From a bacterium (GTDB lineage: Bacteria > Actinomycetota > Acidimicrobiia > Spongiisociales > Spongiisociaceae): DNA of 64,000 bases. The notes beneath the pieces were generated by a model. It did not search any database. It was given only the letters and a program-made list of their open reading frames with translations, and was not told the DNA's origin. Below are positions 1-64,000 of the stretch, one piece after another. Position 1 is the first letter of the stretch. Every line of letters begins with the position of its first letter. A program made the position numbers and the translations under genes. The stretch covers positions 1 through 64,000 of the forward strand of contig JAPPHZ010000042.1 in NCBI GenBank assembly GCA_028820935.1. The letters are read 5' to 3'.

Positions 1-662
1 ACCCGGCCCAGGTTCATGACCGCGATGCGGTCGGACATGGTGAGGGCTTCCTCCTGGTCGTGGGTGACGTACACGAAGGTGGTGCCCAGATCGTGCTGGA
101 TGGCCTTCAGCTCCAGCTGCATCTCGCGCCGCAGCTTCACGTCCAGGGCCCCGAGCGGTTCGTCGAGCAACAGGGCAGACGGCCGGTTGACCAGAGCCCG
201 GGCCAGGGCCACCCGCTGCTGCTGGCCTCCGGAGAGCTGGAAAGGCTTGCGCTTCTGGAACCCGGGCAGCCGGACGATCTCGAGTATCTCGGCCACCCGC
301 TGGACGCGCTCCTTCTTCTTCACGCCGGAGACCCGCAGCCCGAACATCACGTTGTCCTCCACGTTCATGTGGGGGAACAGGGCGTAGTGCTGGAAGACCA
401 TGTTGACGTTGCGCTTGCTGGGCAGGTCCCCGCTGACGTCCTTGTCCCGCAGCAGAACCCGGCCGGCGTCCGGTACCTCGAAGCCGGCGATCATCCGCAG
501 GCTGGTGGTCTTGCCGCACCCGCTCGGTCCCAGCAACGAGAAGAACTCCCCTTCACGGATGACGACGTCGACGTCGTCGACCGCCACCACCTCGCCGAAG
601 GTCTTGGTTATGCCCTCAAGGTGGATCCCGACCTCGGATGTCACAGAAGAGCTAGCCGTCAT
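1..662 (-). CDS. ABC transporter ATP-binding protein, PotA-like (partial)
   Basis: This is the ATPase of a spermidine/putrescine-type importer and powers uptake through the permeases at 2441-4233. About 220 residues are visible and the C-terminus, where a TOBE-like domain would sit, lies beyond the window. Walker A (GPSGCGKT), the signature LSGGQQQR, Walker B (LLLDEP) and the switch histidine (THD) are all present in order. The ATG at 662 overlaps the stop of the upstream CocE-type hydrolase gene as ATGA, so the two are translationally coupled. It is the last visible gene of the long leftward operon that also carries the microcompartment. Family assignment is firm; the substrate is not known. 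Confidence 0.93.
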
Positions 663-2413
663 GATCCGTCTCCTTGGTGCAGGGTGAAGGTTACCGATGA
701 TTCCCGTCCCGGTTCGTGGCATATACCGTGCATGGCCGCTATCCCGTCCCACGTCGGGGTCATCGCGGGCAGATCTCCGGTCTGGGGGTTGATATCGAAG
801 GCCGGGAAGGCCCCGCTGGTCACGTGGAGACGCAGCTGATCACCGGGGCGGAGCAGCGCGGCGGTGGACTGCATCTGTATCTCGACCTCCGCCACACCGT
901 CCTCGTCCCGAGCCTCGGCGAGATCCTCGGCCGTCATCCGCCTGATCCCGTCGCTGATGTTGAGCGAAGTGCCGTCGTGGACCAGGCATAGCCGGGTTAC
1001 GTAGTCGGCTGAGACCGCCTCCGTGGCCGTCCACAGCCGGGCGGTGACCGGGCCGGCGAGGGTGACCTCCTCGGTGAAGGGCTCCGTCGAGTAGACAAGG
1101 ATCTCGGGCAGCCTCTCCAGGAAATGCTGGCTGCGCGGACCGGCAGGCATGGCGTTCTCGTCGCAGCAGGTATGCCCACCCGCCGCTGCCACCGGGATGC
1201 GGGGGACGAAGTGGTAGAGGTCAGCCGGTTCCGGCTCCCCGGGAGGCGCCTCGTCGAGACGGCCGTCGCCACCCACCGTGTTGGCGGTTCCATCCGAGCG
1301 CAGGTAGAGGGTGGTCTCCGTCCCCGGGGGCGGCCACGACGGGACATCGTGCCATCGGTTCTCGTACAGCACGAAGTAGCGGACCCGGTTCTCGCCCGTC
1401 TGCGGGGTCTCGCCGTCGAGATGCCGATGGAAGAAGTCGACCTGGACCTGGTCGAGGGGGACCGTCCCTCTGGCCTGCGGCCCCAGGATCAGGTCTCCGA
1501 TGCACTCCCCACCCGGGAGGTGTCCCCACGGACCGAGGATTAGCCATTGCTCGGGACCGTCCGGCCGGGCCGCCAGTTCCCGGTAGGCGACCAGGGCGCC
1601 TTCCAGGAACGTGTCGAACCATGCGCCTATGTGCAACACGGCACAGTTCACCGAGTCCATCCGGTGAAGGGCGCTCCGTTCCTTCCAGAAGGCGTCGTTG
1701 GTGGGGTGTTCCAGCCACTCCCGGTAGAACTCGGCGTGCTCCAGCGGCTCGAGGTCGGCCGGCGCCGCCGAGCCCAGCCAGGCAGCGGCCTGCGATGGTA
1801 CGGCCCGGATGGCCCTGCCACGCGCCGTCAACCCGGGATCGCCCCGCCTCCTACCGGCTTCCATCATCAGGGCAGCCGTCCAATGGGGAACGAACAGGCG
1901 CAGCGCTCCCCCTTCGTACGTCCAGTGGCTGTAGAGGTCGGCGGCGGCCACCGTGGGAGAGATCGCTCCGAGGCTCGGGGGGCTCTCCACGGCCGCCAGA
2001 TACTGCACCATTCCGGGATAGCTGGCCCCGTACATGCCGACCCGCCCGTTGGAGCCCTCGAGGCCGGCCGCCCACTCCACCGTGTCGTAGCCGTCCTCCA
2101 ACTCGTTCAGGTAGGGCACGAACTCTCCGTCCGACCCGAACCTGCCCCGGACGTCCTGGACCACCACCACGAAGCCATGCCGCACGTACCAGCCCGGATG
2201 CAGGTAGTGGCCGTCGTGCACGAAATCCTTGCCGTAGGGGGTGCGGTGCAACAGGACCGGCCAGGGTCCGTCGCCGAGCGGTCGGTAGATATCGCTCCGC
2301 AGGGTGACTCCGTCCCTGGTCTGCATCTCGACGTTGCGTTCGAGATCAACGCCTGCCCAGGTGTGGGTCCGCCGCGAGTAGGGCTGCCGCAACGACGCCT
2401 TATCCGGCATCAC
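659..2413 (-). CDS. CocE/NonD family hydrolase (X-Pro dipeptidyl-peptidase S15 fold)
   Basis: This 584-aa alpha/beta hydrolase belongs to the S15/CocE group, which cleaves esters or amides; the group's founder is cocaine esterase. The N-terminal catalytic domain has an oxyanion-type tyrosine in RTPYGK and the nucleophile elbow GASY near residue 128. The C-terminal half has the jelly-roll features of the family (ITSGAFP-type strand near the end). No signal peptide is visible, so it should act in the cytoplasm. It sits between the permease and ATPase genes of a polyamine-type importer, which suggests it hydrolyses the imported compound. Two more CocE-type genes lie at 54649-56391 and 60111-61811. 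Substrate unknown. Confidence 0.9.
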
Positions 2414-2440
2414 ACCTCCGGTCCTCTCCTGCCTCTCATC

Positions 2441-3322
2441 TCACTCCGTATCGGCGTCGGCCACGCCGAGCAGGCCGGCGGTCTGGCTCAGCACCTGGTA
2501 CCGGCGCTCGAAGACCCGGCGCATGATTTCGGCGCCCACCACCACCAGCAGCGAGAGCGTCACGACGACCACCGAGATGGCGATGATCTGCGGTACTCGC
2601 ACGGGGACCTGCAGCTCGGCCAGGACGAAGATCGGGAACGTGGTGACCGGACCGCTCACGAACACCGCCACCGCGTATTCGTTGAAGGAGATGATGAAGG
2701 AGATCACGTAGGCAGCCGCCAGGGCCGGCGCTATGAGCGGCAGGATGATGGTCCGGAAGGTCCGCCACCCGCTGGCGCCCAGGTCCTGGGCAGCCTCCTC
2801 GAGGTGGGCGTCGATACGCTGCAGTCGGGGTATCAGGATCAGGACGATCAGCGGCATCAGGACGACAACGTGGCCGATAGCCACTGCCGGCAACGACAGG
2901 GGGAACTCCAGAAAACCGTCCGTCAGGATATCGACGCTTCGGAAGGTGATCAGCAACGCCACGCCGAACACCAGATGGGGCACCACCAGCGGACTCAGCA
3001 CGAGGGCCATGATCGGCGTCTTGGCCTTGAACTTGCGCCGGGCCAGGGGAATGGCCATCAGCAGGCCCACCACGATGGAGGCGGTGCTCGACATCAGGGC
3101 GATCGTGGCGCTGGTACGGATCGAGAGCAGGAGGCCGCGGTTGGTGAAGGCCGTCTCGTACCAGTTGAGACTGAACCCGACGAAGGGGAACGCGACGACG
3201 CTGCCCTCGTTGAACGAGAAGATGTAGAGCAAGGTGACGGGGGCGTACAGGAAGATGATCTCGAAGACGAATATCCCGATCAGGACCCACTTGGCCCACC
3301 TGGAGGTGGCGATGTCGATCAT
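2441..3322 (-). CDS. ABC transporter permease, PotC-like
   Basis: This 293-aa inner-membrane permease has about six hydrophobic segments and the EAA cytoplasmic loop (EEAAQDLGASGWRTF) that docks the ATPase. The ATG at 3322 overlaps the stop of the upstream permease as ATGA, which decides the start. The open frame runs much further upstream (to 4132), but that part is only the shadow of the other permease. It pairs with the permease at 3319-4233, the binding protein at 4359 and the ATPase at 1-662 to form a complete importer of the spermidine/putrescine class. It ends 27 bp before the CocE-type hydrolase gene. Confidence 0.93.
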   Translation of the reverse strand: MIDIATSRWAKWVLIGIFVFEIIFLYAPVTLLYIFSFNEGSVVAFPFVGFSLNWYETAFTNRGLLLSIRTSATIALMSSTASIVVGLLMAIPLARRKFKAKTPIMALVLSPLVVPHLVFGVALLITFRSVDILTDGFLEFPLSLPAVAIGHVVVLMPLIVLILIPRLQRIDAHLEEAAQDLGASGWRTFRTIILPLIAPALAAAYVISFIISFNEYAVAVFVSGPVTTFPIFVLAELQVPVRVPQIIAISVVVVTLSLLVVVGAEIMRRVFERRYQVLSQTAGLLGVADADTE

Positions 3323-4233
3323 GATTCGGCCAACCTCCCGAAGCGCACCAGGCGCATGAACAGCAGCGCAAGGACGAACACCGCCATCACCAGCCACAAC
3401 GAGAGCACGGATCCGGTCCTCCAGTCGAGACCCATACCGAACAGGTCGTCGATGGCGCTCCCGAACATGTAACCCCTGGTCCCACCCACCAGCTTGGGCA
3501 CCACGAACTCCCCGATGGTCGGGATGAAGACGAAGAAGAACGAGGCCACCACTCCCGGGAGGCTGAGCGGGAATGTCACCTTCCAGAACGCCCGCCAGCG
3601 GCTTGCTCCCAGATCGGCGGCAGCCTCCAGCAGCCGGCGGTCCATGCTGATCATCGCCGCGAACATCGGCAGCATGACGAACGGGATCCACACGTATCCC
3701 AGCACGATCATGACCGGAATCTCCCCGAAGGCGAGACCCTCGATAGGATTCCCCTCCGCTCTCAGACCCGACCAGACGAGGAAGGAGTTGAGCACCCCCT
3801 GCCTGCCTAGCAGCACCTTCCAGGCCATCACCCGCATGAAGAAGTTGGTCATAAAGGGGGCGATCATCAGGAGCAACAGCGAGTACTTGTACTTGTCGGC
3901 GATCATCGCCAGGAAGTAGGCGATCGGGTAGGCCAGGATCACCACCACCACCGCCACGATCAGCGCCATCCGGAACGACTTGATGAACAGCAGCATGTAG
4001 ACGTTCTCGCCGGTGAGGAAGATCCGCCAAGTTTCTAGGCTGACCCCCTCCTCCTTGGTGAAGGTCTCCAGAATCCCGACGCTGTAGGCGACGACCAGCG
4101 ACACCGGGATCACGAAGAACAGCAGCAGCCAACCGAGCGGCAGCGCCAGCAGTGAACGGGTCACCCGGTCGCGGCGGCGCGCCAGGCTGGCCACGCGACC
4201 CCCCTTCTCAGAAGTGTCGTTCTCTGAAACCAT
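3319..4233 (-). CDS. ABC transporter permease, PotB-like
   Basis: This permease (about 304 aa from the ATG at 4233; a TTG three codons upstream is also in frame) is the partner subunit of the PotC-like protein. It has an N-terminal cytoplasmic stretch, about six membrane segments and the EAA loop EAAADLGASRWRAFW. The FIPTIGEFVVPKLVGG segment is typical of PotB-type permeases. It overlaps the downstream permease by 4 nt. The 116 bp between its start and the binding-protein stop contains no gene. Ligand specificity cannot be read from the sequence. Confidence 0.92.
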   Translation of the reverse strand: MVSENDTSEKGGRVASLARRRDRVTRSLLALPLGWLLLFFVIPVSLVVAYSVGILETFTKEEGVSLETWRIFLTGENVYMLLFIKSFRMALIVAVVVVILAYPIAYFLAMIADKYKYSLLLLMIAPFMTNFFMRVMAWKVLLGRQGVLNSFLVWSGLRAEGNPIEGLAFGEIPVMIVLGYVWIPFVMLPMFAAMISMDRRLLEAAADLGASRWRAFWKVTFPLSLPGVVASFFFVFIPTIGEFVVPKLVGGTRGYMFGSAIDDLFGMGLDWRTGSVLSLWLVMAVFVLALLFMRLVRFGRLAES

Positions 4234-4358
4234 GGCGCTCAAGGGTAGGGGTCGGCAGGTCTCACGGCCCGCCGGCCCGAGAGGATGCCGGACAGCGACA
4301 GGTTCTCACCGGCCACCGGCAACCCGGCACCCTCCTGGATCGTTGATTCGATTTGGGA

Positions 4359-5603
4359 TCAGACTCCGGCCGCGGCCTTGACCTCGATCCACGCGTCGTT
4401 CAGCCTGTCGATGTTCTGCATCTTGTCGAGCAGCGACACCCCGTCCAGTGCGGCGGGGTCACCCAGTCCCATCACGTCCACCAGCAACGGATTGTCGACG
4501 GCGGTCGCCTTCAGGTTGGAGTTCCCGAAGTTGAACTTGTTCGAGATGGTCAGGGCCGCCTCGACGCTGACCGCCGCGTTGACCCACTCGTGGGCGTGGT
4601 AGTACTGATCGGCATCGGCCATCAGGAAGTAACCGCACGAGAACCCGATGAAGCCCTCGTCCGGGGTGATGAAGGCGATATCGACGCCCTGCTTGGTCAG
4701 TTCGATCCACTGGGTGGGCGCGACGTAGGACGCCACGATGTTGCCCGTGGCCAGGTCGGTCTGGTTGGTGGCCAGATCGCTGTACAGGGCAGCCGGCACG
4801 ATCCTGATCTTCCGCTTCATGAACTCGACCAGACGGTCCAGTTCTTCCTCGGTCGGATCGAGGGGGTTGGCCACGTTGTTCTCGGGCAGCTTCCCGGCCA
4901 CCACGAACCACTCGGCCGAGTCCGTCCAGGTGACCTTCCCCGCCAGGTCCTCATCGAAGAGGATGGAGTAGGAGTTCTCCTTGGGCGTGTACAGGTCGGC
5001 CCGGTAGATCGGGATCGCGAGCCCGTACAGCAACGGAATGGCGTACTGGTTGCCGTCGCGGGAGGTAGCCGCCGTCAGGTTGGGGTTCAGATCCGCGAAG
5101 TTGGGGATCAGACTCGTATCCCACGGCTGCACCAGACCCTCGCTCACCGCGGTGTCGAACACCGCGAAGCACGGGTTCCAGATGTCCGGCTCGATGGCGC
5201 CCAACTGCAACTCGCCGAGGGAAGCGAAGCTTCCGGCGGTGGCGGCGAACTGCGGATGCGGGAACCTTCCCAGGTAGCCGGGCCACTGGGTGGGAACTTC
5301 CCGCCCAGGTGGGGCGTAGATGAGAAGGTCGGCGCCGTTCTCCGCCGCCAAACCCGCCTCGCGCATGCCCATGGTTGTGGTGGGGGCCTCTCCCTCAACC
5401 TCGACCTCGACGATCTTCTCCTCGATGACCGTTTCGGTGACGACCCTCTCCTCGATGACGGTCTCGGTCACCACCACCGTCTCGGGCGGAGCATCCTCGC
5501 CGCAAGCGGCCAGAGCGGCCGGCATGGCGCCCGCGACGAGCGCCCCTTTGCCCGCTAGCTTGACGAAATCCCTCCTGCTAATCGGATCGCGGCCATCAGA
5601 CAT
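4359..5603 (-). CDS. ABC transporter substrate-binding lipoprotein, PotD-like, with Tat-type leader
   Basis: This 414-aa extracytoplasmic binding protein delivers the ligand to the PotBC-type permeases. The leader contains a twin-arginine motif (SRRDFVK, about residues 10-16) followed by a hydrophobic stretch and the lipobox LAAC, so it is probably a Tat-exported lipoprotein. After the cysteine comes a Val/Thr/Glu-rich spacer with a VVTETVIEE pattern repeated twice, then the two-lobed solute-binding domain. ATG 5603 is chosen because GGAGGAGG lies at good spacing; an in-frame GTG at 5609 overlaps that site. It resembles polyamine/2-aminoethylphosphonate-type binding proteins. It is the gene next to the microcompartment cluster on the same strand, so its ligand may feed that pathway (inference). 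Confidence 0.9.
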   Translation of the reverse strand: MSDGRDPISRRDFVKLAGKGALVAGAMPAALAACGEDAPPETVVVTETVIEERVVTETVIEEKIVEVEVEGEAPTTTMGMREAGLAAENGADLLIYAPPGREVPTQWPGYLGRFPHPQFAATAGSFASLGELQLGAIEPDIWNPCFAVFDTAVSEGLVQPWDTSLIPNFADLNPNLTAATSRDGNQYAIPLLYGLAIPIYRADLYTPKENSYSILFDEDLAGKVTWTDSAEWFVVAGKLPENNVANPLDPTEEELDRLVEFMKRKIRIVPAALYSDLATNQTDLATGNIVASYVAPTQWIELTKQGVDIAFITPDEGFIGFSCGYFLMADADQYYHAHEWVNAAVSVEAALTISNKFNFGNSNLKATAVDNPLLVDVMGLGDPAALDGVSLLDKMQNIDRLNDAWIEVKAAAGV

Positions 5604-5835
5604 GGGCACCCCTCCTCCGGGTCGCTTGATCGATTATCGCCCGGGGGGGATGCACGCGCAACTGGTTTGCCGGTCTGATTGCGGAACGGGCCAGACCGCC
5701 GGTTCAACCACCTGCTTCACACTTGCGGTGATCTGAGGTCAGAGCGATACGCGGCCCTAGTTTTACACTGATTCAGAGGGTTTGCATTAACCTGTCGAAG
5801 TCAGATAGATCGCGCAAGCCGTTTCCGGTGTGTTA
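5604..5835. promoter_or_regulatory. 232-bp gap between microcompartment genes and importer genes
   Basis: No gene is visible in this stretch, which is somewhat richer in A+T than its neighbours around 5750-5800. It contains an imperfect inverted repeat, CGGTCTG near 5672 and CAGACCG near 5693. It could hold an internal promoter or transcript-processing site separating the shell genes from the importer. No clear -35/-10 pair or U-tract terminator could be fixed. Confidence 0.3.
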
Positions 5836-6375
5836 CTAGCCGGCCCGTTCGATGCGGAGCTCGACTCCCTGGTTCTTCCAGACGTGGTCGCCGGCCCGGC
5901 GGAAGGCTCCCATGTCATCGGTTGCCACCCGGGCGAAGATGTTGGTGAGACCCACCCCTCCCGTGTCGCTGTAGAACATGGCGATGATCATGCGGTCGGG
6001 CCAGTAGGCGATGTTGCCCGCCTTCTGTGCCTTGGACTGGTTCTCGGGACCCAGGTAGGTCCGGATCGGGAACATCAACTCATCGCCGGCCAGGCGAGCA
6101 TGGTTGACGGTGCCGGAGAGGGGGAGCAGGTCACGGATGGCAGAGGCGGTCACCGGCGCTTCGTCGAGGAGGAGCGTGGCCCGGATCTCCTCGCCGGCCA
6201 CCTTGATCACTATGTCCGCGTCGCGGTCAGCTGGTCCTTCGATGATGCGGATCCCGGCTAGGCCGGCTTCGTCTCGGGCCGCAGCGGTGATCACGGTGGG
6301 CGGTTCCACCACCAACTCGGTCTTGCCTCGGCGGGCGACGGCCCTGATGTCCTCGGTGGTCAATACCCGGCGCAT
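5836..6375 (-). CDS. DUF3830/cyclophilin-like protein with EutQ/EutT-like N-terminal module (putative BMC cargo)
   Basis: This 179-aa protein has two parts. Residues 1-47 (MRRVLTTEDIR onward) match the N-terminus of the aldehyde dehydrogenase at 7647-9434 at 25 of 47 positions without gaps. They resemble the N-terminal segments of EutQ and EutT. Residues from about 60 to the end look like the DUF3830 cyclophilin-like family, with LLLDEAP, GPENQ, a FY pair and NIFARV in order. No catalytic activity is known for DUF3830. ATG 6375 is preferred over the upstream TTG at 6393 because GGAGAAGGA precedes it; it starts 4 nt after the BMC-T stop. The shared module suggests it is enclosed in the microcompartment (inference). 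Confidence 0.75.
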   Translation of the reverse strand: MRRVLTTEDIRAVARRGKTELVVEPPTVITAAARDEAGLAGIRIIEGPADRDADIVIKVAGEEIRATLLLDEAPVTASAIRDLLPLSGTVNHARLAGDELMFPIRTYLGPENQSKAQKAGNIAYWPDRMIIAMFYSDTGGVGLTNIFARVATDDMGAFRRAGDHVWKNQGVELRIERAG

Positions 6376-6379
6376 CGGA

Positions 6380-7015
6380 TCATCCTTCTCCAAGAGCCTC
6401 GAGCGCTACGCGGTGTCCGATCTCCACCTCCGCTTCGCTGCCCGCGAGGATAAGCCGCCCGGTGGCGCCATGCAGTCTCACCAGCACCATGCGGAGCGAG
6501 GTTTGTTTCTCCACCTCGTTGGCCGCCAGCGCCACGTACGCGGCCGGCTCGGTCTCCACGACCAGCATGGCGTCGCCTTCCCGGAGCCGGTCGCGGATGC
6601 CCATCCGGTTCACCAGCCCGGCCTCCGCCCCGGTCACGTTGTTGATGACCCGCGTGGTCACCAGGGAGGGCGCGATACCGGGCGCCGAGGAACTGCCGAT
6701 CATCCCCAACATGATCGTTCCCGCCTGGCGGACCGCGTCAGGATTGGCCGAATGGAGTTCGAGCGTCCCGTACCTCCGCTCGGCGACCAGCATCGAGGAG
6801 GAGTTCTCGGTGTTCTTGAGCGCGGCGTTGGCCAGCGAGAACACCAGGGTGGCAGGCGCCACCTCCACGTACAGCTGCGACATCCCCTCCAATGCCGTGC
6901 CATCCGGGTCGTCCCTTCCTACATAGGCCGCCCAGGCAGGCTGCATCTTGTCGACATACACGTAGGCGCGCAGGGAGTTGCCACCCCCGCCACCTGATTG
7001 CCCCGGACTCGTCAC
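6380..7015 (-). CDS. Microcompartment shell protein, BMC-T (tandem-domain trimer)
   Basis: This 211-aa protein has two BMC-type folds in tandem, as in pseudohexameric shell trimers. The first covers about residues 15-105 (LRAYVYVDKMQP start) and the second about 115-205 (SLVTTRVINN start). A Gly-rich N-terminal tail precedes them. The GTG at 7015 is chosen because GGGAGG lies just upstream and the only nearby ATG is followed by a stop after one codon. It begins one base after the BMC-P stop codon. Trimeric shell proteins usually carry a larger, sometimes gated pore for bulky metabolites or cofactors. It is the only BMC-T seen here. Confidence 0.88.
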   Translation of the reverse strand: MTSPGQSGGGGGNSLRAYVYVDKMQPAWAAYVGRDDPDGTALEGMSQLYVEVAPATLVFSLANAALKNTENSSSMLVAERRYGTLELHSANPDAVRQAGTIMLGMIGSSSAPGIAPSLVTTRVINNVTGAEAGLVNRMGIRDRLREGDAMLVVETEPAAYVALAANEVEKQTSLRMVLVRLHGATGRLILAGSEAEVEIGHRVALEALGEG

Positions 7016-7016
7016 C

Positions 7017-7283
7017 TCATCCTCCCGGGTCGTGGCTTGCTTCGTCGACGATGCCGACGATTGTCGCGTCGGTCGGCGCCGACGCGGTGGATTCCGGGAT
7101 CCTCGCCGCGGTTCCCTGAGCAACCAGCACCAGATCTCCCGACCCGGCGCCCACGGCGTCCATCGCCACGAACGACGAGGCGGGGTCGCCGCCCTCCGGC
7201 CGCACCACCAGCAGCTTGGCTCCTCCCATCCCGCCGGCCCGCACCGTCACGACGGTGCTTCCCGTAACACGGCACAACAACAT
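7017..7283 (-). CDS. Microcompartment vertex protein, BMC-P (EutN/CcmL family)
   Basis: This 88-aa protein is the pentamer that caps shell vertices. The N-terminal MLLCRVTGSTVVT, the central AKLLVVRP and the GAGSGDLVLVAQGTAAR segment are hallmarks of EutN/CcmL/CsoS4 proteins, and the length is normal for the family. It lies between BMC-H and BMC-T in one operon. Only one BMC-P gene is present, which is enough for a closed shell. Confidence 0.93.
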   Translation of the reverse strand: MLLCRVTGSTVVTVRAGGMGGAKLLVVRPEGGDPASSFVAMDAVGAGSGDLVLVAQGTAARIPESTASAPTDATIVGIVDEASHDPGG

Positions 7284-7354
7284 CTAGGTACCCTCGCTTT
7301 CGCTCCGCCTGCGATTCCCGGCTGTCCCGCCTATCGGTAGGACAGGCGCGGGGA

Positions 7355-7633
7355 TCAGCCGTCGAGCAGAGCGCTCACCTTCCCCAAGTCCTCATGGGGC
7401 TTGGGAATCAGGTGGGCTGCGACGAGTTCCCCGACCTTCTTGGCCGCGGAGGCGCCTACGTCCACCGCCGACTTCACCGCACCGACCTCGCCCTGCACCA
7501 TGACCGTGACGTACCCGCCCCCGATCACGTCGCGCCCGACGACCTCGACACGAGCTGCCTTGGCCATCGCGTCGGTCGCTTCGATGGCGCCGACCAACCC
7601 ACGGGTCTCGATCAACCCTAGAGCACCTTCCAT
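7355..7633 (-). CDS. Microcompartment shell protein, BMC-H (hexamer)
   Basis: This 92-aa protein is the single-domain shell hexamer that makes most of the facets. It begins MEGALGLIETRG, a standard BMC-H start, and has the pore loop VIGGGY at about residues 37-41, where PduA-type proteins have KIGSG. The ATG at 7633 is set by a strong TGAGGAGG site whose first three bases are the stop codon of the upstream aldehyde dehydrogenase. The open frame extends further upstream but that is a shadow. It is the only BMC-H gene in the window, so the shell set is minimal: one H, one P and one T. Confidence 0.95.
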   Translation of the reverse strand: MEGALGLIETRGLVGAIEATDAMAKAARVEVVGRDVIGGGYVTVMVQGEVGAVKSAVDVGASAAKKVGELVAAHLIPKPHEDLGKVSALLDG

Positions 7634-7641
7634 GATCCGAA

Positions 7642-7649
7642 CCTCCTCA
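7642..7649 (-). promoter_or_regulatory. Ribosome binding site of BMC-H fused to the aldehyde dehydrogenase stop codon
   Basis: On the minus strand TGAGGAGG combines the dehydrogenase stop (TGA, 7647-7649) with a near-perfect Shine-Dalgarno sequence 8 nt before the BMC-H ATG. Terminating ribosomes would be placed at the BMC-H start. This would favour high shell-protein output and tie it to cargo expression. Confidence 0.75.
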
Positions 7650-9434
7650 GTTGCCTTCGTACCAATCGTTGAATCCGCGCCCGATATTGACGTGCACGTT
7701 CTTGGTCTCCAAATACTCGTGGAGCGACTCCAGACCCAAATCGTGGCCGGTGCCACTCTCCTTGTAGCCGCCGAAGGGCGCCTCGCTCGGATACACGCCG
7801 AAGTGGTTTACCCAGATCGAGCCCGCTTCCAAGTCCCGTGCCACTCTATGCGCCTTGCCTACATCGGTGGTCCATATCCCGGCGGCTAATCCATAGCGGA
7901 CGTCGTTGGCCAGCCGGACCGCCTCCTCCTCGCCGCTGAACGGCATCACCACCGCCACCGGGCCGAATATCTCCTCCTGCGCGATCCTGAACCCGGGCTC
8001 GACGTTGACGAAGCAGGTCGGCCTGATGAAGTTACCCCGGGCGAGCGAGGGGTCGTCAGGCGGGGCGCCGCCCCCTAGGACCGTCGCTCCCTCCGCCCTG
8101 CCGATGTCCACGTACTCGTAGACCCGCTCCAGCTGCCGTTCGTTCACCAGCGGACCCAACTGCGTCTCCCACCGCCACGGCAGCCCGATCCGGATGGATG
8201 CCGCCCTGGCCGCGAAGCGTTCCACGAACTCGTCGTAGACCGTCCGCTCCACGAGAATCCTGGATCCGGCGGAGCAGACCTGGCCCTGCGCCAGGTAGAT
8301 ACCGAACAGGGCGCCGCTCACCGCCCGGTCCAGGTCGGCGTCGGCGAACACGATCGACGGCGACTTCCCTCCCAGTTCCAGGGAGACCCGTTTGATCGTC
8401 CCGGCCGATCCCCGCATCACCGAGCGGCCCACGACGGTCGAGCCCGTGAAGGCGATCTTGTCGACCCCCCGGTGCTCGACCAAGGCCTGGCCGGCGACCT
8501 CTCCGGCGCCCGGGACCACGTTGAACACGCCGGGCGGGAGACCGGCCTCCAGGCAGATGCGGCCCAACTCCAGGCACGACAACGGGGCGAGTTCCGGAGG
8601 CTTCAACACCACGGTGTTCCCGGCCGCCAGCGCCGCGGCCGCCTTCCGGCAGGCGATGTGGAGAGGGAAGTTCCACGGGATGATCATCCCCACCACCCCC
8701 ATCGGCTCCTTGCGCACGTAGTCCAGGGAGTCCTGCGGGAGCGCCAGCACCCTACCGTCGATGGCTCGTACCAGGCCCTGGAAGAACCGGAAGGGATCCC
8801 AGGATGCCGGAAGGTCGATCAGGGTGGTCTCCCTGATGGGCCGCCCCACGTCCTGGCTTTCCACCTTGGCCAGGAACTCGTGCTCCTGCTCGATACGCTC
8901 GGCAACCCTGAGCAGGAGATCGGCGCGCTCGGCCGGATCGAGGACGCGCCACTCGCGGTAGGCCCGCCTGGCGGCCCGGACCGCCAGGTCGACGTCATCG
9001 GTGGCGGCGGAAGCCACCTCCACGATGGTCTCGTTGGTCGCCGGGTCGACGGAACGGTTGGTGGCCCCTCCGGTTGCGTCCCGGAACTCGCCGTCGATCA
9101 GGAGCTTCGGGTGCATGCGGGCGGGGTCCGGCAGTCCCTCGAAGCGGGGTCCGGCGCTCGTGGTCGCCGTCGGCGACGCCGGCGCCGCGTCTCCAGCCGT
9201 GACCGCCGGAGCGCGGACCGGAGGCTGAGCCGGAGGAGGCGGGGCGGGACGAGGTCCGTCTGCCGCAGGAGGCCGGGGAGCGGCCAAGCTGGAGCCCTCT
9301 ACCAACCGCACCCCCAGCCGGTGCGCCTCGTCGAGGGCGGCGTCGGTCAGGACCGTCCCCTCGCGCATCATCAACTCGAACTCGCCCACCCCGGCCAGTT
9401 CGCGGATGTCCTCGGTGGTCACGAAGCGCCTCAT
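7647..9434 (-). CDS. Aldehyde dehydrogenase with N-terminal EutQ/EutT-like module (putative BMC cargo)
   Basis: This 595-aa protein has an N-terminal module (1-47), a Pro/Ala-rich linker (about 48-97) and an aldehyde dehydrogenase domain (about 105-595). Catalytic residues are in place: N255 in PWNFP, K278 in LKPP, E353 in ELGGKSP and nucleophile C387 in GQVCSAGS. The active-site pattern is that of NAD(P)-dependent, acid-forming dehydrogenases (betaine-aldehyde type) rather than the CoA-acylating PduP/EutE type. The extra N-terminal module is shared with the DUF3830 protein at 5836-6375 and resembles EutQ/EutT N-termini, so it is probably a recruitment tag for the shell. It lies 12 bp after an unknown gene and overlaps the BMC-H ribosome site. 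The substrate aldehyde is unknown. Confidence 0.92.
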   Translation of the reverse strand: MRRFVTTEDIRELAGVGEFELMMREGTVLTDAALDEAHRLGVRLVEGSSLAAPRPPAADGPRPAPPPPAQPPVRAPAVTAGDAAPASPTATTSAGPRFEGLPDPARMHPKLLIDGEFRDATGGATNRSVDPATNETIVEVASAATDDVDLAVRAARRAYREWRVLDPAERADLLLRVAERIEQEHEFLAKVESQDVGRPIRETTLIDLPASWDPFRFFQGLVRAIDGRVLALPQDSLDYVRKEPMGVVGMIIPWNFPLHIACRKAAAALAAGNTVVLKPPELAPLSCLELGRICLEAGLPPGVFNVVPGAGEVAGQALVEHRGVDKIAFTGSTVVGRSVMRGSAGTIKRVSLELGGKSPSIVFADADLDRAVSGALFGIYLAQGQVCSAGSRILVERTVYDEFVERFAARAASIRIGLPWRWETQLGPLVNERQLERVYEYVDIGRAEGATVLGGGAPPDDPSLARGNFIRPTCFVNVEPGFRIAQEEIFGPVAVVMPFSGEEEAVRLANDVRYGLAAGIWTTDVGKAHRVARDLEAGSIWVNHFGVYPSEAPFGGYKESGTGHDLGLESLHEYLETKNVHVNIGRGFNDWYEGN

Positions 9435-9446
9435 GGCAGCCCGGCC

Positions 9447-10262
9447 TCAGACCAGCTCATCGACTATCCCTCGCGCTTCGGACAGGGTCAGAATCCGGTA
9501 CGGATCCTGGAGAACCCGCTCGCGGAAGTCCGCCACCGTCCAAGGATCACCCCCGTACTCCCGGTCCTGGTCGGTCAGCTCCTTGGGTTGGAGTAGGGCA
9601 TCGGGAGTGTGGATGCATGCCACCTCCTGGGAGGTCATCCCGTCCGGCGCCAGCCCGATCCACATCAGTCCCAGGTCGGGGCGGGCCAGGAAGAAGGGGG
9701 GAACTCCGAGATCGAAGCCGCGCGTTGCCAGGCTGTCGATCAGGAGCGGAGCCAGGTCGTGGGGATGCAGGTCGGTGTGGAGATAGGTATGGAAGTGCTC
9801 GGTCTCGTCATCGGCGTACCATCCCAAGACCTGCTGCCAATGGTCGGACGCGATGTAGGAGAGGATGCCCTCCCGATCCGCATCGGTGGCCCTTCTCGGA
9901 CCCACATCGGCCAGGTAGCTGCGCTCCCCCTCGTCGGTCCAGACGTCCAGGAAGTCCTCGTGGTGGTCGGCAATCACCGACGAGTCGTCGTATCGCCATA
10001 CCACGTTGAGCACCGGCCTGGTCTCCGGGTAGATCTTGATCCAGCCCCATTCGCCTACGAACGCGTGGCCCACGTTGCGAACCCTGCGGCCGATCCGGTC
10101 CAGATACTCCACGAAGAGGAACTCGAGCGAGAGCGGATGGACCACGGTGGTCACCTTGGCCTCGAAGAAGCTCACTCCAGGATCGTCCAGCAGGGCCTGG
10201 GCGTCCGCCCAGACGTCCGACCGGAAGAAGTCGAGGAGCCCGTCCCGCAGCGTCGTAGGCAT
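9447..10262 (-). CDS. Conserved hypothetical protein, 271 aa (paralogue of 42749-43564)
   Basis: I do not recognise this family. The ATG at 10262 starts the part that aligns with a second 271-aa protein at 42749-43564; the longer open frame upstream is shadow. Shared features are an N-terminal FFRSD.WA, HP..LEFLF, a VGHA(F/V)VG strand, GERSYL, a DD.E/DIEHFH region with clustered histidines, HP.DLA and a C-terminal LSEAR. The aromatic, His- and Asp-rich make-up suggests a metal-binding or cofactor-free enzyme, but that is a guess. It sits between the oxidoreductase and the microcompartment dehydrogenase, so it is probably part of the same pathway. Confidence 0.8.
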   Translation of the reverse strand: MPTTLRDGLLDFFRSDVWADAQALLDDPGVSFFEAKVTTVVHPLSLEFLFVEYLDRIGRRVRNVGHAFVGEWGWIKIYPETRPVLNVVWRYDDSSVIADHHEDFLDVWTDEGERSYLADVGPRRATDADREGILSYIASDHWQQVLGWYADDETEHFHTYLHTDLHPHDLAPLLIDSLATRGFDLGVPPFFLARPDLGLMWIGLAPDGMTSQEVACIHTPDALLQPKELTDQDREYGGDPWTVADFRERVLQDPYRILTLSEARGIVDELV

Positions 10263-10317
10263 CCGGCCGGCCTGTTCTAGCCCGGCCGGTCCGGTACTGG
10301 GTGACCTCGCGGAACGG

Positions 10318-11376
10318 TCACAGGTGGATGACTTGCTGCGTCTCGGCCGACTCGTAGGCGGCGAACACCACCTCCATCGTCTTGGCGTTGTCGGACGCCA
10401 CGGTGACCGGTGGGATGCCGTTGTCCAGGTAGTCGAGAAATGCCATATAGCACCCCACGGTGCCCTCCCGGAGTTCGTCGGCCGGCCAGGGCGCCGAGTA
10501 CCCGACGGTGTGCCCGCCCGGGGGCTTGGTGTCCGTGGGGGGATAGTGCCAGCCCTCCAGGCCCGCCTTGTCGGTGTACAGCTTGTAGGGGTGGTCAGGC
10601 TGGTTGATGAAGATCGAGCCGATGGTGCCGTCAATGCGCATACGCATCACGTACTGGTCGCCGCGGGCCGACACCCAGCACTCATCGATGCGGGCGATCA
10701 CCCCGTTGTCGAACTCCATCGTGATCATGGCGAAGTTCTCGCCGGCCAGCTGCTGGGTTGCGATCTGGCGGGTCATGGCGTGCACCCTCACCACGTCGGC
10801 GTCGACCAGATGCCGGATCACGTCGATGTAGTGGACGTCCTGCTCGTACATGAGAAAGCGTTCCTGGTCGCGCCGGTAGGTGGGGTCGATGTCGTTGATG
10901 AACTCCTCGACCCGCACGTGGAAGAGGTCGCCGATCAGCCCGGCGTCGATCCGCTGCTTGGCATCGACCAGGTCGGGGTACCACCAGAAGTTCTCGGCGA
11001 TCATGAACTTGATCCCGCTGTCCTCCACCACCTGGACCAGCTCCGCCACCTCCTCCGGTGAGGCGGCCATCGGCTTCTCGCATATGACATGAACGCCGGC
11101 CGCGGCGGCCGCCTTGGTGACCGCCAGGTGGAGGAAGGGCGGCACGCAGACGGAGACGATGTCCAGGTCGGCCTGCTCGATCATTTCCTCGAAGGGGCCG
11201 TAGACCTCGGGGATCCCGTACTCGTCCGCCCTGAGCTGGGCCAGGTCCATGTCCAGGTCGGCGATCGCCACCGTCTCAACGCCCTCGACGCGTTGCTGGA
11301 CGGGCAGGTGGTAGACCGAGGCGGCGAAACCCGCCCCCACGCATCCGACCCTGTAGTTACCGTCGCGTTCGGCCAC
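10318..11376 (-). CDS. Gfo/Idh/MocA family oxidoreductase
   Basis: This 352-aa NAD(P)-dependent oxidoreductase has an N-terminal Rossmann fold with VGCVGAGFAASVYH and the family motif EKPMA near residue 100. A C-terminal alpha/beta substrate-binding domain follows (FINDIDPTYRRD region). The GTG at 11376 follows GAGGAGG at good spacing. Members oxidise or reduce sugars, inositols and related alcohols. Its position in the microcompartment operon suggests it makes or consumes an intermediate upstream of the aldehyde dehydrogenase step (inference). Confidence 0.92.
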   Translation of the reverse strand: MAERDGNYRVGCVGAGFAASVYHLPVQQRVEGVETVAIADLDMDLAQLRADEYGIPEVYGPFEEMIEQADLDIVSVCVPPFLHLAVTKAAAAAGVHVICEKPMAASPEEVAELVQVVEDSGIKFMIAENFWWYPDLVDAKQRIDAGLIGDLFHVRVEEFINDIDPTYRRDQERFLMYEQDVHYIDVIRHLVDADVVRVHAMTRQIATQQLAGENFAMITMEFDNGVIARIDECWVSARGDQYVMRMRIDGTIGSIFINQPDHPYKLYTDKAGLEGWHYPPTDTKPPGGHTVGYSAPWPADELREGTVGCYMAFLDYLDNGIPPVTVASDNAKTMEVVFAAYESAETQQVIHL

Positions 11377-11396
11377 CTGCTCCTCCTCGATTCCCG

Positions 11397-11864
11397 CTAG
11401 TCGGTCATTTCCTCGTACTTGCTGCTTATGTCATCCCACGGGACCAGAGTGTCGGCCCACCAATGGAGGCGGCCCAGGTAGACGCTCAGCTCGTGGGTGT
11501 AGGCCAGGTACTCCTCGCGTGTCTCCATGTGGTCCAGCGCGTCCAGAGAGCCCCGCACCAGCGCCACGCTGTCGTCGAGCCCGTACCAGTTGTGGAGAAT
11601 GCCCAATTGCGCATCGCAGAACATCCGCACCACCTGCTTGAGCGTCTCCAGGTCGAGCGACTCGTCCCGGCCGGCGTTGCGTAGCACGGCCATGTCGTCG
11701 GCGAAGGCCCTCGTGTTCTCCTCGGCGCAGATGATCATCGGCCATCCGTACCCCTTGGTCCCCCGCCGGGTCGTGAGCCTCCTGACCTCCTCCGGCATCT
11801 CGTACCAGATGGCGTTGGTGGCGCGGTTCAGCACTTCAACGGTGTTGGCAACCCTGTAGTCCAT
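11397..11864 (-). CDS. Hypothetical protein, 155 aa
   Basis: I do not recognise this protein. It is soluble, mostly helical by composition and rich in Trp, Tyr, Leu and acidic residues, with no signal peptide or membrane segment. Segments such as RRGTKGYGWPMIICAEE and LHWWADTLVPWDD could form a ligand pocket. It lies 20 bp before the Gfo/Idh/MocA gene and about 50 bp after the phosphotriesterase homologue, so it is co-transcribed with the microcompartment pathway. Confidence 0.75.
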   Translation of the reverse strand: MDYRVANTVEVLNRATNAIWYEMPEEVRRLTTRRGTKGYGWPMIICAEENTRAFADDMAVLRNAGRDESLDLETLKQVVRMFCDAQLGILHNWYGLDDSVALVRGSLDALDHMETREEYLAYTHELSVYLGRLHWWADTLVPWDDISSKYEEMTD

Positions 11865-11917
11865 GAGTCATCCCATCCTATCGGTCTCCGCCGCGGCGGT
11901 GCCAGCCCCCGATTTGG

Positions 11918-12964
11918 TCAGGCTGCCTTCATGGCGAGGGTGAGAGCACGTGCCGGGTTGTCGATGACGGCTCCGTAGACGGTGTCGATCGGCATGCCCC
12001 GCTCCCTGAGCGACGGGAGGATGACGTTCATGATGTGGTCCCAGCCCGGGCCGCCGAAGCTGGACAGGCGGGCCTTCAGGCCGATGTCGTGCGCGAAGAG
12101 GAGCTTGTCGGCCAGACCGTCCTCCACCATCCACTCGACCGTGGACATCCGGTCCTCGTCGGATACGTATACCCCGTCGGTCGGGCAAGGATGGCCCCAG
12201 TCGTCCAACTCCAGGAAGGTGTCGAAGGCGGCGATCTCCTCCAGATAGGGCCGGTCGTCGGTGCACAGGTCCAGGTGGCCGGCGATGACCCGGCTGGGAT
12301 GCACGCCGTGGCCCTCGATCAGGAACTCGAGAATGGACGGCATCAGGCGCTGCTCGTGGAGCGCATGGATCTGGATGGCCGCACCGGTGGCGTGGTGGGT
12401 GATGGCGGCGGCCTCCAGGACCTTCCATTCGTTGGGCGTCACCGGGTCGGAGGTGCCGATCTCCCCGATGATCCCGCAGCGGATGTCGGTCCCGTCGGCG
12501 CCGGTGGTGATGTCACCGATCATTCCCTCTGCCAACTCCTCGGCGGTCATCGAGTCCACGTACCAGGGATGGGCATGGTCGACGTAGTACCCGGTGCCCG
12601 AGATGATGTTGATCCCGACATCGTCGGCGACCTTCTTCAATCCCCACACGTCCCTGCCGAGACCGAGGTTCGACGAGTCGACCACGCTCTGGCCCAGGGC
12701 CATCTTGAACCGCCTGATCTCCTGCGCGGTGAGCCTCCAGTCGGTGTTGATCAGGTTGTCGCGGCTGCGGTACGGAAACTCCCGGAGCAGCGCGGCGTTA
12801 TGGGGCGTGACGGGGACGTACGAATCGGAACCCAAGCCCCGATGTGACCCTTCCAGGAACCACATCAGGCAGGTGAACAGCAGATGCTCGTGCATCATGG
12901 TCACGCCGAGTTGGTGAGGCTCGATGGGACCGTTGACCGTGATGATCTTGCCTGGGTCTCTCAT
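11918..12964 (-). CDS. Phosphotriesterase-family metal-dependent hydrolase (copy 1)
   Basis: This 348-aa TIM-barrel amidohydrolase starts at ATG 12964, after GGAG at good spacing; the open frame further upstream is non-coding. Metal-site motifs are HEH (H25, H27), GIIGEIG with a Glu where bacterial phosphotriesterase has a carboxylated Lys, AGHLD and FAHD. The group contains many lactonases and esterases, so a phosphotriester substrate should not be assumed. It is the first gene of the microcompartment operon. A close paralogue (roughly 80% identical by eye in the first half) is at 39469-40518, with two more distant ones at 37241 and 46345. A MITE-like element lies just upstream at 13001-13090. 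Confidence 0.93.
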   Translation of the reverse strand: MRDPGKIITVNGPIEPHQLGVTMMHEHLLFTCLMWFLEGSHRGLGSDSYVPVTPHNAALLREFPYRSRDNLINTDWRLTAQEIRRFKMALGQSVVDSSNLGLGRDVWGLKKVADDVGINIISGTGYYVDHAHPWYVDSMTAEELAEGMIGDITTGADGTDIRCGIIGEIGTSDPVTPNEWKVLEAAAITHHATGAAIQIHALHEQRLMPSILEFLIEGHGVHPSRVIAGHLDLCTDDRPYLEEIAAFDTFLELDDWGHPCPTDGVYVSDEDRMSTVEWMVEDGLADKLLFAHDIGLKARLSSFGGPGWDHIMNVILPSLRERGMPIDTVYGAVIDNPARALTLAMKAA

Positions 12965-13000
12965 GGTTTCTCCGTCGGCTCGTCCCGTGACACTCGGAAG

Positions 13001-13090
13001 GGTACCGAAAAATGTCCGGGTGGCCCGATATTCGGCTACAAACCCCACGTAATGCCAGCGCGGGCCAACCTAAACCCGTCTTTGAGCACC
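13001..13090 (-). mobile_element. MITE-like 90-bp element, copy A
   Basis: Read on the minus strand, this stretch begins GGTGCTCAAAGACGGG and ends GGACATTTTTCGGTACC. The ends form an imperfect inverted repeat. The whole stretch aligns with 16962-17054 on the plus strand, strongest in the last 50 bp. The two copies are in inverted orientation about 3.9 kb apart. It has no transposase, so a MITE or a relic of IS ends is the best reading. A conserved leader or regulatory sequence is the alternative, because each copy lies upstream of a hydrolase gene. Confidence 0.6.
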
Positions 13091-13144
13091 CTCCAGGACG
13101 GGCCCGGAGCGAGAGGTGTTACCGCTCGGAGTGGCGGGCCGGCA

Positions 13145-13585
13145 TTAGAACAGGCCGGATACCTTGACGCGGACGCCCTCCGCGTCGGACTCGACAATGA
13201 CAGTTATGTTCTCCACCCCGGGGTTGAACACCCAGATGGCCCGGTCGACACCGGCCTCAGTCCTTACGTCGAGAGGCGGTTCGAGGGCATCCGTGAAGAA
13301 GTCGATGAGCTCGTCGAAACCTGCGGTCACCTCGAAGAAGACGTCGGTGCCCGCCCCTGTGGGTTCCCAATAGGCGGAGGTCACGCCGGGAGGGACCAGC
13401 TCGGGCGGGAGTCTCTCCGGGAGTCCTTCGGTGGGCGCGGCCACGGTCGTCGGCGGCAGCGTGGTCATGGACGCCGGCCGGGTGGTGGTGGGAGCGGAGG
13501 TCGTGGCGGTGGTGGTCGGGCCGGCGTCACCGCCGCACGCGGTGAAGAGTAGAAGGGCGATCGCCGGAACTACATGGCGTTTCAT
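13145..13585 (-). CDS. Hypothetical lipoprotein with Thr-rich linker
   Basis: This 146-aa protein has a lipoprotein signal (MKRH, hydrophobic core, LLFTAC lipobox with Cys at about residue 16), a Thr/Pro/Ala-rich spacer and a C-terminal domain of about 95 residues with no motif I recognise. ATG 13585 is set by GGGAGG upstream. It should be anchored outside the cytoplasmic membrane. It is divergent from the transport cassette at 13720, so the two may share a control region. Confidence 0.75.
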   Translation of the reverse strand: MKRHVVPAIALLLFTACGGDAGPTTTATTSAPTTTRPASMTTLPPTTVAAPTEGLPERLPPELVPPGVTSAYWEPTGAGTDVFFEVTAGFDELIDFFTDALEPPLDVRTEAGVDRAIWVFNPGVENITVIVESDAEGVRVKVSGLF

Positions 13586-13664
13586 CAACCCTCCCGGTGA
13601 TCCGAAAACGATCAGTCTGTCGCCGATCCTAGCCCCCGATCGATGGGGCGGTCGGTGGTGACAG

Positions 13665-13693
13665 GTGACGGATCGCGCGGCAGTGGGTAGCAT
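13665..13693 (+). promoter_or_regulatory. Candidate promoter of the NitT/TauT cassette
   Basis: GTGACG (13665-13670) and TAGCAT (13688-13693) are separated by 17 nt and lie 27 bp before the permease ATG. The match to a sigma-70-type promoter is partial. Confidence 0.3.
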
Positions 13694-13719
13694 CCGCGGC
13701 GCGTCTGTAGAGGAACCGG

Positions 13720-14628
13720 ATGGCCAGAAGTAGTCGTCGGCGAGGTGTCTCGCCCCCGGCGCGAACTCCGAAGCAGTCGTTGCTGGTCGCACAGGCCGCC
13801 TTCGTCCCGGTGATCCTGGCGATCGTCTGGTACTTGGTCACCAGGGAGACCCAGCTGGACCCTATGAGCCTGCCCTCGTCGTTACGCCTGTTCTTTACGA
13901 CCGACAGTTCGGGCCTTACCCGCATCGACCCGGTGTACCTGCCCCCGCCCGAAGCGGTCTACAACAGCGCGATCGAACTCTCCGACATTCTCCCCGGCGC
14001 CCTCTGGATCTCGATGCGGATCGTGCTGCTAGGCCTCGCCATCGGGGGTGCAGCCGGCATCGCCACCGGCCTCATCCTCGGCTATAGCCCGACGATCCGG
14101 CGGTACTTCGAGGCCACGCTCGACAACCTGGTGCGCCCGGTCCCGTTCATCGCGTTCATCTACTTGTTCATCCTCTGGTTCAGGGTCGAGGCGGTCCGGC
14201 TCGTCGTGCTGGTGGCCATCGGGATATTCCTGCTTCTGAGCCTGACGACTCTCGAGGCGGTACGGAACGTCCCTCAGATCTACGTCAAGGCGGCCCTGAC
14301 CGCCGGGGCGGAACGGTTCCGCATCTACCGAACCGTTGTCGTACCGGCCATCACGCCGCACCTGATCGCTTCCGTGCGGTTGGGAGCCGCCTACGCCTGG
14401 GGGCTGCTCGTCGCAGCCGAGCTGGCCGGTAGCCAGCAGGGTCTGGGCTACATCCTGATCAGCCGGGTCAACTTCTACCTGGACACGGCTTCAGCGGTGC
14501 TCATCGTGCTCATCTTCTGCTCGCTGGCGGTGGTCTTCGACCAATCGGTGCGGTACGCCGCCGGTCGACTGACCAGGTGGAGCCCTCGGGCGAGGAGAGG
14601 AATGGTCGGCCACATGTTGGGGAATTGA
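13720..14628 (+). CDS. ABC transporter permease, NitT/TauT (SsuC-like) type
   Basis: This 302-aa permease has about six membrane segments and the EAA loop (EAVRNVPQIYVKAALTAGAE followed by YRTVVVPAI). It has an insertion after the first membrane segment and an ILWF motif typical of this subfamily. It starts at ATG 13720 after AGAGGA. The next gene is a second, homologous permease 6 bp downstream, and a binding protein follows, but no ATPase gene is in the cassette. The ATPase at 47427-48209, which serves a homologous permease pair, could also energise this one (inference). Confidence 0.9.
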   Translation: MARSSRRRGVSPPARTPKQSLLVAQAAFVPVILAIVWYLVTRETQLDPMSLPSSLRLFFTTDSSGLTRIDPVYLPPPEAVYNSAIELSDILPGALWISMRIVLLGLAIGGAAGIATGLILGYSPTIRRYFEATLDNLVRPVPFIAFIYLFILWFRVEAVRLVVLVAIGIFLLLSLTTLEAVRNVPQIYVKAALTAGAERFRIYRTVVVPAITPHLIASVRLGAAYAWGLLVAAELAGSQQGLGYILISRVNFYLDTASAVLIVLIFCSLAVVFDQSVRYAAGRLTRWSPRARRGMVGHMLGN

Positions 14629-14634
14629 CGCGAG

Positions 14635-15495
14635 ATGCGGCGACTTGGCCTCCTACGGTCCAGAACGGAGAGGAGAGACGTTCAACTCCAGATCCAACCG
14701 GTGACCGCCGGACCGGCGCGCCGGCTGGCCGAGGCGTCGGTGGTGCCGCTCGTCTTGGTAGCGGTCTGGTATGCGCTGACTCGGAACATCCTCGATTCCG
14801 GCATATACCCCGGCCCGGACAAGGTGATCGCCTCCCTGGTGGAGATCATCGATCTCATCCCCTCTGCTACCTGGGTGTCGCTGCGCATGGTGTTGCTGGG
14901 AATGGCGGTGGGTAGCGTCGCCGGGTTGGCCACGGGCATCGTCTTCGGTTACAGCGCGTTCATCCGTCGGTTCTTCGAGGCAACCCTCGACAACCTGGTC
15001 CGTCCCGTTCCGTTGTTCGCGCTGATCCCGTTCTTCATCCTCTGGTTCGGAGTCGGGTACGCGCCCCAGGTGTCTCTGGTCGCGCTGGCCATGTTCCTCC
15101 TGTGGACGCTTGTCACCTTGGAGGCCATACGCAACGTCCCGCACATCTATATGCAGGCCGCCCTTACCACGGGAGCGAGCCGCTTTCACATCTACCGGAC
15201 GGTGGTCGTGCCGGCCATCATCCCGCACCTGGTGGGCTCTCTCCGCCTGGCCGCAGCCTCTGCCTGGGGCCTCGATGCGGCCGTGGAACTCATAGGCGGT
15301 TCCCGGACCGGACTGGGCTTCATCCTGCTGGTCCGTAACCAGTATCTCGATCCGGCCGGAATGATGATGATCGTGTTCATCTTCTGCACGATGGCGATCA
15401 TCTTCGACCAGACGGTTCGCCTTATTTCGGCGAGAATAATTCGCTGGAGCCCACGCAGCGACCGCGGCCTCGTAGGTAGCATGCTCGGTAACTAA
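14635..15495 (+). CDS. ABC transporter permease, NitT/TauT type, partner subunit
   Basis: This 286-aa permease is homologous to the preceding gene and to the pair at 52153-53932. It has the EAA loop EAIRNVPHIYMQAALTTGAS with FHIYRTVVVPAIIPH after it. Usual taurine or nitrate importers have one permease gene forming a homodimer, so a pair suggests a heterodimer. It ends with the same LGN/LGSR-like tail seen in all four permeases of this type in the window. Confidence 0.9.
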   Translation: MRRLGLLRSRTERRDVQLQIQPVTAGPARRLAEASVVPLVLVAVWYALTRNILDSGIYPGPDKVIASLVEIIDLIPSATWVSLRMVLLGMAVGSVAGLATGIVFGYSAFIRRFFEATLDNLVRPVPLFALIPFFILWFGVGYAPQVSLVALAMFLLWTLVTLEAIRNVPHIYMQAALTTGASRFHIYRTVVVPAIIPHLVGSLRLAAASAWGLDAAVELIGGSRTGLGFILLVRNQYLDPAGMMMIVFIFCTMAIIFDQTVRLISARIIRWSPRSDRGLVGSMLGN

Positions 15496-15582
15496 GTGGG
15501 AAGTAGGCTGCCGGCGCGGCCTAATGCGGCCTAATTGATGCACCGGCAGGAGAGTACGCACTCCCACGCGATGGGAGGCAAA

Positions 15583-16944
15583 ATGCGACGCTCACCCAGG
15601 AAATGGCTCTTCATCCCGATCATGATGGTCCTAGCCCTGATGGCGACGGCTTGCGGGAGCGACGAACCTGCCGCAACTACGGCCGCGCCCACCACGGCCG
15701 CGCCCACCACCACCGCCGCGCCGACCACCACGGCCGCACCCACCACCACGGCGGCACCCACCACCACGGCGGCGCCCGCGCCCACCACCACCGCCGCTCC
15801 CCCCGAGACTGTGGTGGTCCGGGAGGTAATCCGCGAGGTGGTCGTGGAGCCGGAGGAAGAGGAGATGGGTCCGATGATCCCGGACGCCCCGCTCGTGACG
15901 GTGCGGATCAACGGCGGACCTTTCTATCCGTTCAACCTCTGGGCCGCATCCAAGGAGTTGGGCATCGCCGACGAACTCAACATCGAGTTGGACATATCTA
16001 GCCAGGGGTTCTTCCCGACCGCCGCGCTGAAGCGGGGCGAGTTCGACGTGATCGCCTCGTGCCCGGCCTGCGCGTTCGGCGTGTACGAGAGCATTCCGGA
16101 GTTCCGCAACTGGATCACGTCCTACCAGTGGAGGGGATTCCAGCTGATCGGCCGCGCCGATCCCGAGACCGGCGCCGCGGTACACAAGCCTTGGATCGAC
16201 TTCTTCGTCGACGCCGGCGGCGACCTGGAGCAAGCCAACCGGGAGTTCGCGGCATCGCTCGCCGGACGGAGCTTCGCGATCTGGGATCCTGGTGGCATCG
16301 CGACGCTCAAGGCCCTGATCGAGCAGGGCGGGTTGACCCTCGACGATATCGAGATCATTGGCTTCGCCGACATCAACGTGGCCTCGACTTCGTTCATAGC
16401 CGGCGAGGGTGACTACCACTCCGGTGACAGCATCCAGATGCACCGAATGCTGACCGCACCCGACCTGAGAGACAAGTTCGTATCGGCTGCCCCGTTCCAG
16501 GCCTACGGCTCGACCGGGTTGTGGTACAGCACCTTCGCGTCCACCCAGGACTGGCTCGACGCCAACGAGGAAACGGCGCTGCGAATGCTGGCGATCTGGT
16601 ATCGGACCACCCGGTACCTGCACAACCGTACCGCCGACGTGCTCCCGCCCATGCACGAGGCGGTGCGCCGGGCCGGCGGAGTCCTGGTGGACGACGAGAC
16701 GCTCAAGGCCGAGTTGTTCAACATCGAGGACTTCGTGCGGTACCAGGATGCGTGGGATCACTACTTCGCCGACGGTTCGCCCACCAACATGGACCTGTCC
16801 ATCGCGCTTACGCACAAGAACGCGGTGGAGGCAGGGACCGTGGCGGCCGACTCAGACTGGCGGATCTTCGAGGTCGAGAAGGATTGGTTCCAGAAACTCA
16901 TGGCCAGACAGGACCTCGTCAACTGGATCATGAAACCGCTGTAG
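15583..16944 (+). CDS. NitT/TauT-type ABC substrate-binding lipoprotein with CxxC motif
   Basis: This 453-aa protein starts at ATG 15583 after GGGAGG; earlier in-frame starts lack such a site. It has a lipoprotein signal (MATAC, Cys 24), a Thr/Ala/Pro repeat linker (about 31-72), a VVVREVIREVVVEPEEEE hinge, then a periplasmic-binding fold. C160 and C163 form a CPAC motif at the start of a segment that aligns with SCQIC in the binding protein at 56565-57854. Both are followed by an EFRNW/EYRNY...GFxLIGRA stretch. The two permeases upstream are its transport partners. Ligand unknown; the paired cysteines are unusual for this class. Confidence 0.88.
   Translation: MRRSPRKWLFIPIMMVLALMATACGSDEPAATTAAPTTAAPTTTAAPTTTAAPTTTAAPTTTAAPAPTTTAAPPETVVVREVIREVVVEPEEEEMGPMIPDAPLVTVRINGGPFYPFNLWAASKELGIADELNIELDISSQGFFPTAALKRGEFDVIASCPACAFGVYESIPEFRNWITSYQWRGFQLIGRADPETGAAVHKPWIDFFVDAGGDLEQANREFAASLAGRSFAIWDPGGIATLKALIEQGGLTLDDIEIIGFADINVASTSFIAGEGDYHSGDSIQMHRMLTAPDLRDKFVSAAPFQAYGSTGLWYSTFASTQDWLDANEETALRMLAIWYRTTRYLHNRTADVLPPMHEAVRRAGGVLVDDETLKAELFNIEDFVRYQDAWDHYFADGSPTNMDLSIALTHKNAVEAGTVAADSDWRIFEVEKDWFQKLMARQDLVNWIMKPL
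15679..15796 (+). repeat. Thr/Ala/Pro linker repeat in binding-protein gene
   Basis: Tandem imperfect repeats of about 18-21 bp encode TTTAAP units right after the lipobox of the binding protein. Such linkers hold the ligand domain away from the membrane or cell wall. The DNA is repetitive and may vary in unit number between strains. Confidence 0.8.
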
Positions 16945-16961
16945 GACAGCCAAGCGAGGAG

Positions 16962-17054
16962 GGTGCTGAAAAAGACGGGGATGGATTGGCCTGCGGCCCC
17001 TTGAACTGGGGCTTCATTACCGACTATCAGGCCAACTGGACATTTTTCAGTACC
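16962..17054 (+). mobile_element. MITE-like 93-bp element, copy B
   Basis: The ends GGTGCTGAAAAA (16962-16973) and TTTTTCAGTACC (17043-17054) are an inverted repeat matching at 11 of 12 positions. The interior aligns with copy A at 13001-13090, which lies in the opposite orientation. No coding capacity is evident. It lies between the binding-protein stop and the terminator-like hairpin at 17061. Confidence 0.62.
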
Positions 17055-17060
17055 GTCCGA

Positions 17061-17093
17061 GAACAGGCCCCGGACCGGAGCCGGGGCCTGTTC
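17061..17093 (+). terminator. Perfect 13-bp hairpin after the transport cassette
   Basis: GAACAGGCCCCGG (17061-17073) and its exact complement (17081-17093) enclose a 7-nt loop. There is no U-tract, as is common in high-GC actinobacteria. It probably ends transcription of the cassette before the hydrolase gene at 17128. Confidence 0.65.
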
Positions 17094-17127
17094 CGCGCAC
17101 CGGACCGCTCAAAGGAGAGAGAAGCAA

Positions 17128-18306
17128 GTGACCGACGTCAGCGGGAGGGTGGCAACCGGTTTCGAGCCGGTGGTGGAGGCCTTCGAGGAGAACTTCGCCG
17201 TCCGGGGCGAGGTGGGAGCCGAGTTCTGTGCCTACGTGGGGGGCGAGCCGGTGGTCGACATCTGGGCCGGGACGGCCGCGCCGGGGAGGCCGTGGCGCGA
17301 GGACACGTTGGTGCCGGTGTTCTCGGTCACCAAGGGCCCGACCGCCCTGGTGGCCCAGATGCTGGTTGACCGAGGCCTCATGGACCTGGACACCCCGGTT
17401 TGCGAATACTGGCCGGAGTTTGCGGCCGGGGGCAAGGGTGATGCTCGGGTGCGGGAGGTTCTAGGCCACACGGTGGGACTTCCGTCCTTCCCCGACTACT
17501 GGAACCTGGTGAGCTTCGACGCTACGGAGGGATGGCACCGGTATGGAGAGATCTCGTCGAGGCTGGCCGCTGCTCCCCTCGCCTGGGAACCGGGTGCCCG
17601 GGTGGGTTACCACTCCATCACCTACGGCTGGCTGGTGGCGGAACTGGTGCGGCGGATCGACGGTCGGACGCTGGGCGCCTTCTTCGCCGAGGAGGTGGCC
17701 GCCCCGCTGGGACTCGACTTCTGGATCGGGCTTCCGGCCGAACATCACGACCGGGTCGCCCGGCTACGGCACGATCCCGACCCCGCGTTCGACCTCGTCG
17801 AGGCGCTCGGAGGACCCGAGAAGGCGGCGGGCGCGGCCCTGTTCATCGGCCCGGAGCGCCGATCTCCGATTGACCTCGCCAACGACCCCGACTTCTGGAC
17901 GGCCGAGATGCCGGCTGTGAACGGCGTCGGCGCCGCCCGCAGCGTGGCGCGGATGTACGCCATGCTGGCCGCGGGCGGTGAGCTGGACGGTGTGCGCCTG
18001 GTGTCCGAGGAGTCGGTGGCCACTCACGCTACGGAGCAGGCCAGGGGCACCGACGCCATCTTCGGGGGCGAGACCCGCGTGGCGCTCGGGTACGGGCGTT
18101 CGACGCCCGGAGGACTGTCGTTCGGACCTAACGACGAGGCGTTCGGGATGCAGGGGATCGGAGGATCGGTCGCTTACGCGGACCCGGTCGCCGAGGTCGG
18201 CTTCGGCTACGCCATGAACCAGACCCACATGGAGGTCGGCACCGACCGCCGGCCCAGAGCCCTCTCGTCCGCCCTCTACCGCGCGATCGCCCTCCAGGGC
18301 GGTTGA
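17128..18306 (+). CDS. Serine hydrolase, class C beta-lactamase fold (EstB-like)
   Basis: This 392-aa protein belongs to the beta-lactamase/penicillin-binding-like serine hydrolases, many of which are esterases. The nucleophile motif SVTK (SxxK) is near residue 69 and the second motif YHSITY near residue 163. GGSVAYADP near the C-terminus stands where the third motif normally lies. No signal peptide is visible, so a cytoplasmic esterase or amidase is more likely than a cell-wall enzyme. GTG 17128 follows AAAGGAGAG. It is a single gene, convergent with the SDR gene at 18325. Confidence 0.88.
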   Translation: MTDVSGRVATGFEPVVEAFEENFAVRGEVGAEFCAYVGGEPVVDIWAGTAAPGRPWREDTLVPVFSVTKGPTALVAQMLVDRGLMDLDTPVCEYWPEFAAGGKGDARVREVLGHTVGLPSFPDYWNLVSFDATEGWHRYGEISSRLAAAPLAWEPGARVGYHSITYGWLVAELVRRIDGRTLGAFFAEEVAAPLGLDFWIGLPAEHHDRVARLRHDPDPAFDLVEALGGPEKAAGAALFIGPERRSPIDLANDPDFWTAEMPAVNGVGAARSVARMYAMLAAGGELDGVRLVSEESVATHATEQARGTDAIFGGETRVALGYGRSTPGGLSFGPNDEAFGMQGIGGSVAYADPVAEVGFGYAMNQTHMEVGTDRRPRALSSALYRAIALQGG

Positions 18307-18324
18307 TACCGAACCACGCGGGAC

Positions 18325-19101
18325 TCAGACCGGGTTGTCCTTAGCCTCCGGACCCATGGCTGTGTACCCGCCGTCCACCTTGAGATCGATGCCGGTGATG
18401 AACGAGGCGTCTTCGCTGCAGAGGAACAGGATCGCCCTGGCCACGTCCATCGTCTCGCCACAGCGGTCGAGCATCAGGCGCGGGATGATGTAATCCTCGA
18501 AGGCCTGGCGCTCCATGACGTTGGCGGTGGCTTCGGTCCAGGTCCATCCCGGGCTGACCGTGTTGGCCCGAATGCCGTGGGCGCCCAGGTCGAGGGCCAT
18601 GCATATGGTCATCGCCACCAGCGCCCCCTTGGTGCTGTGATAGGTCCAGGCGCCCGGCTTGGCGACTCCCGCCACCACGCTGGCCACGTTCACGATGGCG
18701 CCGTTGCCCGCCTGTTTCAGCGGCTCGAAGGCGGCCTGGACCATGTTGGTAGCGCCCAGAACGTTGGTGGACCAACTGGCCTCCCACTCCTCCCTGGTGA
18801 CATCCAATCCCGCGACCACGAAGCTGGCCGCGTTGTTGACCAGGCAATCGACCCGGCCGAACGTGTCGACCGCAGCCGCCACCGCCCGGCGGCAGTCCTC
18901 CAATTTCGCCACGCTGCCGCCCACCGACCGCAGGGCGTCGGGCGAGCAATCGAGGCCTTGAGTGACGAGGTCGTGGTCCACCGGCTGCTGGTCCAGCACC
19001 ACCACCCGGGCGCCCTCCCGGAGGAACTCCCTGGCGGTTGTCCGGCCGATCCCGGACGCCCCCCCGGTGACCAGCGCCACCCGATTCTCGAAACGCATCA
19101 T
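18325..19101 (-). CDS. Short-chain dehydrogenase/reductase (SDR)
   Basis: This 258-aa classical SDR has the cofactor motif TGGASGIG (about residues 12-19), NNAAS and the active-site YHSTK. The C-terminal GIDLKVDGG is typical of 3-oxoacyl-ACP-reductase-like SDRs. ATG 19101 follows GGGAGG. It lies downstream of the sarcosine oxidase operon on the same strand but is separated by 194 bp and a 7-bp tandem repeat. Substrate unknown. Confidence 0.92.
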   Translation of the reverse strand: MMRFENRVALVTGGASGIGRTTAREFLREGARVVVLDQQPVDHDLVTQGLDCSPDALRSVGGSVAKLEDCRRAVAAAVDTFGRVDCLVNNAASFVVAGLDVTREEWEASWSTNVLGATNMVQAAFEPLKQAGNGAIVNVASVVAGVAKPGAWTYHSTKGALVAMTICMALDLGAHGIRANTVSPGWTWTEATANVMERQAFEDYIIPRLMLDRCGETMDVARAILFLCSEDASFITGIDLKVDGGYTAMGPEAKDNPV

Positions 19102-19250
19102 GAGGGCCTCCCATCCCCGAGGAGCGATGGCCTGAGCCCCGCCTGGTGAGGGGACACACGCCGCCTGCCCGCAAGCGTATGGCGGGCCCGCATGGGCGTC
19201 AACAATGTCGTGTGCCCATCGACCTCCAATCTAAGACCAACTATCGCAGA

Positions 19251-19298
19251 CAACTAGCAACTAGCAACTAGCAACTAGCAACTAGCAACTAGCAACTA
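19251..19298. repeat. 7-bp tandem repeat, CAACTAG x 6.9
   Basis: Six perfect copies and one partial copy of CAACTAG run without interruption from 19251 to 19298. The soxD stop codon (TAG on the minus strand, 19296-19298) lies inside the last unit. Because a 7-bp unit is not a multiple of three, gain or loss of units would not change soxD itself unless the end unit is altered. Arrays like this change length by polymerase slippage. Confidence 0.95.
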
Positions 19299-19517
19299 AA
19301 GCGTCGTATCCCGCTCGATAGTCTGCCAGCGGCCGCAGCCGCCCGCGTGGAACCAGCGCTCTTGTCGGGCTCCCTCCGTGTTGCTCATCATGAAGCCGCG
19401 GTCCACATCCCGCTCCTCGGCACCGGTCAGATAGTCGGGAGGGTCGGGGACCTCGCCGTACATCCACTCCTCGACCGGGCGGGAACCGCAGTGCGGGCAG
19501 TCGAGACGCAGGACCAT
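19296..19517 (-). CDS. soxD: Sarcosine oxidase, delta subunit
   Basis: This 73-aa protein is the zinc-binding small subunit of heterotetrameric sarcosine oxidase. It begins with CPHCG (zinc ligands), has EEW early, and ends with the W.H..GC.RW signature (WFHAGGCGRW), all standard for SoxD. Its ATG overlaps the soxB stop by one base. Its stop lies within the 7-bp repeat. Length is slightly short of the usual 80-100 residues. Confidence 0.93.
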   Translation of the reverse strand: MVLRLDCPHCGSRPVEEWMYGEVPDPPDYLTGAEERDVDRGFMMSNTEGARQERWFHAGGCGRWQTIERDTTL

Positions 19518-20731
19518 CAGTGGGTCGTCCCTGTCGAACCGGGGTCGAACATCAGCCGGTCCTCCCTGAAGCGACTCAGGGAGAACGGGGCGATCAGCTC
19601 GGGCGTGCGATCCGTGGCTATGAGTTCCGCCATCTGCTCACCGCCGGCGGGGATCCCCTTGAAACCCCATGTTCCCCAGCCGGTCGTGACCAGGAAGCCG
19701 TCCACCCCTGTGTACCCCATGATCGGGGACAGATCCACCGACATGTCACAGACGCCAGCCCACTGGCGCAGGATGGTCAGGCTTCCCAGGAACGGGAGAA
19801 GGGTGACCGCGGGAAGCGAGCAATAAGAGAGGAACTCGTAGCTCGACCGGTACGAGTAGCTCGGCTGGCTGTCGATACCGGCGCCCAGAAGCATCTCTCC
19901 TCTCGGCGTCTGGCTTACGTAGAAACCCATCTCTGCCGAGGCGACGATGGGGCGGAAGGAACGGGCGTAGTGGTTGGTGACGAACGCCTGGAGGGGATGG
20001 GTGCGGATCGGTAACCGCACTCCTGCCATGGCCGCCAGGGTCGAGACATGGCCCCCCACCGCGCTCACGACCACGCCTGCCGCCACCGGTCCCCGGTCGG
20101 TCAGGACACCCGTGACCCGGTCTCCTGACTTGAGCAGGCCGGTCACGGCGGCTCGCTGGTGGACGTGGACCCCCCGCTTCATGGCGCCCTCCGCCAGCGC
20201 CCACACCACCCGATCATGGCGCGCCGTGGCGGCGTGGGGACTGTACGAGCCCCCCGTCACCCGGAACTCACCTCCCCCCGCGTTCAGGTCCACATCCGGA
20301 CAGATCTGCCGCACCTCCTCCGGGGTCACGTAGACCGTGTCGGCTCCGAAGGCCTGGTTGACGATGGACCGGGCCCGCTCGTGGCGGGTACCGGGAGTCC
20401 CGTGGACCAACCACAGGAGCCCCTTGCGGTCGTGCATGATCCAGCGCCCGGTCTCCTCCTCCAACCTGGAGTAGAGGTCGACGCTCCGCTGGTAGAAACG
20501 GACCGCCTCGGGGATGCCGTAGTTCGCCCGGATGATGGTGGTGTTGCGACCGGAGTTGCCCGATCCGATGTAGCCGCGTTCCAGGACCGCCACGTTGGTT
20601 ATCCCGTGGCGGGTGGCCAGGTGATAGGCGGTCGACAGGCCGTGCCCGCCTCCGCCCACGATCACCACGTCGTAGGACGACCGCAGATCCTCCCAACCGA
20701 AGGCCACCTGGGCTTCGATGAACTCGTTCAC
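19517..20731 (-). CDS. soxB: Sarcosine oxidase, beta subunit
   Basis: This 404-aa flavoprotein subunit carries the catalytic FAD site of sarcosine oxidase, which demethylates sarcosine to glycine with formaldehyde or methylene-tetrahydrofolate as the one-carbon product. It has the dinucleotide motif VIVGGGGHGLSTAYHLA, ERGYIGSGNSGRN near the covalent-FMN region and GWGTWGFKGIPAGG near the C-terminus. The GTG at 20731 overlaps the soxG stop as GTGA. It follows soxG and precedes soxD. Confidence 0.94.
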   Translation of the reverse strand: MNEFIEAQVAFGWEDLRSSYDVVIVGGGGHGLSTAYHLATRHGITNVAVLERGYIGSGNSGRNTTIIRANYGIPEAVRFYQRSVDLYSRLEEETGRWIMHDRKGLLWLVHGTPGTRHERARSIVNQAFGADTVYVTPEEVRQICPDVDLNAGGGEFRVTGGSYSPHAATARHDRVVWALAEGAMKRGVHVHQRAAVTGLLKSGDRVTGVLTDRGPVAAGVVVSAVGGHVSTLAAMAGVRLPIRTHPLQAFVTNHYARSFRPIVASAEMGFYVSQTPRGEMLLGAGIDSQPSYSYRSSYEFLSYCSLPAVTLLPFLGSLTILRQWAGVCDMSVDLSPIMGYTGVDGFLVTTGWGTWGFKGIPAGGEQMAELIATDRTPELIAPFSLSRFREDRLMFDPGSTGTTH

Positions 20732-21135
20732 TCCGCCCGCTCCCCCAGACCGAGACGCTCCTCAAGGTGGTGCGCCAGCACAGCCGGGACCAGGACGAGG
20801 ACTCCGCCCTCGTCGAAGAGCATCTTGACCGGTACGCCGGCAAGATGCCCCTGTGCGAACTCCGGGCAGTGCAGGGGGAACTCCCACGCCGACACGGCTT
20901 GCAGGCAGGCCAGTTCGGAACGGTCGAACCACGCTGCCGAGAATCCCGCCTCGGGTTCGATGATGGCGTACGGGTCGGCCACCTCGACCCGCTCGGGGGG
21001 CGGCAGCACGAGCAGGTCGTCAGGCGCGAGGCGCAACAGGCGCCCGCCGTCCGGCGAATCGATTTCGTCGAGCGCCTCAGGGACGCCGACGATCCTGGTG
21101 GCCTCCAGCTGCTCGAAGCGATCAGGCGCGGACAC
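20728..21135 (-). CDS. soxG: Sarcosine oxidase, gamma subunit
   Basis: This 135-aa protein has the position, size class and C-terminal features (CLQAVSAWEFPLHCPEFAQG, then GVLVLVPAVLAHHLEERL) expected for a SoxG-like subunit. It is shorter than the usual 180-200 residues. GTG 21135 is preferred because GGAGGG lies just upstream; it overlaps the soxA stop by 14 nt. An in-frame ATG at 21189 has no such site. Identification rests partly on gene order. Confidence 0.7.
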   Translation of the reverse strand: MSAPDRFEQLEATRIVGVPEALDEIDSPDGGRLLRLAPDDLLVLPPPERVEVADPYAIIEPEAGFSAAWFDRSELACLQAVSAWEFPLHCPEFAQGHLAGVPVKMLFDEGGVLVLVPAVLAHHLEERLGLGERAE

Positions 21136-23326
21136 GTCGGCCCTCCGGATCGTAGAAAGGCACCGGCACCCTCCGAGCCGGGCGTCCATCGATCATGATG
21201 TCGCCGGGAAGTCCGCCGTCCCGGGCGTAGAGCCAGGCCAGCATCACCGAGCGGCCCAGCACGCGGGACCAGGTGGTGGAGGTCACGAACCCGGCGTAGT
21301 CGCCTCTCACGCGCAGGATGGCACCCTGCGGCGGCGGAGGGCCATACCCCTCCAAGCCCACTAGCAACCTGTCCAACTCCATCCGGGAGGTCCGGGCCAC
21401 CGCAGGCCGGCCCAGGAAGTCCGCCTTGTCCATCCGGACCGCCCAGCCGTGGTCCAACCGGCGGGGCGTGGAGTCGGGCAGGCTGTCCACCCCGACCAGA
21501 ATGTGGCCTTTCTCGAGACGCAACTCCTCCAACACCTCGATCCCGTGCGGCCACACGTCGAGGTCGGCGCCGGACTCCATCAGAGCACGCCAGAGGTGTC
21601 GCGATCGACTCGCCCCGTGGTGGAGTTCGTAGGAGATCTCGCCCGTGAAGCTCAGCTTCATGACCCGGCACGCGACACCCGCCACCTCGATCTCGGTGTG
21701 GCCCATGAAAGGCGGCAGCCGATCAGCGGCGCCGAGCCTGGAAAGGAGCTCAACGGACCGGGGTCCGGTCACGTTTATGGCCCCCCAGGAGGCGGTCCGG
21801 TCCAGGATCCTCACGTCCATTCCCCAGGCCTCCGCCCAGTCCCGCAGCCACATCTCGAAGTGACCAGCGCCGGCGGAGGTGGAGGTGAGTAGGAACCGGC
21901 TCGCGCCCTCGCGGCACACCAGCCCGTCGTCGAACACGTAGCCCCGCTCGTCAAGTGCCAACACGTACTTCGCCCGGCCCGGGCGGAGCGGCGTGATGGT
22001 GGTCGGGTAGATGCGCTCGAGGAACGCGTCCGCGTCGGGACCCGATACCAGGAACTTGCCCAGGGTGCTCACGTCGCAGATCGACACGCCGGTCCGGACC
22101 GCCCAGTACTCGCGGTCCGGGTCGCCGTAGGTCCAGGGCCTGAGCCAACCCCCGGATCGTTCCATCACGGCTCCCAGGGCGAGATGCTCGTCGTGGAGGG
22201 CGGTCCGCCTGTCGGGGTGGTGGTACCAGCCCGCCGCGGCCTCGCCCATCGTGATCTGGGTGACGACCGGACGAGCGGTGAACGACGGAGGCAGGTCCTG
22301 CCCCCCGGCGGCCACGAAGCTGCGCACGTGCGGCATGCAGACGGACCCCTGGCAGGCGCCCGTACCGGCCAGCGTGGATCGCTTGATCAACTCCAACTCT
22401 TGGAACCCGCGATCCCACACCGACCGAAGGGCATCCACCGTTACATCGGAGCACGGGCAGACGACACCCGCCTCGGGCACGGGCGGCCGGTCAAGATGTC
22501 CGGCGACGCTTCCTACCGAGCGCACCCCCGGCAAGCCGTGGGCCATCCGGGCGAGCGTGTCCCTCGGACCGGATCCGAGACCGACCACGGCCGTATCGCA
22601 CGGGTAGGCGCGTTCGGCGCCGGTCTCGGCGTCTACGGTCACCACTCGCTGCACCGTTCCGTCGCCCTCGAACCGGACCAACCTGCCCCGAGCCGGCTCG
22701 TGTCCGACTCCCTCCGGTGGCCTACCTACCGACACCACCCTTCCCAGATCCACTCCCGAAGCTGCCAACGCCTCGGCGGCTCGCCTGGTCACGATGCCGG
22801 CCAGCTGGTTCCCGGGACAGACGGGCTGCACCTCGACGGACCCGGTCGCCACCACGACCTCCTCGCAGAAGATCCTCGCCATGCCTTCGGGCGTCCGGGC
22901 CACCACCTCGGGACCGGGGTAGACACCGACCGCTTCCCTGCCTGCCCGCGCGTCGAGGGCGACGACGCTGCGGCCGCTCTCCTCGGCCTCGGTAGCGGCC
23001 TCCCTCCCCGAACTACCCTGGCCGATCACGACGGTGTCGCAATGGACCATCTCGAAGCCGACGGCGCTCTCGCGGGCGGGCGGCTGAGTCGACGGAGGAA
23101 GGGCCGGGTACCCGCCGGGTGGATGCGAAGCGACCTTCATGCCTTCGACGGCCGGCGTCCGGCAGGCGCGGACATACGAGACCCCCTCGAGGGTGACAAG
23201 GCAGTACGGGCAGTCTCCCGCGGCGCAAAGGCATCCGCCCCACGGCCTCAGACCGGCTCGGAGAACAGCTGTGAGGACCGTGTCGCCCTCTTCGAAGGGG
23301 ACCTTCGTCCCGTCGAAGTCGATCAC
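21122..23326 (-). CDS. soxA: Sarcosine oxidase, alpha subunit (compact form)
   Basis: This 734-aa protein has, in order, an N-terminal 2Fe-2S ferredoxin-like domain (Cys-rich CLCAAGDCPYC, about 32-42), a dinucleotide-binding region (GQGSSGREAA), a BFD-like 2Fe-2S segment (CPCSD and CQGSVC), and a folate-binding GcvT domain with its C-terminal barrel. Canonical SoxA is about 950-1000 residues, so roughly 230 are missing, mostly from the FAD/NAD domain. The folate domain would pass the one-carbon unit to tetrahydrofolate. The GTG at 23326 starts 13 bp after the DddP-like gene. Order A-G-B-D differs from the common B-D-A-G. Confidence 0.9.
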   Translation of the reverse strand: MIDFDGTKVPFEEGDTVLTAVLRAGLRPWGGCLCAAGDCPYCLVTLEGVSYVRACRTPAVEGMKVASHPPGGYPALPPSTQPPARESAVGFEMVHCDTVVIGQGSSGREAATEAEESGRSVVALDARAGREAVGVYPGPEVVARTPEGMARIFCEEVVVATGSVEVQPVCPGNQLAGIVTRRAAEALAASGVDLGRVVSVGRPPEGVGHEPARGRLVRFEGDGTVQRVVTVDAETGAERAYPCDTAVVGLGSGPRDTLARMAHGLPGVRSVGSVAGHLDRPPVPEAGVVCPCSDVTVDALRSVWDRGFQELELIKRSTLAGTGACQGSVCMPHVRSFVAAGGQDLPPSFTARPVVTQITMGEAAAGWYHHPDRRTALHDEHLALGAVMERSGGWLRPWTYGDPDREYWAVRTGVSICDVSTLGKFLVSGPDADAFLERIYPTTITPLRPGRAKYVLALDERGYVFDDGLVCREGASRFLLTSTSAGAGHFEMWLRDWAEAWGMDVRILDRTASWGAINVTGPRSVELLSRLGAADRLPPFMGHTEIEVAGVACRVMKLSFTGEISYELHHGASRSRHLWRALMESGADLDVWPHGIEVLEELRLEKGHILVGVDSLPDSTPRRLDHGWAVRMDKADFLGRPAVARTSRMELDRLLVGLEGYGPPPPQGAILRVRGDYAGFVTSTTWSRVLGRSVMLAWLYARDGGLPGDIMIDGRPARRVPVPFYDPEGRRVRA

Positions 23327-23339
23327 CTTGCCCGGTGCG

Positions 23340-24665
23340 TCATCGCAGCCCGAGAGGGTAGCTGGAAAGCAACTCGGCGCCGGTATCTGTAACTAGCACC
23401 TGCTGCTCCAGCTTGACGCCCTCCCCCCGACCCCACCGACCCACGAAGGACTCGACGCAGAGCACCATTCCGGCCTCCACCACGCCATCCCAGCCGGACT
23501 GGTCCCAGGTGTCGGGATAGACGATCATCGGCCACTCGTCCGCCATGCCGACCCCGTGGAACTGGGTGGTGTAGTGACGGAACTCCTCTACGTCCGGCAC
23601 GAAGGTATCGAAGGTCAACTCGCGGAAGGTGATGCCGGGACAGAGCATCGCCATATTGTGGTGGATCATCTCCTCGGCCCGCCCGAATACATCGAGTTGG
23701 TGAGCATTCGGCGGTCGGTCACCGGCGATCCACGTTCTCGAGATGTCCACGCACATCCCGAATGGACCGATCAGATCGGTGTCGAAGGCCACGAGGTCAC
23801 CGTCCTCGATCACCCGGGCGGATGCCTCCTGGAACCAAGGGTTGGTGCGGGGGCCGGAGGACAGCAGGCGGGTCTCGAGCCACTCGCCACCGCGGCGGAC
23901 GTTCTCCGAGTGGAGCACCGCCCAAAGCTCCAGTTCGGTGATGCCCGGCTCGAGAGCCGCCCGCATCGCGTCCAGGGAGCGATCGGTTACGACGGTTGCC
24001 GCCCTCAGCAGCGTGACCTCCTCGGGGCTCTTGATGGATCGCGCTACCTCCATGACCTCCCCGCCGTTTCGGAGCTCGAGTCCGCGCCCCTCCAGAGCGT
24101 GGATCGCGTCGGGACTCGCCCGATCGATCGCAACCCGACGGTTCCCCCCACCGTGTTCCTCCACCACGGAGACCAGCTCGGCGGACCATCGGCGCAGGCT
24201 CCGGTCCATCTCGATCCCCGACAACTCGTACATCCACTGGGTAGCCGGCCGTACCTCTTCGACCAATCGGGCGTGACCGGCCAGGAAGGCCGCATCGCCG
24301 TAGTCGAAGAGGATCATGGGACCCTCGGCGCCGACCCAAAGGTACCGGCAGGGGTTGTGAGCCGTCCAGAGCGACATGTTGGTGGTGTCGGACGCGTAGC
24401 GGATATGAACGGGGTCGTAGAGAACGATCCCCGCGTAGTCCAGTTCCCGCAGCTGCTCTCGCACCCGGTCCAAGCGGTAGCGGCGCACCACGTCGAGGTC
24501 GGGAAGAACGATCCCGGCAGCCTCTATCTCCGCGAGGGCATCCGGCGGTAGTCCGATGGAATGCCAGTTGTCGGCCACGGCCCGCCGGTACTCCGCGCCG
24601 CCAACCCCACTGGAGCCGATCCGGCTGCCAACACGCGGTCCGAACGGGTCCCGGCGGGTTGTCAT
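23340..24665 (-). CDS. M24-family metalloenzyme, DddP (DMSP lyase)-like, copy 1
   Basis: This 441-aa protein has the pita-bread fold of M24 peptidases but matches the DddP subgroup, which cleaves dimethylsulfoniopropionate to acrylate and dimethyl sulfide. Metal ligands are D295, D297, D307, H370, E405 and E420. D376 in HGVGMADEW stands where DddP has its catalytic Asp. As I recall the published Roseobacter DddP numbering, the first three match exactly and the rest differ by one. RYASDTTNM and RGGEWLETRLLSSGPRTNP also look DddP-like. ATG 24665 gives this length. A tandem paralogue lies upstream and soxA downstream. A related M24 dipeptidase role is the main alternative. Confidence 0.8.
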   Translation of the reverse strand: MTTRRDPFGPRVGSRIGSSGVGGAEYRRAVADNWHSIGLPPDALAEIEAAGIVLPDLDVVRRYRLDRVREQLRELDYAGIVLYDPVHIRYASDTTNMSLWTAHNPCRYLWVGAEGPMILFDYGDAAFLAGHARLVEEVRPATQWMYELSGIEMDRSLRRWSAELVSVVEEHGGGNRRVAIDRASPDAIHALEGRGLELRNGGEVMEVARSIKSPEEVTLLRAATVVTDRSLDAMRAALEPGITELELWAVLHSENVRRGGEWLETRLLSSGPRTNPWFQEASARVIEDGDLVAFDTDLIGPFGMCVDISRTWIAGDRPPNAHQLDVFGRAEEMIHHNMAMLCPGITFRELTFDTFVPDVEEFRHYTTQFHGVGMADEWPMIVYPDTWDQSGWDGVVEAGMVLCVESFVGRWGRGEGVKLEQQVLVTDTGAELLSSYPLGLR

Positions 24666-24741
24666 CGGCGGTGGCAAACGTCCGATCTCGCCACCGTAAG
24701 GAGGCTCCCCCCGACTGGACCGTAGAACTCGAGAGTCGCGG

Positions 24742-26070
24742 TCATCGGAGGCCGATCGGAAACCGGGACAGGAGCTCGTGACCATGCTCGGTCACCAGCA
24801 CCTGCTGTTCGAGTTTCACCCCCTCGCCCCAACCCCGCCTGCCCACGAAGGACTCGACGCAGAGCACCATGCCAGGCTCCACCACACCGTCGTAGCCAGC
24901 CTGGTCCCACGTTTGAGGAAGGCCGATCATCGGCCACTCGTCGGCCATACCGACCCCGTGGAACTGGTTCGAGTAGGAGTTGAACTCGTCGATGTCGGGA
25001 AGCCAGGCATCGAAGGTGAGCTCCCGGAAGGTGACACCCGGGCGCACCATCTCGATATTGCGCCGGATCGTCTCCTCGGCGCGGGCAAAGACATCCTGCT
25101 GGTTGGCATTGGGACGCCGGGAGCCGGCGATCCAGGTGCGCGAGATGTCGACGCACATCCCGAAGATGCCTATCAGGTCGGTGTCGAACGCCACCAGATC
25201 CCCGTCCTCGATCACCCGCCCGGCGGCCTCGTGGAACCAGGGGTTGGTCCGCGGACCGGAACAGAGGAAACGATTCTCGATCCACTCACCTCCACGGCGG
25301 ATGTTCTCCGCGTGGAGGATCGCCCACAAGTCCAGCTCGGTCATGCCGGGCTCGAGTGAAGCCCTCATCGCTTCCACGGAATGCTCGGCCGCCACCAGCG
25401 CGGCTCGCATCAGGGTGACCTCCTCCGGGCTCTTCACCGAGCGAGCCACCTCCATGACCTCGCCCCCGTTGCGGAGCTCGAGTCCCCGCTGATCCAGGGC
25501 GTGAATGGCATCAGGACTGGCCCGATCGATTGCCACCCGCCGGTTGCCCGAACCGTGCTCCGCCACCACGGAGGCCAACTCGGAGGACCACCTACGTAGA
25601 TAGCGCTCCATCTCGATCCCCGCGAGTTCGTACATCCACTGGGTAGCCGGCCGTACCTCGTCCACCAGGGGGTTGTGTCCGGCCAGGAATGCAGTCTCCG
25701 AGAAGTCGAAGAGAATCATGGGCCCCTCGGCTCCCACCCAGAGGTAACGGCAGGGGTTGTGCGCGCTCCACAGAGTCATGTTGGTGGCATCGCACGCGTA
25801 ACGGATGTGTACCGGGTCGTAGAGGATGATGCCTGCATAGTCGAGGTCTCTGAGGCGATCTCGCACCCGTTGAAGCCGGTATCGCCTCACCACATCCAGG
25901 TCGGGGAGAACGATGTCCTCGGCTTCGATCTCCGCGAGCGTCTGGGCGGGCAGTCCTACTGAATGCCGGTTGTTGGCCACGTCCCACCAGTACCCGCGGG
26001 ATCCTCTCCGGCCGGGTCCGATTCGGCGGCCGGCAGGGGCGCTTCCCAAGTGATGGGTCATATCATCCAT
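24742..26070 (-). CDS. M24-family metalloenzyme, DddP (DMSP lyase)-like, copy 2
   Basis: This 442-aa paralogue is very similar to the gene at 23340-24665 and has the same set of residues shifted by one (D296, D298, D308, H371, D377, E406, E421). Differences cluster at the N-terminus and in YACDATNMTLW and NRFLCSGPRTNP, so the two could differ in substrate. It is the first gene of the operon that continues into soxA-soxG-soxB-soxD. The start could also be the third-codon ATG. Confidence 0.8.
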   Translation of the reverse strand: MDDMTHHLGSAPAGRRIGPGRRGSRGYWWDVANNRHSVGLPAQTLAEIEAEDIVLPDLDVVRRYRLQRVRDRLRDLDYAGIILYDPVHIRYACDATNMTLWSAHNPCRYLWVGAEGPMILFDFSETAFLAGHNPLVDEVRPATQWMYELAGIEMERYLRRWSSELASVVAEHGSGNRRVAIDRASPDAIHALDQRGLELRNGGEVMEVARSVKSPEEVTLMRAALVAAEHSVEAMRASLEPGMTELDLWAILHAENIRRGGEWIENRFLCSGPRTNPWFHEAAGRVIEDGDLVAFDTDLIGIFGMCVDISRTWIAGSRRPNANQQDVFARAEETIRRNIEMVRPGVTFRELTFDAWLPDIDEFNSYSNQFHGVGMADEWPMIGLPQTWDQAGYDGVVEPGMVLCVESFVGRRGWGEGVKLEQQVLVTEHGHELLSRFPIGLR

Positions 26071-26386
26071 GGCTCAGCGGCGGGATCGGGATTGGTCGCC
26101 GGCGTGCCAGGTTACAGCCGTACTCACCGGCCGGCAGCCAAGCCACGGGCACTCTCCCTGACAAACCACAGCAGGTGATGATCCCCCATCAGGTGCAGCG
26201 ATGGTGATCCTTTGACAGATGGCTCGAGCAGCGATCGGTGGATGTCTGCTGGCAAGCGATCCGCGACCGGTTTTCCGGACAAATCGCGTGCCAGACCGGG
26301 GCGGGAGCACCCGTTTCGTTATGGTGATCACACCGGCGTGACGCCTAGCGGCAGGTTCGGGAGAGGCCGGAAAGAAAGGGAAGACC
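26071..26386. other. 316-bp divergent intergenic region
   Basis: This gap separates the leftward DddP-like/sox operon from the rightward amidohydrolase gene and must hold promoters for both. TTTGACA at about 26212-26218 is a possible -35 element for the rightward gene, but no good -10 follows at standard spacing. No RNA gene or protein-coding segment is seen. Confidence 0.4.
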
Positions 26387-27277
26387 ATGATCATCGACAG
26401 CCATGTGTGGCTCTCGAAGCCGGAGCACTGGGGCGGCAAGGGCGTGATGGACGACGCCATGTACAAGGCGGGTTGGGCCGCCCGGGGTCTTGGTACCAAG
26501 ACGGGGCTCTTGAAGGGCATGAGCGCCGAGCAGATGGTGGAGATCATGGACGAGGCAGGGGTCGACATGGCGGTCTGCCATGCCAGCAAGGTACCCCACC
26601 TGAACTCGGAGGTGCCCCCGTCATTCGTGGCTGCGGCCGTTGACAAGTACCCCGACCGGTACATCGGGCTGGGGAGCGTCGACCTGTTCGGGGGGCTCAG
26701 CGCGTTGCGCGAGATGGAGGAGATCGTGGACATGGGCCTGGTAGGCATGAAGATCTCGCCCGCCACCAGCTTTGACATACCTCTCAACGACCTCTCCATC
26801 ATGCCCATCTACGAGAAGGCCCAGGAACTCGGCATGGTCATATTCGTCCACACCGGGTGGTCCGGGTACTTCCTGCTCAAGAACCAGCACCCGCTCCTCC
26901 TCGACGACGTGGCCGTGGAGTTCCCCGAACTGAAGCTGGTGGTGGTTCACGCCGGGGAGAACTACTACGAGGAGGTCGTCATGATGATGCTGAAGAACCC
27001 CAACGTGTACGCCAACACGGGCTGGTGGGGCTTCCTCCAGCCGCTGGAGACCAACATCCGGTTCCTCAAGTACGCCAAGCACTTCATGGTCCTCGACAAG
27101 GTCCTGTGGGGTACGGACAACTACGACTGCCGGGAGGACGTCCCGTTCGTCAAGTCCTTTCCCGCCCAGGCCGCCGAGCACAACATCGCCCCCGGACTGC
27201 CGGAACTCACCGACGAGGACATCGCCGACTACATGGGGAACAACTCCGCCCGCCTCTTCGGCGTGGACACCGGCTGA
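26387..27277 (+). CDS. Amidohydrolase family protein (Amidohydro_2, ACMSD-like), copy 1
   Basis: This 296-aa TIM-barrel protein begins MIIDSHVW, where ACMSD-like decarboxylases and hydrolases usually have DxHxH. Here the second histidine is replaced by Trp (DSHVW). Other site motifs are VHTGW, VVHAGEN and LWGTDNYDC, the last holding the conserved Asp. It is very similar to the protein at 59055-59945. Family members are decarboxylases, lactonases or hydratases acting on carboxylic acids. It precedes the alcohol dehydrogenase gene by 29 bp. Substrate unknown. Confidence 0.88.
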   Translation: MIIDSHVWLSKPEHWGGKGVMDDAMYKAGWAARGLGTKTGLLKGMSAEQMVEIMDEAGVDMAVCHASKVPHLNSEVPPSFVAAAVDKYPDRYIGLGSVDLFGGLSALREMEEIVDMGLVGMKISPATSFDIPLNDLSIMPIYEKAQELGMVIFVHTGWSGYFLLKNQHPLLLDDVAVEFPELKLVVVHAGENYYEEVVMMMLKNPNVYANTGWWGFLQPLETNIRFLKYAKHFMVLDKVLWGTDNYDCREDVPFVKSFPAQAAEHNIAPGLPELTDEDIADYMGNNSARLFGVDTG

Positions 27278-27306
27278 TCCCGATCCGAGCCCGATAACCT
27301 CCGCGC

Positions 27307-28239
27307 ATGCGGGCTGCCGTAATGCACTCGCCCGGTTCGCCGCTCGTGATCGAGGAAGGGCCGCGGCCTCGTCCGAAGTCGGGTCTGGTGGTGGATGTGC
27401 TGGCCTGCGGCGTCTGCCACACCGACCTGGACCTCCTCGACAGCGATCTCACCAGGACCCCGCACGTGCTCGGCCATGAAGTGGTGGTGGCCGGCCCGGG
27501 TGGAGAACCGTGCCTTGTGTACGGCAGTTGGGGGTGCCGGCGATGCTCGCACTGCCGGTCGGGAGACGAGGCCATGTGCGCGGACGTGGTCATCGCGGGG
27601 GTGCATACGGACGGCGGCTACGCGGAGGCTATGGCGGTCCCCGACGAGAGCTACCTGTACCCGATCGGCGACCTCGACCCGTCCGAGGCCGCGCCGCTCG
27701 CCGACGCGGGAGCCACCTCGTACCGGGCGGTTCGGAGGGCCATGCCGGCCTCCCGGGCGGTGGTGATCGGGGTCGGCGGCCTCGGCCAGTTCGCCATCCA
27801 ATGGCTGCGGCTGGTGGCGGACTGCTCGGTCACCGCGGTGGATACGGCTCCGGCGAAACTCCGCCGAGCCCTCGAACTCGGCGCCGACGAGGCCTGCCCA
27901 CCCCCGGCCCAGATGGAACCCGCGCCGGTCGTGCTCGACTTCGTCGGTACTCCGGAGTCCTTGCAGCTGGCCAGGTCCCTGGTCGAGCGGAAGGGAAGGA
28001 TCGTGATCGTGGGAGGCGGCGGAGGGTCGATTGCGGTGGGTATGGAGACGATCCCCTACCAGACGTGGGTAACCACCTCCATCATGGGATCCCGGTCAGA
28101 TGTGACGACCGTGCTGGAACATGCGCAGCGAGGGAGCGTGGATTGCCATGTGGAAGAGCTCCCGCTGGACGATGCCGACACGGCTCTGGGACGGCTACGC
28201 GCGGGCGGGGTCACCGGCCGGCTGGTCCTGAAGCCGTAG
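27307..28239 (+). CDS. Zinc-dependent alcohol dehydrogenase
   Basis: This 310-aa medium-chain dehydrogenase has the catalytic zinc ligands C37 and H57-E58, the structural zinc cysteines C77, C80, C83 and C91 (GCRRCSHC...C), and a GVGGLGQ NAD-binding motif. It is shorter than the usual 340-350 residues, mainly in the cofactor domain. It is probably cotranscribed with the amidohydrolase upstream and converges on the ThDP enzyme gene. An alcohol-aldehyde conversion is expected; the substrate is not known. Confidence 0.9.
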   Translation: MRAAVMHSPGSPLVIEEGPRPRPKSGLVVDVLACGVCHTDLDLLDSDLTRTPHVLGHEVVVAGPGGEPCLVYGSWGCRRCSHCRSGDEAMCADVVIAGVHTDGGYAEAMAVPDESYLYPIGDLDPSEAAPLADAGATSYRAVRRAMPASRAVVIGVGGLGQFAIQWLRLVADCSVTAVDTAPAKLRRALELGADEACPPPAQMEPAPVVLDFVGTPESLQLARSLVERKGRIVIVGGGGGSIAVGMETIPYQTWVTTSIMGSRSDVTTVLEHAQRGSVDCHVEELPLDDADTALGRLRAGGVTGRLVLKP

Positions 28240-28269
28240 GAGCCACCAGATCGTGGACGGCTCGAGCAG

Positions 28270-29919
28270 TCAGGAGTGGTAGGAGACGTAGGGTGCCTCG
28301 ACGCTCGGGACCTTCACCTGGACGACGGCCGGCATTCCTGACTCCATAGCCCGGCGCAGGGCATTGGCCAGGTCAGCCTCGTCCTCCACGTATTCCCCGT
28401 GACCGCCCATCGCCTCCATCACCTTCCACCACGCCCGGCGTGGCAGGTCGAGTTCGATCTCCGTGCCGTAGGCCCGCTGCTGGGGCAGGGCGATGGCTCC
28501 CCACTTCTCGTCGTCGTACACCACCACAACAACGGGGGCTCCGTACCGGAGCGCCGTCTCCATCTCGAATCCATGGAACGCGAACCCGCCGTCGCCGACG
28601 ATCACGACCACGGTGCTCGCCGGGGAGGCGAGCTTCGCGGCCACACCGAAGGGAATCTCGGCGCCGAGGGTGCCCGACTGGCCCGCCCGCAGGTAGCGGC
28701 CCGGTGGCCTGACCCGCAGCACCGGGTCGGCCCAGAAGTCGATGTTGCCGTGCGAGGTCACGAAGGTGGTATCGCGCGGCATTGCCTGCTCGAGCAGTGC
28801 GGTGAGCCGGGCCGGGTGTACCCCCTCGCCTTCGACCTGCGGCTCCACGGCCGCACGATCCCGCCACGAGCGCCAGTCCTCGGCGACCCGGTGGCACCAG
28901 GCGCGGTCAAAGCCTCCGGGATCGACCCTCGCCAGAGCGCCCAGCATGACTTCGGAGCCGGCCACCAATCCGAGGTCTGGTTGCAGGAACTTGCCCACCA
29001 CTGCCGCGTCCGGATGCGATTGGATCACCACGGCATCATCAGCCACCGGGCCGCCGTACCCCAGGTCCGCCTCGAATTCGTGACCTACGACCAATACGAG
29101 GTCGGCTTCGGCGATGGTGTCGCGGAGCGGGGGGTTGGATCCGAGGTAGCCCACCCCGGCGTAGTACGGGTGGTGTTCGTCCACCAGACCGCGGCCGAGC
29201 CGGAGGGTGACGAACGGGATCCGGAGGTGATCGACCGCATCGGCCAGAACATCGTCGGCGGTCGACCACAGGACGTCGTCTCCTGCCACCAGGAGGGGTC
29301 GCCGGGAACCGGAGACGAGGTGTGCGAGGCCCTCTGCCTGCTCCGCCCCCAGCCCCGGGCCGCGCGGCGGGCCTTTGGCCCGCCTCGCCGACGGAGGGGG
29401 CGCCGACCCGGCCAGCACATCCACCGGGATCTCGAGGAACGCCGGGCCCGGACGCCCCGAGGTCATGGCCCTCCAGGCGGCATCCAGGTATTCCTCGATG
29501 CGGGCGGGGTCCACGACCCGGGCCGCGTACTTGGTGACCGGCATCATCACCGGGAGAGGGTCGAAGGACATGACCGACTCCTTGTCCAGCACGCTCACCG
29601 GCGCCTGCCCGCCCAGGATCAGGAACGGCACGCCGGCCCGGACGGCCGTCAGCGCGGGCGTGACCGTGTTGGTGACGCCTGGCCCCAGGGTCACCGCGCA
29701 CACTCCGGGAGACCTGGTGACCCGGGCTGTGCCCTCCGCCATGAAGGCGGCGGCTGCTTCGTGGCGGGTGTGGACTATCCGGACAGGGGCCCGCCGCGTG
29801 GCGTGGTAGATGGGGTTGAGCGGCCCGCCGGACACCGAGAAGACATGCCGGATTCCCCGGGCGGCCAGTAGGTCTACTACCAGATCACCGCCGGAATAGG
29901 GGGCGTCGGCGGCGGTCAC
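28270..29919 (-). CDS. Thiamine diphosphate-dependent enzyme, acetolactate synthase-like
   Basis: This 549-aa protein has the three domains of the pyruvate oxidase/acetolactate synthase family. The activating Glu is in RHEAAAAFMAEG near residue 53, and the diphosphate motif begins GDGGFAFHGFEME near the C-terminal third. The end of that motif reads YDDEKW, where most members have NN, so a metal-coordinating Asn is replaced by Asp. It is the last gene of an operon with a lipoyl domain and E1 alpha/beta subunits. Possible reactions are 2-oxoacid decarboxylation or carboligation; the sequence does not decide. Confidence 0.9.
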   Translation of the reverse strand: MTAADAPYSGGDLVVDLLAARGIRHVFSVSGGPLNPIYHATRRAPVRIVHTRHEAAAAFMAEGTARVTRSPGVCAVTLGPGVTNTVTPALTAVRAGVPFLILGGQAPVSVLDKESVMSFDPLPVMMPVTKYAARVVDPARIEEYLDAAWRAMTSGRPGPAFLEIPVDVLAGSAPPPSARRAKGPPRGPGLGAEQAEGLAHLVSGSRRPLLVAGDDVLWSTADDVLADAVDHLRIPFVTLRLGRGLVDEHHPYYAGVGYLGSNPPLRDTIAEADLVLVVGHEFEADLGYGGPVADDAVVIQSHPDAAVVGKFLQPDLGLVAGSEVMLGALARVDPGGFDRAWCHRVAEDWRSWRDRAAVEPQVEGEGVHPARLTALLEQAMPRDTTFVTSHGNIDFWADPVLRVRPPGRYLRAGQSGTLGAEIPFGVAAKLASPASTVVVIVGDGGFAFHGFEMETALRYGAPVVVVVYDDEKWGAIALPQQRAYGTEIELDLPRRAWWKVMEAMGGHGEYVEDEADLANALRRAMESGMPAVVQVKVPSVEAPYVSYHS

Positions 29920-29923
29920 CAGG

Positions 29924-30157
29924 TCAGGCTTCTCGGATCTCGGCGATCACTGCCCCGACATCCACGGTGTCATCCTCCGAGACGTGCACCTGGGTGAGGA
30001 TGCCCGAGGCCGGAGACTCCAGCTCGACCTCGACCTTGTCGGTCTCGAACTCCGCTATGGGCTCGCCCTTGACGACCGGCGCGCCCACCGGCTTCAGCCA
30101 GCGGATCAGCACCGCGTCCTGCATCGACACGCCCCACTTGGGAAGAATCACCTGCAT
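29924..30157 (-). CDS. Free-standing lipoyl-domain protein
   Basis: This 77-aa protein is a single lipoyl/biotinyl-attachment domain. It has the lipoylation motif ETDKVE with target K41 and the usual MPKWG-like start (LPKWGVSMQDA). No peripheral-subunit-binding or E2 acyltransferase domain follows, since the next gene starts within 5 bp. It lies between E1 beta and the ThDP enzyme. It may be an acyl carrier for an E1 with its E2 encoded elsewhere, or a swinging arm used directly by the ThDP enzymes (inference). Confidence 0.92.
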   Translation of the reverse strand: MQVILPKWGVSMQDAVLIRWLKPVGAPVVKGEPIAEFETDKVEVELESPASGILTQVHVSEDDTVDVGAVIAEIREA

Positions 30158-30173
30158 ACCGACCTGCCTCCCT

Positions 30174-31172
30174 TCACGCCGAGCCGACCGCCACCCGGTC
30201 GGCGAGTGACGCCCTGATGGCCCTCTCCAGGTCGTCGGCGCCCACGTCGAGCCTTCCCTCGAGCACAGGGCTGAACGGCACGGGTATGTCGGGCCACGTG
30301 ACCCTCTGCGGCTGGGACCGCAAGGAGTCCCAGGCTCGCTCCGACACGCCGGCGATTACCTCCGCGGCCAGGCCGCACAGGCGGCGGGCCGGATCGGCCA
30401 CCACGAGCCGCCCGGTCTTGCGGACCGAGGCGACGATCGTCTCCCAGTCGAGCGGCACAAGGCTGCGGGGATCCACCACCTCCACCGAGATCCCGTCGGC
30501 CTCCAGCTTGTCCGCCACCTCGACGGCCGTGTGGACCAGCGAAGCCAGCGCCACCACCGTCACGTCCTCGCCCCGACGCTTGACGTCCGCCACGCCCAGC
30601 GGGATCTCGTAGGGATCCCCCGGGACGGGCTCGCGGCGGCGGGAGAGGCGCAGATCGGCCAGGAAGACGACCGGGTTGGGATCCCGTATGGATGCGATCA
30701 TCAGGCCCTTGGCATCGTGGGGGGTGCTCGGCATCACCACCTTGAGGCCGGCCGTGTGCATCAGGATCGAGTGGGGGTTCTCCGAGTGCTGGGCGGCGGC
30801 GGAGCCCGACGGCCCGGTCCCGGCGAAGTAGACGATGGGAAGTTCCACCTGGCCGCCGGACATGTAGCGGAGGCGGGCGGCCTGGTTGGCCACCTGGTCC
30901 ATGGCCACGTAGAAGAAGCTGGAGAACATCACGTGGGCGAACGGCTTCAGACCGGCGGCTGCGGCGCCGACCGCCCCGCCGACGAACGCCGCCTCCGAAA
31001 TGGGGGTCTTGCGGATCCGGTTGGCGCCGAACGTGTCGATCAGGCCCCTGGTGACGCCGAAGACGCCCTGGTCCACATCCTCGCCCATCACAATTACCGT
31101 CTCGTCCTCCTCCATGGCGGCGCGTAGCGCCTGGTGGATGGCCGCCATGAAGTACACCCTCGCCACCGTCAT
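30174..31172 (-). CDS. 2-oxoacid (pyruvate/acetoin) dehydrogenase E1, beta subunit
   Basis: This 332-aa protein is the beta half of a heterotetrameric E1. It has the N-terminal GEDVD and the TPISE segment with the conserved Glu, and the C-terminal transketolase-like domain (VVDPRSLVPLDW). It overlaps the E1 alpha stop as ATGA. Resemblance is to the AcoB/PdhB group. With E1 alpha it would decarboxylate a 2-oxoacid, or cleave acetoin, and load the acyl group on a lipoyl domain. Confidence 0.93.
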   Translation of the reverse strand: MTVARVYFMAAIHQALRAAMEEDETVIVMGEDVDQGVFGVTRGLIDTFGANRIRKTPISEAAFVGGAVGAAAAGLKPFAHVMFSSFFYVAMDQVANQAARLRYMSGGQVELPIVYFAGTGPSGSAAAQHSENPHSILMHTAGLKVVMPSTPHDAKGLMIASIRDPNPVVFLADLRLSRRREPVPGDPYEIPLGVADVKRRGEDVTVVALASLVHTAVEVADKLEADGISVEVVDPRSLVPLDWETIVASVRKTGRLVVADPARRLCGLAAEVIAGVSERAWDSLRSQPQRVTWPDIPVPFSPVLEGRLDVGADDLERAIRASLADRVAVGSA

Positions 31173-32140
31173 CCTCCTGCGGGGGCGAATACGTGGTCGA
31201 GCGCCTCGTCGGGCGACGGGAGGGGGCTGGCCTCGGCAAAGTCCACGGCCCGGCGAACCGCCTCCTGCTCCTCAGCGTCGATGGAGTCGAGTTCCCCGGC
31301 CGTGATCCCGGCTTCGGTCTGGAGCAGGTCACGGAAGCGGGTAATGGGGTCGCGGGCCTTCCAGCTCTCCACCTCCTCATCCGTGCGGTAGGCGGACACG
31401 AAGGCGCTCTCGCCCTCGCTGTGACCCGAGAATCGGTAGGTGATCGCCTCGATCAGGGAAGGCCCCTCCCCGCGCCGGGCCCGGTCGACCGCCTCGCCGA
31501 CCACCCGCCGCACCTCCAGGACATCGTTGCCGTCCACCTCCATGCTGGCGACCCCGAAGGGTTCGCCACGGCGGAAGATCCTCCCCGCGGTGAGGTCGGC
31601 GGTGGGAGTGAACTCCATGTACTGGTTGGACTCGCACAGGTAGATGACCGGGAGCTTCCAGATGGCGGCCAGGTTGAGGGCCTCGAGCAGGACGCCCTGG
31701 TTGGCGGCGCCGTCACCGAAGAAGCAGATCGTCACCCCGTCCCGGCCCAGCACCGAGTCGGCGATGCCCGAGCCGGTGGCCATCGGGATCCCGCCGCCGA
31801 CGATTCCGTTGGCGCCCAGGATCCCCAGGCTGGTGTCGATGATGTGCATCGAGCCGCCCTTGCCCCGGCAGTAGCCGTCCTCCCGCCCGAAGAGTTCGGC
31901 CATCATCGGCGCGACATCGGCCCCCTTGGCGATGCAGTGGCCGTGACCCCTGTGCGTGCTGGTGATGTGATCCGTGTCGCGCAGCACGCTGCAGGCGCCC
32001 ACCGCCACCGCCTCCTCGCCCACGTAGACATGCACGAATCCGGGCAGCTTTCCGAGCCGGTGGAGTTCCTGGACCTTCTCCTCGAAGACCCGGATGCGTA
32101 CCATCCGCCGGTAGAGGCGCAGCAGGGTATCGGGCGACAT
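31169..32140 (-). CDS. 2-oxoacid (pyruvate/acetoin) dehydrogenase E1, alpha subunit
   Basis: This 323-aa protein is the alpha half of E1 and binds thiamine diphosphate through GDGAANQG...CESNQY. It has the RGHGH and GRGKGGSMH-like segments typical of AcoA/PdhA. It is the first gene of the E1 alpha - E1 beta - lipoyl - ThDP enzyme operon. The start at ATG 32140 has only a weak ribosome site. Confidence 0.93.
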   Translation of the reverse strand: MSPDTLLRLYRRMVRIRVFEEKVQELHRLGKLPGFVHVYVGEEAVAVGACSVLRDTDHITSTHRGHGHCIAKGADVAPMMAELFGREDGYCRGKGGSMHIIDTSLGILGANGIVGGGIPMATGSGIADSVLGRDGVTICFFGDGAANQGVLLEALNLAAIWKLPVIYLCESNQYMEFTPTADLTAGRIFRRGEPFGVASMEVDGNDVLEVRRVVGEAVDRARRGEGPSLIEAITYRFSGHSEGESAFVSAYRTDEEVESWKARDPITRFRDLLQTEAGITAGELDSIDAEEQEAVRRAVDFAEASPLPSPDEALDHVFAPAGG

Positions 32141-32439
32141 AGTGGCCGATCCTAACGGCTACTCCTCCCGGCGCCCCAGCGGCACCGAGAACGTGAAAAT
32201 CCCGAGGAGCGGGCTTCGCCCGCTGGGCCCGCCCCCTCCGCCACCACCTTGGTGTCGAGCGCGTTCCGTCCTCCCCCCCACGGGCCACTCGACGATCTGT
32301 TCCCGGCGCGGTCCGGTCGACGTCGGAGCCGGACCGCAGGTGCTTAACGATCTTCCAACACCGTATAGCGGGGGTATGACAGATACAACCCCCCTGTTCG
32401 TGGGGGCGTCTCCGCGTGGGATGACGGATCCGCGCGGTG
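32141..32439. other. Intergenic region with small hairpins
   Basis: No gene is seen between the E1 operon and the aminotransferase gene. AGCGGGC-TTC-GCCCGCT (32208-32224) can form a 7-bp hairpin, and GGGGGT...ACCCCC near 32370-32395 a second. Either could end transcription of the leftward aminotransferase gene, but neither has a U-tract. A promoter for the E1 operon should also lie here. Confidence 0.35.
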
Positions 32440-33846
32440 TTAGAGCAACCCTTCGGAGCGCAGGTCGGATTCCACCCGTTCGAGGCTGCGTTCGATCACA
32501 CCTACCACCCAATCGCCCTCCTCGGCGGTCATGATCAGGGGAGGGGACAGGATGATGTGCTGGCGGAGGGGCCTGACGATCAGGCCCTCGTCCCGGCAGA
32601 AGGCCTCTACCCGCCCGGAAATCCCTACCTCCGACGGGAACAGCGCCTTGGTATTCCGGTCCGCCACCAGCTCGACCGCGGCCATGAACCCCAGGCCCCT
32701 CACCTCGCCCACCAGCGAGGAGCCGGACAGGTCCCGGAGCCGGGCCTGGAACCGGGCGCCTACCCGGGTGACGTGGCCGCAGAGATCCTCGCGCTCCATT
32801 ATGTCGATATTGGCCAGACCGGCCGCGCAACACACCGGATGCCCGGAGTGGGTGAATCCGTGGGCGTAGATCCGATCCGGGTCCTCGGAGGCGCTGATGA
32901 CTTCCTGGATACGGTCCGACACCAGGGTTGCTGATAGGGGCTGGTATCCGGAGCTGATCCCCTTGCCCAGCGTGATGAGATCGGCCTGCATCCCGAAGAC
33001 CGGCTCGGCTGCCATGAAGTGGCCCAGCCGGCCGAACCCGGTCACGACCTCGTCGGCGATCACGAATATGTCGTTTGCGTGGCATACCTCCACCATCCGG
33101 GCGTGGTATCCCTCGGGAGGAACGATCACTCCTCCGGCGCCCAGGACCGGCTCCAGGATGAAGCAGGCGATGTTGTCGGCCCCGAGGCGAGTGATCAGGC
33201 GTTCTAGGTCGTCCACCAGGTAGTCCACGAACCGATCCCCCACCAGCCCGTCCGGAGCGCGGTAGGGGTAGGGAGAACGGAGCTCGTGGACCACATCCAC
33301 CACATGGAACGTCTCGTGATAGTTACCCGAGAAGGTCAGCGACGCGGCCAGATATGTGGATCCGTGGTAAGACTGATCGACGCTGAGGACAAACCGTTTG
33401 CTGTCCCGGCCCTGGAGCCGGAAGTAGTGATGGACGGTCCGTATCGCTGTCTCGTTGGCGATCGACCCGCCGGTGCCCAAGAAGACCCGGTTCAAGCCCT
33501 CGGGCGCCAACCGGGCGATCCGGGCGGCCAGCTCGGCGGAGGGCAGGTTGGCGTTCCGGGCGAAGATCTGCCCGTAGCTCATCCGGCCCGCCTGCTCCCG
33601 GATCGCCTCCACCATCTCGTCCCGCCCGTAGCCGACGTTGACGCACCAGAGACCGGCGTTGGCGTCGAACAGTCGATTGCCACGGGCGTCCTCCAGATAG
33701 CACCCGGCGCCCCCCACGTACATGTCGTCCGGGGTGATCTCGGTGGTGGCCAGCTGGCTGAACGGATGGATTACGTGGGAACGGTCGTGTCCGATCGCCT
33801 TGCTGTAGGTCCCGTTGGCGCTCATGGGAATATCCGGATCGCCCAT
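32440..33846 (-). CDS. Class III (omega-) aminotransferase
   Basis: This 468-aa PLP enzyme has GTGGSIANETAIR for phosphate binding, the IADEVVTGFGR motif with the cofactor-binding Asp, and the PLP-linked Lys in LGKGISSGYQP. These are the features of omega-amino acid, taurine or diamine:pyruvate transaminases. The product would be an aldehyde or oxoacid. The start may be ATG 33846 or the in-frame ATG at 33825; neither has a strong ribosome site. It is a single gene between the E1 operon and the divergent MetE-like gene. Confidence 0.93.
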   Translation of the reverse strand: MGDPDIPMSANGTYSKAIGHDRSHVIHPFSQLATTEITPDDMYVGGAGCYLEDARGNRLFDANAGLWCVNVGYGRDEMVEAIREQAGRMSYGQIFARNANLPSAELAARIARLAPEGLNRVFLGTGGSIANETAIRTVHHYFRLQGRDSKRFVLSVDQSYHGSTYLAASLTFSGNYHETFHVVDVVHELRSPYPYRAPDGLVGDRFVDYLVDDLERLITRLGADNIACFILEPVLGAGGVIVPPEGYHARMVEVCHANDIFVIADEVVTGFGRLGHFMAAEPVFGMQADLITLGKGISSGYQPLSATLVSDRIQEVISASEDPDRIYAHGFTHSGHPVCCAAGLANIDIMEREDLCGHVTRVGARFQARLRDLSGSSLVGEVRGLGFMAAVELVADRNTKALFPSEVGISGRVEAFCRDEGLIVRPLRQHIILSPPLIMTAEEGDWVVGVIERSLERVESDLRSEGLL

Positions 33847-34077
33847 CCGCGCCCGCTACGGGGAGAACGATGCTTCCGGGCGGCGCCTACCTCCGGCGTC
33901 GCATGGGAGGGATCCTGGAGCCGGTCGGCCATGGACCGCACAATACACCCTCCATCCACGAAGCCCCCGGACCGGCCCGATCCGCTCCCCCGCGTCGGGC
34001 CAACCCGGTGACCACTCAGAACCCTCCCGACAGGGGTAGTTAGCCTTGGATTGGACCCGGAAGTCGAAGGAGGCCGC

Positions 34078-35247
34078 GTGGTGCTGGGCGCAACCAAGAA
34101 CCGCCCCCTCGCCACGACGACCACCGGCGGCCTGCCCCGCCCAAGCTGGCACACCGAGTCACTCTCCGGGAGACCGTTCTCGGTAGCGATGGCAGGGCGC
34201 GGTTTCCGCGAGCAGTACCGTGACCTGGTCGCCGCCCTGGTGGCCGACCAGAACCAGGCCGGTATCGACATCCTGGTCGACGGGGACGCCCGGTTCGACG
34301 ACGACGTGGCAGGGAGGCAGTGGATCGCCTACCCGGAGGAACGTCTGGCCGGTCTCGGACCTCCTGAACTGCGCAGCTATCCCATCCACCAGGGCCACCA
34401 GCCCGGCGAGTTCATGTACGAGGTCATGGAGACCAGGATGCCGCGCGCCGTCATCGGGAAGGTCGGCCCGGGCCCGCTCGAGTACGACCGGATCTGGCAG
34501 ACCGCGCAGGCCTCCACGGACAAGCCGGTGAAGTTCGGCGCCATCTCGGCCCAGCTCCTCGAAGCCTCCATCAACAACGACTTCTACCCTGACCGGCGTC
34601 GCCTGGTCATGGATCTGTCGGAGATCATGAACGAGGAGTACCACCGCCTCGCCGACGCCGGCTGCCCGGTGATCCAGGTCGAGGAGCCCGCCATCCACGG
34701 GATCGCCGGGACGGAGCCGGGCACCATGCTCGACGCCGGTTTCTACGTAGAGGCCTTCAACCGGGAGGTGTCCGGCCTGCGTGACAAGACCGAGGTGTGG
34801 TGCCACACCTGCTGGGGAAGTCCCGGTGCCCAACGGACCCGCTCGCAGCATTTCTCCTACGAAGCGGCTCTGCCCTTCCTCAACGAGCTGGACGTCGACG
34901 TCCTGACCTTCGAGGCGAAGGAGACCTCGGGCGAGGAGATACCGATGATCGCCTCCGGTATCGGACCGGACAAGAAGATCGCCCTGGGGGTGGTGAGCCA
35001 CCGCACGCTCCAGATCGAGCCTCCCGAAGAGGTGGCAGGTTTGGTACGGATGGCGCTGGACCACATCAGCCCCGAGCGGTTGATCCTGTCGACGGATTGT
35101 GGGTTCGGGCGCCAGGGGATGAGCCGCATGCACGCGTTCTACAAGATGGTGTCGCTGGTGCGCGGCGTGAACCTGGTGCGGGCCGAGCTCGGCTTGGAGG
35201 AGGCCGACGTCCCCACTGCGTCGCCTGGCCTGACCACGCTCGACTGA
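34078..35247 (+). CDS. Core-MetE-like cobalamin-independent methyltransferase
   Basis: This 389-aa protein matches the C-terminal catalytic barrel of methionine synthase MetE (COG0620) without the N-terminal duplicate domain. Zinc ligands are visible: H243 and C245 in WCHTC, E279 in FEAKE and C341 in DCGFG. Such short forms transfer methyl groups from donors other than polyglutamylated folate or have unknown roles. GTG 34078 follows GAAGGAGG; the frame open to TTG 34051 has no site. In a region rich in methylated-compound enzymes it could use a methylated osmolyte as donor (inference). Confidence 0.88.
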   Translation: MVLGATKNRPLATTTTGGLPRPSWHTESLSGRPFSVAMAGRGFREQYRDLVAALVADQNQAGIDILVDGDARFDDDVAGRQWIAYPEERLAGLGPPELRSYPIHQGHQPGEFMYEVMETRMPRAVIGKVGPGPLEYDRIWQTAQASTDKPVKFGAISAQLLEASINNDFYPDRRRLVMDLSEIMNEEYHRLADAGCPVIQVEEPAIHGIAGTEPGTMLDAGFYVEAFNREVSGLRDKTEVWCHTCWGSPGAQRTRSQHFSYEAALPFLNELDVDVLTFEAKETSGEEIPMIASGIGPDKKIALGVVSHRTLQIEPPEEVAGLVRMALDHISPERLILSTDCGFGRQGMSRMHAFYKMVSLVRGVNLVRAELGLEEADVPTASPGLTTLD

Positions 35248-35321
35248 CCGTCCGGAACCCGGGCACGTTGCCCGCCTCCGCGGTACGCTCTGCTCGTTCT
35301 CAGACTTGACAGGAGCACCCT

Positions 35322-36176
35322 ATGGCTGGACGCGGCGCGGACGTACTCGATCTCGACGGCCGGGTGGCGGTAGTCACCGGCGCCGCCTCGGGACAGGGGA
35401 GGGCAGCAGCTCACCGCCTGCGCCGGGCGGGAGCGACGGTGGCCGCACTGGACCTGAATGCGGAGGGCCTCGCCACGTTGCGGGACGACATCCTGACGCT
35501 GGCGGTGGACACCTCGGATCCCGATCGGGTCGCAGAAGCCTTCGATGAGATCGAGAGCTCGCTGGGACCTGCCTACATCCTGGCTTCGGCGGCGGCCGTC
35601 TGGGCGGGCTGGAACAGCATCGTCGACATGGACTACGACGACGTGGAGCGGATCTTCCGCATCAACACCTTCGGAACGCTCTACTGCGTCAAGAATGCCG
35701 CCCGCCAGATGATCGGCGCAGCCGAGGGCGGCCGGATCATCATGTGGTCGTCCATCGCAGCCGCCCGCGGCCAGGCCGGCGACATCCCGTACAGCGGCAG
35801 CAAGGCCGCCTTGGAGGGCATGGCCCGACCGTTGGCCGCGGAGCTGGCCCAGCACGAGATCACCGTCAACGTGATCGCGCCCGGCGCCATCGACACCCCG
35901 ATGCTGGGCGGCACCGACCTGAGCTTCTACGATACGGTGCTGCCCGGCCGCCGGATCGGAACCCCGGAGGAGATCGCCGAGTTGGTCGCCTGGCTCTGCT
36001 CGCCCCTTTCGCGCTTCGTCACCGGAGCGGTGATCCCCATAAACGGAGGCGTCGCCTCGATCAACGGACCGTGGGCGCTGGCCCACACTTTCCACCAGCT
36101 GGAGCCGGAACTGGTCGACCGGATGAAGGTGGCCCTGTACGGCGAGGACCAGCCAGCCAGCACCAGTTACAGCTAA
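35322..36176 (+). CDS. Short-chain dehydrogenase/reductase (SDR)
   Basis: This 284-aa SDR has the cofactor motif TGAASGQG, the catalytic YSGSK and the NVIAPGAIDTP segment. A C-terminal extension of about 40 residues follows the usual INGG motif. ATG 35322 follows AGGAG. It lies downstream of the MetE-like gene in the same direction with a 74-bp gap. Confidence 0.92.
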   Translation: MAGRGADVLDLDGRVAVVTGAASGQGRAAAHRLRRAGATVAALDLNAEGLATLRDDILTLAVDTSDPDRVAEAFDEIESSLGPAYILASAAAVWAGWNSIVDMDYDDVERIFRINTFGTLYCVKNAARQMIGAAEGGRIIMWSSIAAARGQAGDIPYSGSKAALEGMARPLAAELAQHEITVNVIAPGAIDTPMLGGTDLSFYDTVLPGRRIGTPEEIAELVAWLCSPLSRFVTGAVIPINGGVASINGPWALAHTFHQLEPELVDRMKVALYGEDQPASTSYS

Positions 36177-36186
36177 CAGCTAGGTC

Positions 36187-37146
36187 TCAGTAGGGCCGGG
36201 ATCCCTTCGGCCGGTTAGCCAGGTAGGGCTGGGTGATCTTGCGAGCCTGCTCGATCGGATGCACCCCTACCTGCTGGGCGAAGGCGTCGATCAGCCGATC
36301 CACCACCGGACCGGGAGTCCCGGTCCCGATCTCCCTGCCGTCGATGCTGGTAACCGGCATCACGAAGAAAGGAGTGGAGGCGAAGAAGGCCTCATCGGCG
36401 GTCATCACGTCGTAGGGCTCGAGGTTGGTCTCCACGAACTCCATACCAAGTTGTGGCGCCAGTTCCCGCACGTCCTCGCGGGTGATTCCCCGCAGGATGT
36501 TCCGCCCCTCCGGTGAGATGATGGCGCCGTCCTTCACGATCAGGAAGTTGGCCCCGCCCCCTTCGGTGATGTAGCCGTCATCGTCCACGAACAGCGCCTC
36601 GGCCCTGGGGTCGATCTTGCGGGCCTCCCTCATGCCCTGCCCGTAGTGGATGCGGTTGCGGTTCTTCATCTTCGGATCGAGATAGCGGGCCGGGAGGTTC
36701 TTGGTGGGCGGTATGACTGCCGGAACTCCGTTCTCCAGCCCGTCGAGGAACCCGACCAGCGACGGTCCCAGCGGGATCACCATCATGAACACGGTCCGCT
36801 CGTAGGAGTCGTACGGTCCGGGATCGAACGGTTTGGCGATGCCCCTCGAGCAGTCGTTGTTCCACATCAGGTCGTCGTAGGGCTCGATGGTGGCCCTGTT
36901 CCGGTCGATCAGTTCGTGGGTCACCTCCTCCATCTCCTCGATCGACATGCCGCAGTCGATATCCAGGGCCTTCATCGAGGCGTAGAGCCGGTCCAGGTGG
37001 TCGCGGAGACGGTGGGGACGGAGGTCATAGGTCCGAACCGTCTCGAACACGAACTCCCCGATCCGCACCCCCACGTCGAATGGCGCCAGCCTCAACTCCG
37101 ACTCGGGGATGAAATGGCCGTTGTAATAGGCGGTACGTTCGTCCAT
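36187..37146 (-). CDS. Class IV aminotransferase (BCAT/D-amino acid transaminase fold)
   Basis: This 319-aa PLP enzyme begins with YYNGHFIPESE and DVGVRIGEFVFETVRTY, typical of branched-chain and D-amino acid transaminases. The PLP Lys is in DPKMKNRNR, and ITEGGGANFLIVKDG and ILRGITRE follow in the normal order. The substrate could be a branched-chain, aromatic or D-amino acid. It is divergent from the phosphotriesterase homologue at 37241 and convergent with the SDR. Confidence 0.9.
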   Translation of the reverse strand: MDERTAYYNGHFIPESELRLAPFDVGVRIGEFVFETVRTYDLRPHRLRDHLDRLYASMKALDIDCGMSIEEMEEVTHELIDRNRATIEPYDDLMWNNDCSRGIAKPFDPGPYDSYERTVFMMVIPLGPSLVGFLDGLENGVPAVIPPTKNLPARYLDPKMKNRNRIHYGQGMREARKIDPRAEALFVDDDGYITEGGGANFLIVKDGAIISPEGRNILRGITREDVRELAPQLGMEFVETNLEPYDVMTADEAFFASTPFFVMPVTSIDGREIGTGTPGPVVDRLIDAFAQQVGVHPIEQARKITQPYLANRPKGSRPY

Positions 37147-37240
37147 GTCCCCTCCTTCCGGCTGCCAAAGGCCCTACCCGATGCGACCGTTGTCGTTCAT
37201 AATGGCACAGGGCAGACCCGGACGGTCGGTAGGAGGGCTG

Positions 37241-38215
37241 ATGGCGAATCAGGTAATGACGGTTACCGGTCCGGTCGATGTGGAGGACCTGGGCCTCACG
37301 CTCATGCACGAGCACATCTTCTTGGACCTGATGCGGGACGCCTGGATCTTCACCAACATCCTCAACGACCCCGAGCTCGCGGATATCGAACTCGACATGC
37401 TCTGCCAGGCCGGTGGCGCCACCGTCGTCGACCTCACCTCTGGAGGCCTCCGGGAGTACGACAACCCCATCATGTTCCACCAGGACGATCTCGCACCGTT
37501 GCCACCGCCCCTGGCCGTTCGCCGGGCCGCCGAGCGGAGCGGGCTCAGGATCGTCATGGGCGCCGGCTGGTACCACGAGAACTACTACAAGCCCAGGTTG
37601 TGGGACCTCTCCACCGACCAGCTGGCCGAAGAGATAGTCGGGGAACTCCGCCTGGGCATGGAAGGGACCGACGTCAAGGCAGGGATCATCGGGGAGATCG
37701 GCGCCCAGTACAACCGCCTGTCGGCGATCGAGGAACGGGTGTTGCGGGCCGCCGCCCGCGCCCAGATGGAGACCGGCGTCGGCCTGACCACCCACACCAC
37801 GAGAGGTGTCGGTGGGTTGGAGCAACTGGACGTCCTGGAGCAGGAGGGCGTAGACCTCTCCCGGGTAGTGCTCGCCCACTCCGGAGGCCAGCCCTACCCC
37901 GAGTACCACGCCCGGATCTCCCGGCGCGGAGCCTGCGTCTCGTTCGACCGCATGGGGAGCCTGCCGGACATGACGGATTTCCACCGCAACCGGGTCCTGC
38001 GCAGCATCAAGCGCCTGATCGATGACGGTTGTACGGACAAGATCGTCCTGTCACATGACGTGTGCTATGCCGATGACCTGGCCACCAACGGCGGCCCCGG
38101 CTACGCCTGGCTCCCCGTGGCCGGCCGGGAGATGCTCGCGCGAGAGATCGGCCTTACCGACGACCAGTGGCACACCATCATGGTCGAGACCCCCAAACGC
38201 ATCCTCGCCGGCTAA
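37241..38215 (+). CDS. Phosphotriesterase-family metal-dependent hydrolase (copy 2)
   Basis: This 324-aa member starts at ATG 37241 after TAGGAGGG; the frame upstream is non-coding. Metal-site motifs are HEH, GIIGEIG (bridging Glu), TTHT, AHSGG and SHD. It is the most divergent of the four homologues here, with a shorter N-terminal insertion. A lactonase or esterase role is more likely than phosphotriester cleavage. Confidence 0.91.
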   Translation: MANQVMTVTGPVDVEDLGLTLMHEHIFLDLMRDAWIFTNILNDPELADIELDMLCQAGGATVVDLTSGGLREYDNPIMFHQDDLAPLPPPLAVRRAAERSGLRIVMGAGWYHENYYKPRLWDLSTDQLAEEIVGELRLGMEGTDVKAGIIGEIGAQYNRLSAIEERVLRAAARAQMETGVGLTTHTTRGVGGLEQLDVLEQEGVDLSRVVLAHSGGQPYPEYHARISRRGACVSFDRMGSLPDMTDFHRNRVLRSIKRLIDDGCTDKIVLSHDVCYADDLATNGGPGYAWLPVAGREMLAREIGLTDDQWHTIMVETPKRILAG

Positions 38216-38291
38216 CCGCCCCCGCCCAGGCCGTCACGTGCCTCCGGCGGCCATTGGTAGGACGTCGCCCGCGCCGGTAGCCGGGCCTACG

Positions 38292-39422
38292 TCAGAGGCT
38301 GGCGGCCTCGTCGATCACGGCCAGGAACCGGTCGATGTCCTCCCGGTTGTTGAACACGTGCGGATCCACCCGGAGCATGTCCGCGTAGTGCCAGCCGTCA
38401 ACACCCCTCCTCCGCATCAGGTCGCACACCTCTCCGGAGTTCTCCATACGGACGGCCACAATCCCGGCCCGCCGGTTGCGGTCGGGGAGCGTGTAGAGGT
38501 CGAGGCCGCGGGATAGCAACCCTTCGATGCAGTAGCCGGCCAGGTCCAGCACGTGCTGCTCGACCTCGGCCATACCGGCACCCGTCAGGATTTGGAGCCC
38601 CGGGAGGGTGGCGGCCAGTCCCAGGAGTGGCGGAGCGCCCAGGCGGAACCGATCCGCGCCGGGCTTGGGATCCAACCCGCCTTCGGGCCACGACGGATAG
38701 TCGTAGGAGAGCCCGGTGATCCCGGCTCGGGGAGGGAGGCGGTCCAGGTAGCGCCGGTCGACATACAGGAACCCGACCCCGGCCGATCCCAGCAGCCACT
38801 TCATGGCGCCGCAGGCGAGGAAATGGACCCCCGACCGATGTACGTCGATCTCTACGGCGCCGGCCGACTGCATGGCGTCCACGATGAGCGCCGCACCGTG
38901 CTCGACGGCCAGCGTCCCCAGTGCGTCCAGATCGTGGCGGAACCCCGTCATGTGGCACACGTGGGAGACGCTTACCGCGATCGTGTCGTGGTCGATGGCC
39001 TCGGCCAGGTCGTCCAGGTGGACCGCCCCGTCCCGAGGCGCCACGAAGCGGCATTCGATCGACTCGCGTGCGGGGAGCATCCACGGATACACCGAGGAGG
39101 GGTAGGTGAGGGTGTCGAAGACCACGTTGGTTCCGGGGAACCCGTCGAGTACATCCACCGCCAGGCTGGAGCCGGCGCCGGTGCAATCGGTGATGACCAC
39201 CTCGTCGGGTTCGGCACCGATGAGCGGACCGAACAGATCCTGGACCCGGCGGTAGTCCTGGTCGAGCCGGTCGTAACGGTCGTTTGGATCGTACGTGACC
39301 TCGTCGACGAACCGGGCGATCGCGTCGCGGGCGGGAATCGAGGCGGGCGCCAAGCCGCCGCTGAACAGGTAGGCGCGCTCGGCCAGCACCGGGAACAGCG
39401 CGCGGATCTCCGACAGGTTCAT
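38292..39422 (-). CDS. Class V aminotransferase-fold PLP enzyme
   Basis: This 376-aa protein has the cysteine desulfurase-like fold with VSHVCHMTGFR, the cofactor Asp in VDAMQSAGAV, and the PLP Lys in CGAMKWLLG. It lacks the Cys-loop motif expected of an Isc/Suf-type desulfurase, so an aminotransferase, lyase or epimerase role is likelier. It lies 46 bp downstream of the phosphotriesterase homologue at 39469 on the same strand and is probably cotranscribed with it. Confidence 0.88.
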   Translation of the reverse strand: MNLSEIRALFPVLAERAYLFSGGLAPASIPARDAIARFVDEVTYDPNDRYDRLDQDYRRVQDLFGPLIGAEPDEVVITDCTGAGSSLAVDVLDGFPGTNVVFDTLTYPSSVYPWMLPARESIECRFVAPRDGAVHLDDLAEAIDHDTIAVSVSHVCHMTGFRHDLDALGTLAVEHGAALIVDAMQSAGAVEIDVHRSGVHFLACGAMKWLLGSAGVGFLYVDRRYLDRLPPRAGITGLSYDYPSWPEGGLDPKPGADRFRLGAPPLLGLAATLPGLQILTGAGMAEVEQHVLDLAGYCIEGLLSRGLDLYTLPDRNRRAGIVAVRMENSGEVCDLMRRRGVDGWHYADMLRVDPHVFNNREDIDRFLAVIDEAASL

Positions 39423-39468
39423 GGACCGACCATCATGCGTTCGCTGTGCCGACGCATCGGCTCGGCTG

Positions 39469-40518
39469 TCAGGCGGGCGACTCTACGGCGAGAGTCAGCA
39501 CCCGGCGCGGGTTGTCGATCAATATCTTGTTGATGATGTCGCGGGGAACGCCGTCCCTGCTCAGCGTGGGGATGATCACGTTCATGATGTGGTCGTATCC
39601 GGGCCCTCCGAAGCTGGACAGCCTCGCCTTGAGCCCGATGTCATGGGAGAACAGCAACTGGTCCTCATGGCCCTCCGAGATCATCCACTCGACGGCACCG
39701 ACCCGATCGGCGTCGGAGACGTACACGCCTTCGGTCGGGCACGGGTGTCCGAACCCGTCGAGTTCGAAGAAGGTGCCGTACTCGGCGACGCGCTTCATGT
39801 AGCTGGGGTCGCCGGTGGTCAAGTCCATGTGTCCGGCGATCACCCTCGTGGGATGCACGCCCATCTCCTTGACCAGGAGGTCCAAGATGTCGGGCATCAG
39901 CCTCTGCTCATGCAAGGCGTGGATCTGGATCGCAGCGCCCGTAGCGTGGTGGGTGATGGCGGCGGCTCTCAAGGCCTTCCACTCGGAGGGAGCGACCGGA
40001 TCCGATGTCCCGATCTCCCCGATCAGCCCGCAGCGGATCTCGGTGCCATCCGCACCCTCGGTGATGTCCCGGATCATGCCCTCCGCCATATCGTGCTCCG
40101 TCATCGACTCGACGTACCAGGGCTGGGCGTGGTGGACGTAGTACCCGGTACCCGAGATGATGTTGACCCCGACATCATCGGCGATCTTGCGCAACCCCCA
40201 CACATCCCTGCCGAGGCCGAGGTCCGAGGAGTCGACGACGGTGCGGCCCAGCGCCATCTTGAAACGCCTTACCTCCATGGCGGTCAGGTACCAGTCGGTG
40301 TTGATCAGGTTGTCCCGGTTGTGGTACGGGAACTCCCGGAGCAGGGCCGCGTTCTGGGCGGTCACGGGCATGTATGCGTCCGATCCCAGGCCGCGATGGC
40401 TCTCCTCCAGGAACCACATGAGGCACGTGAACAGCAGATGCTCGTGCATCAGCGTGATGCCGAGTTGGTCGGGCTCCATGGGGCCGTTGACGGTGATTAC
40501 CTTGCCCTGATCCTTCAC
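39469..40518 (-). CDS. Phosphotriesterase-family metal-dependent hydrolase (copy 3)
   Basis: This 349-aa protein is a close paralogue of the first gene of the microcompartment operon (11918-12964), sharing nearly all of the N-terminal ITVNGP.EP.QLG, CLMWFLE.SHRGLGSD and NLINTDW segments. It has the same metal motifs (HEH, GLIGEIG, AGHMD, FSHD). GTG 40518 is set by GAGGAGG. It is followed by the class V PLP enzyme gene. The duplication suggests related substrates are processed by two pathways. Confidence 0.93.
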   Translation of the reverse strand: MKDQGKVITVNGPMEPDQLGITLMHEHLLFTCLMWFLEESHRGLGSDAYMPVTAQNAALLREFPYHNRDNLINTDWYLTAMEVRRFKMALGRTVVDSSDLGLGRDVWGLRKIADDVGVNIISGTGYYVHHAQPWYVESMTEHDMAEGMIRDITEGADGTEIRCGLIGEIGTSDPVAPSEWKALRAAAITHHATGAAIQIHALHEQRLMPDILDLLVKEMGVHPTRVIAGHMDLTTGDPSYMKRVAEYGTFFELDGFGHPCPTEGVYVSDADRVGAVEWMISEGHEDQLLFSHDIGLKARLSSFGGPGYDHIMNVIIPTLSRDGVPRDIINKILIDNPRRVLTLAVESPA

Positions 40519-40810
40519 AGCAACCTCCTCGCCACGGCCCTGCCGACATTAGCCCTGATTATTCCTGTTCCCGGCACGCCGATGCCGTCAGGCCACTCGG
40601 ACTTGTCGTTGCTAAGCGGCCACTCTTCACCCCGGCAACGGATGTCACGCCAGGCCGCAGACCGAGTTTTCAATGTGGCTGTAGCACCAGGTCGGGAGAC
40701 CTGAGCTCCTGCGACCTTCACCCGTGGACCCCCATCCATGAATAATTGGGGCTAGACAATCAGCGGTCTTGTTCGTCGGTTTCCAGGATCCTGGGCCCTG
40801 CAGTACTTTC
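40519..40810. other. 292-bp intergenic region, no feature recognised
   Basis: No coding segment, RNA gene or clear terminator is seen here. It lies upstream of the phosphotriesterase homologue and downstream of the RraA-like gene, both leftward, so a promoter for the former is expected. A short A+T-rich stretch lies near 40738-40750. Confidence 0.4.
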
Positions 40811-41569
40811 CTACTCGCGGCTCCGGATACCGCGCTGCCGGCCTATCTCCGACCGCAGCCGGGCCACGACCGCGCGGAACTCGGAAGATGCCTCGGAGAA
40901 CCCTTTCTTGGTCTTGACGCCGGGTCCGTTCAGGTAGTCCAGGACGATCGCCTCGGCGGCAACGAATTCGGCAGCGGCATCCGCCACCTCGGTGGCGATG
41001 TTCCCGGGGATGCTGGTCACCCCGTTCAGATCGCCGTGCAGTAGATCGCCCTGGTTGACTACCAGGCCACCCACCCGCACCTGCCGCCCGACATGGAGGG
41101 TACGGCAGTAACCGTGGGCACTGATGGTCGACCCGGTGAAGACCGGGAAGTCCAGAGCCCTGACCTGATCGAGGTCCCGCCCGGCGCCGTTGGTCACCAG
41201 CCCGACTGCCCCGAAGGTCCGGTAGGTGGTGCACATGATCTCCCCGAACACCGCGGCGGCCGGCGGATCGTCGAGGTCCTGGTAGACGACCACCGGCGGA
41301 CCCCCGAGTCCTTCGAAGAGTTCGATCTGGTCCTCAAGAGATCCGTAGATGTCGGTTGCGGACGGCTCGCCCGCCGATCGGAAGGCGGCAGTGGCGGCGA
41401 AACCGACCATCGGCGGCATCTCGGGGAAGGCAGAACGGATCCGATGATCCATGTAGCCCTGGTCGCGGGGTCTGACATCGAACAACTCGATCACGTTGCA
41501 GATGGTGGGTGTGTCGAAACGCCGGAGCAGGTCCAGGGTGGAACCTGTCAACCTGGTCCCTGCCGGCAC
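40811..41569 (-). CDS. RraA-family protein (HMG/CHA aldolase-like)
   Basis: This 252-aa protein has the RraA/dimethylmenaquinone-methyltransferase-like fold with FDTPTICNVIELF, TNGAGRD and GDLNGVTSIP, the last two forming the metal and oxoacid site in 4-hydroxy-4-methyl-2-oxoglutarate aldolases. It is longer than RraA (about 160 residues) at both ends. An aldolase or oxaloacetate-decarboxylase-type activity is plausible. It stands alone on the minus strand. Confidence 0.88.
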   Translation of the reverse strand: MPAGTRLTGSTLDLLRRFDTPTICNVIELFDVRPRDQGYMDHRIRSAFPEMPPMVGFAATAAFRSAGEPSATDIYGSLEDQIELFEGLGGPPVVVYQDLDDPPAAAVFGEIMCTTYRTFGAVGLVTNGAGRDLDQVRALDFPVFTGSTISAHGYCRTLHVGRQVRVGGLVVNQGDLLHGDLNGVTSIPGNIATEVADAAAEFVAAEAIVLDYLNGPGVKTKKGFSEASSEFRAVVARLRSEIGRQRGIRSRE

Positions 41570-41696
41570 ACTTCACCTCCCGTGACATCCGCCCACCGGA
41601 GCCCGCGGAGCGTACCGTAATTGGGCTGACCGTGGGCTGTGCCTACTGTCCGGCCGCGCCGGGTAGTAGGGCTCAGGCTCCCGCATCCGGCTTCAG

Positions 41697-42389
41697 CTAC
41701 TCGGCTTTCCCGACCGTCTCGAGACCAGTGTGGATCGGCTGCTTCATCCGGATAAAGGCTAACCCGATCAAGAACACCCAGGCGATCTGGAGCAGCAGGA
41801 TGCCGCTTCCGACTTGATACAAGCCGATCACGTTCCCGCCTCCGAGCAAAGCGATCAGCAGAAGGAGTGCACCAAGGATGGCCGGGATCACTCCGAGAAC
41901 GGTTGCCACAGCCCGATCTGGTCCCAACAGGCGAACCTTCATCGTTCCCAGGGCGAACAATCCCACGCCGATCATTGAAAATGAGATCCCGAAAGAGACC
42001 AGGAGGGTGCCATCTGCGGTGAACAGCTCAGAGACACCAGAGGGCTGTTGTTCGCGGTCAAGATGTGTGGTCAAGAAGTGAGAGAAAGTCCACGCGATGA
42101 TCTCCGACACCAACCCCAACACCAATACCACCAACCCCGCTTGCCTGAGATAATCGGTGCTCTTCCCGTCCTGGAGTACCCGTTCCATACCGATCATTCC
42201 CAGTAGAAAAGCAACAGAGACGAATATGCCACCATCCGCTATCAGGTGAGACAATGCAGTGTCCACACTTTCATCAGGTTCCAGCGCAAAAACAACGAGG
42301 AGACCAAGCGGAACGCTTAGAACGGCTCCGATCACCAGCAACCAACCTACAGCTATTCTAAAGGTTGGTCGGTCGGTGACCCGTGCCAT
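41697..42389 (-). CDS. Hypothetical multi-pass membrane protein, low GC
   Basis: This 230-aa protein has about six hydrophobic segments and no motif I recognise; it vaguely resembles DUF4386-like membrane proteins. Base composition is about 50-58% G+C in the lines counted, against about 65% around it, which suggests later arrival. It lies between the RraA-like gene and a degraded stretch and has no evident functional link to either. Confidence 0.75.
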   Translation of the reverse strand: MARVTDRPTFRIAVGWLLVIGAVLSVPLGLLVVFALEPDESVDTALSHLIADGGIFVSVAFLLGMIGMERVLQDGKSTDYLRQAGLVVLVLGLVSEIIAWTFSHFLTTHLDREQQPSGVSELFTADGTLLVSFGISFSMIGVGLFALGTMKVRLLGPDRAVATVLGVIPAILGALLLLIALLGGGNVIGLYQVGSGILLLQIAWVFLIGLAFIRMKQPIHTGLETVGKAE

Positions 42390-42748
42390 GAAGCCCCCTT
42401 TCAGCGAATCCGCTTCCCCGCAATCAAACCAAAACTGCGACCGCGGTGCTCAAGACCCATACCAACTCTGCCGGTCGGTCAGTATAGCAACGGGGCCGGC
42501 GCGGGAGCTTTGGGCCGATTCGATCGCGGCGCCCTGAACGGAAGGCCTGGTGAAGTCATACGATCTTGGTACCTGGATAAGACGCCCGTGATCATCGGAG
42601 GCGTCCAAGGCTTGACCACGGCAGGACATTGTGCAAATGGATCCATGACACCCGTAGTAGGAGACGAGGCCATAACCGTCCGCACACGTTGAGCGAGAAG
42701 TCGCGTCATCGGACTCCAACCCACCGGAGGCAGCGGAGCCCTGAGGAA
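42390..42748. other. 359-bp non-coding stretch, possible remnant DNA
   Basis: This gap shares the lower G+C content of the adjacent membrane-protein gene in part. It holds the short TAGHC-containing frame annotated separately and no other recognisable feature. It may mark an insertion or deletion scar between the two large operons. Confidence 0.45.
42510..42692 (+). pseudogene. Possible S1-type serine protease remnant (TAGHC box)
   Basis: A 60-residue frame contains IIGGVQGLTTAGHCANG, which looks like the catalytic-His box (TAGHC) of chymotrypsin/streptogrisin-like proteases. No catalytic Asp or GDSGG box follows before the stop, and there is no signal peptide. If real it is a fragment; a chance match is possible. 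Confidence 0.3.
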
Positions 42749-43564
42749 TTAAGGCCTGAGCACCTTCGACAGCACGGCCCGCGCCTCGCTGAGCGTTACA
42801 GGTCGGTAGGGATCCTTGGCGATGAACTCCCGCAGTTGTGAAATGGTGAAGCCGTCGCCGCCGTAAGCCCGGTCGGCGTCGGTGAGCTCCTGGGGCTCCA
42901 GGACCGCTCCCGGGGTGTGGGTTGCCACGAACTCCATGGACTTGGTGCCCGGCGGGGCGTAACCGATCCACATCGATCCGATGTCGGGTCTCGGCAGGTA
43001 GTAGGGCTCGACCTCGCCGTAGCCGGCATCCCGAATGGCGTCCGTGCAGCGTTCGGCCAGGTCATAGGGATGGATCTCGGTCAGCAGGAAGTCATGGAAG
43101 TGCTCGATGTCCGGATCGCGCATCTTCCCGAGCATCTCGTCCCAGTGTTCGGAGGCGAAGTAGCGGTCGATGGCGTCGTGGTCGGAGTCGTTGATCCGCC
43201 TCGGGATCACGTCGTCGAGGTAGGACCGCTCGCCGGCGTCGCCGAGGAGGACGGTCCCGCCGTCGGGATCCGGGCCGATGAGGGAGTCCTCCCCGTATGT
43301 CCACATCAGGAAGAAGGAGGGCCGGTCGGCGGTGTAGTACTTGACGAGTCCCCGGTTACCCACCACGGCGTGGCCCACGTTGACCACATCCTTGCCCATG
43401 GCGGCCAGATACCGGTCGAACAGGAACTCCAAGGTGACCGGGTGGACACTCGTGGAGAGCATCACCTCGTGGAGGGTCAGGTCGGACCGGCGCATCAGGT
43501 CGATGTTCTCCGCCCAGTAGTCGGAGCGGAAGAACGTGACCAGCTCTTCGACCGTGGACGTCAT
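42749..43564 (-). CDS. Conserved hypothetical protein, 271 aa (paralogue of 9447-10262)
   Basis: This protein has exactly the same length as the one beside the microcompartment and the same landmarks: FFRSDYWA at the start, HPVTLEFLF, VGHAVVG, GERSYLDD, DIEHFHDFL, HPYDLAE and LSEAR at the end. I do not recognise the family. It is the last gene of the hydantoinase/transport operon, 16 bp after the threonine-synthase-like gene. Its presence in two catabolic operons, each with a phosphotriesterase homologue, argues for an enzymatic or carrier role in related pathways. Confidence 0.82.
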   Translation of the reverse strand: MTSTVEELVTFFRSDYWAENIDLMRRSDLTLHEVMLSTSVHPVTLEFLFDRYLAAMGKDVVNVGHAVVGNRGLVKYYTADRPSFFLMWTYGEDSLIGPDPDGGTVLLGDAGERSYLDDVIPRRINDSDHDAIDRYFASEHWDEMLGKMRDPDIEHFHDFLLTEIHPYDLAERCTDAIRDAGYGEVEPYYLPRPDIGSMWIGYAPPGTKSMEFVATHTPGAVLEPQELTDADRAYGGDGFTISQLREFIAKDPYRPVTLSEARAVLSKVLRP

Positions 43565-43580
43565 CTCAACAACTCCTCGC

Positions 43581-44798
43581 TCAATCCCCCGACATCAACC
43601 GGTCCAGGACAGCCTGTCCCGGGTTGACGAGTTCCTCGCCGGGAACCCGGCCTGACAATACTTCGGGCCACTTCGGCCCGGCGCCCGTTATGCAGCAAAC
43701 CACGAAGTCGCCGGGTTCGATCACTCCCTGGCGCGCCAACTCCCATGCACCGGCGAGGGCGGCTGCCGAGGCAGGCTCGGGACTCACCCCTACCTGCGCC
43801 GCCCGATGGAGGGCTTCGAAGATCGCATCGTCGGTGACTTCGACCGCGGTCCCGCCCGAGTCGCGGATCGCCTGGAGCGCTATCCGCCCTCCCGTGTCGT
43901 CGGCGATCGAAAGCGCCACCGTGTCGGGGCCGGGATGTACCGGAACGTTGTCCAATCCCTTCTCTATAGCCTCGACGATCGGGTTGGCACCCGCCGCCTG
44001 CACCCCATGCACCCGGGGGAGCGACTCGGTAAGACCGAGGCGGTACAGCTCCTGGAAGCCCTTCCAGGGGCCGTACAACCCATCGCCGGCGGCCACGGGG
44101 AACAGGTAGTGATCCGGCGCCCGTCCCAAAGACAGCACCGCGTCATAGGCCATGGTCTTGTATCCCTCCACTCCGTACGGTGTCGATACGGGCATGGGGG
44201 TCATGTAGGTCGAGGGGTACCAGCCGTGTTCCTCTACGAAGGCTTGGAGCGGGGGCTTGCGGTTCATCTCCACGACCACGGTCGCCCCGAACAGGCGCAT
44301 CCAGTCCCTTTGCGTCCTGGGCGCCCGAGGATCGGCCAGCACCACGCAGCGCATCCCGGCCCGGGCCGCGTAGGCGGCGGCGCTCATGCCGTGGTTGCCG
44401 GTGGTGGAGCACACCACTCCGTCGAAGCCGAGTTGCCGGGCCATGGATATCGAGACCGAATGGAAGCGGTCCTTGAATGCGTAGGTGGGGTTGACGGTCT
44501 CGTTCTGGAGGTAGAGGAAGGGCAGCGGGTTCCCGCCCGAACGGGGAACCCGGATCATGGGCGTACCGCCCTCCCCGAGCGTGATCCTCTCGGCGCCAGC
44601 GGGGAGCGGGAGGAGTTCGGCGTAGCGCCACACTGACGCCGACCGCCGGGCCCACCTTTCCAGGGACACGACCGAGCGGACCGCCGCCTCGTTGTACATC
44701 ACCTCGAGGGCCTCGCCACATGCCGGGCAGCCCCGGAAGTAGGCGCCAAGGTCGTAGTCGACCGCGCACCTGATGCACCGCAGGCCTTTTGCGAACAT
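43581..44798 (-). CDS. Threonine synthase-like PLP enzyme with N-terminal zinc ribbon
   Basis: This 405-aa fold-type II PLP enzyme begins with a zinc-ribbon pair (C8-C11 and C24-C27). The PLP Lys is K109 in NPTYAFKDR and a Gly-rich phosphate loop is in TTGNHGMS. Such proteins include threonine synthase, cysteate synthase and 2,3-diaminopropionate lyase-like enzymes. ATG 44798 fits a nearby GAGG; the longer frame upstream is shadow. In this operon a beta-elimination or replacement on an amino acid released by the hydantoinase is plausible (inference). Confidence 0.88.
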   Translation of the reverse strand: MFAKGLRCIRCAVDYDLGAYFRGCPACGEALEVMYNEAAVRSVVSLERWARRSASVWRYAELLPLPAGAERITLGEGGTPMIRVPRSGGNPLPFLYLQNETVNPTYAFKDRFHSVSISMARQLGFDGVVCSTTGNHGMSAAAYAARAGMRCVVLADPRAPRTQRDWMRLFGATVVVEMNRKPPLQAFVEEHGWYPSTYMTPMPVSTPYGVEGYKTMAYDAVLSLGRAPDHYLFPVAAGDGLYGPWKGFQELYRLGLTESLPRVHGVQAAGANPIVEAIEKGLDNVPVHPGPDTVALSIADDTGGRIALQAIRDSGGTAVEVTDDAIFEALHRAAQVGVSPEPASAAALAGAWELARQGVIEPGDFVVCCITGAGPKWPEVLSGRVPGEELVNPGQAVLDRLMSGD

Positions 44799-44856
44799 CC
44801 TCAGCCTCTGTGAACGGTCACGGAGCGGATCGTGGGGCCTAGCGGCGGGGGAATTC

Positions 44857-45801
44857 TCAGCCCGCGGCCGCAGCCCACGGCTCGACGTTGATCTCCTCCA
44901 GGGTGAGCACCGCGTCGGAGGAGAAGGCGTCGATCGGGGTCTCCTGGGTGGCGTACCCGTCCAGCCACGGCGTCCGGTAGCCGTCATCCGACCAGAGGAC
45001 CGGGAAGAAGTTGTCGTCGAAGTCCTGCTGTCCGGGCGCGAAGTAGCGGCTGTAGGCGCGGTGGCGGATCCGGGGATGGTGCCGGGATGCAGCCGGAATC
45101 ATGTGGATGCTGTAGGACCGCCGGATGTTCCCGGGCCGGGTGTTGGGCCCGCTCCCGTGCCATATCCAGCCCGTGTGGAAGCCGGCAGATCCGGCCCCGA
45201 AGACCAACGGTACCAACTCGACCTCCTCGCCCTCGGGGGCGAATTGCCGCACGTAGTCGGTCCAGCCATCCATGGTGTCGCGGGTGATCTGGGTGGTGCC
45301 CGGCGCCGGCTGCGGTCCCCACTTGTGGCTTCCCCGCACGTAGACGAGAGTCCCCCCGTCGGCGTAGGTGTCGTCGAGTGCGATCCAGCAGGTCCAGTTC
45401 CACACCGGATCGACCCAGCACATGAATGCCGCGTCCTGGTGGATGTCGAAGGGCTTGCCGCCCTCCGGCTTGTACATGGCGACATCGGCCCAGAGCCGGG
45501 CGCTCGAAGCCCCCTCCAGCTGGCATGCCAGCTTGCCGAAGGAACCACTGAACGTGTGCTTGGCCACCACCGGATCGGCCCGCCACAGCCCGGCCAGCAC
45601 CCGGTGGGCATCGACGGGGTCACGGCCCTTCTGCCAGTAGTACTCGTCCGGCCAGTTGACCAGGTCGTGCTGCCCGTCGAAGATGCGGTCGTATCTCTCC
45701 CGCAACTCCATCACCGCGTCCATGTCGATCAGGTCCTCCACGATCAGGAACCCGTCTTCGCGATATTGCTGGATCTGCGCCTCGGTGAACTGCTCGATCA
45801 C
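44857..45801 (-). CDS. Phytanoyl-CoA dioxygenase (PhyH) family protein
   Basis: This 314-aa Fe(II)/2-oxoglutarate oxygenase has the HxD iron motif in DIHQDAAF, the distal His in GWIWHGSGPN and a 2-oxoglutarate-binding Arg shortly after (NIRRSYS). GTG 45801 is chosen because GGGAGG lies 6 nt upstream; TTG 45807 overlaps that region. Family members hydroxylate diverse small molecules. It is upstream of the threonine-synthase-like gene in the same operon. Confidence 0.9.
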   Translation of the reverse strand: MIEQFTEAQIQQYREDGFLIVEDLIDMDAVMELRERYDRIFDGQHDLVNWPDEYYWQKGRDPVDAHRVLAGLWRADPVVAKHTFSGSFGKLACQLEGASSARLWADVAMYKPEGGKPFDIHQDAAFMCWVDPVWNWTCWIALDDTYADGGTLVYVRGSHKWGPQPAPGTTQITRDTMDGWTDYVRQFAPEGEEVELVPLVFGAGSAGFHTGWIWHGSGPNTRPGNIRRSYSIHMIPAASRHHPRIRHRAYSRYFAPGQQDFDDNFFPVLWSDDGYRTPWLDGYATQETPIDAFSSDAVLTLEEINVEPWAAAAG

Positions 45802-45934
45802 TGCCAACCTCCCGGAAACCTCGGCCGCTCGCGACTATACCCAGCCAGGCTACGCGAGGTACCTTCAGGATGCCTGGTCTACTGCGGAGAGCAACTGTAC
45901 GGGCTCTCTCCGGCTCGGCCGCGGGCCGCCAGGT

Positions 45935-46312
45935 TCAGCCGGCCAACTGGAAGATGACCAAGGGGTTGTTCTCGGGGTCGGTCAACTCCACATACCGACC
46001 CCACTGCCTGTTCACGACTTCACCCACTCCGACGCCGCGGGCGATGAGGCCGGCTCGGGTGGCTTCGAGGTCGTCCACCTGGAAGCCGGTCCCGACGGAT
46101 CCGCCGACCGTCATGGGCAACTCGGTGGGATGGACCGACCGGTCGAAGATCTCGACTCCGGGCCCGCCGGCGTCGAGATAGACGAAGTCCACCCCCTCGT
46201 CGTACTCGGGGCCGGGGTTGATCTCGACCACCCTCAACCCGAGAACGTCCCGGTAGAAGGCCAGCATCGCCTCGAAATCATCCGCGTACAGCAGCACCGC
46301 TCCCAGGTTCAC
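45935..46312 (-). CDS. VOC (glyoxalase/bleomycin resistance) family protein
   Basis: This 125-aa single-unit VOC protein has an LGAVLLYADDFEAMLAFYRD start and ends GRYVELTDPENNPLVIFQ, the usual last strand with a metal-ligand Glu. GTG 46312 follows GGGAGGG; the longer frame upstream is shadow of the phosphotriesterase gene. VOC proteins are lyases, isomerases or dioxygenases. It starts 32 bp after the phosphotriesterase homologue. Confidence 0.88.
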   Translation of the reverse strand: MNLGAVLLYADDFEAMLAFYRDVLGLRVVEINPGPEYDEGVDFVYLDAGGPGVEIFDRSVHPTELPMTVGGSVGTGFQVDDLEATRAGLIARGVGVGEVVNRQWGRYVELTDPENNPLVIFQLAG

Positions 46313-46344
46313 GTCGCCCTCCCTTCCCAGCAGGCCATACCGGT

Positions 46345-47397
46345 TCAGACCGCGAAGATACGCCGGGGGTTCTTCACCAGCATGTCGTCGATCTGGTCCT
46401 CCGTCACCCCCAACTCGCGTAGCTGCGGCACGATCTCGTTGAGTATGTAGGCGTACCCCTTGCCGCCGTACTCCACGAAGTGGATCTTCAGGCAGTTGTC
46501 GTGGGCCAGCATCAACTGGTTGCTGTAGCCGTCGGCGCACATCTGGGCGAGGGTCTCGACCCGCTCCCGGTCGGAGACCCAGTGGTCGCCGCCGAACAGC
46601 AGGTGAGAGTCGTTCCACGGCGTTCCCCGGAACAGGTCGTAGTCGATCATGACGCCCCGATCCATCACCGACTCATGGTACTTGTAATCGGGGCAACTGC
46701 CGTCCATGTGGCTCATGTACACCTTGTCGAGGTTGGCGCCCTCCTCCTCGAGAATGTCGATGTAGCGGTGGGCCTCCTTCATGAAGACCATCGGGTGAAC
46801 GGTGAGCGGAACTCCGGTCGCGGCCTGGGCTCTTCCCCCGGCGCGGAGGACCTTCTCCTCCTGGGGGTGGAGGGGCTCGCACATGCCCAACTCGCCGATG
46901 ACCCCTGCCTTGACATCCGTTCCCTGGATACCCACCTCGATGTCCGTGATCAGCATCTCGGCCAACTCGCCGACCGATGCGGTGGCGTGCCCCGGCGGGT
47001 GGGACGGGGCGATGTACCACCCGGTCGACGCCACCACGTGGAGTCCGGTGGCGCGGCTCGCCTCTGCCAGAGCATCCGGCCACCAACCCGGTATCTTGCC
47101 GCTCACGTCGATGATGCTCTGCCCGCCGGCGTCGGCATACATCTGTAGCTCTCGGATCGCCACATCGAGTTCCGTCATGTTCAGGTTGTCGCGGGAGATG
47201 TAGGGTCGCTCGGCCAGGGTCTCGTAGGCTTCCCGGGTCACCGGGGCCTCGCCCAGAGCCTGCACCTCCGGCGGGTCGTCCGGACCGGGAGGCTCCCAGA
47301 ACAGGTCGCCGCTGTCGATGACGATGTGCTCGTGGCTGAGGGTGACTCCCAGATCCTCCGGCTCTATCTCTCCCAGAACGGTACGGACCTTCGCCAT
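46345..47397 (-). CDS. Phosphotriesterase-family metal-dependent hydrolase (copy 4)
   Basis: This 350-aa member has HEH, GVIGELG (bridging Glu), TVHPM, MSHMD and LAHDN in order. ATG 47397 follows GAGAGGAGG. It lies between the ATPase and VOC genes of the hydantoinase operon. It differs clearly from copies 1 and 3, so it is not a recent duplicate. Confidence 0.92.
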   Translation of the reverse strand: MAKVRTVLGEIEPEDLGVTLSHEHIVIDSGDLFWEPPGPDDPPEVQALGEAPVTREAYETLAERPYISRDNLNMTELDVAIRELQMYADAGGQSIIDVSGKIPGWWPDALAEASRATGLHVVASTGWYIAPSHPPGHATASVGELAEMLITDIEVGIQGTDVKAGVIGELGMCEPLHPQEEKVLRAGGRAQAATGVPLTVHPMVFMKEAHRYIDILEEEGANLDKVYMSHMDGSCPDYKYHESVMDRGVMIDYDLFRGTPWNDSHLLFGGDHWVSDRERVETLAQMCADGYSNQLMLAHDNCLKIHFVEYGGKGYAYILNEIVPQLRELGVTEDQIDDMLVKNPRRIFAV

Positions 47398-47426
47398 CTT
47401 GGCCTCCTCTCGCGCCTACGGCCGGA

Positions 47427-48209
47427 TCAGAACTGTGCCCCCGCCCGATGGAGCGCGTCGATCAACTCGGCGCGGTGATCCTGGAATTCGGTGCTGGTCC
47501 GGAGTGACTCCTCCCGCGGGTGGGGGAACGGGACATCCGTCTGGTGGAACAACCGGCCCGGCCCGGTGGACATCACGAAGACCCGCTCGCTCAGGTACAG
47601 AGCCTCCTCGACATCGTGGGTAACGAACAGCACGGTTGGCTGCGAGTCCTCCCAGATCTTCAGGAACTCGGCTTGGAGCCGGGTCTTGGTCATGGCGTCC
47701 AGGGAGGCGAAGGGCTCGTCCATCAGCAGGACATCCGGCTCGGCGGCCAGGGCGCGTGCCACGTCCACACGCTTGCGCATACCTCCCGACAGCTGGTACG
47801 GGTAGGCGTCCTCCCGGCCCGACAGACCGACCAGGTCGATGAAGCCCTGAGCCTTCTCGCGTCGCTCTGTCTTCTCGACCCCCTTGACCCGCAGGCCGTA
47901 CTCGACGTTCTGGACCACCGTGTACCAGGGGAACACCGCGTCGTCCTGGAAGACCATGCTGCGGTCCGGGCCCGGAGCCGTCACCTCGATCCCGTCCCGG
48001 GTGATGGTGCCGGTGGTCGGGGCCAGCAGCCCGGCCACCAGGTTGAGCAGGGTCGACTTGCCGCACCCGCTCGGACCGAGCAACGACACGAAGTCGCCCT
48101 CGGAGAGTTGGAAGGAGATGTTGTCGAGAACGTGCAAGTCGTCGAAGTGGATGGAGAGGTCCGAGACCTCCAGTTTGACCGCGCCGTCGCTGCCCATGTC
48201 CATCGTCAT
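47427..48209 (-). CDS. ABC transporter ATP-binding protein, NitT/TauT (SsuB-like) type
   Basis: This 260-aa ATPase has Walker A (GPSGCGKS), signature LSGGMRKR, Walker B (VLLMDEP) and the switch THD. The MVFQDDAVFPW Q-loop is typical of taurine/nitrate/sulfonate importers. It is encoded after the two permeases and the fused hydantoinase. It is the only ATPase of this type in the window and could serve both permease pairs (13720-15495 and 52153-53932). Confidence 0.94.
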   Translation of the reverse strand: MTMDMGSDGAVKLEVSDLSIHFDDLHVLDNISFQLSEGDFVSLLGPSGCGKSTLLNLVAGLLAPTTGTITRDGIEVTAPGPDRSMVFQDDAVFPWYTVVQNVEYGLRVKGVEKTERREKAQGFIDLVGLSGREDAYPYQLSGGMRKRVDVARALAAEPDVLLMDEPFASLDAMTKTRLQAEFLKIWEDSQPTVLFVTHDVEEALYLSERVFVMSTGPGRLFHQTDVPFPHPREESLRTSTEFQDHRAELIDALHRAGAQF

Positions 48210-48270
48210 TCTTCTCCTCTGGCAGGAAACCTACCGCCCTGAGGCCGGTTGGCGCAACAGCCTTCCATGG

Positions 48271-51200
48271 TCAATGCTCTCTTTCGGCCTTCATCCTCCG
48301 GCGGATGGAAGCCGTGGCCTCGGCGTCCACCACCATATCTTCGTCCAGAATCACCCCGTAGTCCCCTCGGGCCGCCTCGAATCCGACCTTGCCGTTCCTC
48401 ACGTCCTCGGCGACCCGGGCCGGGTCGCGTTCCAGCGGATCACCCCAGCCGCCGCCCCCCGCCTGAACGTGGTGGTACAACTCGCCGGCAGCCAAGCCAT
48501 CGCTGAACATGGGCGGGAACTCCTCCTCTTCGCCGGACAGCCTCGAGACGGTGTTGGCGGACAACCCGCCCGGAGCACCGCCCATCAGGCCGAAGGGCGG
48601 GTGCCGCTGGCGGTCGGAGCGGATCAGCAGGGAGGTGGGCACCAGCGGCCGCCATGACTTCTCCAGGCCCAGACCACCGCGGTGGCGCCCCGCCCCACCG
48701 CTGTCGGGCACCAGGCCGTAGCGTTCGATGATGATGGGGAACTCCGCTTCCGCCACCTCTATGGGTACGTTGGCGGCAGTGGCTATGGGGTTGCTGAGCC
48801 CGTCGTTCCCGTCGCTCTCGGGAGTGGCTCCCCAGGTCCCGACCAGCAGCTCGAAATAGACGAAGGGCTCGCCGTCGTCGTGATGACCTCCGAGAATCAC
48901 CACTGTGTTGCCGCCCTCGCCGGCCGCGGGCACGCGGTCCGGGACCAGCTGGGCAAGGGCGCCGTTGATGGCGTCGAAGGCGCGGAACCCGGTGACGCCC
49001 CTCATCGAGTTGGCGCCCGGATAGACGGCGTGGGTCACAGTCCCCGGTTTGGTAACGATACGGACCGGACGGAAGGCCCCGGCGGTGTTGGGGAACTCCG
49101 AGGCGGCGGCCGACATGACGCAGTGGTATGCGGTGGCCACGATGAACGAGCGGGTGGCATTGAGAGACCCCGCCACCATGGGATCCGAGTCCGAGAGGTC
49201 GACCATCACCTCATCCTCTTGGATCGTCACCTTCACCCTGATGGCCACGTCGCGGCTCTCGATGCCGTCCGAATCCATGTAGTCGGTGAAAGTGGCGGTC
49301 CCGTCCGGCCAGGTGGAGATCTCCTTGCGCATCAGGACCTCGGTGTAGTCGATCAGCCCATCCATCAGCTCGGTCAGCCGCCCGATCCTGTAGCGCTCGG
49401 CCATCGCTTGCAACGCCCTCTCTCCGACAGAACAGGCCGCCACCTGGGCGCCGAGATCGCCGAAGAGCATGTGGGGGACCCGCACGTTGGCCCTGATGAG
49501 AGCGTGGACCTCCTCCACCGGATCACCCTCCTTGTAGAGGTGCATCCAAGGTATGCGGAGGCCGTCCTGGAACACCTCGGTGTTGTCCGTGGCCGAGCTA
49601 CCGAGCAGCCTCCCACCGATGTCGCCATGGTGGGCGGTCGCCACGCCGTAGCCGATCAGGGTCTCCCCGTAGAACACGGGCTTGATGACGAAGACGTCCG
49701 GTAGGTGCATGCCGCCGTCGAAGGGATCGTTCATTATGAAGACGTCGCCGGGCCGCATCCTGTGGCGGAAGCGAGCCAGGAGGGCGTCGACGGCAGTAGG
49801 CACGGCGCCGAGGTGGAAGGGAATGGTCACGGCCTGGGCCACGGTCTGGGCATCTGGACCGAGCAGGGCGGCGGAGAAGTCCATCGCGTCCCGTACCACG
49901 GTCGAGTGGGCGGTCCGGAAGATGGTGGTGGCCATCTCGTCCGCGGCCGAAGCCAGGGCGTTGGCCACTATCTGGCGGGTTACGACATCGGCATGCTCCA
50001 CCTCGGTCTTGCCGCCCTCCTGGCGGCTCAGGAAGAGGGCCCCCGAAGCATGGCGGCGGGCGACCCAGCCCGGCGGAACCACGATCGTGGTGTCGTACTC
50101 GTCGATGAGCAGCGGACCGGTCATCCCGTCCGGCCCTACACCGTTCCTTCGTGCGAGCACCGGAGTGTCCAGGTAGCCGTCGGCGAGGCTGAAAAGGGCG
50201 GGACGCCGGCCGTCGGGTGGCCTGGTTTCTTCAGCGCGGTCGGGAAGCGCTGCTTCTTGCGACACCTGCCTGGTTCGAGGCAGGGATCCCAGGGCCGCGA
50301 GTCGGACCGCCCGCACCTCGATCGGGTCGTCCGGATCCTTGCGCACGCCGTACAACTGCTCGTGGCGGTCCTCGAAGTCCGTGACCAGCTTCGCCAGCCC
50401 TGCAGCGGTCAGCTCGGTCTCCGGAATGGTCACCTCGATGTCGAAGCTCTGGCCCTTGTAGCGCACATCGGCGGATCGGACCCACTCGCTGACCCCGCCG
50501 GAGATGCTCGACTCCAGCCGGGATTCCAGCTCGGCCAACAATCGGGACATGGTGGGGATCACCGAAGTGTCCCTGGCGTCCAGTTCGCAGAACCGGACAT
50601 CGTGGTACTCCGGCCGGGCATAGAGGAGACCTGCCGCAGAGAAGACCCCGGCATTGGGGGGCACGACCACCGTGTCGATCCCCAACTCGGTTGCCAGGCT
50701 GGCCGCGTGGATAGGACCTGCCCCGCCGAACGCGATCAGGGCGAACTCCCGCGGATCGCGCCCGCGCTCGGACGAAACCGCCCGCAGGGCGCGCATCATC
50801 CGGGCGTTGGCCAGATCGTGGACACCCCGGGCGGCCTCCGCCACCGGAATCTCCAGCGGGGTGGCGACCGACTCCAGCGCGGCCCTCGCCAGACCCGGTT
50901 TGATCGAAACGGCGTCCCCGGCGAGGGGCCCGGACCGGACGTAGCCCAGCACCACGTTGGCGTCGGTCACGGTGAGATCGTCCCCGCCGAGGCCGTAGCA
51001 GGCGGGACCGGGAACCGCCCCGGCGCTGCGAGGACCCACCTGGAGGCCGCCGGCGGAGTCCACCCAGGCGATACTCCCACCACCGGCCCCCACCTCCGCA
51101 ATGTCGATGCTCGGCACCCTCAGCAACTCTCCGGAACCACGCAGCAGCCGGGTCCCCACCGATAGGTCGGCACCCACCTCGTACTCCCTGCTGAGGGTGA

Positions 51201-52095
51201 CTCGCCCTTCCTCGATCAGCGACGCTTTGGCCGTGGTGCCGCCCATGTCGAACGAGATGGCGTTCGCTATGCCCAGTTCCCTGGCCAATCCTTGGGCGGC
51301 CACCACTCCGGCCGCCGGACCGGATTCGAGGGCGTAAACCGGCCGGTGGGCGGCGTCGGCGGCGGTCATAGCGCCACCGGACGACTGCATGATCAGGACC
51401 GGAGCGTCCACCCCGACTCCTTCCAGACCGTCCACGAGATCGCGCACGTAGGCGCCCATGATCGGGATCACGTAGGCGTTGAGGGCGGTAGTGGCGGACC
51501 GCTCGTACTCGTTCTGCTCCCTGAGAACCTCGTTCGACAGCACGACATGGACGCCGGGGAGTTCACGCCTCAGGATTCGCGCCACCTGCTCCTCATGGGC
51601 CGGATACTTGTGGGCGTGCAACAGGCAGACCGCCACCGCCTCCACCTGCTCGTCGCGCAATCGGGCGGCCACCTCCGCGACCTCGGCCTCGTCCACCGGA
51701 CGGTGGGACGTCCCGTCGGCCAGCATGCGCTCGCCGATCTCGAAACGAAGGCGCCGCTCGACGATCGGCGGGGGCTTGCGCCAGAAGGGGTTGTAAAGGT
51801 GGGGCATCCTGACCCGACGGAGTTCCAGCACGTCGCGGAACCCCTCCGTGGTCACGAGGGCCAGGTGGGCGCCCCGGCGCTCGAGAATGGCGTTGGTCGC
51901 CACCGTGGTCCCGTGGATTACCTCCTGGACCAGGGTTGGCGCCGACCGGGGTGAATCACGCACCAAGGTGTCGATGGCGACAGTGACCGCCTTGTCGTAC
52001 GAGGGAGGTGTGGACAGCACCTTGCGCGTGGTGGTGCGGCCGTCGGGTTCCTGGACGATGACGTCCGTGAACGTTCCCCCTACGTCGGCGCCCAC
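48271..52095 (-). CDS. Fused hydantoinase/oxoprolinase, A and B domains in one chain
   Basis: This 1274-aa protein joins HyuA and HyuB, usually separate genes in bacteria. Residues 1-670 are the ATP-dependent hydantoinase A half (GADVGGTFTD and FDMGGTTAKASLI phosphate loops). From about 690 the HyuB half has VVRDAMDFSAAL, NDPFDGGMHLPD, AHHGDIGG and the Gly-rich end. Fused forms include 5-oxoprolinase-like and N-methylhydantoinase-like enzymes, which open cyclic amides at the cost of ATP. The only standard in-frame start is GTG 52095, which leaves almost no residues before the first phosphate loop and has no clear ribosome site. Permease genes precede it, suggesting import of a cyclic amide. 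Confidence 0.93.
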   Translation of the reverse strand: MGADVGGTFTDVIVQEPDGRTTTRKVLSTPPSYDKAVTVAIDTLVRDSPRSAPTLVQEVIHGTTVATNAILERRGAHLALVTTEGFRDVLELRRVRMPHLYNPFWRKPPPIVERRLRFEIGERMLADGTSHRPVDEAEVAEVAARLRDEQVEAVAVCLLHAHKYPAHEEQVARILRRELPGVHVVLSNEVLREQNEYERSATTALNAYVIPIMGAYVRDLVDGLEGVGVDAPVLIMQSSGGAMTAADAAHRPVYALESGPAAGVVAAQGLARELGIANAISFDMGGTTAKASLIEEGRVTLSREYEVGADLSVGTRLLRGSGELLRVPSIDIAEVGAGGGSIAWVDSAGGLQVGPRSAGAVPGPACYGLGGDDLTVTDANVVLGYVRSGPLAGDAVSIKPGLARAALESVATPLEIPVAEAARGVHDLANARMMRALRAVSSERGRDPREFALIAFGGAGPIHAASLATELGIDTVVVPPNAGVFSAAGLLYARPEYHDVRFCELDARDTSVIPTMSRLLAELESRLESSISGGVSEWVRSADVRYKGQSFDIEVTIPETELTAAGLAKLVTDFEDRHEQLYGVRKDPDDPIEVRAVRLAALGSLPRTRQVSQEAALPDRAEETRPPDGRRPALFSLADGYLDTPVLARRNGVGPDGMTGPLLIDEYDTTIVVPPGWVARRHASGALFLSRQEGGKTEVEHADVVTRQIVANALASAADEMATTIFRTAHSTVVRDAMDFSAALLGPDAQTVAQAVTIPFHLGAVPTAVDALLARFRHRMRPGDVFIMNDPFDGGMHLPDVFVIKPVFYGETLIGYGVATAHHGDIGGRLLGSSATDNTEVFQDGLRIPWMHLYKEGDPVEEVHALIRANVRVPHMLFGDLGAQVAACSVGERALQAMAERYRIGRLTELMDGLIDYTEVLMRKEISTWPDGTATFTDYMDSDGIESRDVAIRVKVTIQEDEVMVDLSDSDPMVAGSLNATRSFIVATAYHCVMSAAASEFPNTAGAFRPVRIVTKPGTVTHAVYPGANSMRGVTGFRAFDAINGALAQLVPDRVPAAGEGGNTVVILGGHHDDGEPFVYFELLVGTWGATPESDGNDGLSNPIATAANVPIEVAEAEFPIIIERYGLVPDSGGAGRHRGGLGLEKSWRPLVPTSLLIRSDRQRHPPFGLMGGAPGGLSANTVSRLSGEEEEFPPMFSDGLAAGELYHHVQAGGGGWGDPLERDPARVAEDVRNGKVGFEAARGDYGVILDEDMVVDAEATASIRRRMKAEREH

Positions 52096-52152
52096 CCGGC
52101 TGGCCGCGGAGATGCTATCGCTCCCAGCGAGACGCCGCGTGCGGCGCGGCCC

Positions 52153-53052
52153 TCATCGCGAGCCGAGCATCTCGCCGACCATGCTGACGGAGGCCGTGGC
52201 TCTGGGGCTCCACCTGGTGAACCGCTTGGCGGCGGCGCGCAGCAGGAAGTCGCTCAGTATCGCCAGCGCGGCGAAGATGAAGACGATCACGAGTATTCCG
52301 GCGTTGTCCAGGTACCGGCTCCTCCCGATCATCAGCCACCCGAGACCGACGCCGGCGCCCATGAACTCGGCCGCCACCACCAGACCCCAGGACACCACCA
52401 CCGCCAAACGGAAGCCGGCCATCATGTGGGGCAGGATGGCGGGGACCACCACCGTCCGGTAGATGTGGAACCGCGATGCCCCGGCGGTCAGAGAGGCCCT
52501 GACGTAAATGTGAGGCACGTTGCGGACCGCCTCCGTGACCTGGATGGTGAGGATCAGGAACACCCCGAACGCGATCAGGGCGACCCCGGTCGAAGGGTCG
52601 GAACCGAACCACAGCAGGAACAGCGGAAGGAGAGCCAGCAGAGGGGTGGGACGGATGGCGTCCAGGCTGAACTCCAGCAGGTCGCGCATCAAGCGGCTGT
52701 ACCCGAAGGCGAGCCCGATCACCAGGCCCGGGGGGGTGCCGATCGCCAACCCGAGCAGCACCATCCGGGTGCTGACCCAGGTTGCCTCGTAGACACCGTC
52801 GGCGAAGGGAACCCTCTTGCCGGCCAGGTAGTGAAACCCTGTACTGAAGACTTCGACCAGCCGATGCGGTGGGGGCAAGTATTCCGGGCCTATCCAGCCG
52901 GCGTTGGTGACCGCGTACCAGATGACCAGCACGCCGAGCGGAACGAGCAGTGCCCGGATGATCGAACGGAAGCGGGTGCCGCCGAGAACCTTCTGGTCCC
53001 CCAGCACCACACCGGGCCGAGCCGCCGTCGTCCGCCGGCGTTTCAGTCTCAT
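52153..53052 (-). CDS. ABC transporter permease, NitT/TauT type
   Basis: This 299-aa permease has about six membrane segments and the EAA loop EAVRNVPHIYVRASLTAGAS with FHIYRTVVVPAILPH. ATG 53052 is preferred because GAGGTGA precedes it and it lies 7 bp after the partner permease stop. It is homologous to both permeases at 13720-15495. It ends just before the fused hydantoinase gene. Confidence 0.91.
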   Translation of the reverse strand: MRLKRRRTTAARPGVVLGDQKVLGGTRFRSIIRALLVPLGVLVIWYAVTNAGWIGPEYLPPPHRLVEVFSTGFHYLAGKRVPFADGVYEATWVSTRMVLLGLAIGTPPGLVIGLAFGYSRLMRDLLEFSLDAIRPTPLLALLPLFLLWFGSDPSTGVALIAFGVFLILTIQVTEAVRNVPHIYVRASLTAGASRFHIYRTVVVPAILPHMMAGFRLAVVVSWGLVVAAEFMGAGVGLGWLMIGRSRYLDNAGILVIVFIFAALAILSDFLLRAAAKRFTRWSPRATASVSMVGEMLGSR

Positions 53053-53059
53053 CGGCCGC

Positions 53060-53932
53060 TCACCTCGTACCCAAGACCTCGGCGACCAGTCCACCGGCGG
53101 TAGCCCGCTGTGCCCACCTGATAGTTCGCTTGATCAATGCTCTCAGCAGGAAGTCCGAGCCTATCGCCAGCAGCGCGAAGATGATCACCATGGCGATGAT
53201 GCGGGCGGAGTCGAGGTTGACCAGTCCGGCCAGCATCAGGAACCCGAGACCCTGGACCGATCCCATGAACTCGGCCGCCACGTCCAACCCCCATGCGGCC
53301 ATCACCGCCAACCGCAGGCCCGCCAGTATGTGCGGGATGATCGACGGGACCACCACCGTACGATAGATGTGAAACCGGGACGCCCCCGCCGTCAGAGCGG
53401 CCTGTACGTGTATGTGCAGGACGTTGCGAACCGCCTCGGTGGTCTGGATGGTCAGGATCAGCATCACACCCAAGGTGACCAGGGCGATCTGGGGCCGCAT
53501 CCCTATGCCGAACCAAAGCAGGAACAGCGGTATCAGCGCGAAGATCGGTACCACGCGCAGCGCGTCGAACGAGAACTCCAACAGGTCCCGCGCCCATCGG
53601 CTGTATCCGAATATAAGACCGAAGCCGAGCCCTGCCAACCCACCCACGATTATGCCGGTCACCACCATCTGCAGGGTGATCCAGAAGGCGCCGGGAATCA
53701 GATCCCCGATCGCCCACCACACCGAGAACAGCTTCTGGGGTGTCGGAAGGAGGATCGGCTTGATCAGACCGAGGTTGGTAATAGCGGCCCAGATCAAGAG
53801 GGCCAGCACGGGGAGGAACAGCGCCCGCACCATCCGGCTGATACGCCCCGGCCTGCGCAACCAGGCGAGAGTGCGATCGGCCAAGTTGCCAACGAAGCGT
53901 CGACCAATTCGGCTTCTGTGTGGTCCGACCAT
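53060..53932 (-). CDS. ABC transporter permease, NitT/TauT type, partner subunit
   Basis: This permease (about 290 aa from ATG 53932) has the EAA loop EAVRNVLHIHVQAALTAGAS and FHIYRTVVVPSIIPH. It is probably the first gene of the long leftward operon ending at 42749. The start is uncertain because no strong ribosome site is seen and the frame is open to 54058. It forms the second paired-permease set in the window. Confidence 0.88.
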   Translation of the reverse strand: MVGPHRSRIGRRFVGNLADRTLAWLRRPGRISRMVRALFLPVLALLIWAAITNLGLIKPILLPTPQKLFSVWWAIGDLIPGAFWITLQMVVTGIIVGGLAGLGFGLIFGYSRWARDLLEFSFDALRVVPIFALIPLFLLWFGIGMRPQIALVTLGVMLILTIQTTEAVRNVLHIHVQAALTAGASRFHIYRTVVVPSIIPHILAGLRLAVMAAWGLDVAAEFMGSVQGLGFLMLAGLVNLDSARIIAMVIIFALLAIGSDFLLRALIKRTIRWAQRATAGGLVAEVLGTR

Positions 53933-54100
53933 TCGTCGTGTCCTCGTCGCGATAGTCCGATCTGAGGGTTCATGCCTACCGGATGGCCGCAGGATACACA
54001 CGCGGGCACCGGGACGACGGAGCACACGTAGAACTCCACTGGCCCGTCTTGGACCCACCCCCGACGCCTACAATGGCTCAGGCCACCAAGGAGCGTGAGC

Positions 54101-54622
54101 GTGCGGTTTCGAGACTTACCGGTGTGCTTGGTTGCCGCGACCCTTCTCTTCGCAGCGTGTGGAGGAGACGGAGGTGGCGGGGGCGAAGAGGGTGGTGGCG
54201 GCACCGAGTCGGAAACGACCGTCTCCACTTTCGGGCAGTTCGCGGATCGGGCCGACTTGCCCACGGTGGTGTACGACGGCACAGCATGCACCTACATCGG
54301 TCCGGAGACCGTCGCTCCCGGCCCGGTCCGGATGACGCTGGACAACCGGAGCGATGTGCGGGCCCGCATCGACATCCTCCGCTTCCCTGAGGGCAAGACC
54401 TTCGAGGACCTGGCCGCCTATGTCGAGAGCGGCGAGGCGGCAGCCAACCAGGACTCCCCCGACTGGGTGGATCAGACCCGCAAGATTCGCGCCCCCGCCA
54501 ACCAGGTGATGGGGGCCAACCGCACCCTGTTCGACAACACCTACGGCATCCTCTGTTACATAGGAGAAACGGAACCCTTCGAGATCCAGGCGGTAGCCAC
54601 GTTCGAAGTCCTGGAGGGCTAG
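54101..54622 (+). CDS. Hypothetical lipoprotein with Gly-rich linker
   Basis: This 173-aa protein has a lipoprotein signal ending LLFAAC, a Gly/Glu-rich linker and a C-terminal domain of about 130 residues with two cysteines (TACTYIG and GILCYIG). GTG 54101 is chosen over GTG 54095 because AAGGAG at 54088-54093 is properly spaced only for the former. The domain may be a cupredoxin-like or Ig-like fold, but no motif settles it. It is divergent from the permease operon. Confidence 0.72.
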   Translation: MRFRDLPVCLVAATLLFAACGGDGGGGGEEGGGGTESETTVSTFGQFADRADLPTVVYDGTACTYIGPETVAPGPVRMTLDNRSDVRARIDILRFPEGKTFEDLAAYVESGEAAANQDSPDWVDQTRKIRAPANQVMGANRTLFDNTYGILCYIGETEPFEIQAVATFEVLEG

Positions 54623-54648
54623 TTGCTGTTAGGTCACCCTGACTACCG

Positions 54649-56391
54649 CTAGCGCGGGATCACGGGCAGAACGAGGCGGCTGGCGTGTTCTGCATCGTGG
54701 TACACGGTCTGGTGGGCTGACCGGAAGTCAGCCTCGTGGCCGATGTCGCCTCCCAGGTTGGTGTTGCGGTCGAAGCGAGGGAAGTTGCTGCTCGACACGT
54801 CGAGACGGATCCGGTGCCCCGCTTTGAACACCCACGCGACCTCCCACAAATCGATCCGGTACTCGTAAACCTGTCCGGGTTCGATCAGGGAGGGGGACTG
54901 GCGGCTCTCCCGGCACCTCGCCCTCACGATCCCTTCGGTGACGTTGATGGCCCGGCCGTCGGGGAACACATCTACGAGCGTGGCTGTGAAGTCGGTGTCG
55001 GGCGCCGACGAGGCCGCGAACAGGACCGCCGCGACCCGGCCGGTGCACTCGAGGTCGGATGCGAGCAGATCACCGGTATACACCAGGACATCGGACCGAT
55101 CCTCGACCGTCGACCGGTCACGCGGCCCGCTCTGGTCCACGTACGCCACCTGGCCACCCACCGTGGGAACCGGGTCCGAAGGGTCATACACGTACGTGTC
55201 GGGCGGCTCGCTTCCGACCGGTGGCTCCCAACCGAGGCTTCCGTCTCCGTGCCGCGTGTTCGCGGATCCTTGCCCGTGCAGGAAGAAGTCCCGGTACTCC
55301 GTGCGCGCCAGCGGCCACTCGTACTCTCCTCGCCAAACGTTGTCGCCGCACACGAAGAGCTGGAGCGGCGCCTCGTCGTCGACCCCGGTGGCGACTCCCT
55401 TGAGGCGCTGGTCGTACCAGTGGCGGTGCAGGGCGAAGATGTCTAGTTCGGCATCCGGACCGAACTGGACATCCTGGCCCCAGTCGGCCACCCCGATACG
55501 GGTGTGGGTCCAGGGACCGCACATGATCTTGGTGCGAGCCCGAGCCTCGGGCCGGGCGTCTCTGGTCCAGTTCTCGAACGCCTCGAACATGTGGCGCACG
55601 GTGCAGTCCCACCATCCGGTCAGGAAGTAGGCGGGCGCCTCGATCGTCCCGTACCGGCCGTTAACGATCCTCCTCTTCCAGTAGTCGTCGTAGGTCTGAT
55701 GGTCGAGGATCTCCTTCCAAATCTTCACGTCGTCGTACTCGTCGAACGCCGAATAGAGCGGCATCCGCTCGTAGAGGTAGGAGAGGTCACCGGGGGGCTC
55801 GCCGGCCTTGCCGCCACCCACCCCCATCGTCCCGCCGGGCAGGCCGGCCAGCATGGCCATCCCTTGCGCGTGGCTGGTCCGCCGACCGATCTGGAGGAAG
55901 TGGCTGGCCTGCTGCATAAGGAATGCTCCCTGCTGCCAGAACATGTCGTAGCCGTCCGGCGTCGCCGCGATCGGCAGGATGCCCTTGAGCCCTTCCGAGG
56001 CCAACGGGGCGGGATGCATCTGGGTGAAGCCCAGGTAGGAGATACCGAACATGCCGACGTTCCCGTCGCACCATGGTTGGCGGATCAGCCATTCCACGGT
56101 GTCGTGGCCGTCCTCGTCCTGGACGTAGACCTCCCAGACCCCGTCGGAGTCGTAGCGCCCCCGGCAGTCCTGGATGACGACGGCATAGCCGCCCTCTCTG
56201 AAGCGTTCCCCCCAGCCGACATAGCCGTTCGGGCGCGCCCCGTCGGTCTCGGGATAGCTCTCCTTGCTGTAGATGGTCCGGGTGAGCAGCACGGGAAACT
56301 GATCCCCCTCCGGCGGCAGGTACACATCGGCCGACAGCAGGGTTCCGTCCCTCATCGGCACCCGCACATCCAGCATGATCCTCTGTCTCAT
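54649..56391 (-). CDS. CocE/NonD family hydrolase (S15 fold), copy 2
   Basis: This 580-aa hydrolase starts MRQRIMLDVRVPMRDGTLLSADVYLP, typical of the CocE group, with QDCRGRYDSDG and the nucleophile elbow GISY near residue 120. The C-terminal jelly-roll domain ends with RLDVSSSNFPRFDRN. ATG 56391 follows GGGAGGTGAC. It is clearly related to the gene at 60111-61811 and more distantly to 659-2413. An ester or amide substrate is expected. Confidence 0.92.
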   Translation of the reverse strand: MRQRIMLDVRVPMRDGTLLSADVYLPPEGDQFPVLLTRTIYSKESYPETDGARPNGYVGWGERFREGGYAVVIQDCRGRYDSDGVWEVYVQDEDGHDTVEWLIRQPWCDGNVGMFGISYLGFTQMHPAPLASEGLKGILPIAATPDGYDMFWQQGAFLMQQASHFLQIGRRTSHAQGMAMLAGLPGGTMGVGGGKAGEPPGDLSYLYERMPLYSAFDEYDDVKIWKEILDHQTYDDYWKRRIVNGRYGTIEAPAYFLTGWWDCTVRHMFEAFENWTRDARPEARARTKIMCGPWTHTRIGVADWGQDVQFGPDAELDIFALHRHWYDQRLKGVATGVDDEAPLQLFVCGDNVWRGEYEWPLARTEYRDFFLHGQGSANTRHGDGSLGWEPPVGSEPPDTYVYDPSDPVPTVGGQVAYVDQSGPRDRSTVEDRSDVLVYTGDLLASDLECTGRVAAVLFAASSAPDTDFTATLVDVFPDGRAINVTEGIVRARCRESRQSPSLIEPGQVYEYRIDLWEVAWVFKAGHRIRLDVSSSNFPRFDRNTNLGGDIGHEADFRSAHQTVYHDAEHASRLVLPVIPR

Positions 56392-56470
56392 GTCACCTCC
56401 CGTACCCTCTCGTAGTCAAGGCTGATCTCCCCGAACGGTGTCAATTCACTGTGGAAGGACCTACTAGCTG

Positions 56471-56500
56471 TTGACACGCCGCACCTCTCTAAGCATCATA
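56471..56500 (+). promoter_or_regulatory. Candidate promoter of the binding-protein gene
   Basis: TTGACA (56471-56476) is a perfect -35 consensus, and ATCATA (56495-56500) follows after 18 nt as a partial -10. The region is richer in A+T than its surroundings and lies 65-95 bp before the ATG at 56565. Confidence 0.45.
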
Positions 56501-56564
56501 AGCCCAAGCGGGCGGTGATCGACGGGCGAGAGACGCGCGGGCCGTCCAAACCAAGGGAGGGAAT

Positions 56565-57854
56565 ATGAGCAATCGCTGGTGGAAAGGAACACTCCTTCTA
56601 GCCATCCTGGCGATGTTGGCAATCGCCTGCGGTGACGCTGAGGAGGAGGCCCCCACGACCACTCAGGCCCCCGCGACCACTCAGGCCCCGACCACGACGG
56701 CTGCCATGGTCGAAGAGGAACCCATGGTGGATTTGAGCGTCCCGCCCGACGAGCCCAAGGGCGGCGTGATCCGGATCGGCGCCACGCCGTCGTACGATGA
56801 CCGTCTGTGGTCTTATGCCGCCTCGATCGGCATGGACACGCGGATCGGCCTCGACCTGGAGATCATCCCGTTCGTGAGTATCCCCTACACGCAGTTGCAG
56901 ACCGACGAGATCGACATGCTGTTCTCGTGCCAGATCTGCTACGGGACGATCATCGGCGAGTTCCCCGAATACCGGAACTACCTGATCACCAACCAGTACC
57001 AGGGCTTCGTGCTCATCGGCAGGGCCGGCGAGACGGTGGTCTACGAGGAAGCGCTCGAGCGATTGGGCGACGAGGAGGCCGCCATGGCCGAGTTGGCCGA
57101 GTCCATGAGGGGCAAGGAGTTCGTCAAGACCGAAGGGTTCCCCACCACCTTCGAGCGGGGGCTGCTGGAGAATATCGGGCTGACCTTCGACCCCGACGAT
57201 ACGGCGAGCCAGGACGTGGTGTTCAAGTACTACCCGACCATGGAGGCGATGAACTTCGGCTACCTGAGCGGTGAAGCGGACTACTACACCGGCAACCTCT
57301 CCGCCCAGGCCAGGATGCTCTACTCCGAGGAACTGGCGGGCGAATACGTGGTTGCGGCGCCGCTGGAGCTGTTCGGGGCGTCGGCGATCCTCTACTCGAC
57401 CGAGGGCGTGCGGGCCGACTGGCTCGAGGAGAACCCCGAGACGGTGCTCCGTTCACTGGCCATCTGGTACAGAGCCTCGCGCTACCTGGATGCCTTTCCC
57501 GAGATCGTGGGCGAGTTCGTCGGCGAGGAGGCCAAGGACCAGACCGGCGGCACCAGCCTGGGCGCCTTCGTGACCTCGAGGATCATGACGGAACTCAACT
57601 ACTTCCCGCTGCTCGATGACGCCAAGGACTACATGTTCACGCCAGGCGAGCTCACCTATTTCGGCAACGTAGTGGCCGATAGTTTCGCGTCCGGACGTGA
57701 GGAAGGCTATATCGCCGAAGGCGTCGATTGGCAGGACCACGAGGTCCAGGAAGTCTGGTTCAACCGCCTCCTCGAACGCGAGGACCTGGTGGCGTGGATC
57801 AACGCTCCGCTAGGAACCGGCGTGGGCCCGAACGGCGACGAGCCCCAGGGCTAA
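56565..57854 (+). CDS. NitT/TauT-type ABC substrate-binding lipoprotein with CxxC motif, copy 2
   Basis: This 429-aa protein has a lipoprotein signal (LAIAC, Cys 22), a Thr/Gln/Ala/Pro linker and a periplasmic-binding fold. C122 and C125 (SCQIC) match the CPAC of the binding protein at 15583-16944, and the two share LLRSLAIWYRASRYL/ALRMLAIWYRTTRYL near the middle. ATG 56565 follows AGGGAGGG. It probably serves the paired permeases at 52153-53932 and the ATPase at 47427, although it is encoded on the other strand about 2.6 kb away. Confidence 0.88.
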   Translation: MSNRWWKGTLLLAILAMLAIACGDAEEEAPTTTQAPATTQAPTTTAAMVEEEPMVDLSVPPDEPKGGVIRIGATPSYDDRLWSYAASIGMDTRIGLDLEIIPFVSIPYTQLQTDEIDMLFSCQICYGTIIGEFPEYRNYLITNQYQGFVLIGRAGETVVYEEALERLGDEEAAMAELAESMRGKEFVKTEGFPTTFERGLLENIGLTFDPDDTASQDVVFKYYPTMEAMNFGYLSGEADYYTGNLSAQARMLYSEELAGEYVVAAPLELFGASAILYSTEGVRADWLEENPETVLRSLAIWYRASRYLDAFPEIVGEFVGEEAKDQTGGTSLGAFVTSRIMTELNYFPLLDDAKDYMFTPGELTYFGNVVADSFASGREEGYIAEGVDWQDHEVQEVWFNRLLEREDLVAWINAPLGTGVGPNGDEPQG

Positions 57855-57878
57855 ACCCCTACCGCAACCGACTTGACA

Positions 57879-57909
57879 GTGTGGCTCCCGGCCCGTCCGG
57901 GAGCCACAC
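57879..57909. terminator. Perfect 13-bp hairpin between convergent genes
   Basis: GTGTGGCTCCCGG (57879-57891) and its exact complement (57897-57909) flank a 5-nt loop. It lies between the rightward binding-protein gene and a leftward gene, so it can act in both directions. As at 17061, there is no U-tract. Confidence 0.75.
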
Positions 57910-57928
57910 CTGGTTGACGCGCCAGGCG

Positions 57929-59038
57929 TCAGTACCCACGGGCGTCGACGGGCCAGACCTCGTCCACCACGCCGTTGCGGACCCCGACGAGGTGATCGTA
58001 GAGGTTGACGGTGGGGTCGCAGTTGACCGGTATCAGGCGGACCTGTTGGCCGAGGTCGGGTAAGGGCCCGTCGGATGGGGCCAGTACACCGTGCTCGTCG
58101 GCGAACCTCTTGTACAGAGCTCCGCCGCCTTGCACGACCGGGAGCCCGTTCCCGAGCGAGACTGCCTTGAGCCCCGCGTCGACGATCGCTATGCCGGGCC
58201 GGCGGCTCATGACGGTCGCCAGAACGTAGAGGCTTACCTCGAAGTCACGGAACGGCCCGCCGAACCGGCCCCGGTTGGCCAGGTAGTCCGCGTCCATGAA
58301 CACGTAGGTGCCGGGCTGGATCTCGTTGTAGACCTCTGATGCGGCCTCGAGGTCGTAGGTCCCCGTCCCCCCGCCGCTGACCACCTGGCACCGGATGCCT
58401 TTACGGGCCAACAGGTCCACCGATTCCCGCACCAAGGCGGTGTTCCGCTCCGTGGCGGCCCGGCGGGACGGATGGTCTCTGATGTGCTGGGCGACCCCGT
58501 TGTAGGCCTGTAGCCCTACGAACCGTACCGAAGGAGTCGACTCCACCCGCTGGGCCAGCCGAAGAAAGGGTTCGCCGGGTGGCACGCCGGCGCGGTGCTC
58601 GGCGGTGTTCATCTCCACCATCACGCCGACGGACGACCCGGCCCGGCGAACCGCCTCGCCAAGGTCGTCGAGGTTGCCGGCGTCGTCCACGCAGACCGTG
58701 ATGTTGGCCTCACCGGCCAACCGCGCCAGGCGGCGGAGCTTCCCGGCGCCGACTACCTCGTTGGCCACGAAGACATCCCGGATGCCGCCCGCCACCATGG
58801 CCTCCGCCTCCGAGACCGTCTGCACGCAGACCCCGACCGCGCCTCGCTCCAGCTGCATCCGGGCGATCGTGACGCTCTTGTGGGTCTTGACGTGCGGCCG
58901 CAGGGCGACATCGGCCGTGCGCGCCGCCTCGGCCATGCGATCGAGATTGCGCTCGAGCGAGTCGAGATCCACCACCAGAGCCGGCGTGTCGAGGTCGGCC
59001 TCGCGCAGGCCGCGTGACGGCAGACCGGCTCGGGTCAT
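57929..59038 (-). CDS. DSD1/D-threonine aldolase-like PLP enzyme (alanine racemase-type barrel)
   Basis: This 369-aa fold-type III PLP enzyme begins DTPALVVDLDSLERNL and has the PLP Lys in RPHVKTHK, both typical of D-threonine aldolases and D-serine dehydratases. The C-terminal metal site, usually PNHxC or PxHxD, reads PVNCDPTVNLYD, so the His appears to be replaced by Asn. ATG 59038 is the likely start; the next gene stops at 59055. It would act on a D-3-hydroxyamino acid, possibly one made by hydantoinase-type reactions, if the changed site is active. Confidence 0.85.
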   Translation of the reverse strand: MTRAGLPSRGLREADLDTPALVVDLDSLERNLDRMAEAARTADVALRPHVKTHKSVTIARMQLERGAVGVCVQTVSEAEAMVAGGIRDVFVANEVVGAGKLRRLARLAGEANITVCVDDAGNLDDLGEAVRRAGSSVGVMVEMNTAEHRAGVPPGEPFLRLAQRVESTPSVRFVGLQAYNGVAQHIRDHPSRRAATERNTALVRESVDLLARKGIRCQVVSGGGTGTYDLEAASEVYNEIQPGTYVFMDADYLANRGRFGGPFRDFEVSLYVLATVMSRRPGIAIVDAGLKAVSLGNGLPVVQGGGALYKRFADEHGVLAPSDGPLPDLGQQVRLIPVNCDPTVNLYDHLVGVRNGVVDEVWPVDARGY

Positions 59039-59054
59039 CGGGTTTCTCGGCCGA

Positions 59055-59945
59055 TCAGTCCTTCTCGACCCCGTACAGCTTGGCGGCGTTGTCGCCCAGG
59101 TAGGCATCGATGTCCTCGTCCGTCAACTCCGGCAACCCCGGAGCGATGTTCAGTTCCCGGGCCAGCCTCGGGAAGGACCGGGTGTACGGCACGTCCTCGC
59201 GGCAGTCGAAGTTGTCGGTACCCCACAGGCACTTGTCCAGCACCATGAAGTGCTTGGCGTACTTGAGGAACCGCACGTTGGTCTCGAGCGGCTGCAGGAA
59301 CCCCCACCAGCCGGTGCCGGCGTACATGTTGGGGTTCTTCAGCATCATCATCACCACTTCCTCGTAGTAGTTCTCCCCGGCGTGCACCACGATCAGCTTC
59401 AACTCGGGGACGCGCACCGCCACGTCGTCCAGGAGGATGGGATGCTGGTCGGCGAGCCGGCCGAACCCGGACCATCCGGTATGGATCTGGATGATCATCC
59501 CAAGCTCGGCCGCCTTCTCGTAGATCGGCATGAGGCGCTCGTCGTTGAGGGGGATCCCGTAGCTCGGCGCGGGGGTCATCTTCATGCCGACGCCACCCAT
59601 GGCGGTGATCTCCTCCATCTCCCGCAGGGATTTGACGCCGCCGAGCAGGTCGACGCTGCCCATCGGGATCAGGCGGTCGGGGAACTTGGCACACTCCGAA
59701 ATCACCCACTCGGTCGGGACGTGGGTGTTGAGGCGGGGCACCTTCACCGAGTGGCAGACAGCCATGTCGACCCCCGCCTCGTCCATGATCTCCACCATCT
59801 GCTCGGCGTTGATGCCCTTGGTGAGCCCGGTCTTGGTACCGAGACCCCGCGCTGCCCAGCCCGCCTTGTACATGGCGTCGTCCATGATGTCCTGGTCGCC
59901 CCAGTGCTCCGGCTTCGACAGCCACACATGCGTGTCGATGATCAT
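59055..59945 (-). CDS. Amidohydrolase family protein (Amidohydro_2, ACMSD-like), copy 2
   Basis: This 296-aa protein is the same length as, and very similar to, the one at 26387-27277, with identical AMYKAGWAARGLGTKTGL, AGENYYEEVVMMMLKN and GTDN.DCREDVP segments. The start motif is DTHVW, again with Trp in place of the second His of DxHxH. ATG 59945 is shared in position with copy 1; the very long frame upstream is shadow. It is 16 bp upstream of the D-threonine aldolase-like gene on the same strand. Confidence 0.88.
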   Translation of the reverse strand: MIIDTHVWLSKPEHWGDQDIMDDAMYKAGWAARGLGTKTGLTKGINAEQMVEIMDEAGVDMAVCHSVKVPRLNTHVPTEWVISECAKFPDRLIPMGSVDLLGGVKSLREMEEITAMGGVGMKMTPAPSYGIPLNDERLMPIYEKAAELGMIIQIHTGWSGFGRLADQHPILLDDVAVRVPELKLIVVHAGENYYEEVVMMMLKNPNMYAGTGWWGFLQPLETNVRFLKYAKHFMVLDKCLWGTDNFDCREDVPYTRSFPRLARELNIAPGLPELTDEDIDAYLGDNAAKLYGVEKD

Positions 59946-60110
59946 CCCGACCCCTCCATCCTCGCCTTTTGCGGTCTCCACCCCACCGTACACCCGTAGT
60001 GGACATCCTCGCCACCGCCGAAATGGGTCCCGGCTAGCGTTGGGCGCAGCGTGGAGCACGGCCGCAGGGCGGGCTTCGCCGATCGACCACCGTCCCGGAG
60101 GGAGGCAAGG

Positions 60111-61811
60111 ATGACCGCCATACAGGAGGTTCGGGCCGGGGTATCGGTCATGATCGACGTGATGGTCCCTATGCGGGACGGGGTCAACCTGTCGGCCGAT
60201 GTCTACTTGCCGCCCGGCGACGGGCCCTTCCCAACCCTCCTGTGCCGGACGACCTATGGCAAGCAGAGCGGCGAGGTATGTACCGACCTCGCCTACTTGC
60301 AGGAGTGGGTGCCTCGCTTCCTCGGAGGCGGATACGCGGCGGTGATGCAGGACTGCCGGGGACGTTACGACTCGGGTGGCGACTTCGTTCCCTACATCCA
60401 CGAAGCTTCCGACGGGGCCGACACGCTGGCATGGCTGGCCTCCCAGCCCTGGTGCGACGGCAACATCGGTATGTTCGGGCAGTCGTACGTCGCCTTCACC
60501 CAACTGCAGGCGGCCCTGTCCGGCCACCCCTCGCTCAGGGGCATCCTGCCGGTAGGCAACCAGGAGGACAATTTCGGTTACTTCCTGATGGACGGCGGAG
60601 TCCTCCAGTTGCAGAATTTCGTGTGGGGTATCAATAGCGGTCGGCGGACCATGAACTGCACCAGCTTCGAATTCCTCGACGTGGAGGCGCTGTACCGTCA
60701 TATGCCCCTAAAAGGAGCCGTGTCAGGCATCTTCCGGCCCGCGTACTGGGCATTTCTGGACCATCCCACCTTCGACGGGTCGTGGCAGACCTACGGATTG
60801 AAGGACAAGTACGGGATGATCGAGACGCCCGCCTACTTCGTCACCGGCTGGTACGACACCCTGTCACGCGAGGTCTTCAAGGCCTACACCGGCCTCAAGC
60901 GAAGGGGAGGGTCTAAGGCGGCCCGTGACCTGACCCGGATCATCATCGGCCCGTGGTCGCACGACCTCGACCGGGCTGATCGCAACGGCGACATCGACCT
61001 CGGGCCCGGCGTGCATTTCGACCTGCCCGGTCTCCACCTCGATTGGTACGACCGTCGACTCAAGGGTATCGACAACGGCGTGGACGGGGAGCCGCCGGTG
61101 AGGATCTACGTGATGGGCGACGCCGAATGGCGCAGCGAGAGCGAGTGGCCCCTGGCCCGCACCGACTACCGGCCCCTCTACCTGCACGGCGAAGGAGACG
61201 CCCGCTCGCTCTCCGGCAACGGAAGCGCGTCCTTCGACCATCCGGCCGACGAACCCGCCGATCGCTTCGTGTACGACCCTGAGAACCCGGTTCCCACCCT
61301 CGGAGGATGCGACGTGATGCTCGACAACGCCGGGCCCAAGGACCGTTCCGAGCTGCAGGAGCGAACCGATGTCCTCGTGTACACCAGCGATCCGCTGGAC
61401 GGCGATCTGGAGGTCACCGGCCCGGTGACGATGACCCTCTACGCCTCCAGTTCGGCGCCCGATACGGACTTCACCGCCACCCTATGCGATGTCCACCCGG
61501 ACGGCCGGGCCATCATCGTGTGCGAGGGGATCCGCCGCGCCCGGTACCGGGACTCGGTCACCGACCCGACACTCATGACTCCGCGCACCCCGTACCAGTT
61601 CACCATCGACATGTGGCAGACCAGCCAGGTCTTCAAGGCCGGCCACCGGCTCCGGGTGGAGGTCTCGAGCAGCAACTTCCCACGCTTCGACCGCAACCCC
61701 AACATGGGTGGGGAACTCTGGAACGAGACCTCGATGCAATCTGCCACCCAGACGGTGTTCCACGACCGGGACCGACCCAGCCACGTGCTCCTACCCGTCA
61801 TCCCCCGTTGA
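60111..61811 (+). CDS. CocE/NonD family hydrolase (S15 fold), copy 3
   Basis: This 566-aa hydrolase has VMVPMRDGVNLSADVYLPP, QDCRGRYDSGG and the nucleophile elbow GQSY near residue 125, then the usual C-terminal jelly-roll (RVEVSSSNFPRFDRN). ATG 60111 follows GGAGGGAGG. It is closest to the gene at 54649-56391. It is divergent from the amidohydrolase and overlaps the following lipoprotein gene. Confidence 0.92.
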   Translation: MTAIQEVRAGVSVMIDVMVPMRDGVNLSADVYLPPGDGPFPTLLCRTTYGKQSGEVCTDLAYLQEWVPRFLGGGYAAVMQDCRGRYDSGGDFVPYIHEASDGADTLAWLASQPWCDGNIGMFGQSYVAFTQLQAALSGHPSLRGILPVGNQEDNFGYFLMDGGVLQLQNFVWGINSGRRTMNCTSFEFLDVEALYRHMPLKGAVSGIFRPAYWAFLDHPTFDGSWQTYGLKDKYGMIETPAYFVTGWYDTLSREVFKAYTGLKRRGGSKAARDLTRIIIGPWSHDLDRADRNGDIDLGPGVHFDLPGLHLDWYDRRLKGIDNGVDGEPPVRIYVMGDAEWRSESEWPLARTDYRPLYLHGEGDARSLSGNGSASFDHPADEPADRFVYDPENPVPTLGGCDVMLDNAGPKDRSELQERTDVLVYTSDPLDGDLEVTGPVTMTLYASSSAPDTDFTATLCDVHPDGRAIIVCEGIRRARYRDSVTDPTLMTPRTPYQFTIDMWQTSQVFKAGHRLRVEVSSSNFPRFDRNPNMGGELWNETSMQSATQTVFHDRDRPSHVLLPVIPR

Positions 61812-62266
61812 GGATCGCCCGTCTCGCCCTCTGGATACTGGCCGCCGTCGTCCTGTCATCGGGGTGTGACGGCAAGGTGACCGAAGCCGAGCCTCCAATA
61901 TCCACCACCGTCGCCGAGGTCGAGCATCCGGTGTCCACTACCGGGAAGGTCGAGGAATGCTCCTGGTGTCCGGTGACGGACACGTCAGGAACCATGGTGG
62001 GGCAACCGGCATCCCCATCGCTCGACCTGATGGATCGCTTGGCATCTAGTACGGCCGGGACTCCCTTCGCCGGCCTGACCGAAGACGAAGTTCGCTCCGA
62101 CATCTCCGACATCTGCGGCGCCGGCGAGGGCGGCGCCTCCCGCCAGGGCCCGGCTGCCGAGACGGCCCGACTCCGGGCGGACCGCCTGGGGGTGTCCGAG
62201 TCTGCGCCCGGGGTAGATTCCTACGCGCAGCTACTTGAGACCGAAGCGGACCGGCGCTGCCCCTGA
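61808..62266 (+). CDS. Hypothetical lipoprotein
   Basis: This 152-aa frame starts at TTG 61808, overlapping the CocE-type stop as TTGA. It has a short lipoprotein signal with lipobox LSSGC, an ECSWC pair and a helical C-terminal domain ending in Cys. I do not recognise the family. The rare start codon makes the exact N-terminus uncertain, but the signal and lipobox in this frame support the gene. Confidence 0.6.
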   Translation: MRIARLALWILAAVVLSSGCDGKVTEAEPPISTTVAEVEHPVSTTGKVEECSWCPVTDTSGTMVGQPASPSLDLMDRLASSTAGTPFAGLTEDEVRSDISDICGAGEGGASRQGPAAETARLRADRLGVSESAPGVDSYAQLLETEADRRCP

Positions 62267-62315
62267 CCTACTGGCATGGGGGCGCCTCCGCCCGCGACGT
62301 TCCGACCACCTAGTC

Positions 62316-62357
62316 TGCATACTCTAGTGTTCATATGCAGACTAGAGTATGCATATG
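62316..62357. promoter_or_regulatory. Palindromic operator of the HEPN-MNT pair
   Basis: TGCATACTCTAGT (62316-62328) and its exact complement (62341-62353) form a perfect 13-bp inverted repeat with a 12-nt spacer. Overlapping it, CATATGCA (62332-62339) and TGCATATG (62350-62357) form a second inverted pair. The stretch is A+T-rich in a G+C-rich window and covers the start of the MNT gene, so binding there would block transcription or translation. The helix-turn-helix part of the MNT protein is the obvious candidate binder. Confidence 0.75.
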
Positions 62358-62951
62358 GACTTGACACACCCGATCAGCGCGCTTGCGCCCGGTCTCACCG
62401 GCGCGGTGCTCGAAGTACTGGCCAGGGCCACCCACCCGCTCACGGGGCGGGCGGTGCAGAGACTCGTCTCGAGGCCTGCCAGCCAGGCAGGGGTCCAGAA
62501 GGCCCTGGACAGGCTGGCGGATACCGGCTTGGTGAGCCAGACCGGAGCGGGGCGCGCCTTGCTGCACCGGTTGAACCGCGCCCACGTCCTAGCCCCCGCC
62601 GTCCTCGAAGTGGTCGCGATGAACGAGACCATACCGATCCGGATTGCCGAAGCGGTACGGATCCACGCCCCCGGCGCATCAAGTGCCCTGCTGTTCGGCT
62701 CGGTAGCTCGCCGCGAGGCGGCACCCCACAGCGACATCGACCTGCTGGTGGTCTGGCCGGATACAACTGAAGAGTCGACCCGATGGTCAGCGGCCGCGGA
62801 CATCGCGGTAGCGGTGGCACGATTGACCGGCAACCCCTGTACCCCGTTGGTCTACACCGAAGACGAGTATGCCGGCCTACCTGAACGGGCACCCGCGTTC
62901 GCGGCGTCTCTGGACCGGGACTCCATCGACCTGCTCGCCTATCGCGTATGA
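62349..62951 (+). CDS. MNT-family nucleotidyltransferase with N-terminal winged helix (antitoxin-like)
   Basis: This 200-aa protein has an N-terminal helix-turn-helix-like part (about 15-75, ending GLVSQTGAGRALLHRLN) and a minimal nucleotidyltransferase domain with FGSVARRE and SDIDLLV, whose two Asp bind metal. In type VII toxin-antitoxin systems the MNT protein neutralises a HEPN RNase by adding nucleotides to it. The start may be ATG 62349 or ATG 62355; both lie inside the operator. It overlaps the next gene as ATGA. Confidence 0.85.
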   Translation: MHMDLTHPISALAPGLTGAVLEVLARATHPLTGRAVQRLVSRPASQAGVQKALDRLADTGLVSQTGAGRALLHRLNRAHVLAPAVLEVVAMNETIPIRIAEAVRIHAPGASSALLFGSVARREAAPHSDIDLLVVWPDTTEESTRWSAAADIAVAVARLTGNPCTPLVYTEDEYAGLPERAPAFAASLDRDSIDLLAYRV

Positions 62952-63352
62952 GCCGGGGTACCGCACGGCGAGCTACCTGTGATGACGCCTACGCCGACGC
63001 GCGCCTGAACAAGGCCGAAGCGTTCGCATTGGCCGCCGGTCTCGATCCCCTGTCGCATGATGGCCCGACCCGCTCGGTGGCGGTGAGCAATGCCGTCCTC
63101 GCCGGAATCGCCGCGGCTGATTCGATCTCTTGCCGAACCCTCCGGCAACGCTCGGCGAGCGGTAACCACGCAGACGCCATAGACCTGCTCAGGCAAGCCC
63201 CGGGCCAAGCACAAGACGCCGGCGCCTACCTGATCGCACTGGTGAATGTGAAGAACAAGGCGCAGTACGAGGATCGGAACCCGTCGGTGCCAGAGACGAA
63301 GCGGGCGCTAAGAGCGATGGAGTCACTAATACGGATCGCCCGCACTACCTGA
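62948..63352 (+). CDS. HEPN-like protein (putative toxin of the HEPN-MNT pair)
   Basis: This 134-aa helical protein contains R68-x5-H74 (RSASGNH), fitting the R-x4-6-H motif of HEPN ribonucleases. SNAVLAGIAAADSI before it and a C-terminal helix ([15 protein letters not shown]) fit a HEPN four-helix bundle. It is translationally coupled to the MNT gene (ATGA). Its last 27 bp overlap the 3' end of the convergent hydantoinase B gene. Function is inferred from motif and partner. Confidence 0.72.
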   Translation: MSRGTARRATCDDAYADARLNKAEAFALAAGLDPLSHDGPTRSVAVSNAVLAGIAAADSISCRTLRQRSASGNHADAIDLLRQAPGQAQDAGAYLIALVNVKNKAQYEDRNPSVPETKRALRAMESLIRIARTT

Positions 63353-64000
63353 CCCCCTATACGCGGGCGGCGCTCCGTAGCCGCCGCCGCCGGGGGTGGC
63401 GATCTCGAACACGTCGCCGGGGCCGACCTCCGCCTGGGAATTGCCGGCCATCTCCTCCACCCGTCCGTCCGCCCGGAAGATCCGGTTGCGGCCCACCGCT
63501 CCGGTCTCGCCGCCATCCACTCCGAAGGGAGCGATCACGCGGCGGGAAGACAGGATGTTGACGGTCATCTCCTCGCCGAACCGGACCCGGCGCACGGCGC
63601 CGTCACCGCCCCGGTAGCGGCCGCCGCCACCGGAGCCGCGGCGGACCTCGAAGCTGTCCAGCCGGACAGGGAACCGCCACTCCAGCACTTCCGGATCGGT
63701 GAGGCGGGAGTTGGTCATATGCGTGTGCACCGCGCTACGCCCGTCCCGGCGGGGCGTGGCCCCCGCGCCACCGCAGATCGTCTCGTAGTACTGGTAGCGA
63801 TCATTGCCCCAGATGAAGTTGTTCATCGTGCCCTGGGATCCGGCCACCACCCCGAGCGCGCCGAACAGCGTGTCGACTATCTGCTGGCTGGTCTCCACAT
63901 TGCCCGCAATCACCGCCGCCGGATACTCGGGGTTGATCATGGAGTTCTCCGGCAGCACTAGCGTGACCGGCTTCAGGCATCCCTCGTTGAGCGGGATGGC
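63326..64000 (-). CDS. Hydantoinase B/oxoprolinase family protein (partial, C-terminal part)
   Basis: About 224 C-terminal residues of a HyuB protein are visible, and the reading frame stays open to the window end. [33 protein letters not shown] and TPGGGGYG are in the normal order for the C-terminal half. The Gly-rich end lies near the catalytic region in this family. It is distinct from the B half of the fused protein at 48271-52095. Confidence 0.92.

Follow-up and report, generated by a model that had tools for sequence, protein, structure and literature searches.

A duplicated family of 271-residue proteins with likely VOC-type tandem modules in microcompartment and hydantoinase operons of Acidimicrobiia

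The vicinal oxygen chelate (VOC) superfamily, which includes glyoxalase I, HPPD, extradiol dioxygenases, TxDE/TflA and TnmS, is built from tandem βαβββ modules with acidic or histidine residues on strands β1 and β4. One member, the toxoflavin-degrading enzyme TxDE, belongs to the superfamily without apparent sequence identity and binds Mn(II) through His-60, Glu-113 and Glu-138 (PMC3143149). A VOC-type fold is also found in the HGLS/DUF1338 family (PF07063; HglS, FLO7, YdcJ and 3LHO), where the site of HglS combines two His and a Glu with an Arg four positions beyond the first His (PMC7286885). Described bacterial microcompartment (BMC) loci combine BMC-H, BMC-P and BMC-T shell genes with N-terminally tagged aldehyde dehydrogenases; the BMC catalogue, at least in its main text, includes no phosphotriesterase and no cyclophilin (PMC8217296), and a literature search for microcompartments with phosphotriesterase, DUF3830 or cucumopine synthase found nothing relevant.

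The 64,000-nucleotide stretch of DNA analysed here (the window) encodes two proteins of equal length that a preliminary description had singled out, and both open reading frames are present on the minus strand:

9447..10262, minus strand: copy 1 (P0001), 271 aa, two VOC-like modules predicted at about residues 5-100 and 127-220, candidate ligands E34, H158 and E213
42749..43564, minus strand: copy 2 (P0002), 271 aa, paralogue of copy 1, candidate ligands E33, H157 and E211

Aligned over 269 residues with a single gap, the two proteins share 45% identity and 64% similarity (E 7e-83), and the His/Asp-rich motif noticed earlier occurs in both, as ETEHFH in copy 1 and DIEHFH in copy 2. Among orthologues of both copies from related genomes, dN (0.02-0.14) is well below dS (0.18-0.96) in every pair; thus, both copies are functional genes under purifying selection. 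Searches returned no match for the 271-aa proteins in Pfam (E<=1), NCBIfam (E 1) or PHROGs (E 10), and only chance-level matches when the family profile was compared with PDB sequences. Judged by their sequences, copies 1 and 2 are anciently diverged paralogues of one undescribed family. The absence from all three family databases, together with the predicted tandem modules, supports the original suggestion of a new family, one that routine annotation cannot see. We propose, with a probability of about 0.5, that these proteins are metal-dependent enzymes of an import-fed catabolic pathway, built from tandem VOC-like modules.

Each protein is itself the product of an internal duplication, a feature beyond those first described. 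A gap-free alignment joins residues 5-54 of copy 1 to the matching stretch of its own second half, and the half-against-half score was reached by none of 500 shuffles in either copy. Profile comparison of the halves with hhalign gave E 1.6e-7, and 1.1e-13 once a homologue from Sinorhizobium meliloti (see below) was added. In an AlphaFold2 model computed from 15 sequences of two close groups (pLDDT 92.6, pTM 0.86), each half consists of two helices followed by β-α-β-β-β, with strands (E) and helices (H) predicted at E30-39 H43-56 E61-69 E72-79 E84-91 in module 1 and E154-163 H167-180 E190-194 E199-204 E212-218 in module 2. The predicted chain therefore contains, in tandem, the βαβββ module that is the basic unit of the VOC superfamily. 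Modelled alone, the C-terminal half folded poorly (pLDDT 61), pointing to a single unit made of both halves. This isolated module was dropped as a fold query, its model being too poor.

The best-ranked Foldseek matches in the PDB are almost all VOC proteins: the binding proteins UcmS2 and TnmS2 come first, accompanied by glyoxalases, HPPD, extradiol dioxygenases and two HGLS (DUF1338) structures. Whole-chain TM-scores against VOC structures are only 0.12-0.22, and the full chain superposes on no solved structure. In VIA-align, single modules matched VOC proteins over about 55-66 residues at rmsd 2.4-3.8 and Z 4.0-4.4, where a Z of about 4 is not above the background described for the tool. The family also differs from known VOC proteins in lacking any sequence match to them, in having two extra helices before each module and in carrying an extra invariant T-x-x-H-P after β1. 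No profile match to VOC families was obtained, a customary though not essential mark of membership; hhalign against 12 PF00903 proteins of the same genome gave E 0.06-0.7 and no link, and a BFVD fold search returned nothing below E 0.01.

The highest VIA-align score (Z 5.0, rmsd 4.0 over 95 residues) went to the Gfo/Idh-like C-terminal domain of an amine dehydrogenase, and a Gfo/Idh gene adjoins copy 1. This could suggest that the proteins have an open α/β sheet of that or another kind and play a metal-independent or subunit role, for example as partner of the adjacent Gfo/Idh enzyme. We consider this unlikely: copy 2 and the S. meliloti protein have no Gfo/Idh neighbour, VOC proteins rank first in Foldseek, and the internal tandem symmetry is foreign to Gfo/Idh. 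VOC is thus the best reading of the predicted fold, and the 271-aa proteins are likely members of the superfamily.

When the modules are aligned with each other and with the predicted strands, the β1 ligand position of VOC modules is occupied by E34 in module 1 and H158 in module 2, and the β4 position by N86 (F85 in copy 2) in module 1 and E213 in module 2. The positions of E34, H158 and E213 read E/H/E in all 10 aligned Acidimicrobiia sequences and H/H/D in S. meliloti, whose residues are H48, H179 and D236, with D105 at the fourth VOC position. T-x-x-H-P follows β1 in every module, and H156-x-H158 is common to all members. The Acidimicrobiia set has the same arrangement as TxDE, that is, His (β1) and Glu (β4) of one module with Glu (β1) of the other. 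We therefore regard E34, H158 and E213 as a candidate three-residue metal site, predicted to lie between the modules.

This site invites comparison with HGLS/DUF1338, which shares the VOC-type fold, the β1/β1/β4 ligand positions, a Foldseek match over the full chain and, in its short form (3LHO, 254 aa), a similar length. However, the HglS Arg is absent, the corresponding residues being E34...T38, H158 and E213 in Acidimicrobiia and H48...E52, H179 and D236 in S. meliloti. PF07063 matched none of three proteins of the 271-aa family, nor anything in 59 genomes including that of the window, and no HGLS chain was among the 50 VIA-align entries listed, a listing too short to exclude one. On the missing Arg and the lack of a match to the Pfam model, membership of HGLS/DUF1338 was rejected.

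The family is narrowly distributed. A scan of an 84,980-species collection with short conserved peptides, which would miss divergent members, recovered 13 loci, every one from a metagenome-assembled genome; eight bear the title Acidimicrobiia or uncultured Acidimicrobiia and five only "bacterium". By profile search of 395 genomes from the class, both copies are present in the same 8, all within the window's own family (15 genomes), and the other 387 yielded no member. Across the phylum, the family profile and the S. meliloti protein, run against 296-396 genomes, matched only the window's own genome, and there were no relatives among viral contigs and phages.

One homologue was found outside the phylum, on a S. 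meliloti megaplasmid (NZ_CP146207.1, 988525-989406), where it is unannotated. It is full-length and 23-27% identical to the Acidimicrobiia proteins (E 8e-13 in the forward search and about 1e-16 in reverse), with the same internal duplication and the HxH and T-x-x-H-P motifs, but has H/D/H/D at the four ligand positions instead of E/N-or-F/H/E. Its gene lies in a run that encodes an NMT1-type binding protein (named from its sequence; within the ORF at 11764-13167 of locus L036), an ABC ATPase, a permease, the homologue, a PCC-domain protein and a 2-hydroxyacid dehydrogenase. The last two genes, and the lack of a phosphotriesterase (PTE), set this run apart from the Acidimicrobiia loci; the partner common to both lineages is a nitrate/taurine-type ABC importer, with ATPases that are 47% identical between the window and S. 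meliloti. The predicted metal site, the homologue in a rhizobium that can be cultured and the binding protein encoded in the same operon open the family's substrate to direct testing.

As the preliminary description had it, one protein sits in a microcompartment operon and the other in a hydantoinase operon. Copy 1 is flanked by Gfo/Idh dehydrogenase and aldehyde dehydrogenase (ALDH) genes just upstream of the shell genes, in the order PTE_1 - Cucumopine_C - Gfo/Idh - copy 1 - ALDH - BMC-H - BMC-P - BMC-T - DUF3830:

11918..13048, minus strand: PTE_1, PTE-family hydrolase (PF02126, E 1e-63), 73% identical to PTE_3
11397..11864, minus strand: single-domain Cucumopine_C protein (C-terminal helical domain, McbB/cucumopine synthase family)
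10318..11376, minus strand: Gfo/Idh/MocA dehydrogenase, 55 bp upstream of copy 1
7647..9434, minus strand: aldehyde dehydrogenase, hydrolytic-type, with an N-terminal encapsulation-like peptide, 12 bp downstream of copy 1
7355..7636, minus strand: BMC-H shell protein
7017..7283, minus strand: BMC-P (pentamer) shell protein, assigned by sequence reading and position
6380..7000, minus strand: BMC-T (CcmP-like) shell protein, start codon provisional
5836..6393, minus strand: DUF3830/cyclophilin-like protein with the same N-terminal encapsulation-like peptide as the ALDH
13720..16944, plus strand: divergent importer beside the operon, comprising two permeases and, at 15535-16944, an NMT1-type binding protein

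The divergent importer is present in 4 of 7 copy-1 loci taken from other genomes. Compared with known BMC locus types, the cargo here is unusual in including a DUF3830/cyclophilin-like protein, together with the Cucumopine_C, PTE and 271-aa proteins. In every BMC locus seen, copy 1 lies between cargo and shell genes, as it might if it were a structural or cargo part of the compartment and not a pathway enzyme. This is very improbable. The N-terminal peptides of the ALDH and the DUF3830 protein match at 53% over 47 aa, and all-against-all BLAST found this peptide shared by those two proteins only and not by copy 1; in the model, the 271-aa protein begins directly with its fold and so lacks an encapsulation peptide of this type. 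There are also no shell genes beside copy 2 or the S. meliloti homologue. The 271-aa protein is a fixed member of this unusual microcompartment cluster.

In alignment with the McbB/cucumopine synthase structure 3x27, the stand-alone Cucumopine_C domain falls on its C-terminal half, and the cyclophilin-like part of the DUF3830 protein gave no match to 3x27. A split Pictet-Spenglerase-like enzyme inside the microcompartment is possible. One related genome retains a degenerate piece of a second Cucumopine_C gene, interrupted by a stop (G013:C230:12067-12150, locus L058).

Copy 2 lies in a run led by a HyuAB gene, in the order permeases - HyuAB - ABC ATPase - PTE_2 - PhyH - PLP enzyme - copy 2 - PTE_3; several copy-2 loci also hold an RraA-like gene, and in some a membrane-protein gene is inserted:

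52153..54058, minus strand: two ABC permease genes
48271..52095, minus strand: fused HyuA-HyuB hydantoinase/caprolactamase-like enzyme
47427..48209, minus strand: ATPase of the nitrate/taurine-type ABC importer
46345..47397, minus strand: PTE_2, a distant PTE paralogue
45959-46306, minus strand: Pfam Glyoxalase (canonical VOC) gene, between the PTE_2 and PhyH genes
44857..45807, minus strand: PhyH-type Fe(II)/2-oxoglutarate dioxygenase
43581..44900, minus strand: threonine-synthase-like PLP enzyme, 16 bp upstream of copy 2, start provisional
39469..40518, minus strand: PTE_3, PTE-family hydrolase, separated from copy 2 in the window by RraA-like and membrane-protein genes

In three sister genomes (G013, G010 and G011) copies 1 and 2 are only 8-12 kb apart and in the same orientation; the window thus seems to carry a single cluster broken into two operons. 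In G010, copy 1 has diverged much less from genus g1 (dS 0.18, loci L020-L025) than has copy 2 of the same contig (dS 0.73, L029-L030). This could mean that the microcompartment part recombined or was transferred, or that the contig is chimeric. Locus L019 (G002:C78, 1501-1680) preserves a short remnant of another copy-2-type gene, next to a dehydrogenase E1-alpha gene and adjoining an intact membrane protein like that at 41697-42389 of the window.

The preliminary description had drawn attention to a repeated pairing with PTE genes, of which the window holds four, those encoding PTE_1, PTE_2 and PTE_3 and a further one at 37145-38215 on the plus strand. Proximity alone is weak evidence, as the window's genome (G000) has 18 PTE genes and the chance of one within 4 kb of any point is about 4% per locus. 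The pairing is credible because PTE_1 and PTE_3 are paralogues: they share 73% identity, and only 26-33% with the window's other two PTEs. Their subfamily, both 271-aa paralogues and Cucumopine_C occur in the same 8 of the 15 family genomes, and the next best matches to the subfamily are at most 40% identical. A PTE_1/PTE_3-type gene stands beside the copies, or a few genes away, in Acidimicrobiia genomes. The gene at 39469, which had been described as close to the second protein, directly follows copy 2 in four other loci (L022, L027, L028 and L030). The PTE family as a whole is strongly expanded, with 14-23 matches in the other cluster-bearing genomes and 0-12 in those that lack the cluster.

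Thus, the pairing is real, and within the lineage stronger than first claimed, but it is local to these Acidimicrobiia. A general tie to PTE pathways is not supported, given the 18 PTE genes, the union of both operons in one cluster in three genomes and the absence of any PTE gene from the 1.6-Mb plasmid of the S. meliloti homologue, so that not every family member has a PTE nearby. The same facts bear on whether the 271-aa protein is an obligate PTE partner that acts on the substrate or product of the hydrolase, a reading compatible with a metalloenzyme. Paralogy, shared distribution and the position of PTE_3 right after copy 2 speak for such a partnership. The S. meliloti plasmid and the 4% background speak against it, as do G011, where a lone PTE_1-type gene lies between copies 1 and 2 and no such gene follows copy 2, and the lower divergence of the PTE pair (73% identity) than of the 271-aa pair (45%). 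On balance, obligate partnership seems doubtful.

The genes that share operons with the family encode importer, hydrolase, dioxygenase, PLP-enzyme and dehydrogenase functions, at spacings of 12, 55 and 16 bp around the two copies. The preliminary description left a choice between a new enzyme and a binding protein. In the latter case, VOC-like modules would bind or sequester a pathway intermediate without catalysis, as TnmS/UcmS and bleomycin resistance proteins do; the first-ranked Foldseek matches, the importer genes that adjoin the gene in two lineages, and N or F at the β4 ligand position of module 1 in Acidimicrobiia are all consistent with this. However, so many invariant His, Asp and Glu residues across two divergent paralogues and a distant homologue, and the location within enzyme operons, fit catalysis better. 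We therefore favour a metalloenzyme and consider a purely binding role distinctly unlikely.

By sequence and prediction, each chain comprises two helix-helix-βαβββ units that depend on one another for folding. As a metalloenzyme, it may bind one divalent metal between its modules through E34, H158 and E213. Through this metal it could hold a carboxylate- or carbonyl-bearing intermediate by chelation and transform it by isomerisation, lyase or oxygenase chemistry, in catabolic pathways presumably fed by nitrate/taurine-type ABC importers. In Acidimicrobiia, a single pathway might use both copies, either at two of its steps or on two related intermediates, each copy beside a PTE-family hydrolase that would open or trim a ring or amide, and one branch may end in the microcompartment with its aldehyde dehydrogenase. 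A fuller scheme can be offered only tentatively and is unlikely to hold in all its parts: a metalloenzyme family without sequence kinship to known VOC families would work twice in a single undescribed Acidimicrobiia pathway that comprises lactam or hydantoin opening by HyuAB, PTE hydrolases, a split cucumopine-synthase/Pictet-Spenglerase-like enzyme and delivery of an aldehyde into a new BMC type. The pathway served may be more interesting than the 271-aa protein itself.

The window encodes two further pairs of close paralogues. Adjacent proteins encoded at 23340-24785 and 24742-26070 (minus strand) are 77.7% identical, and those encoded at 26387-27277 (plus strand; provisionally an amidohydrolase) and 59055-60701 are 75% identical.
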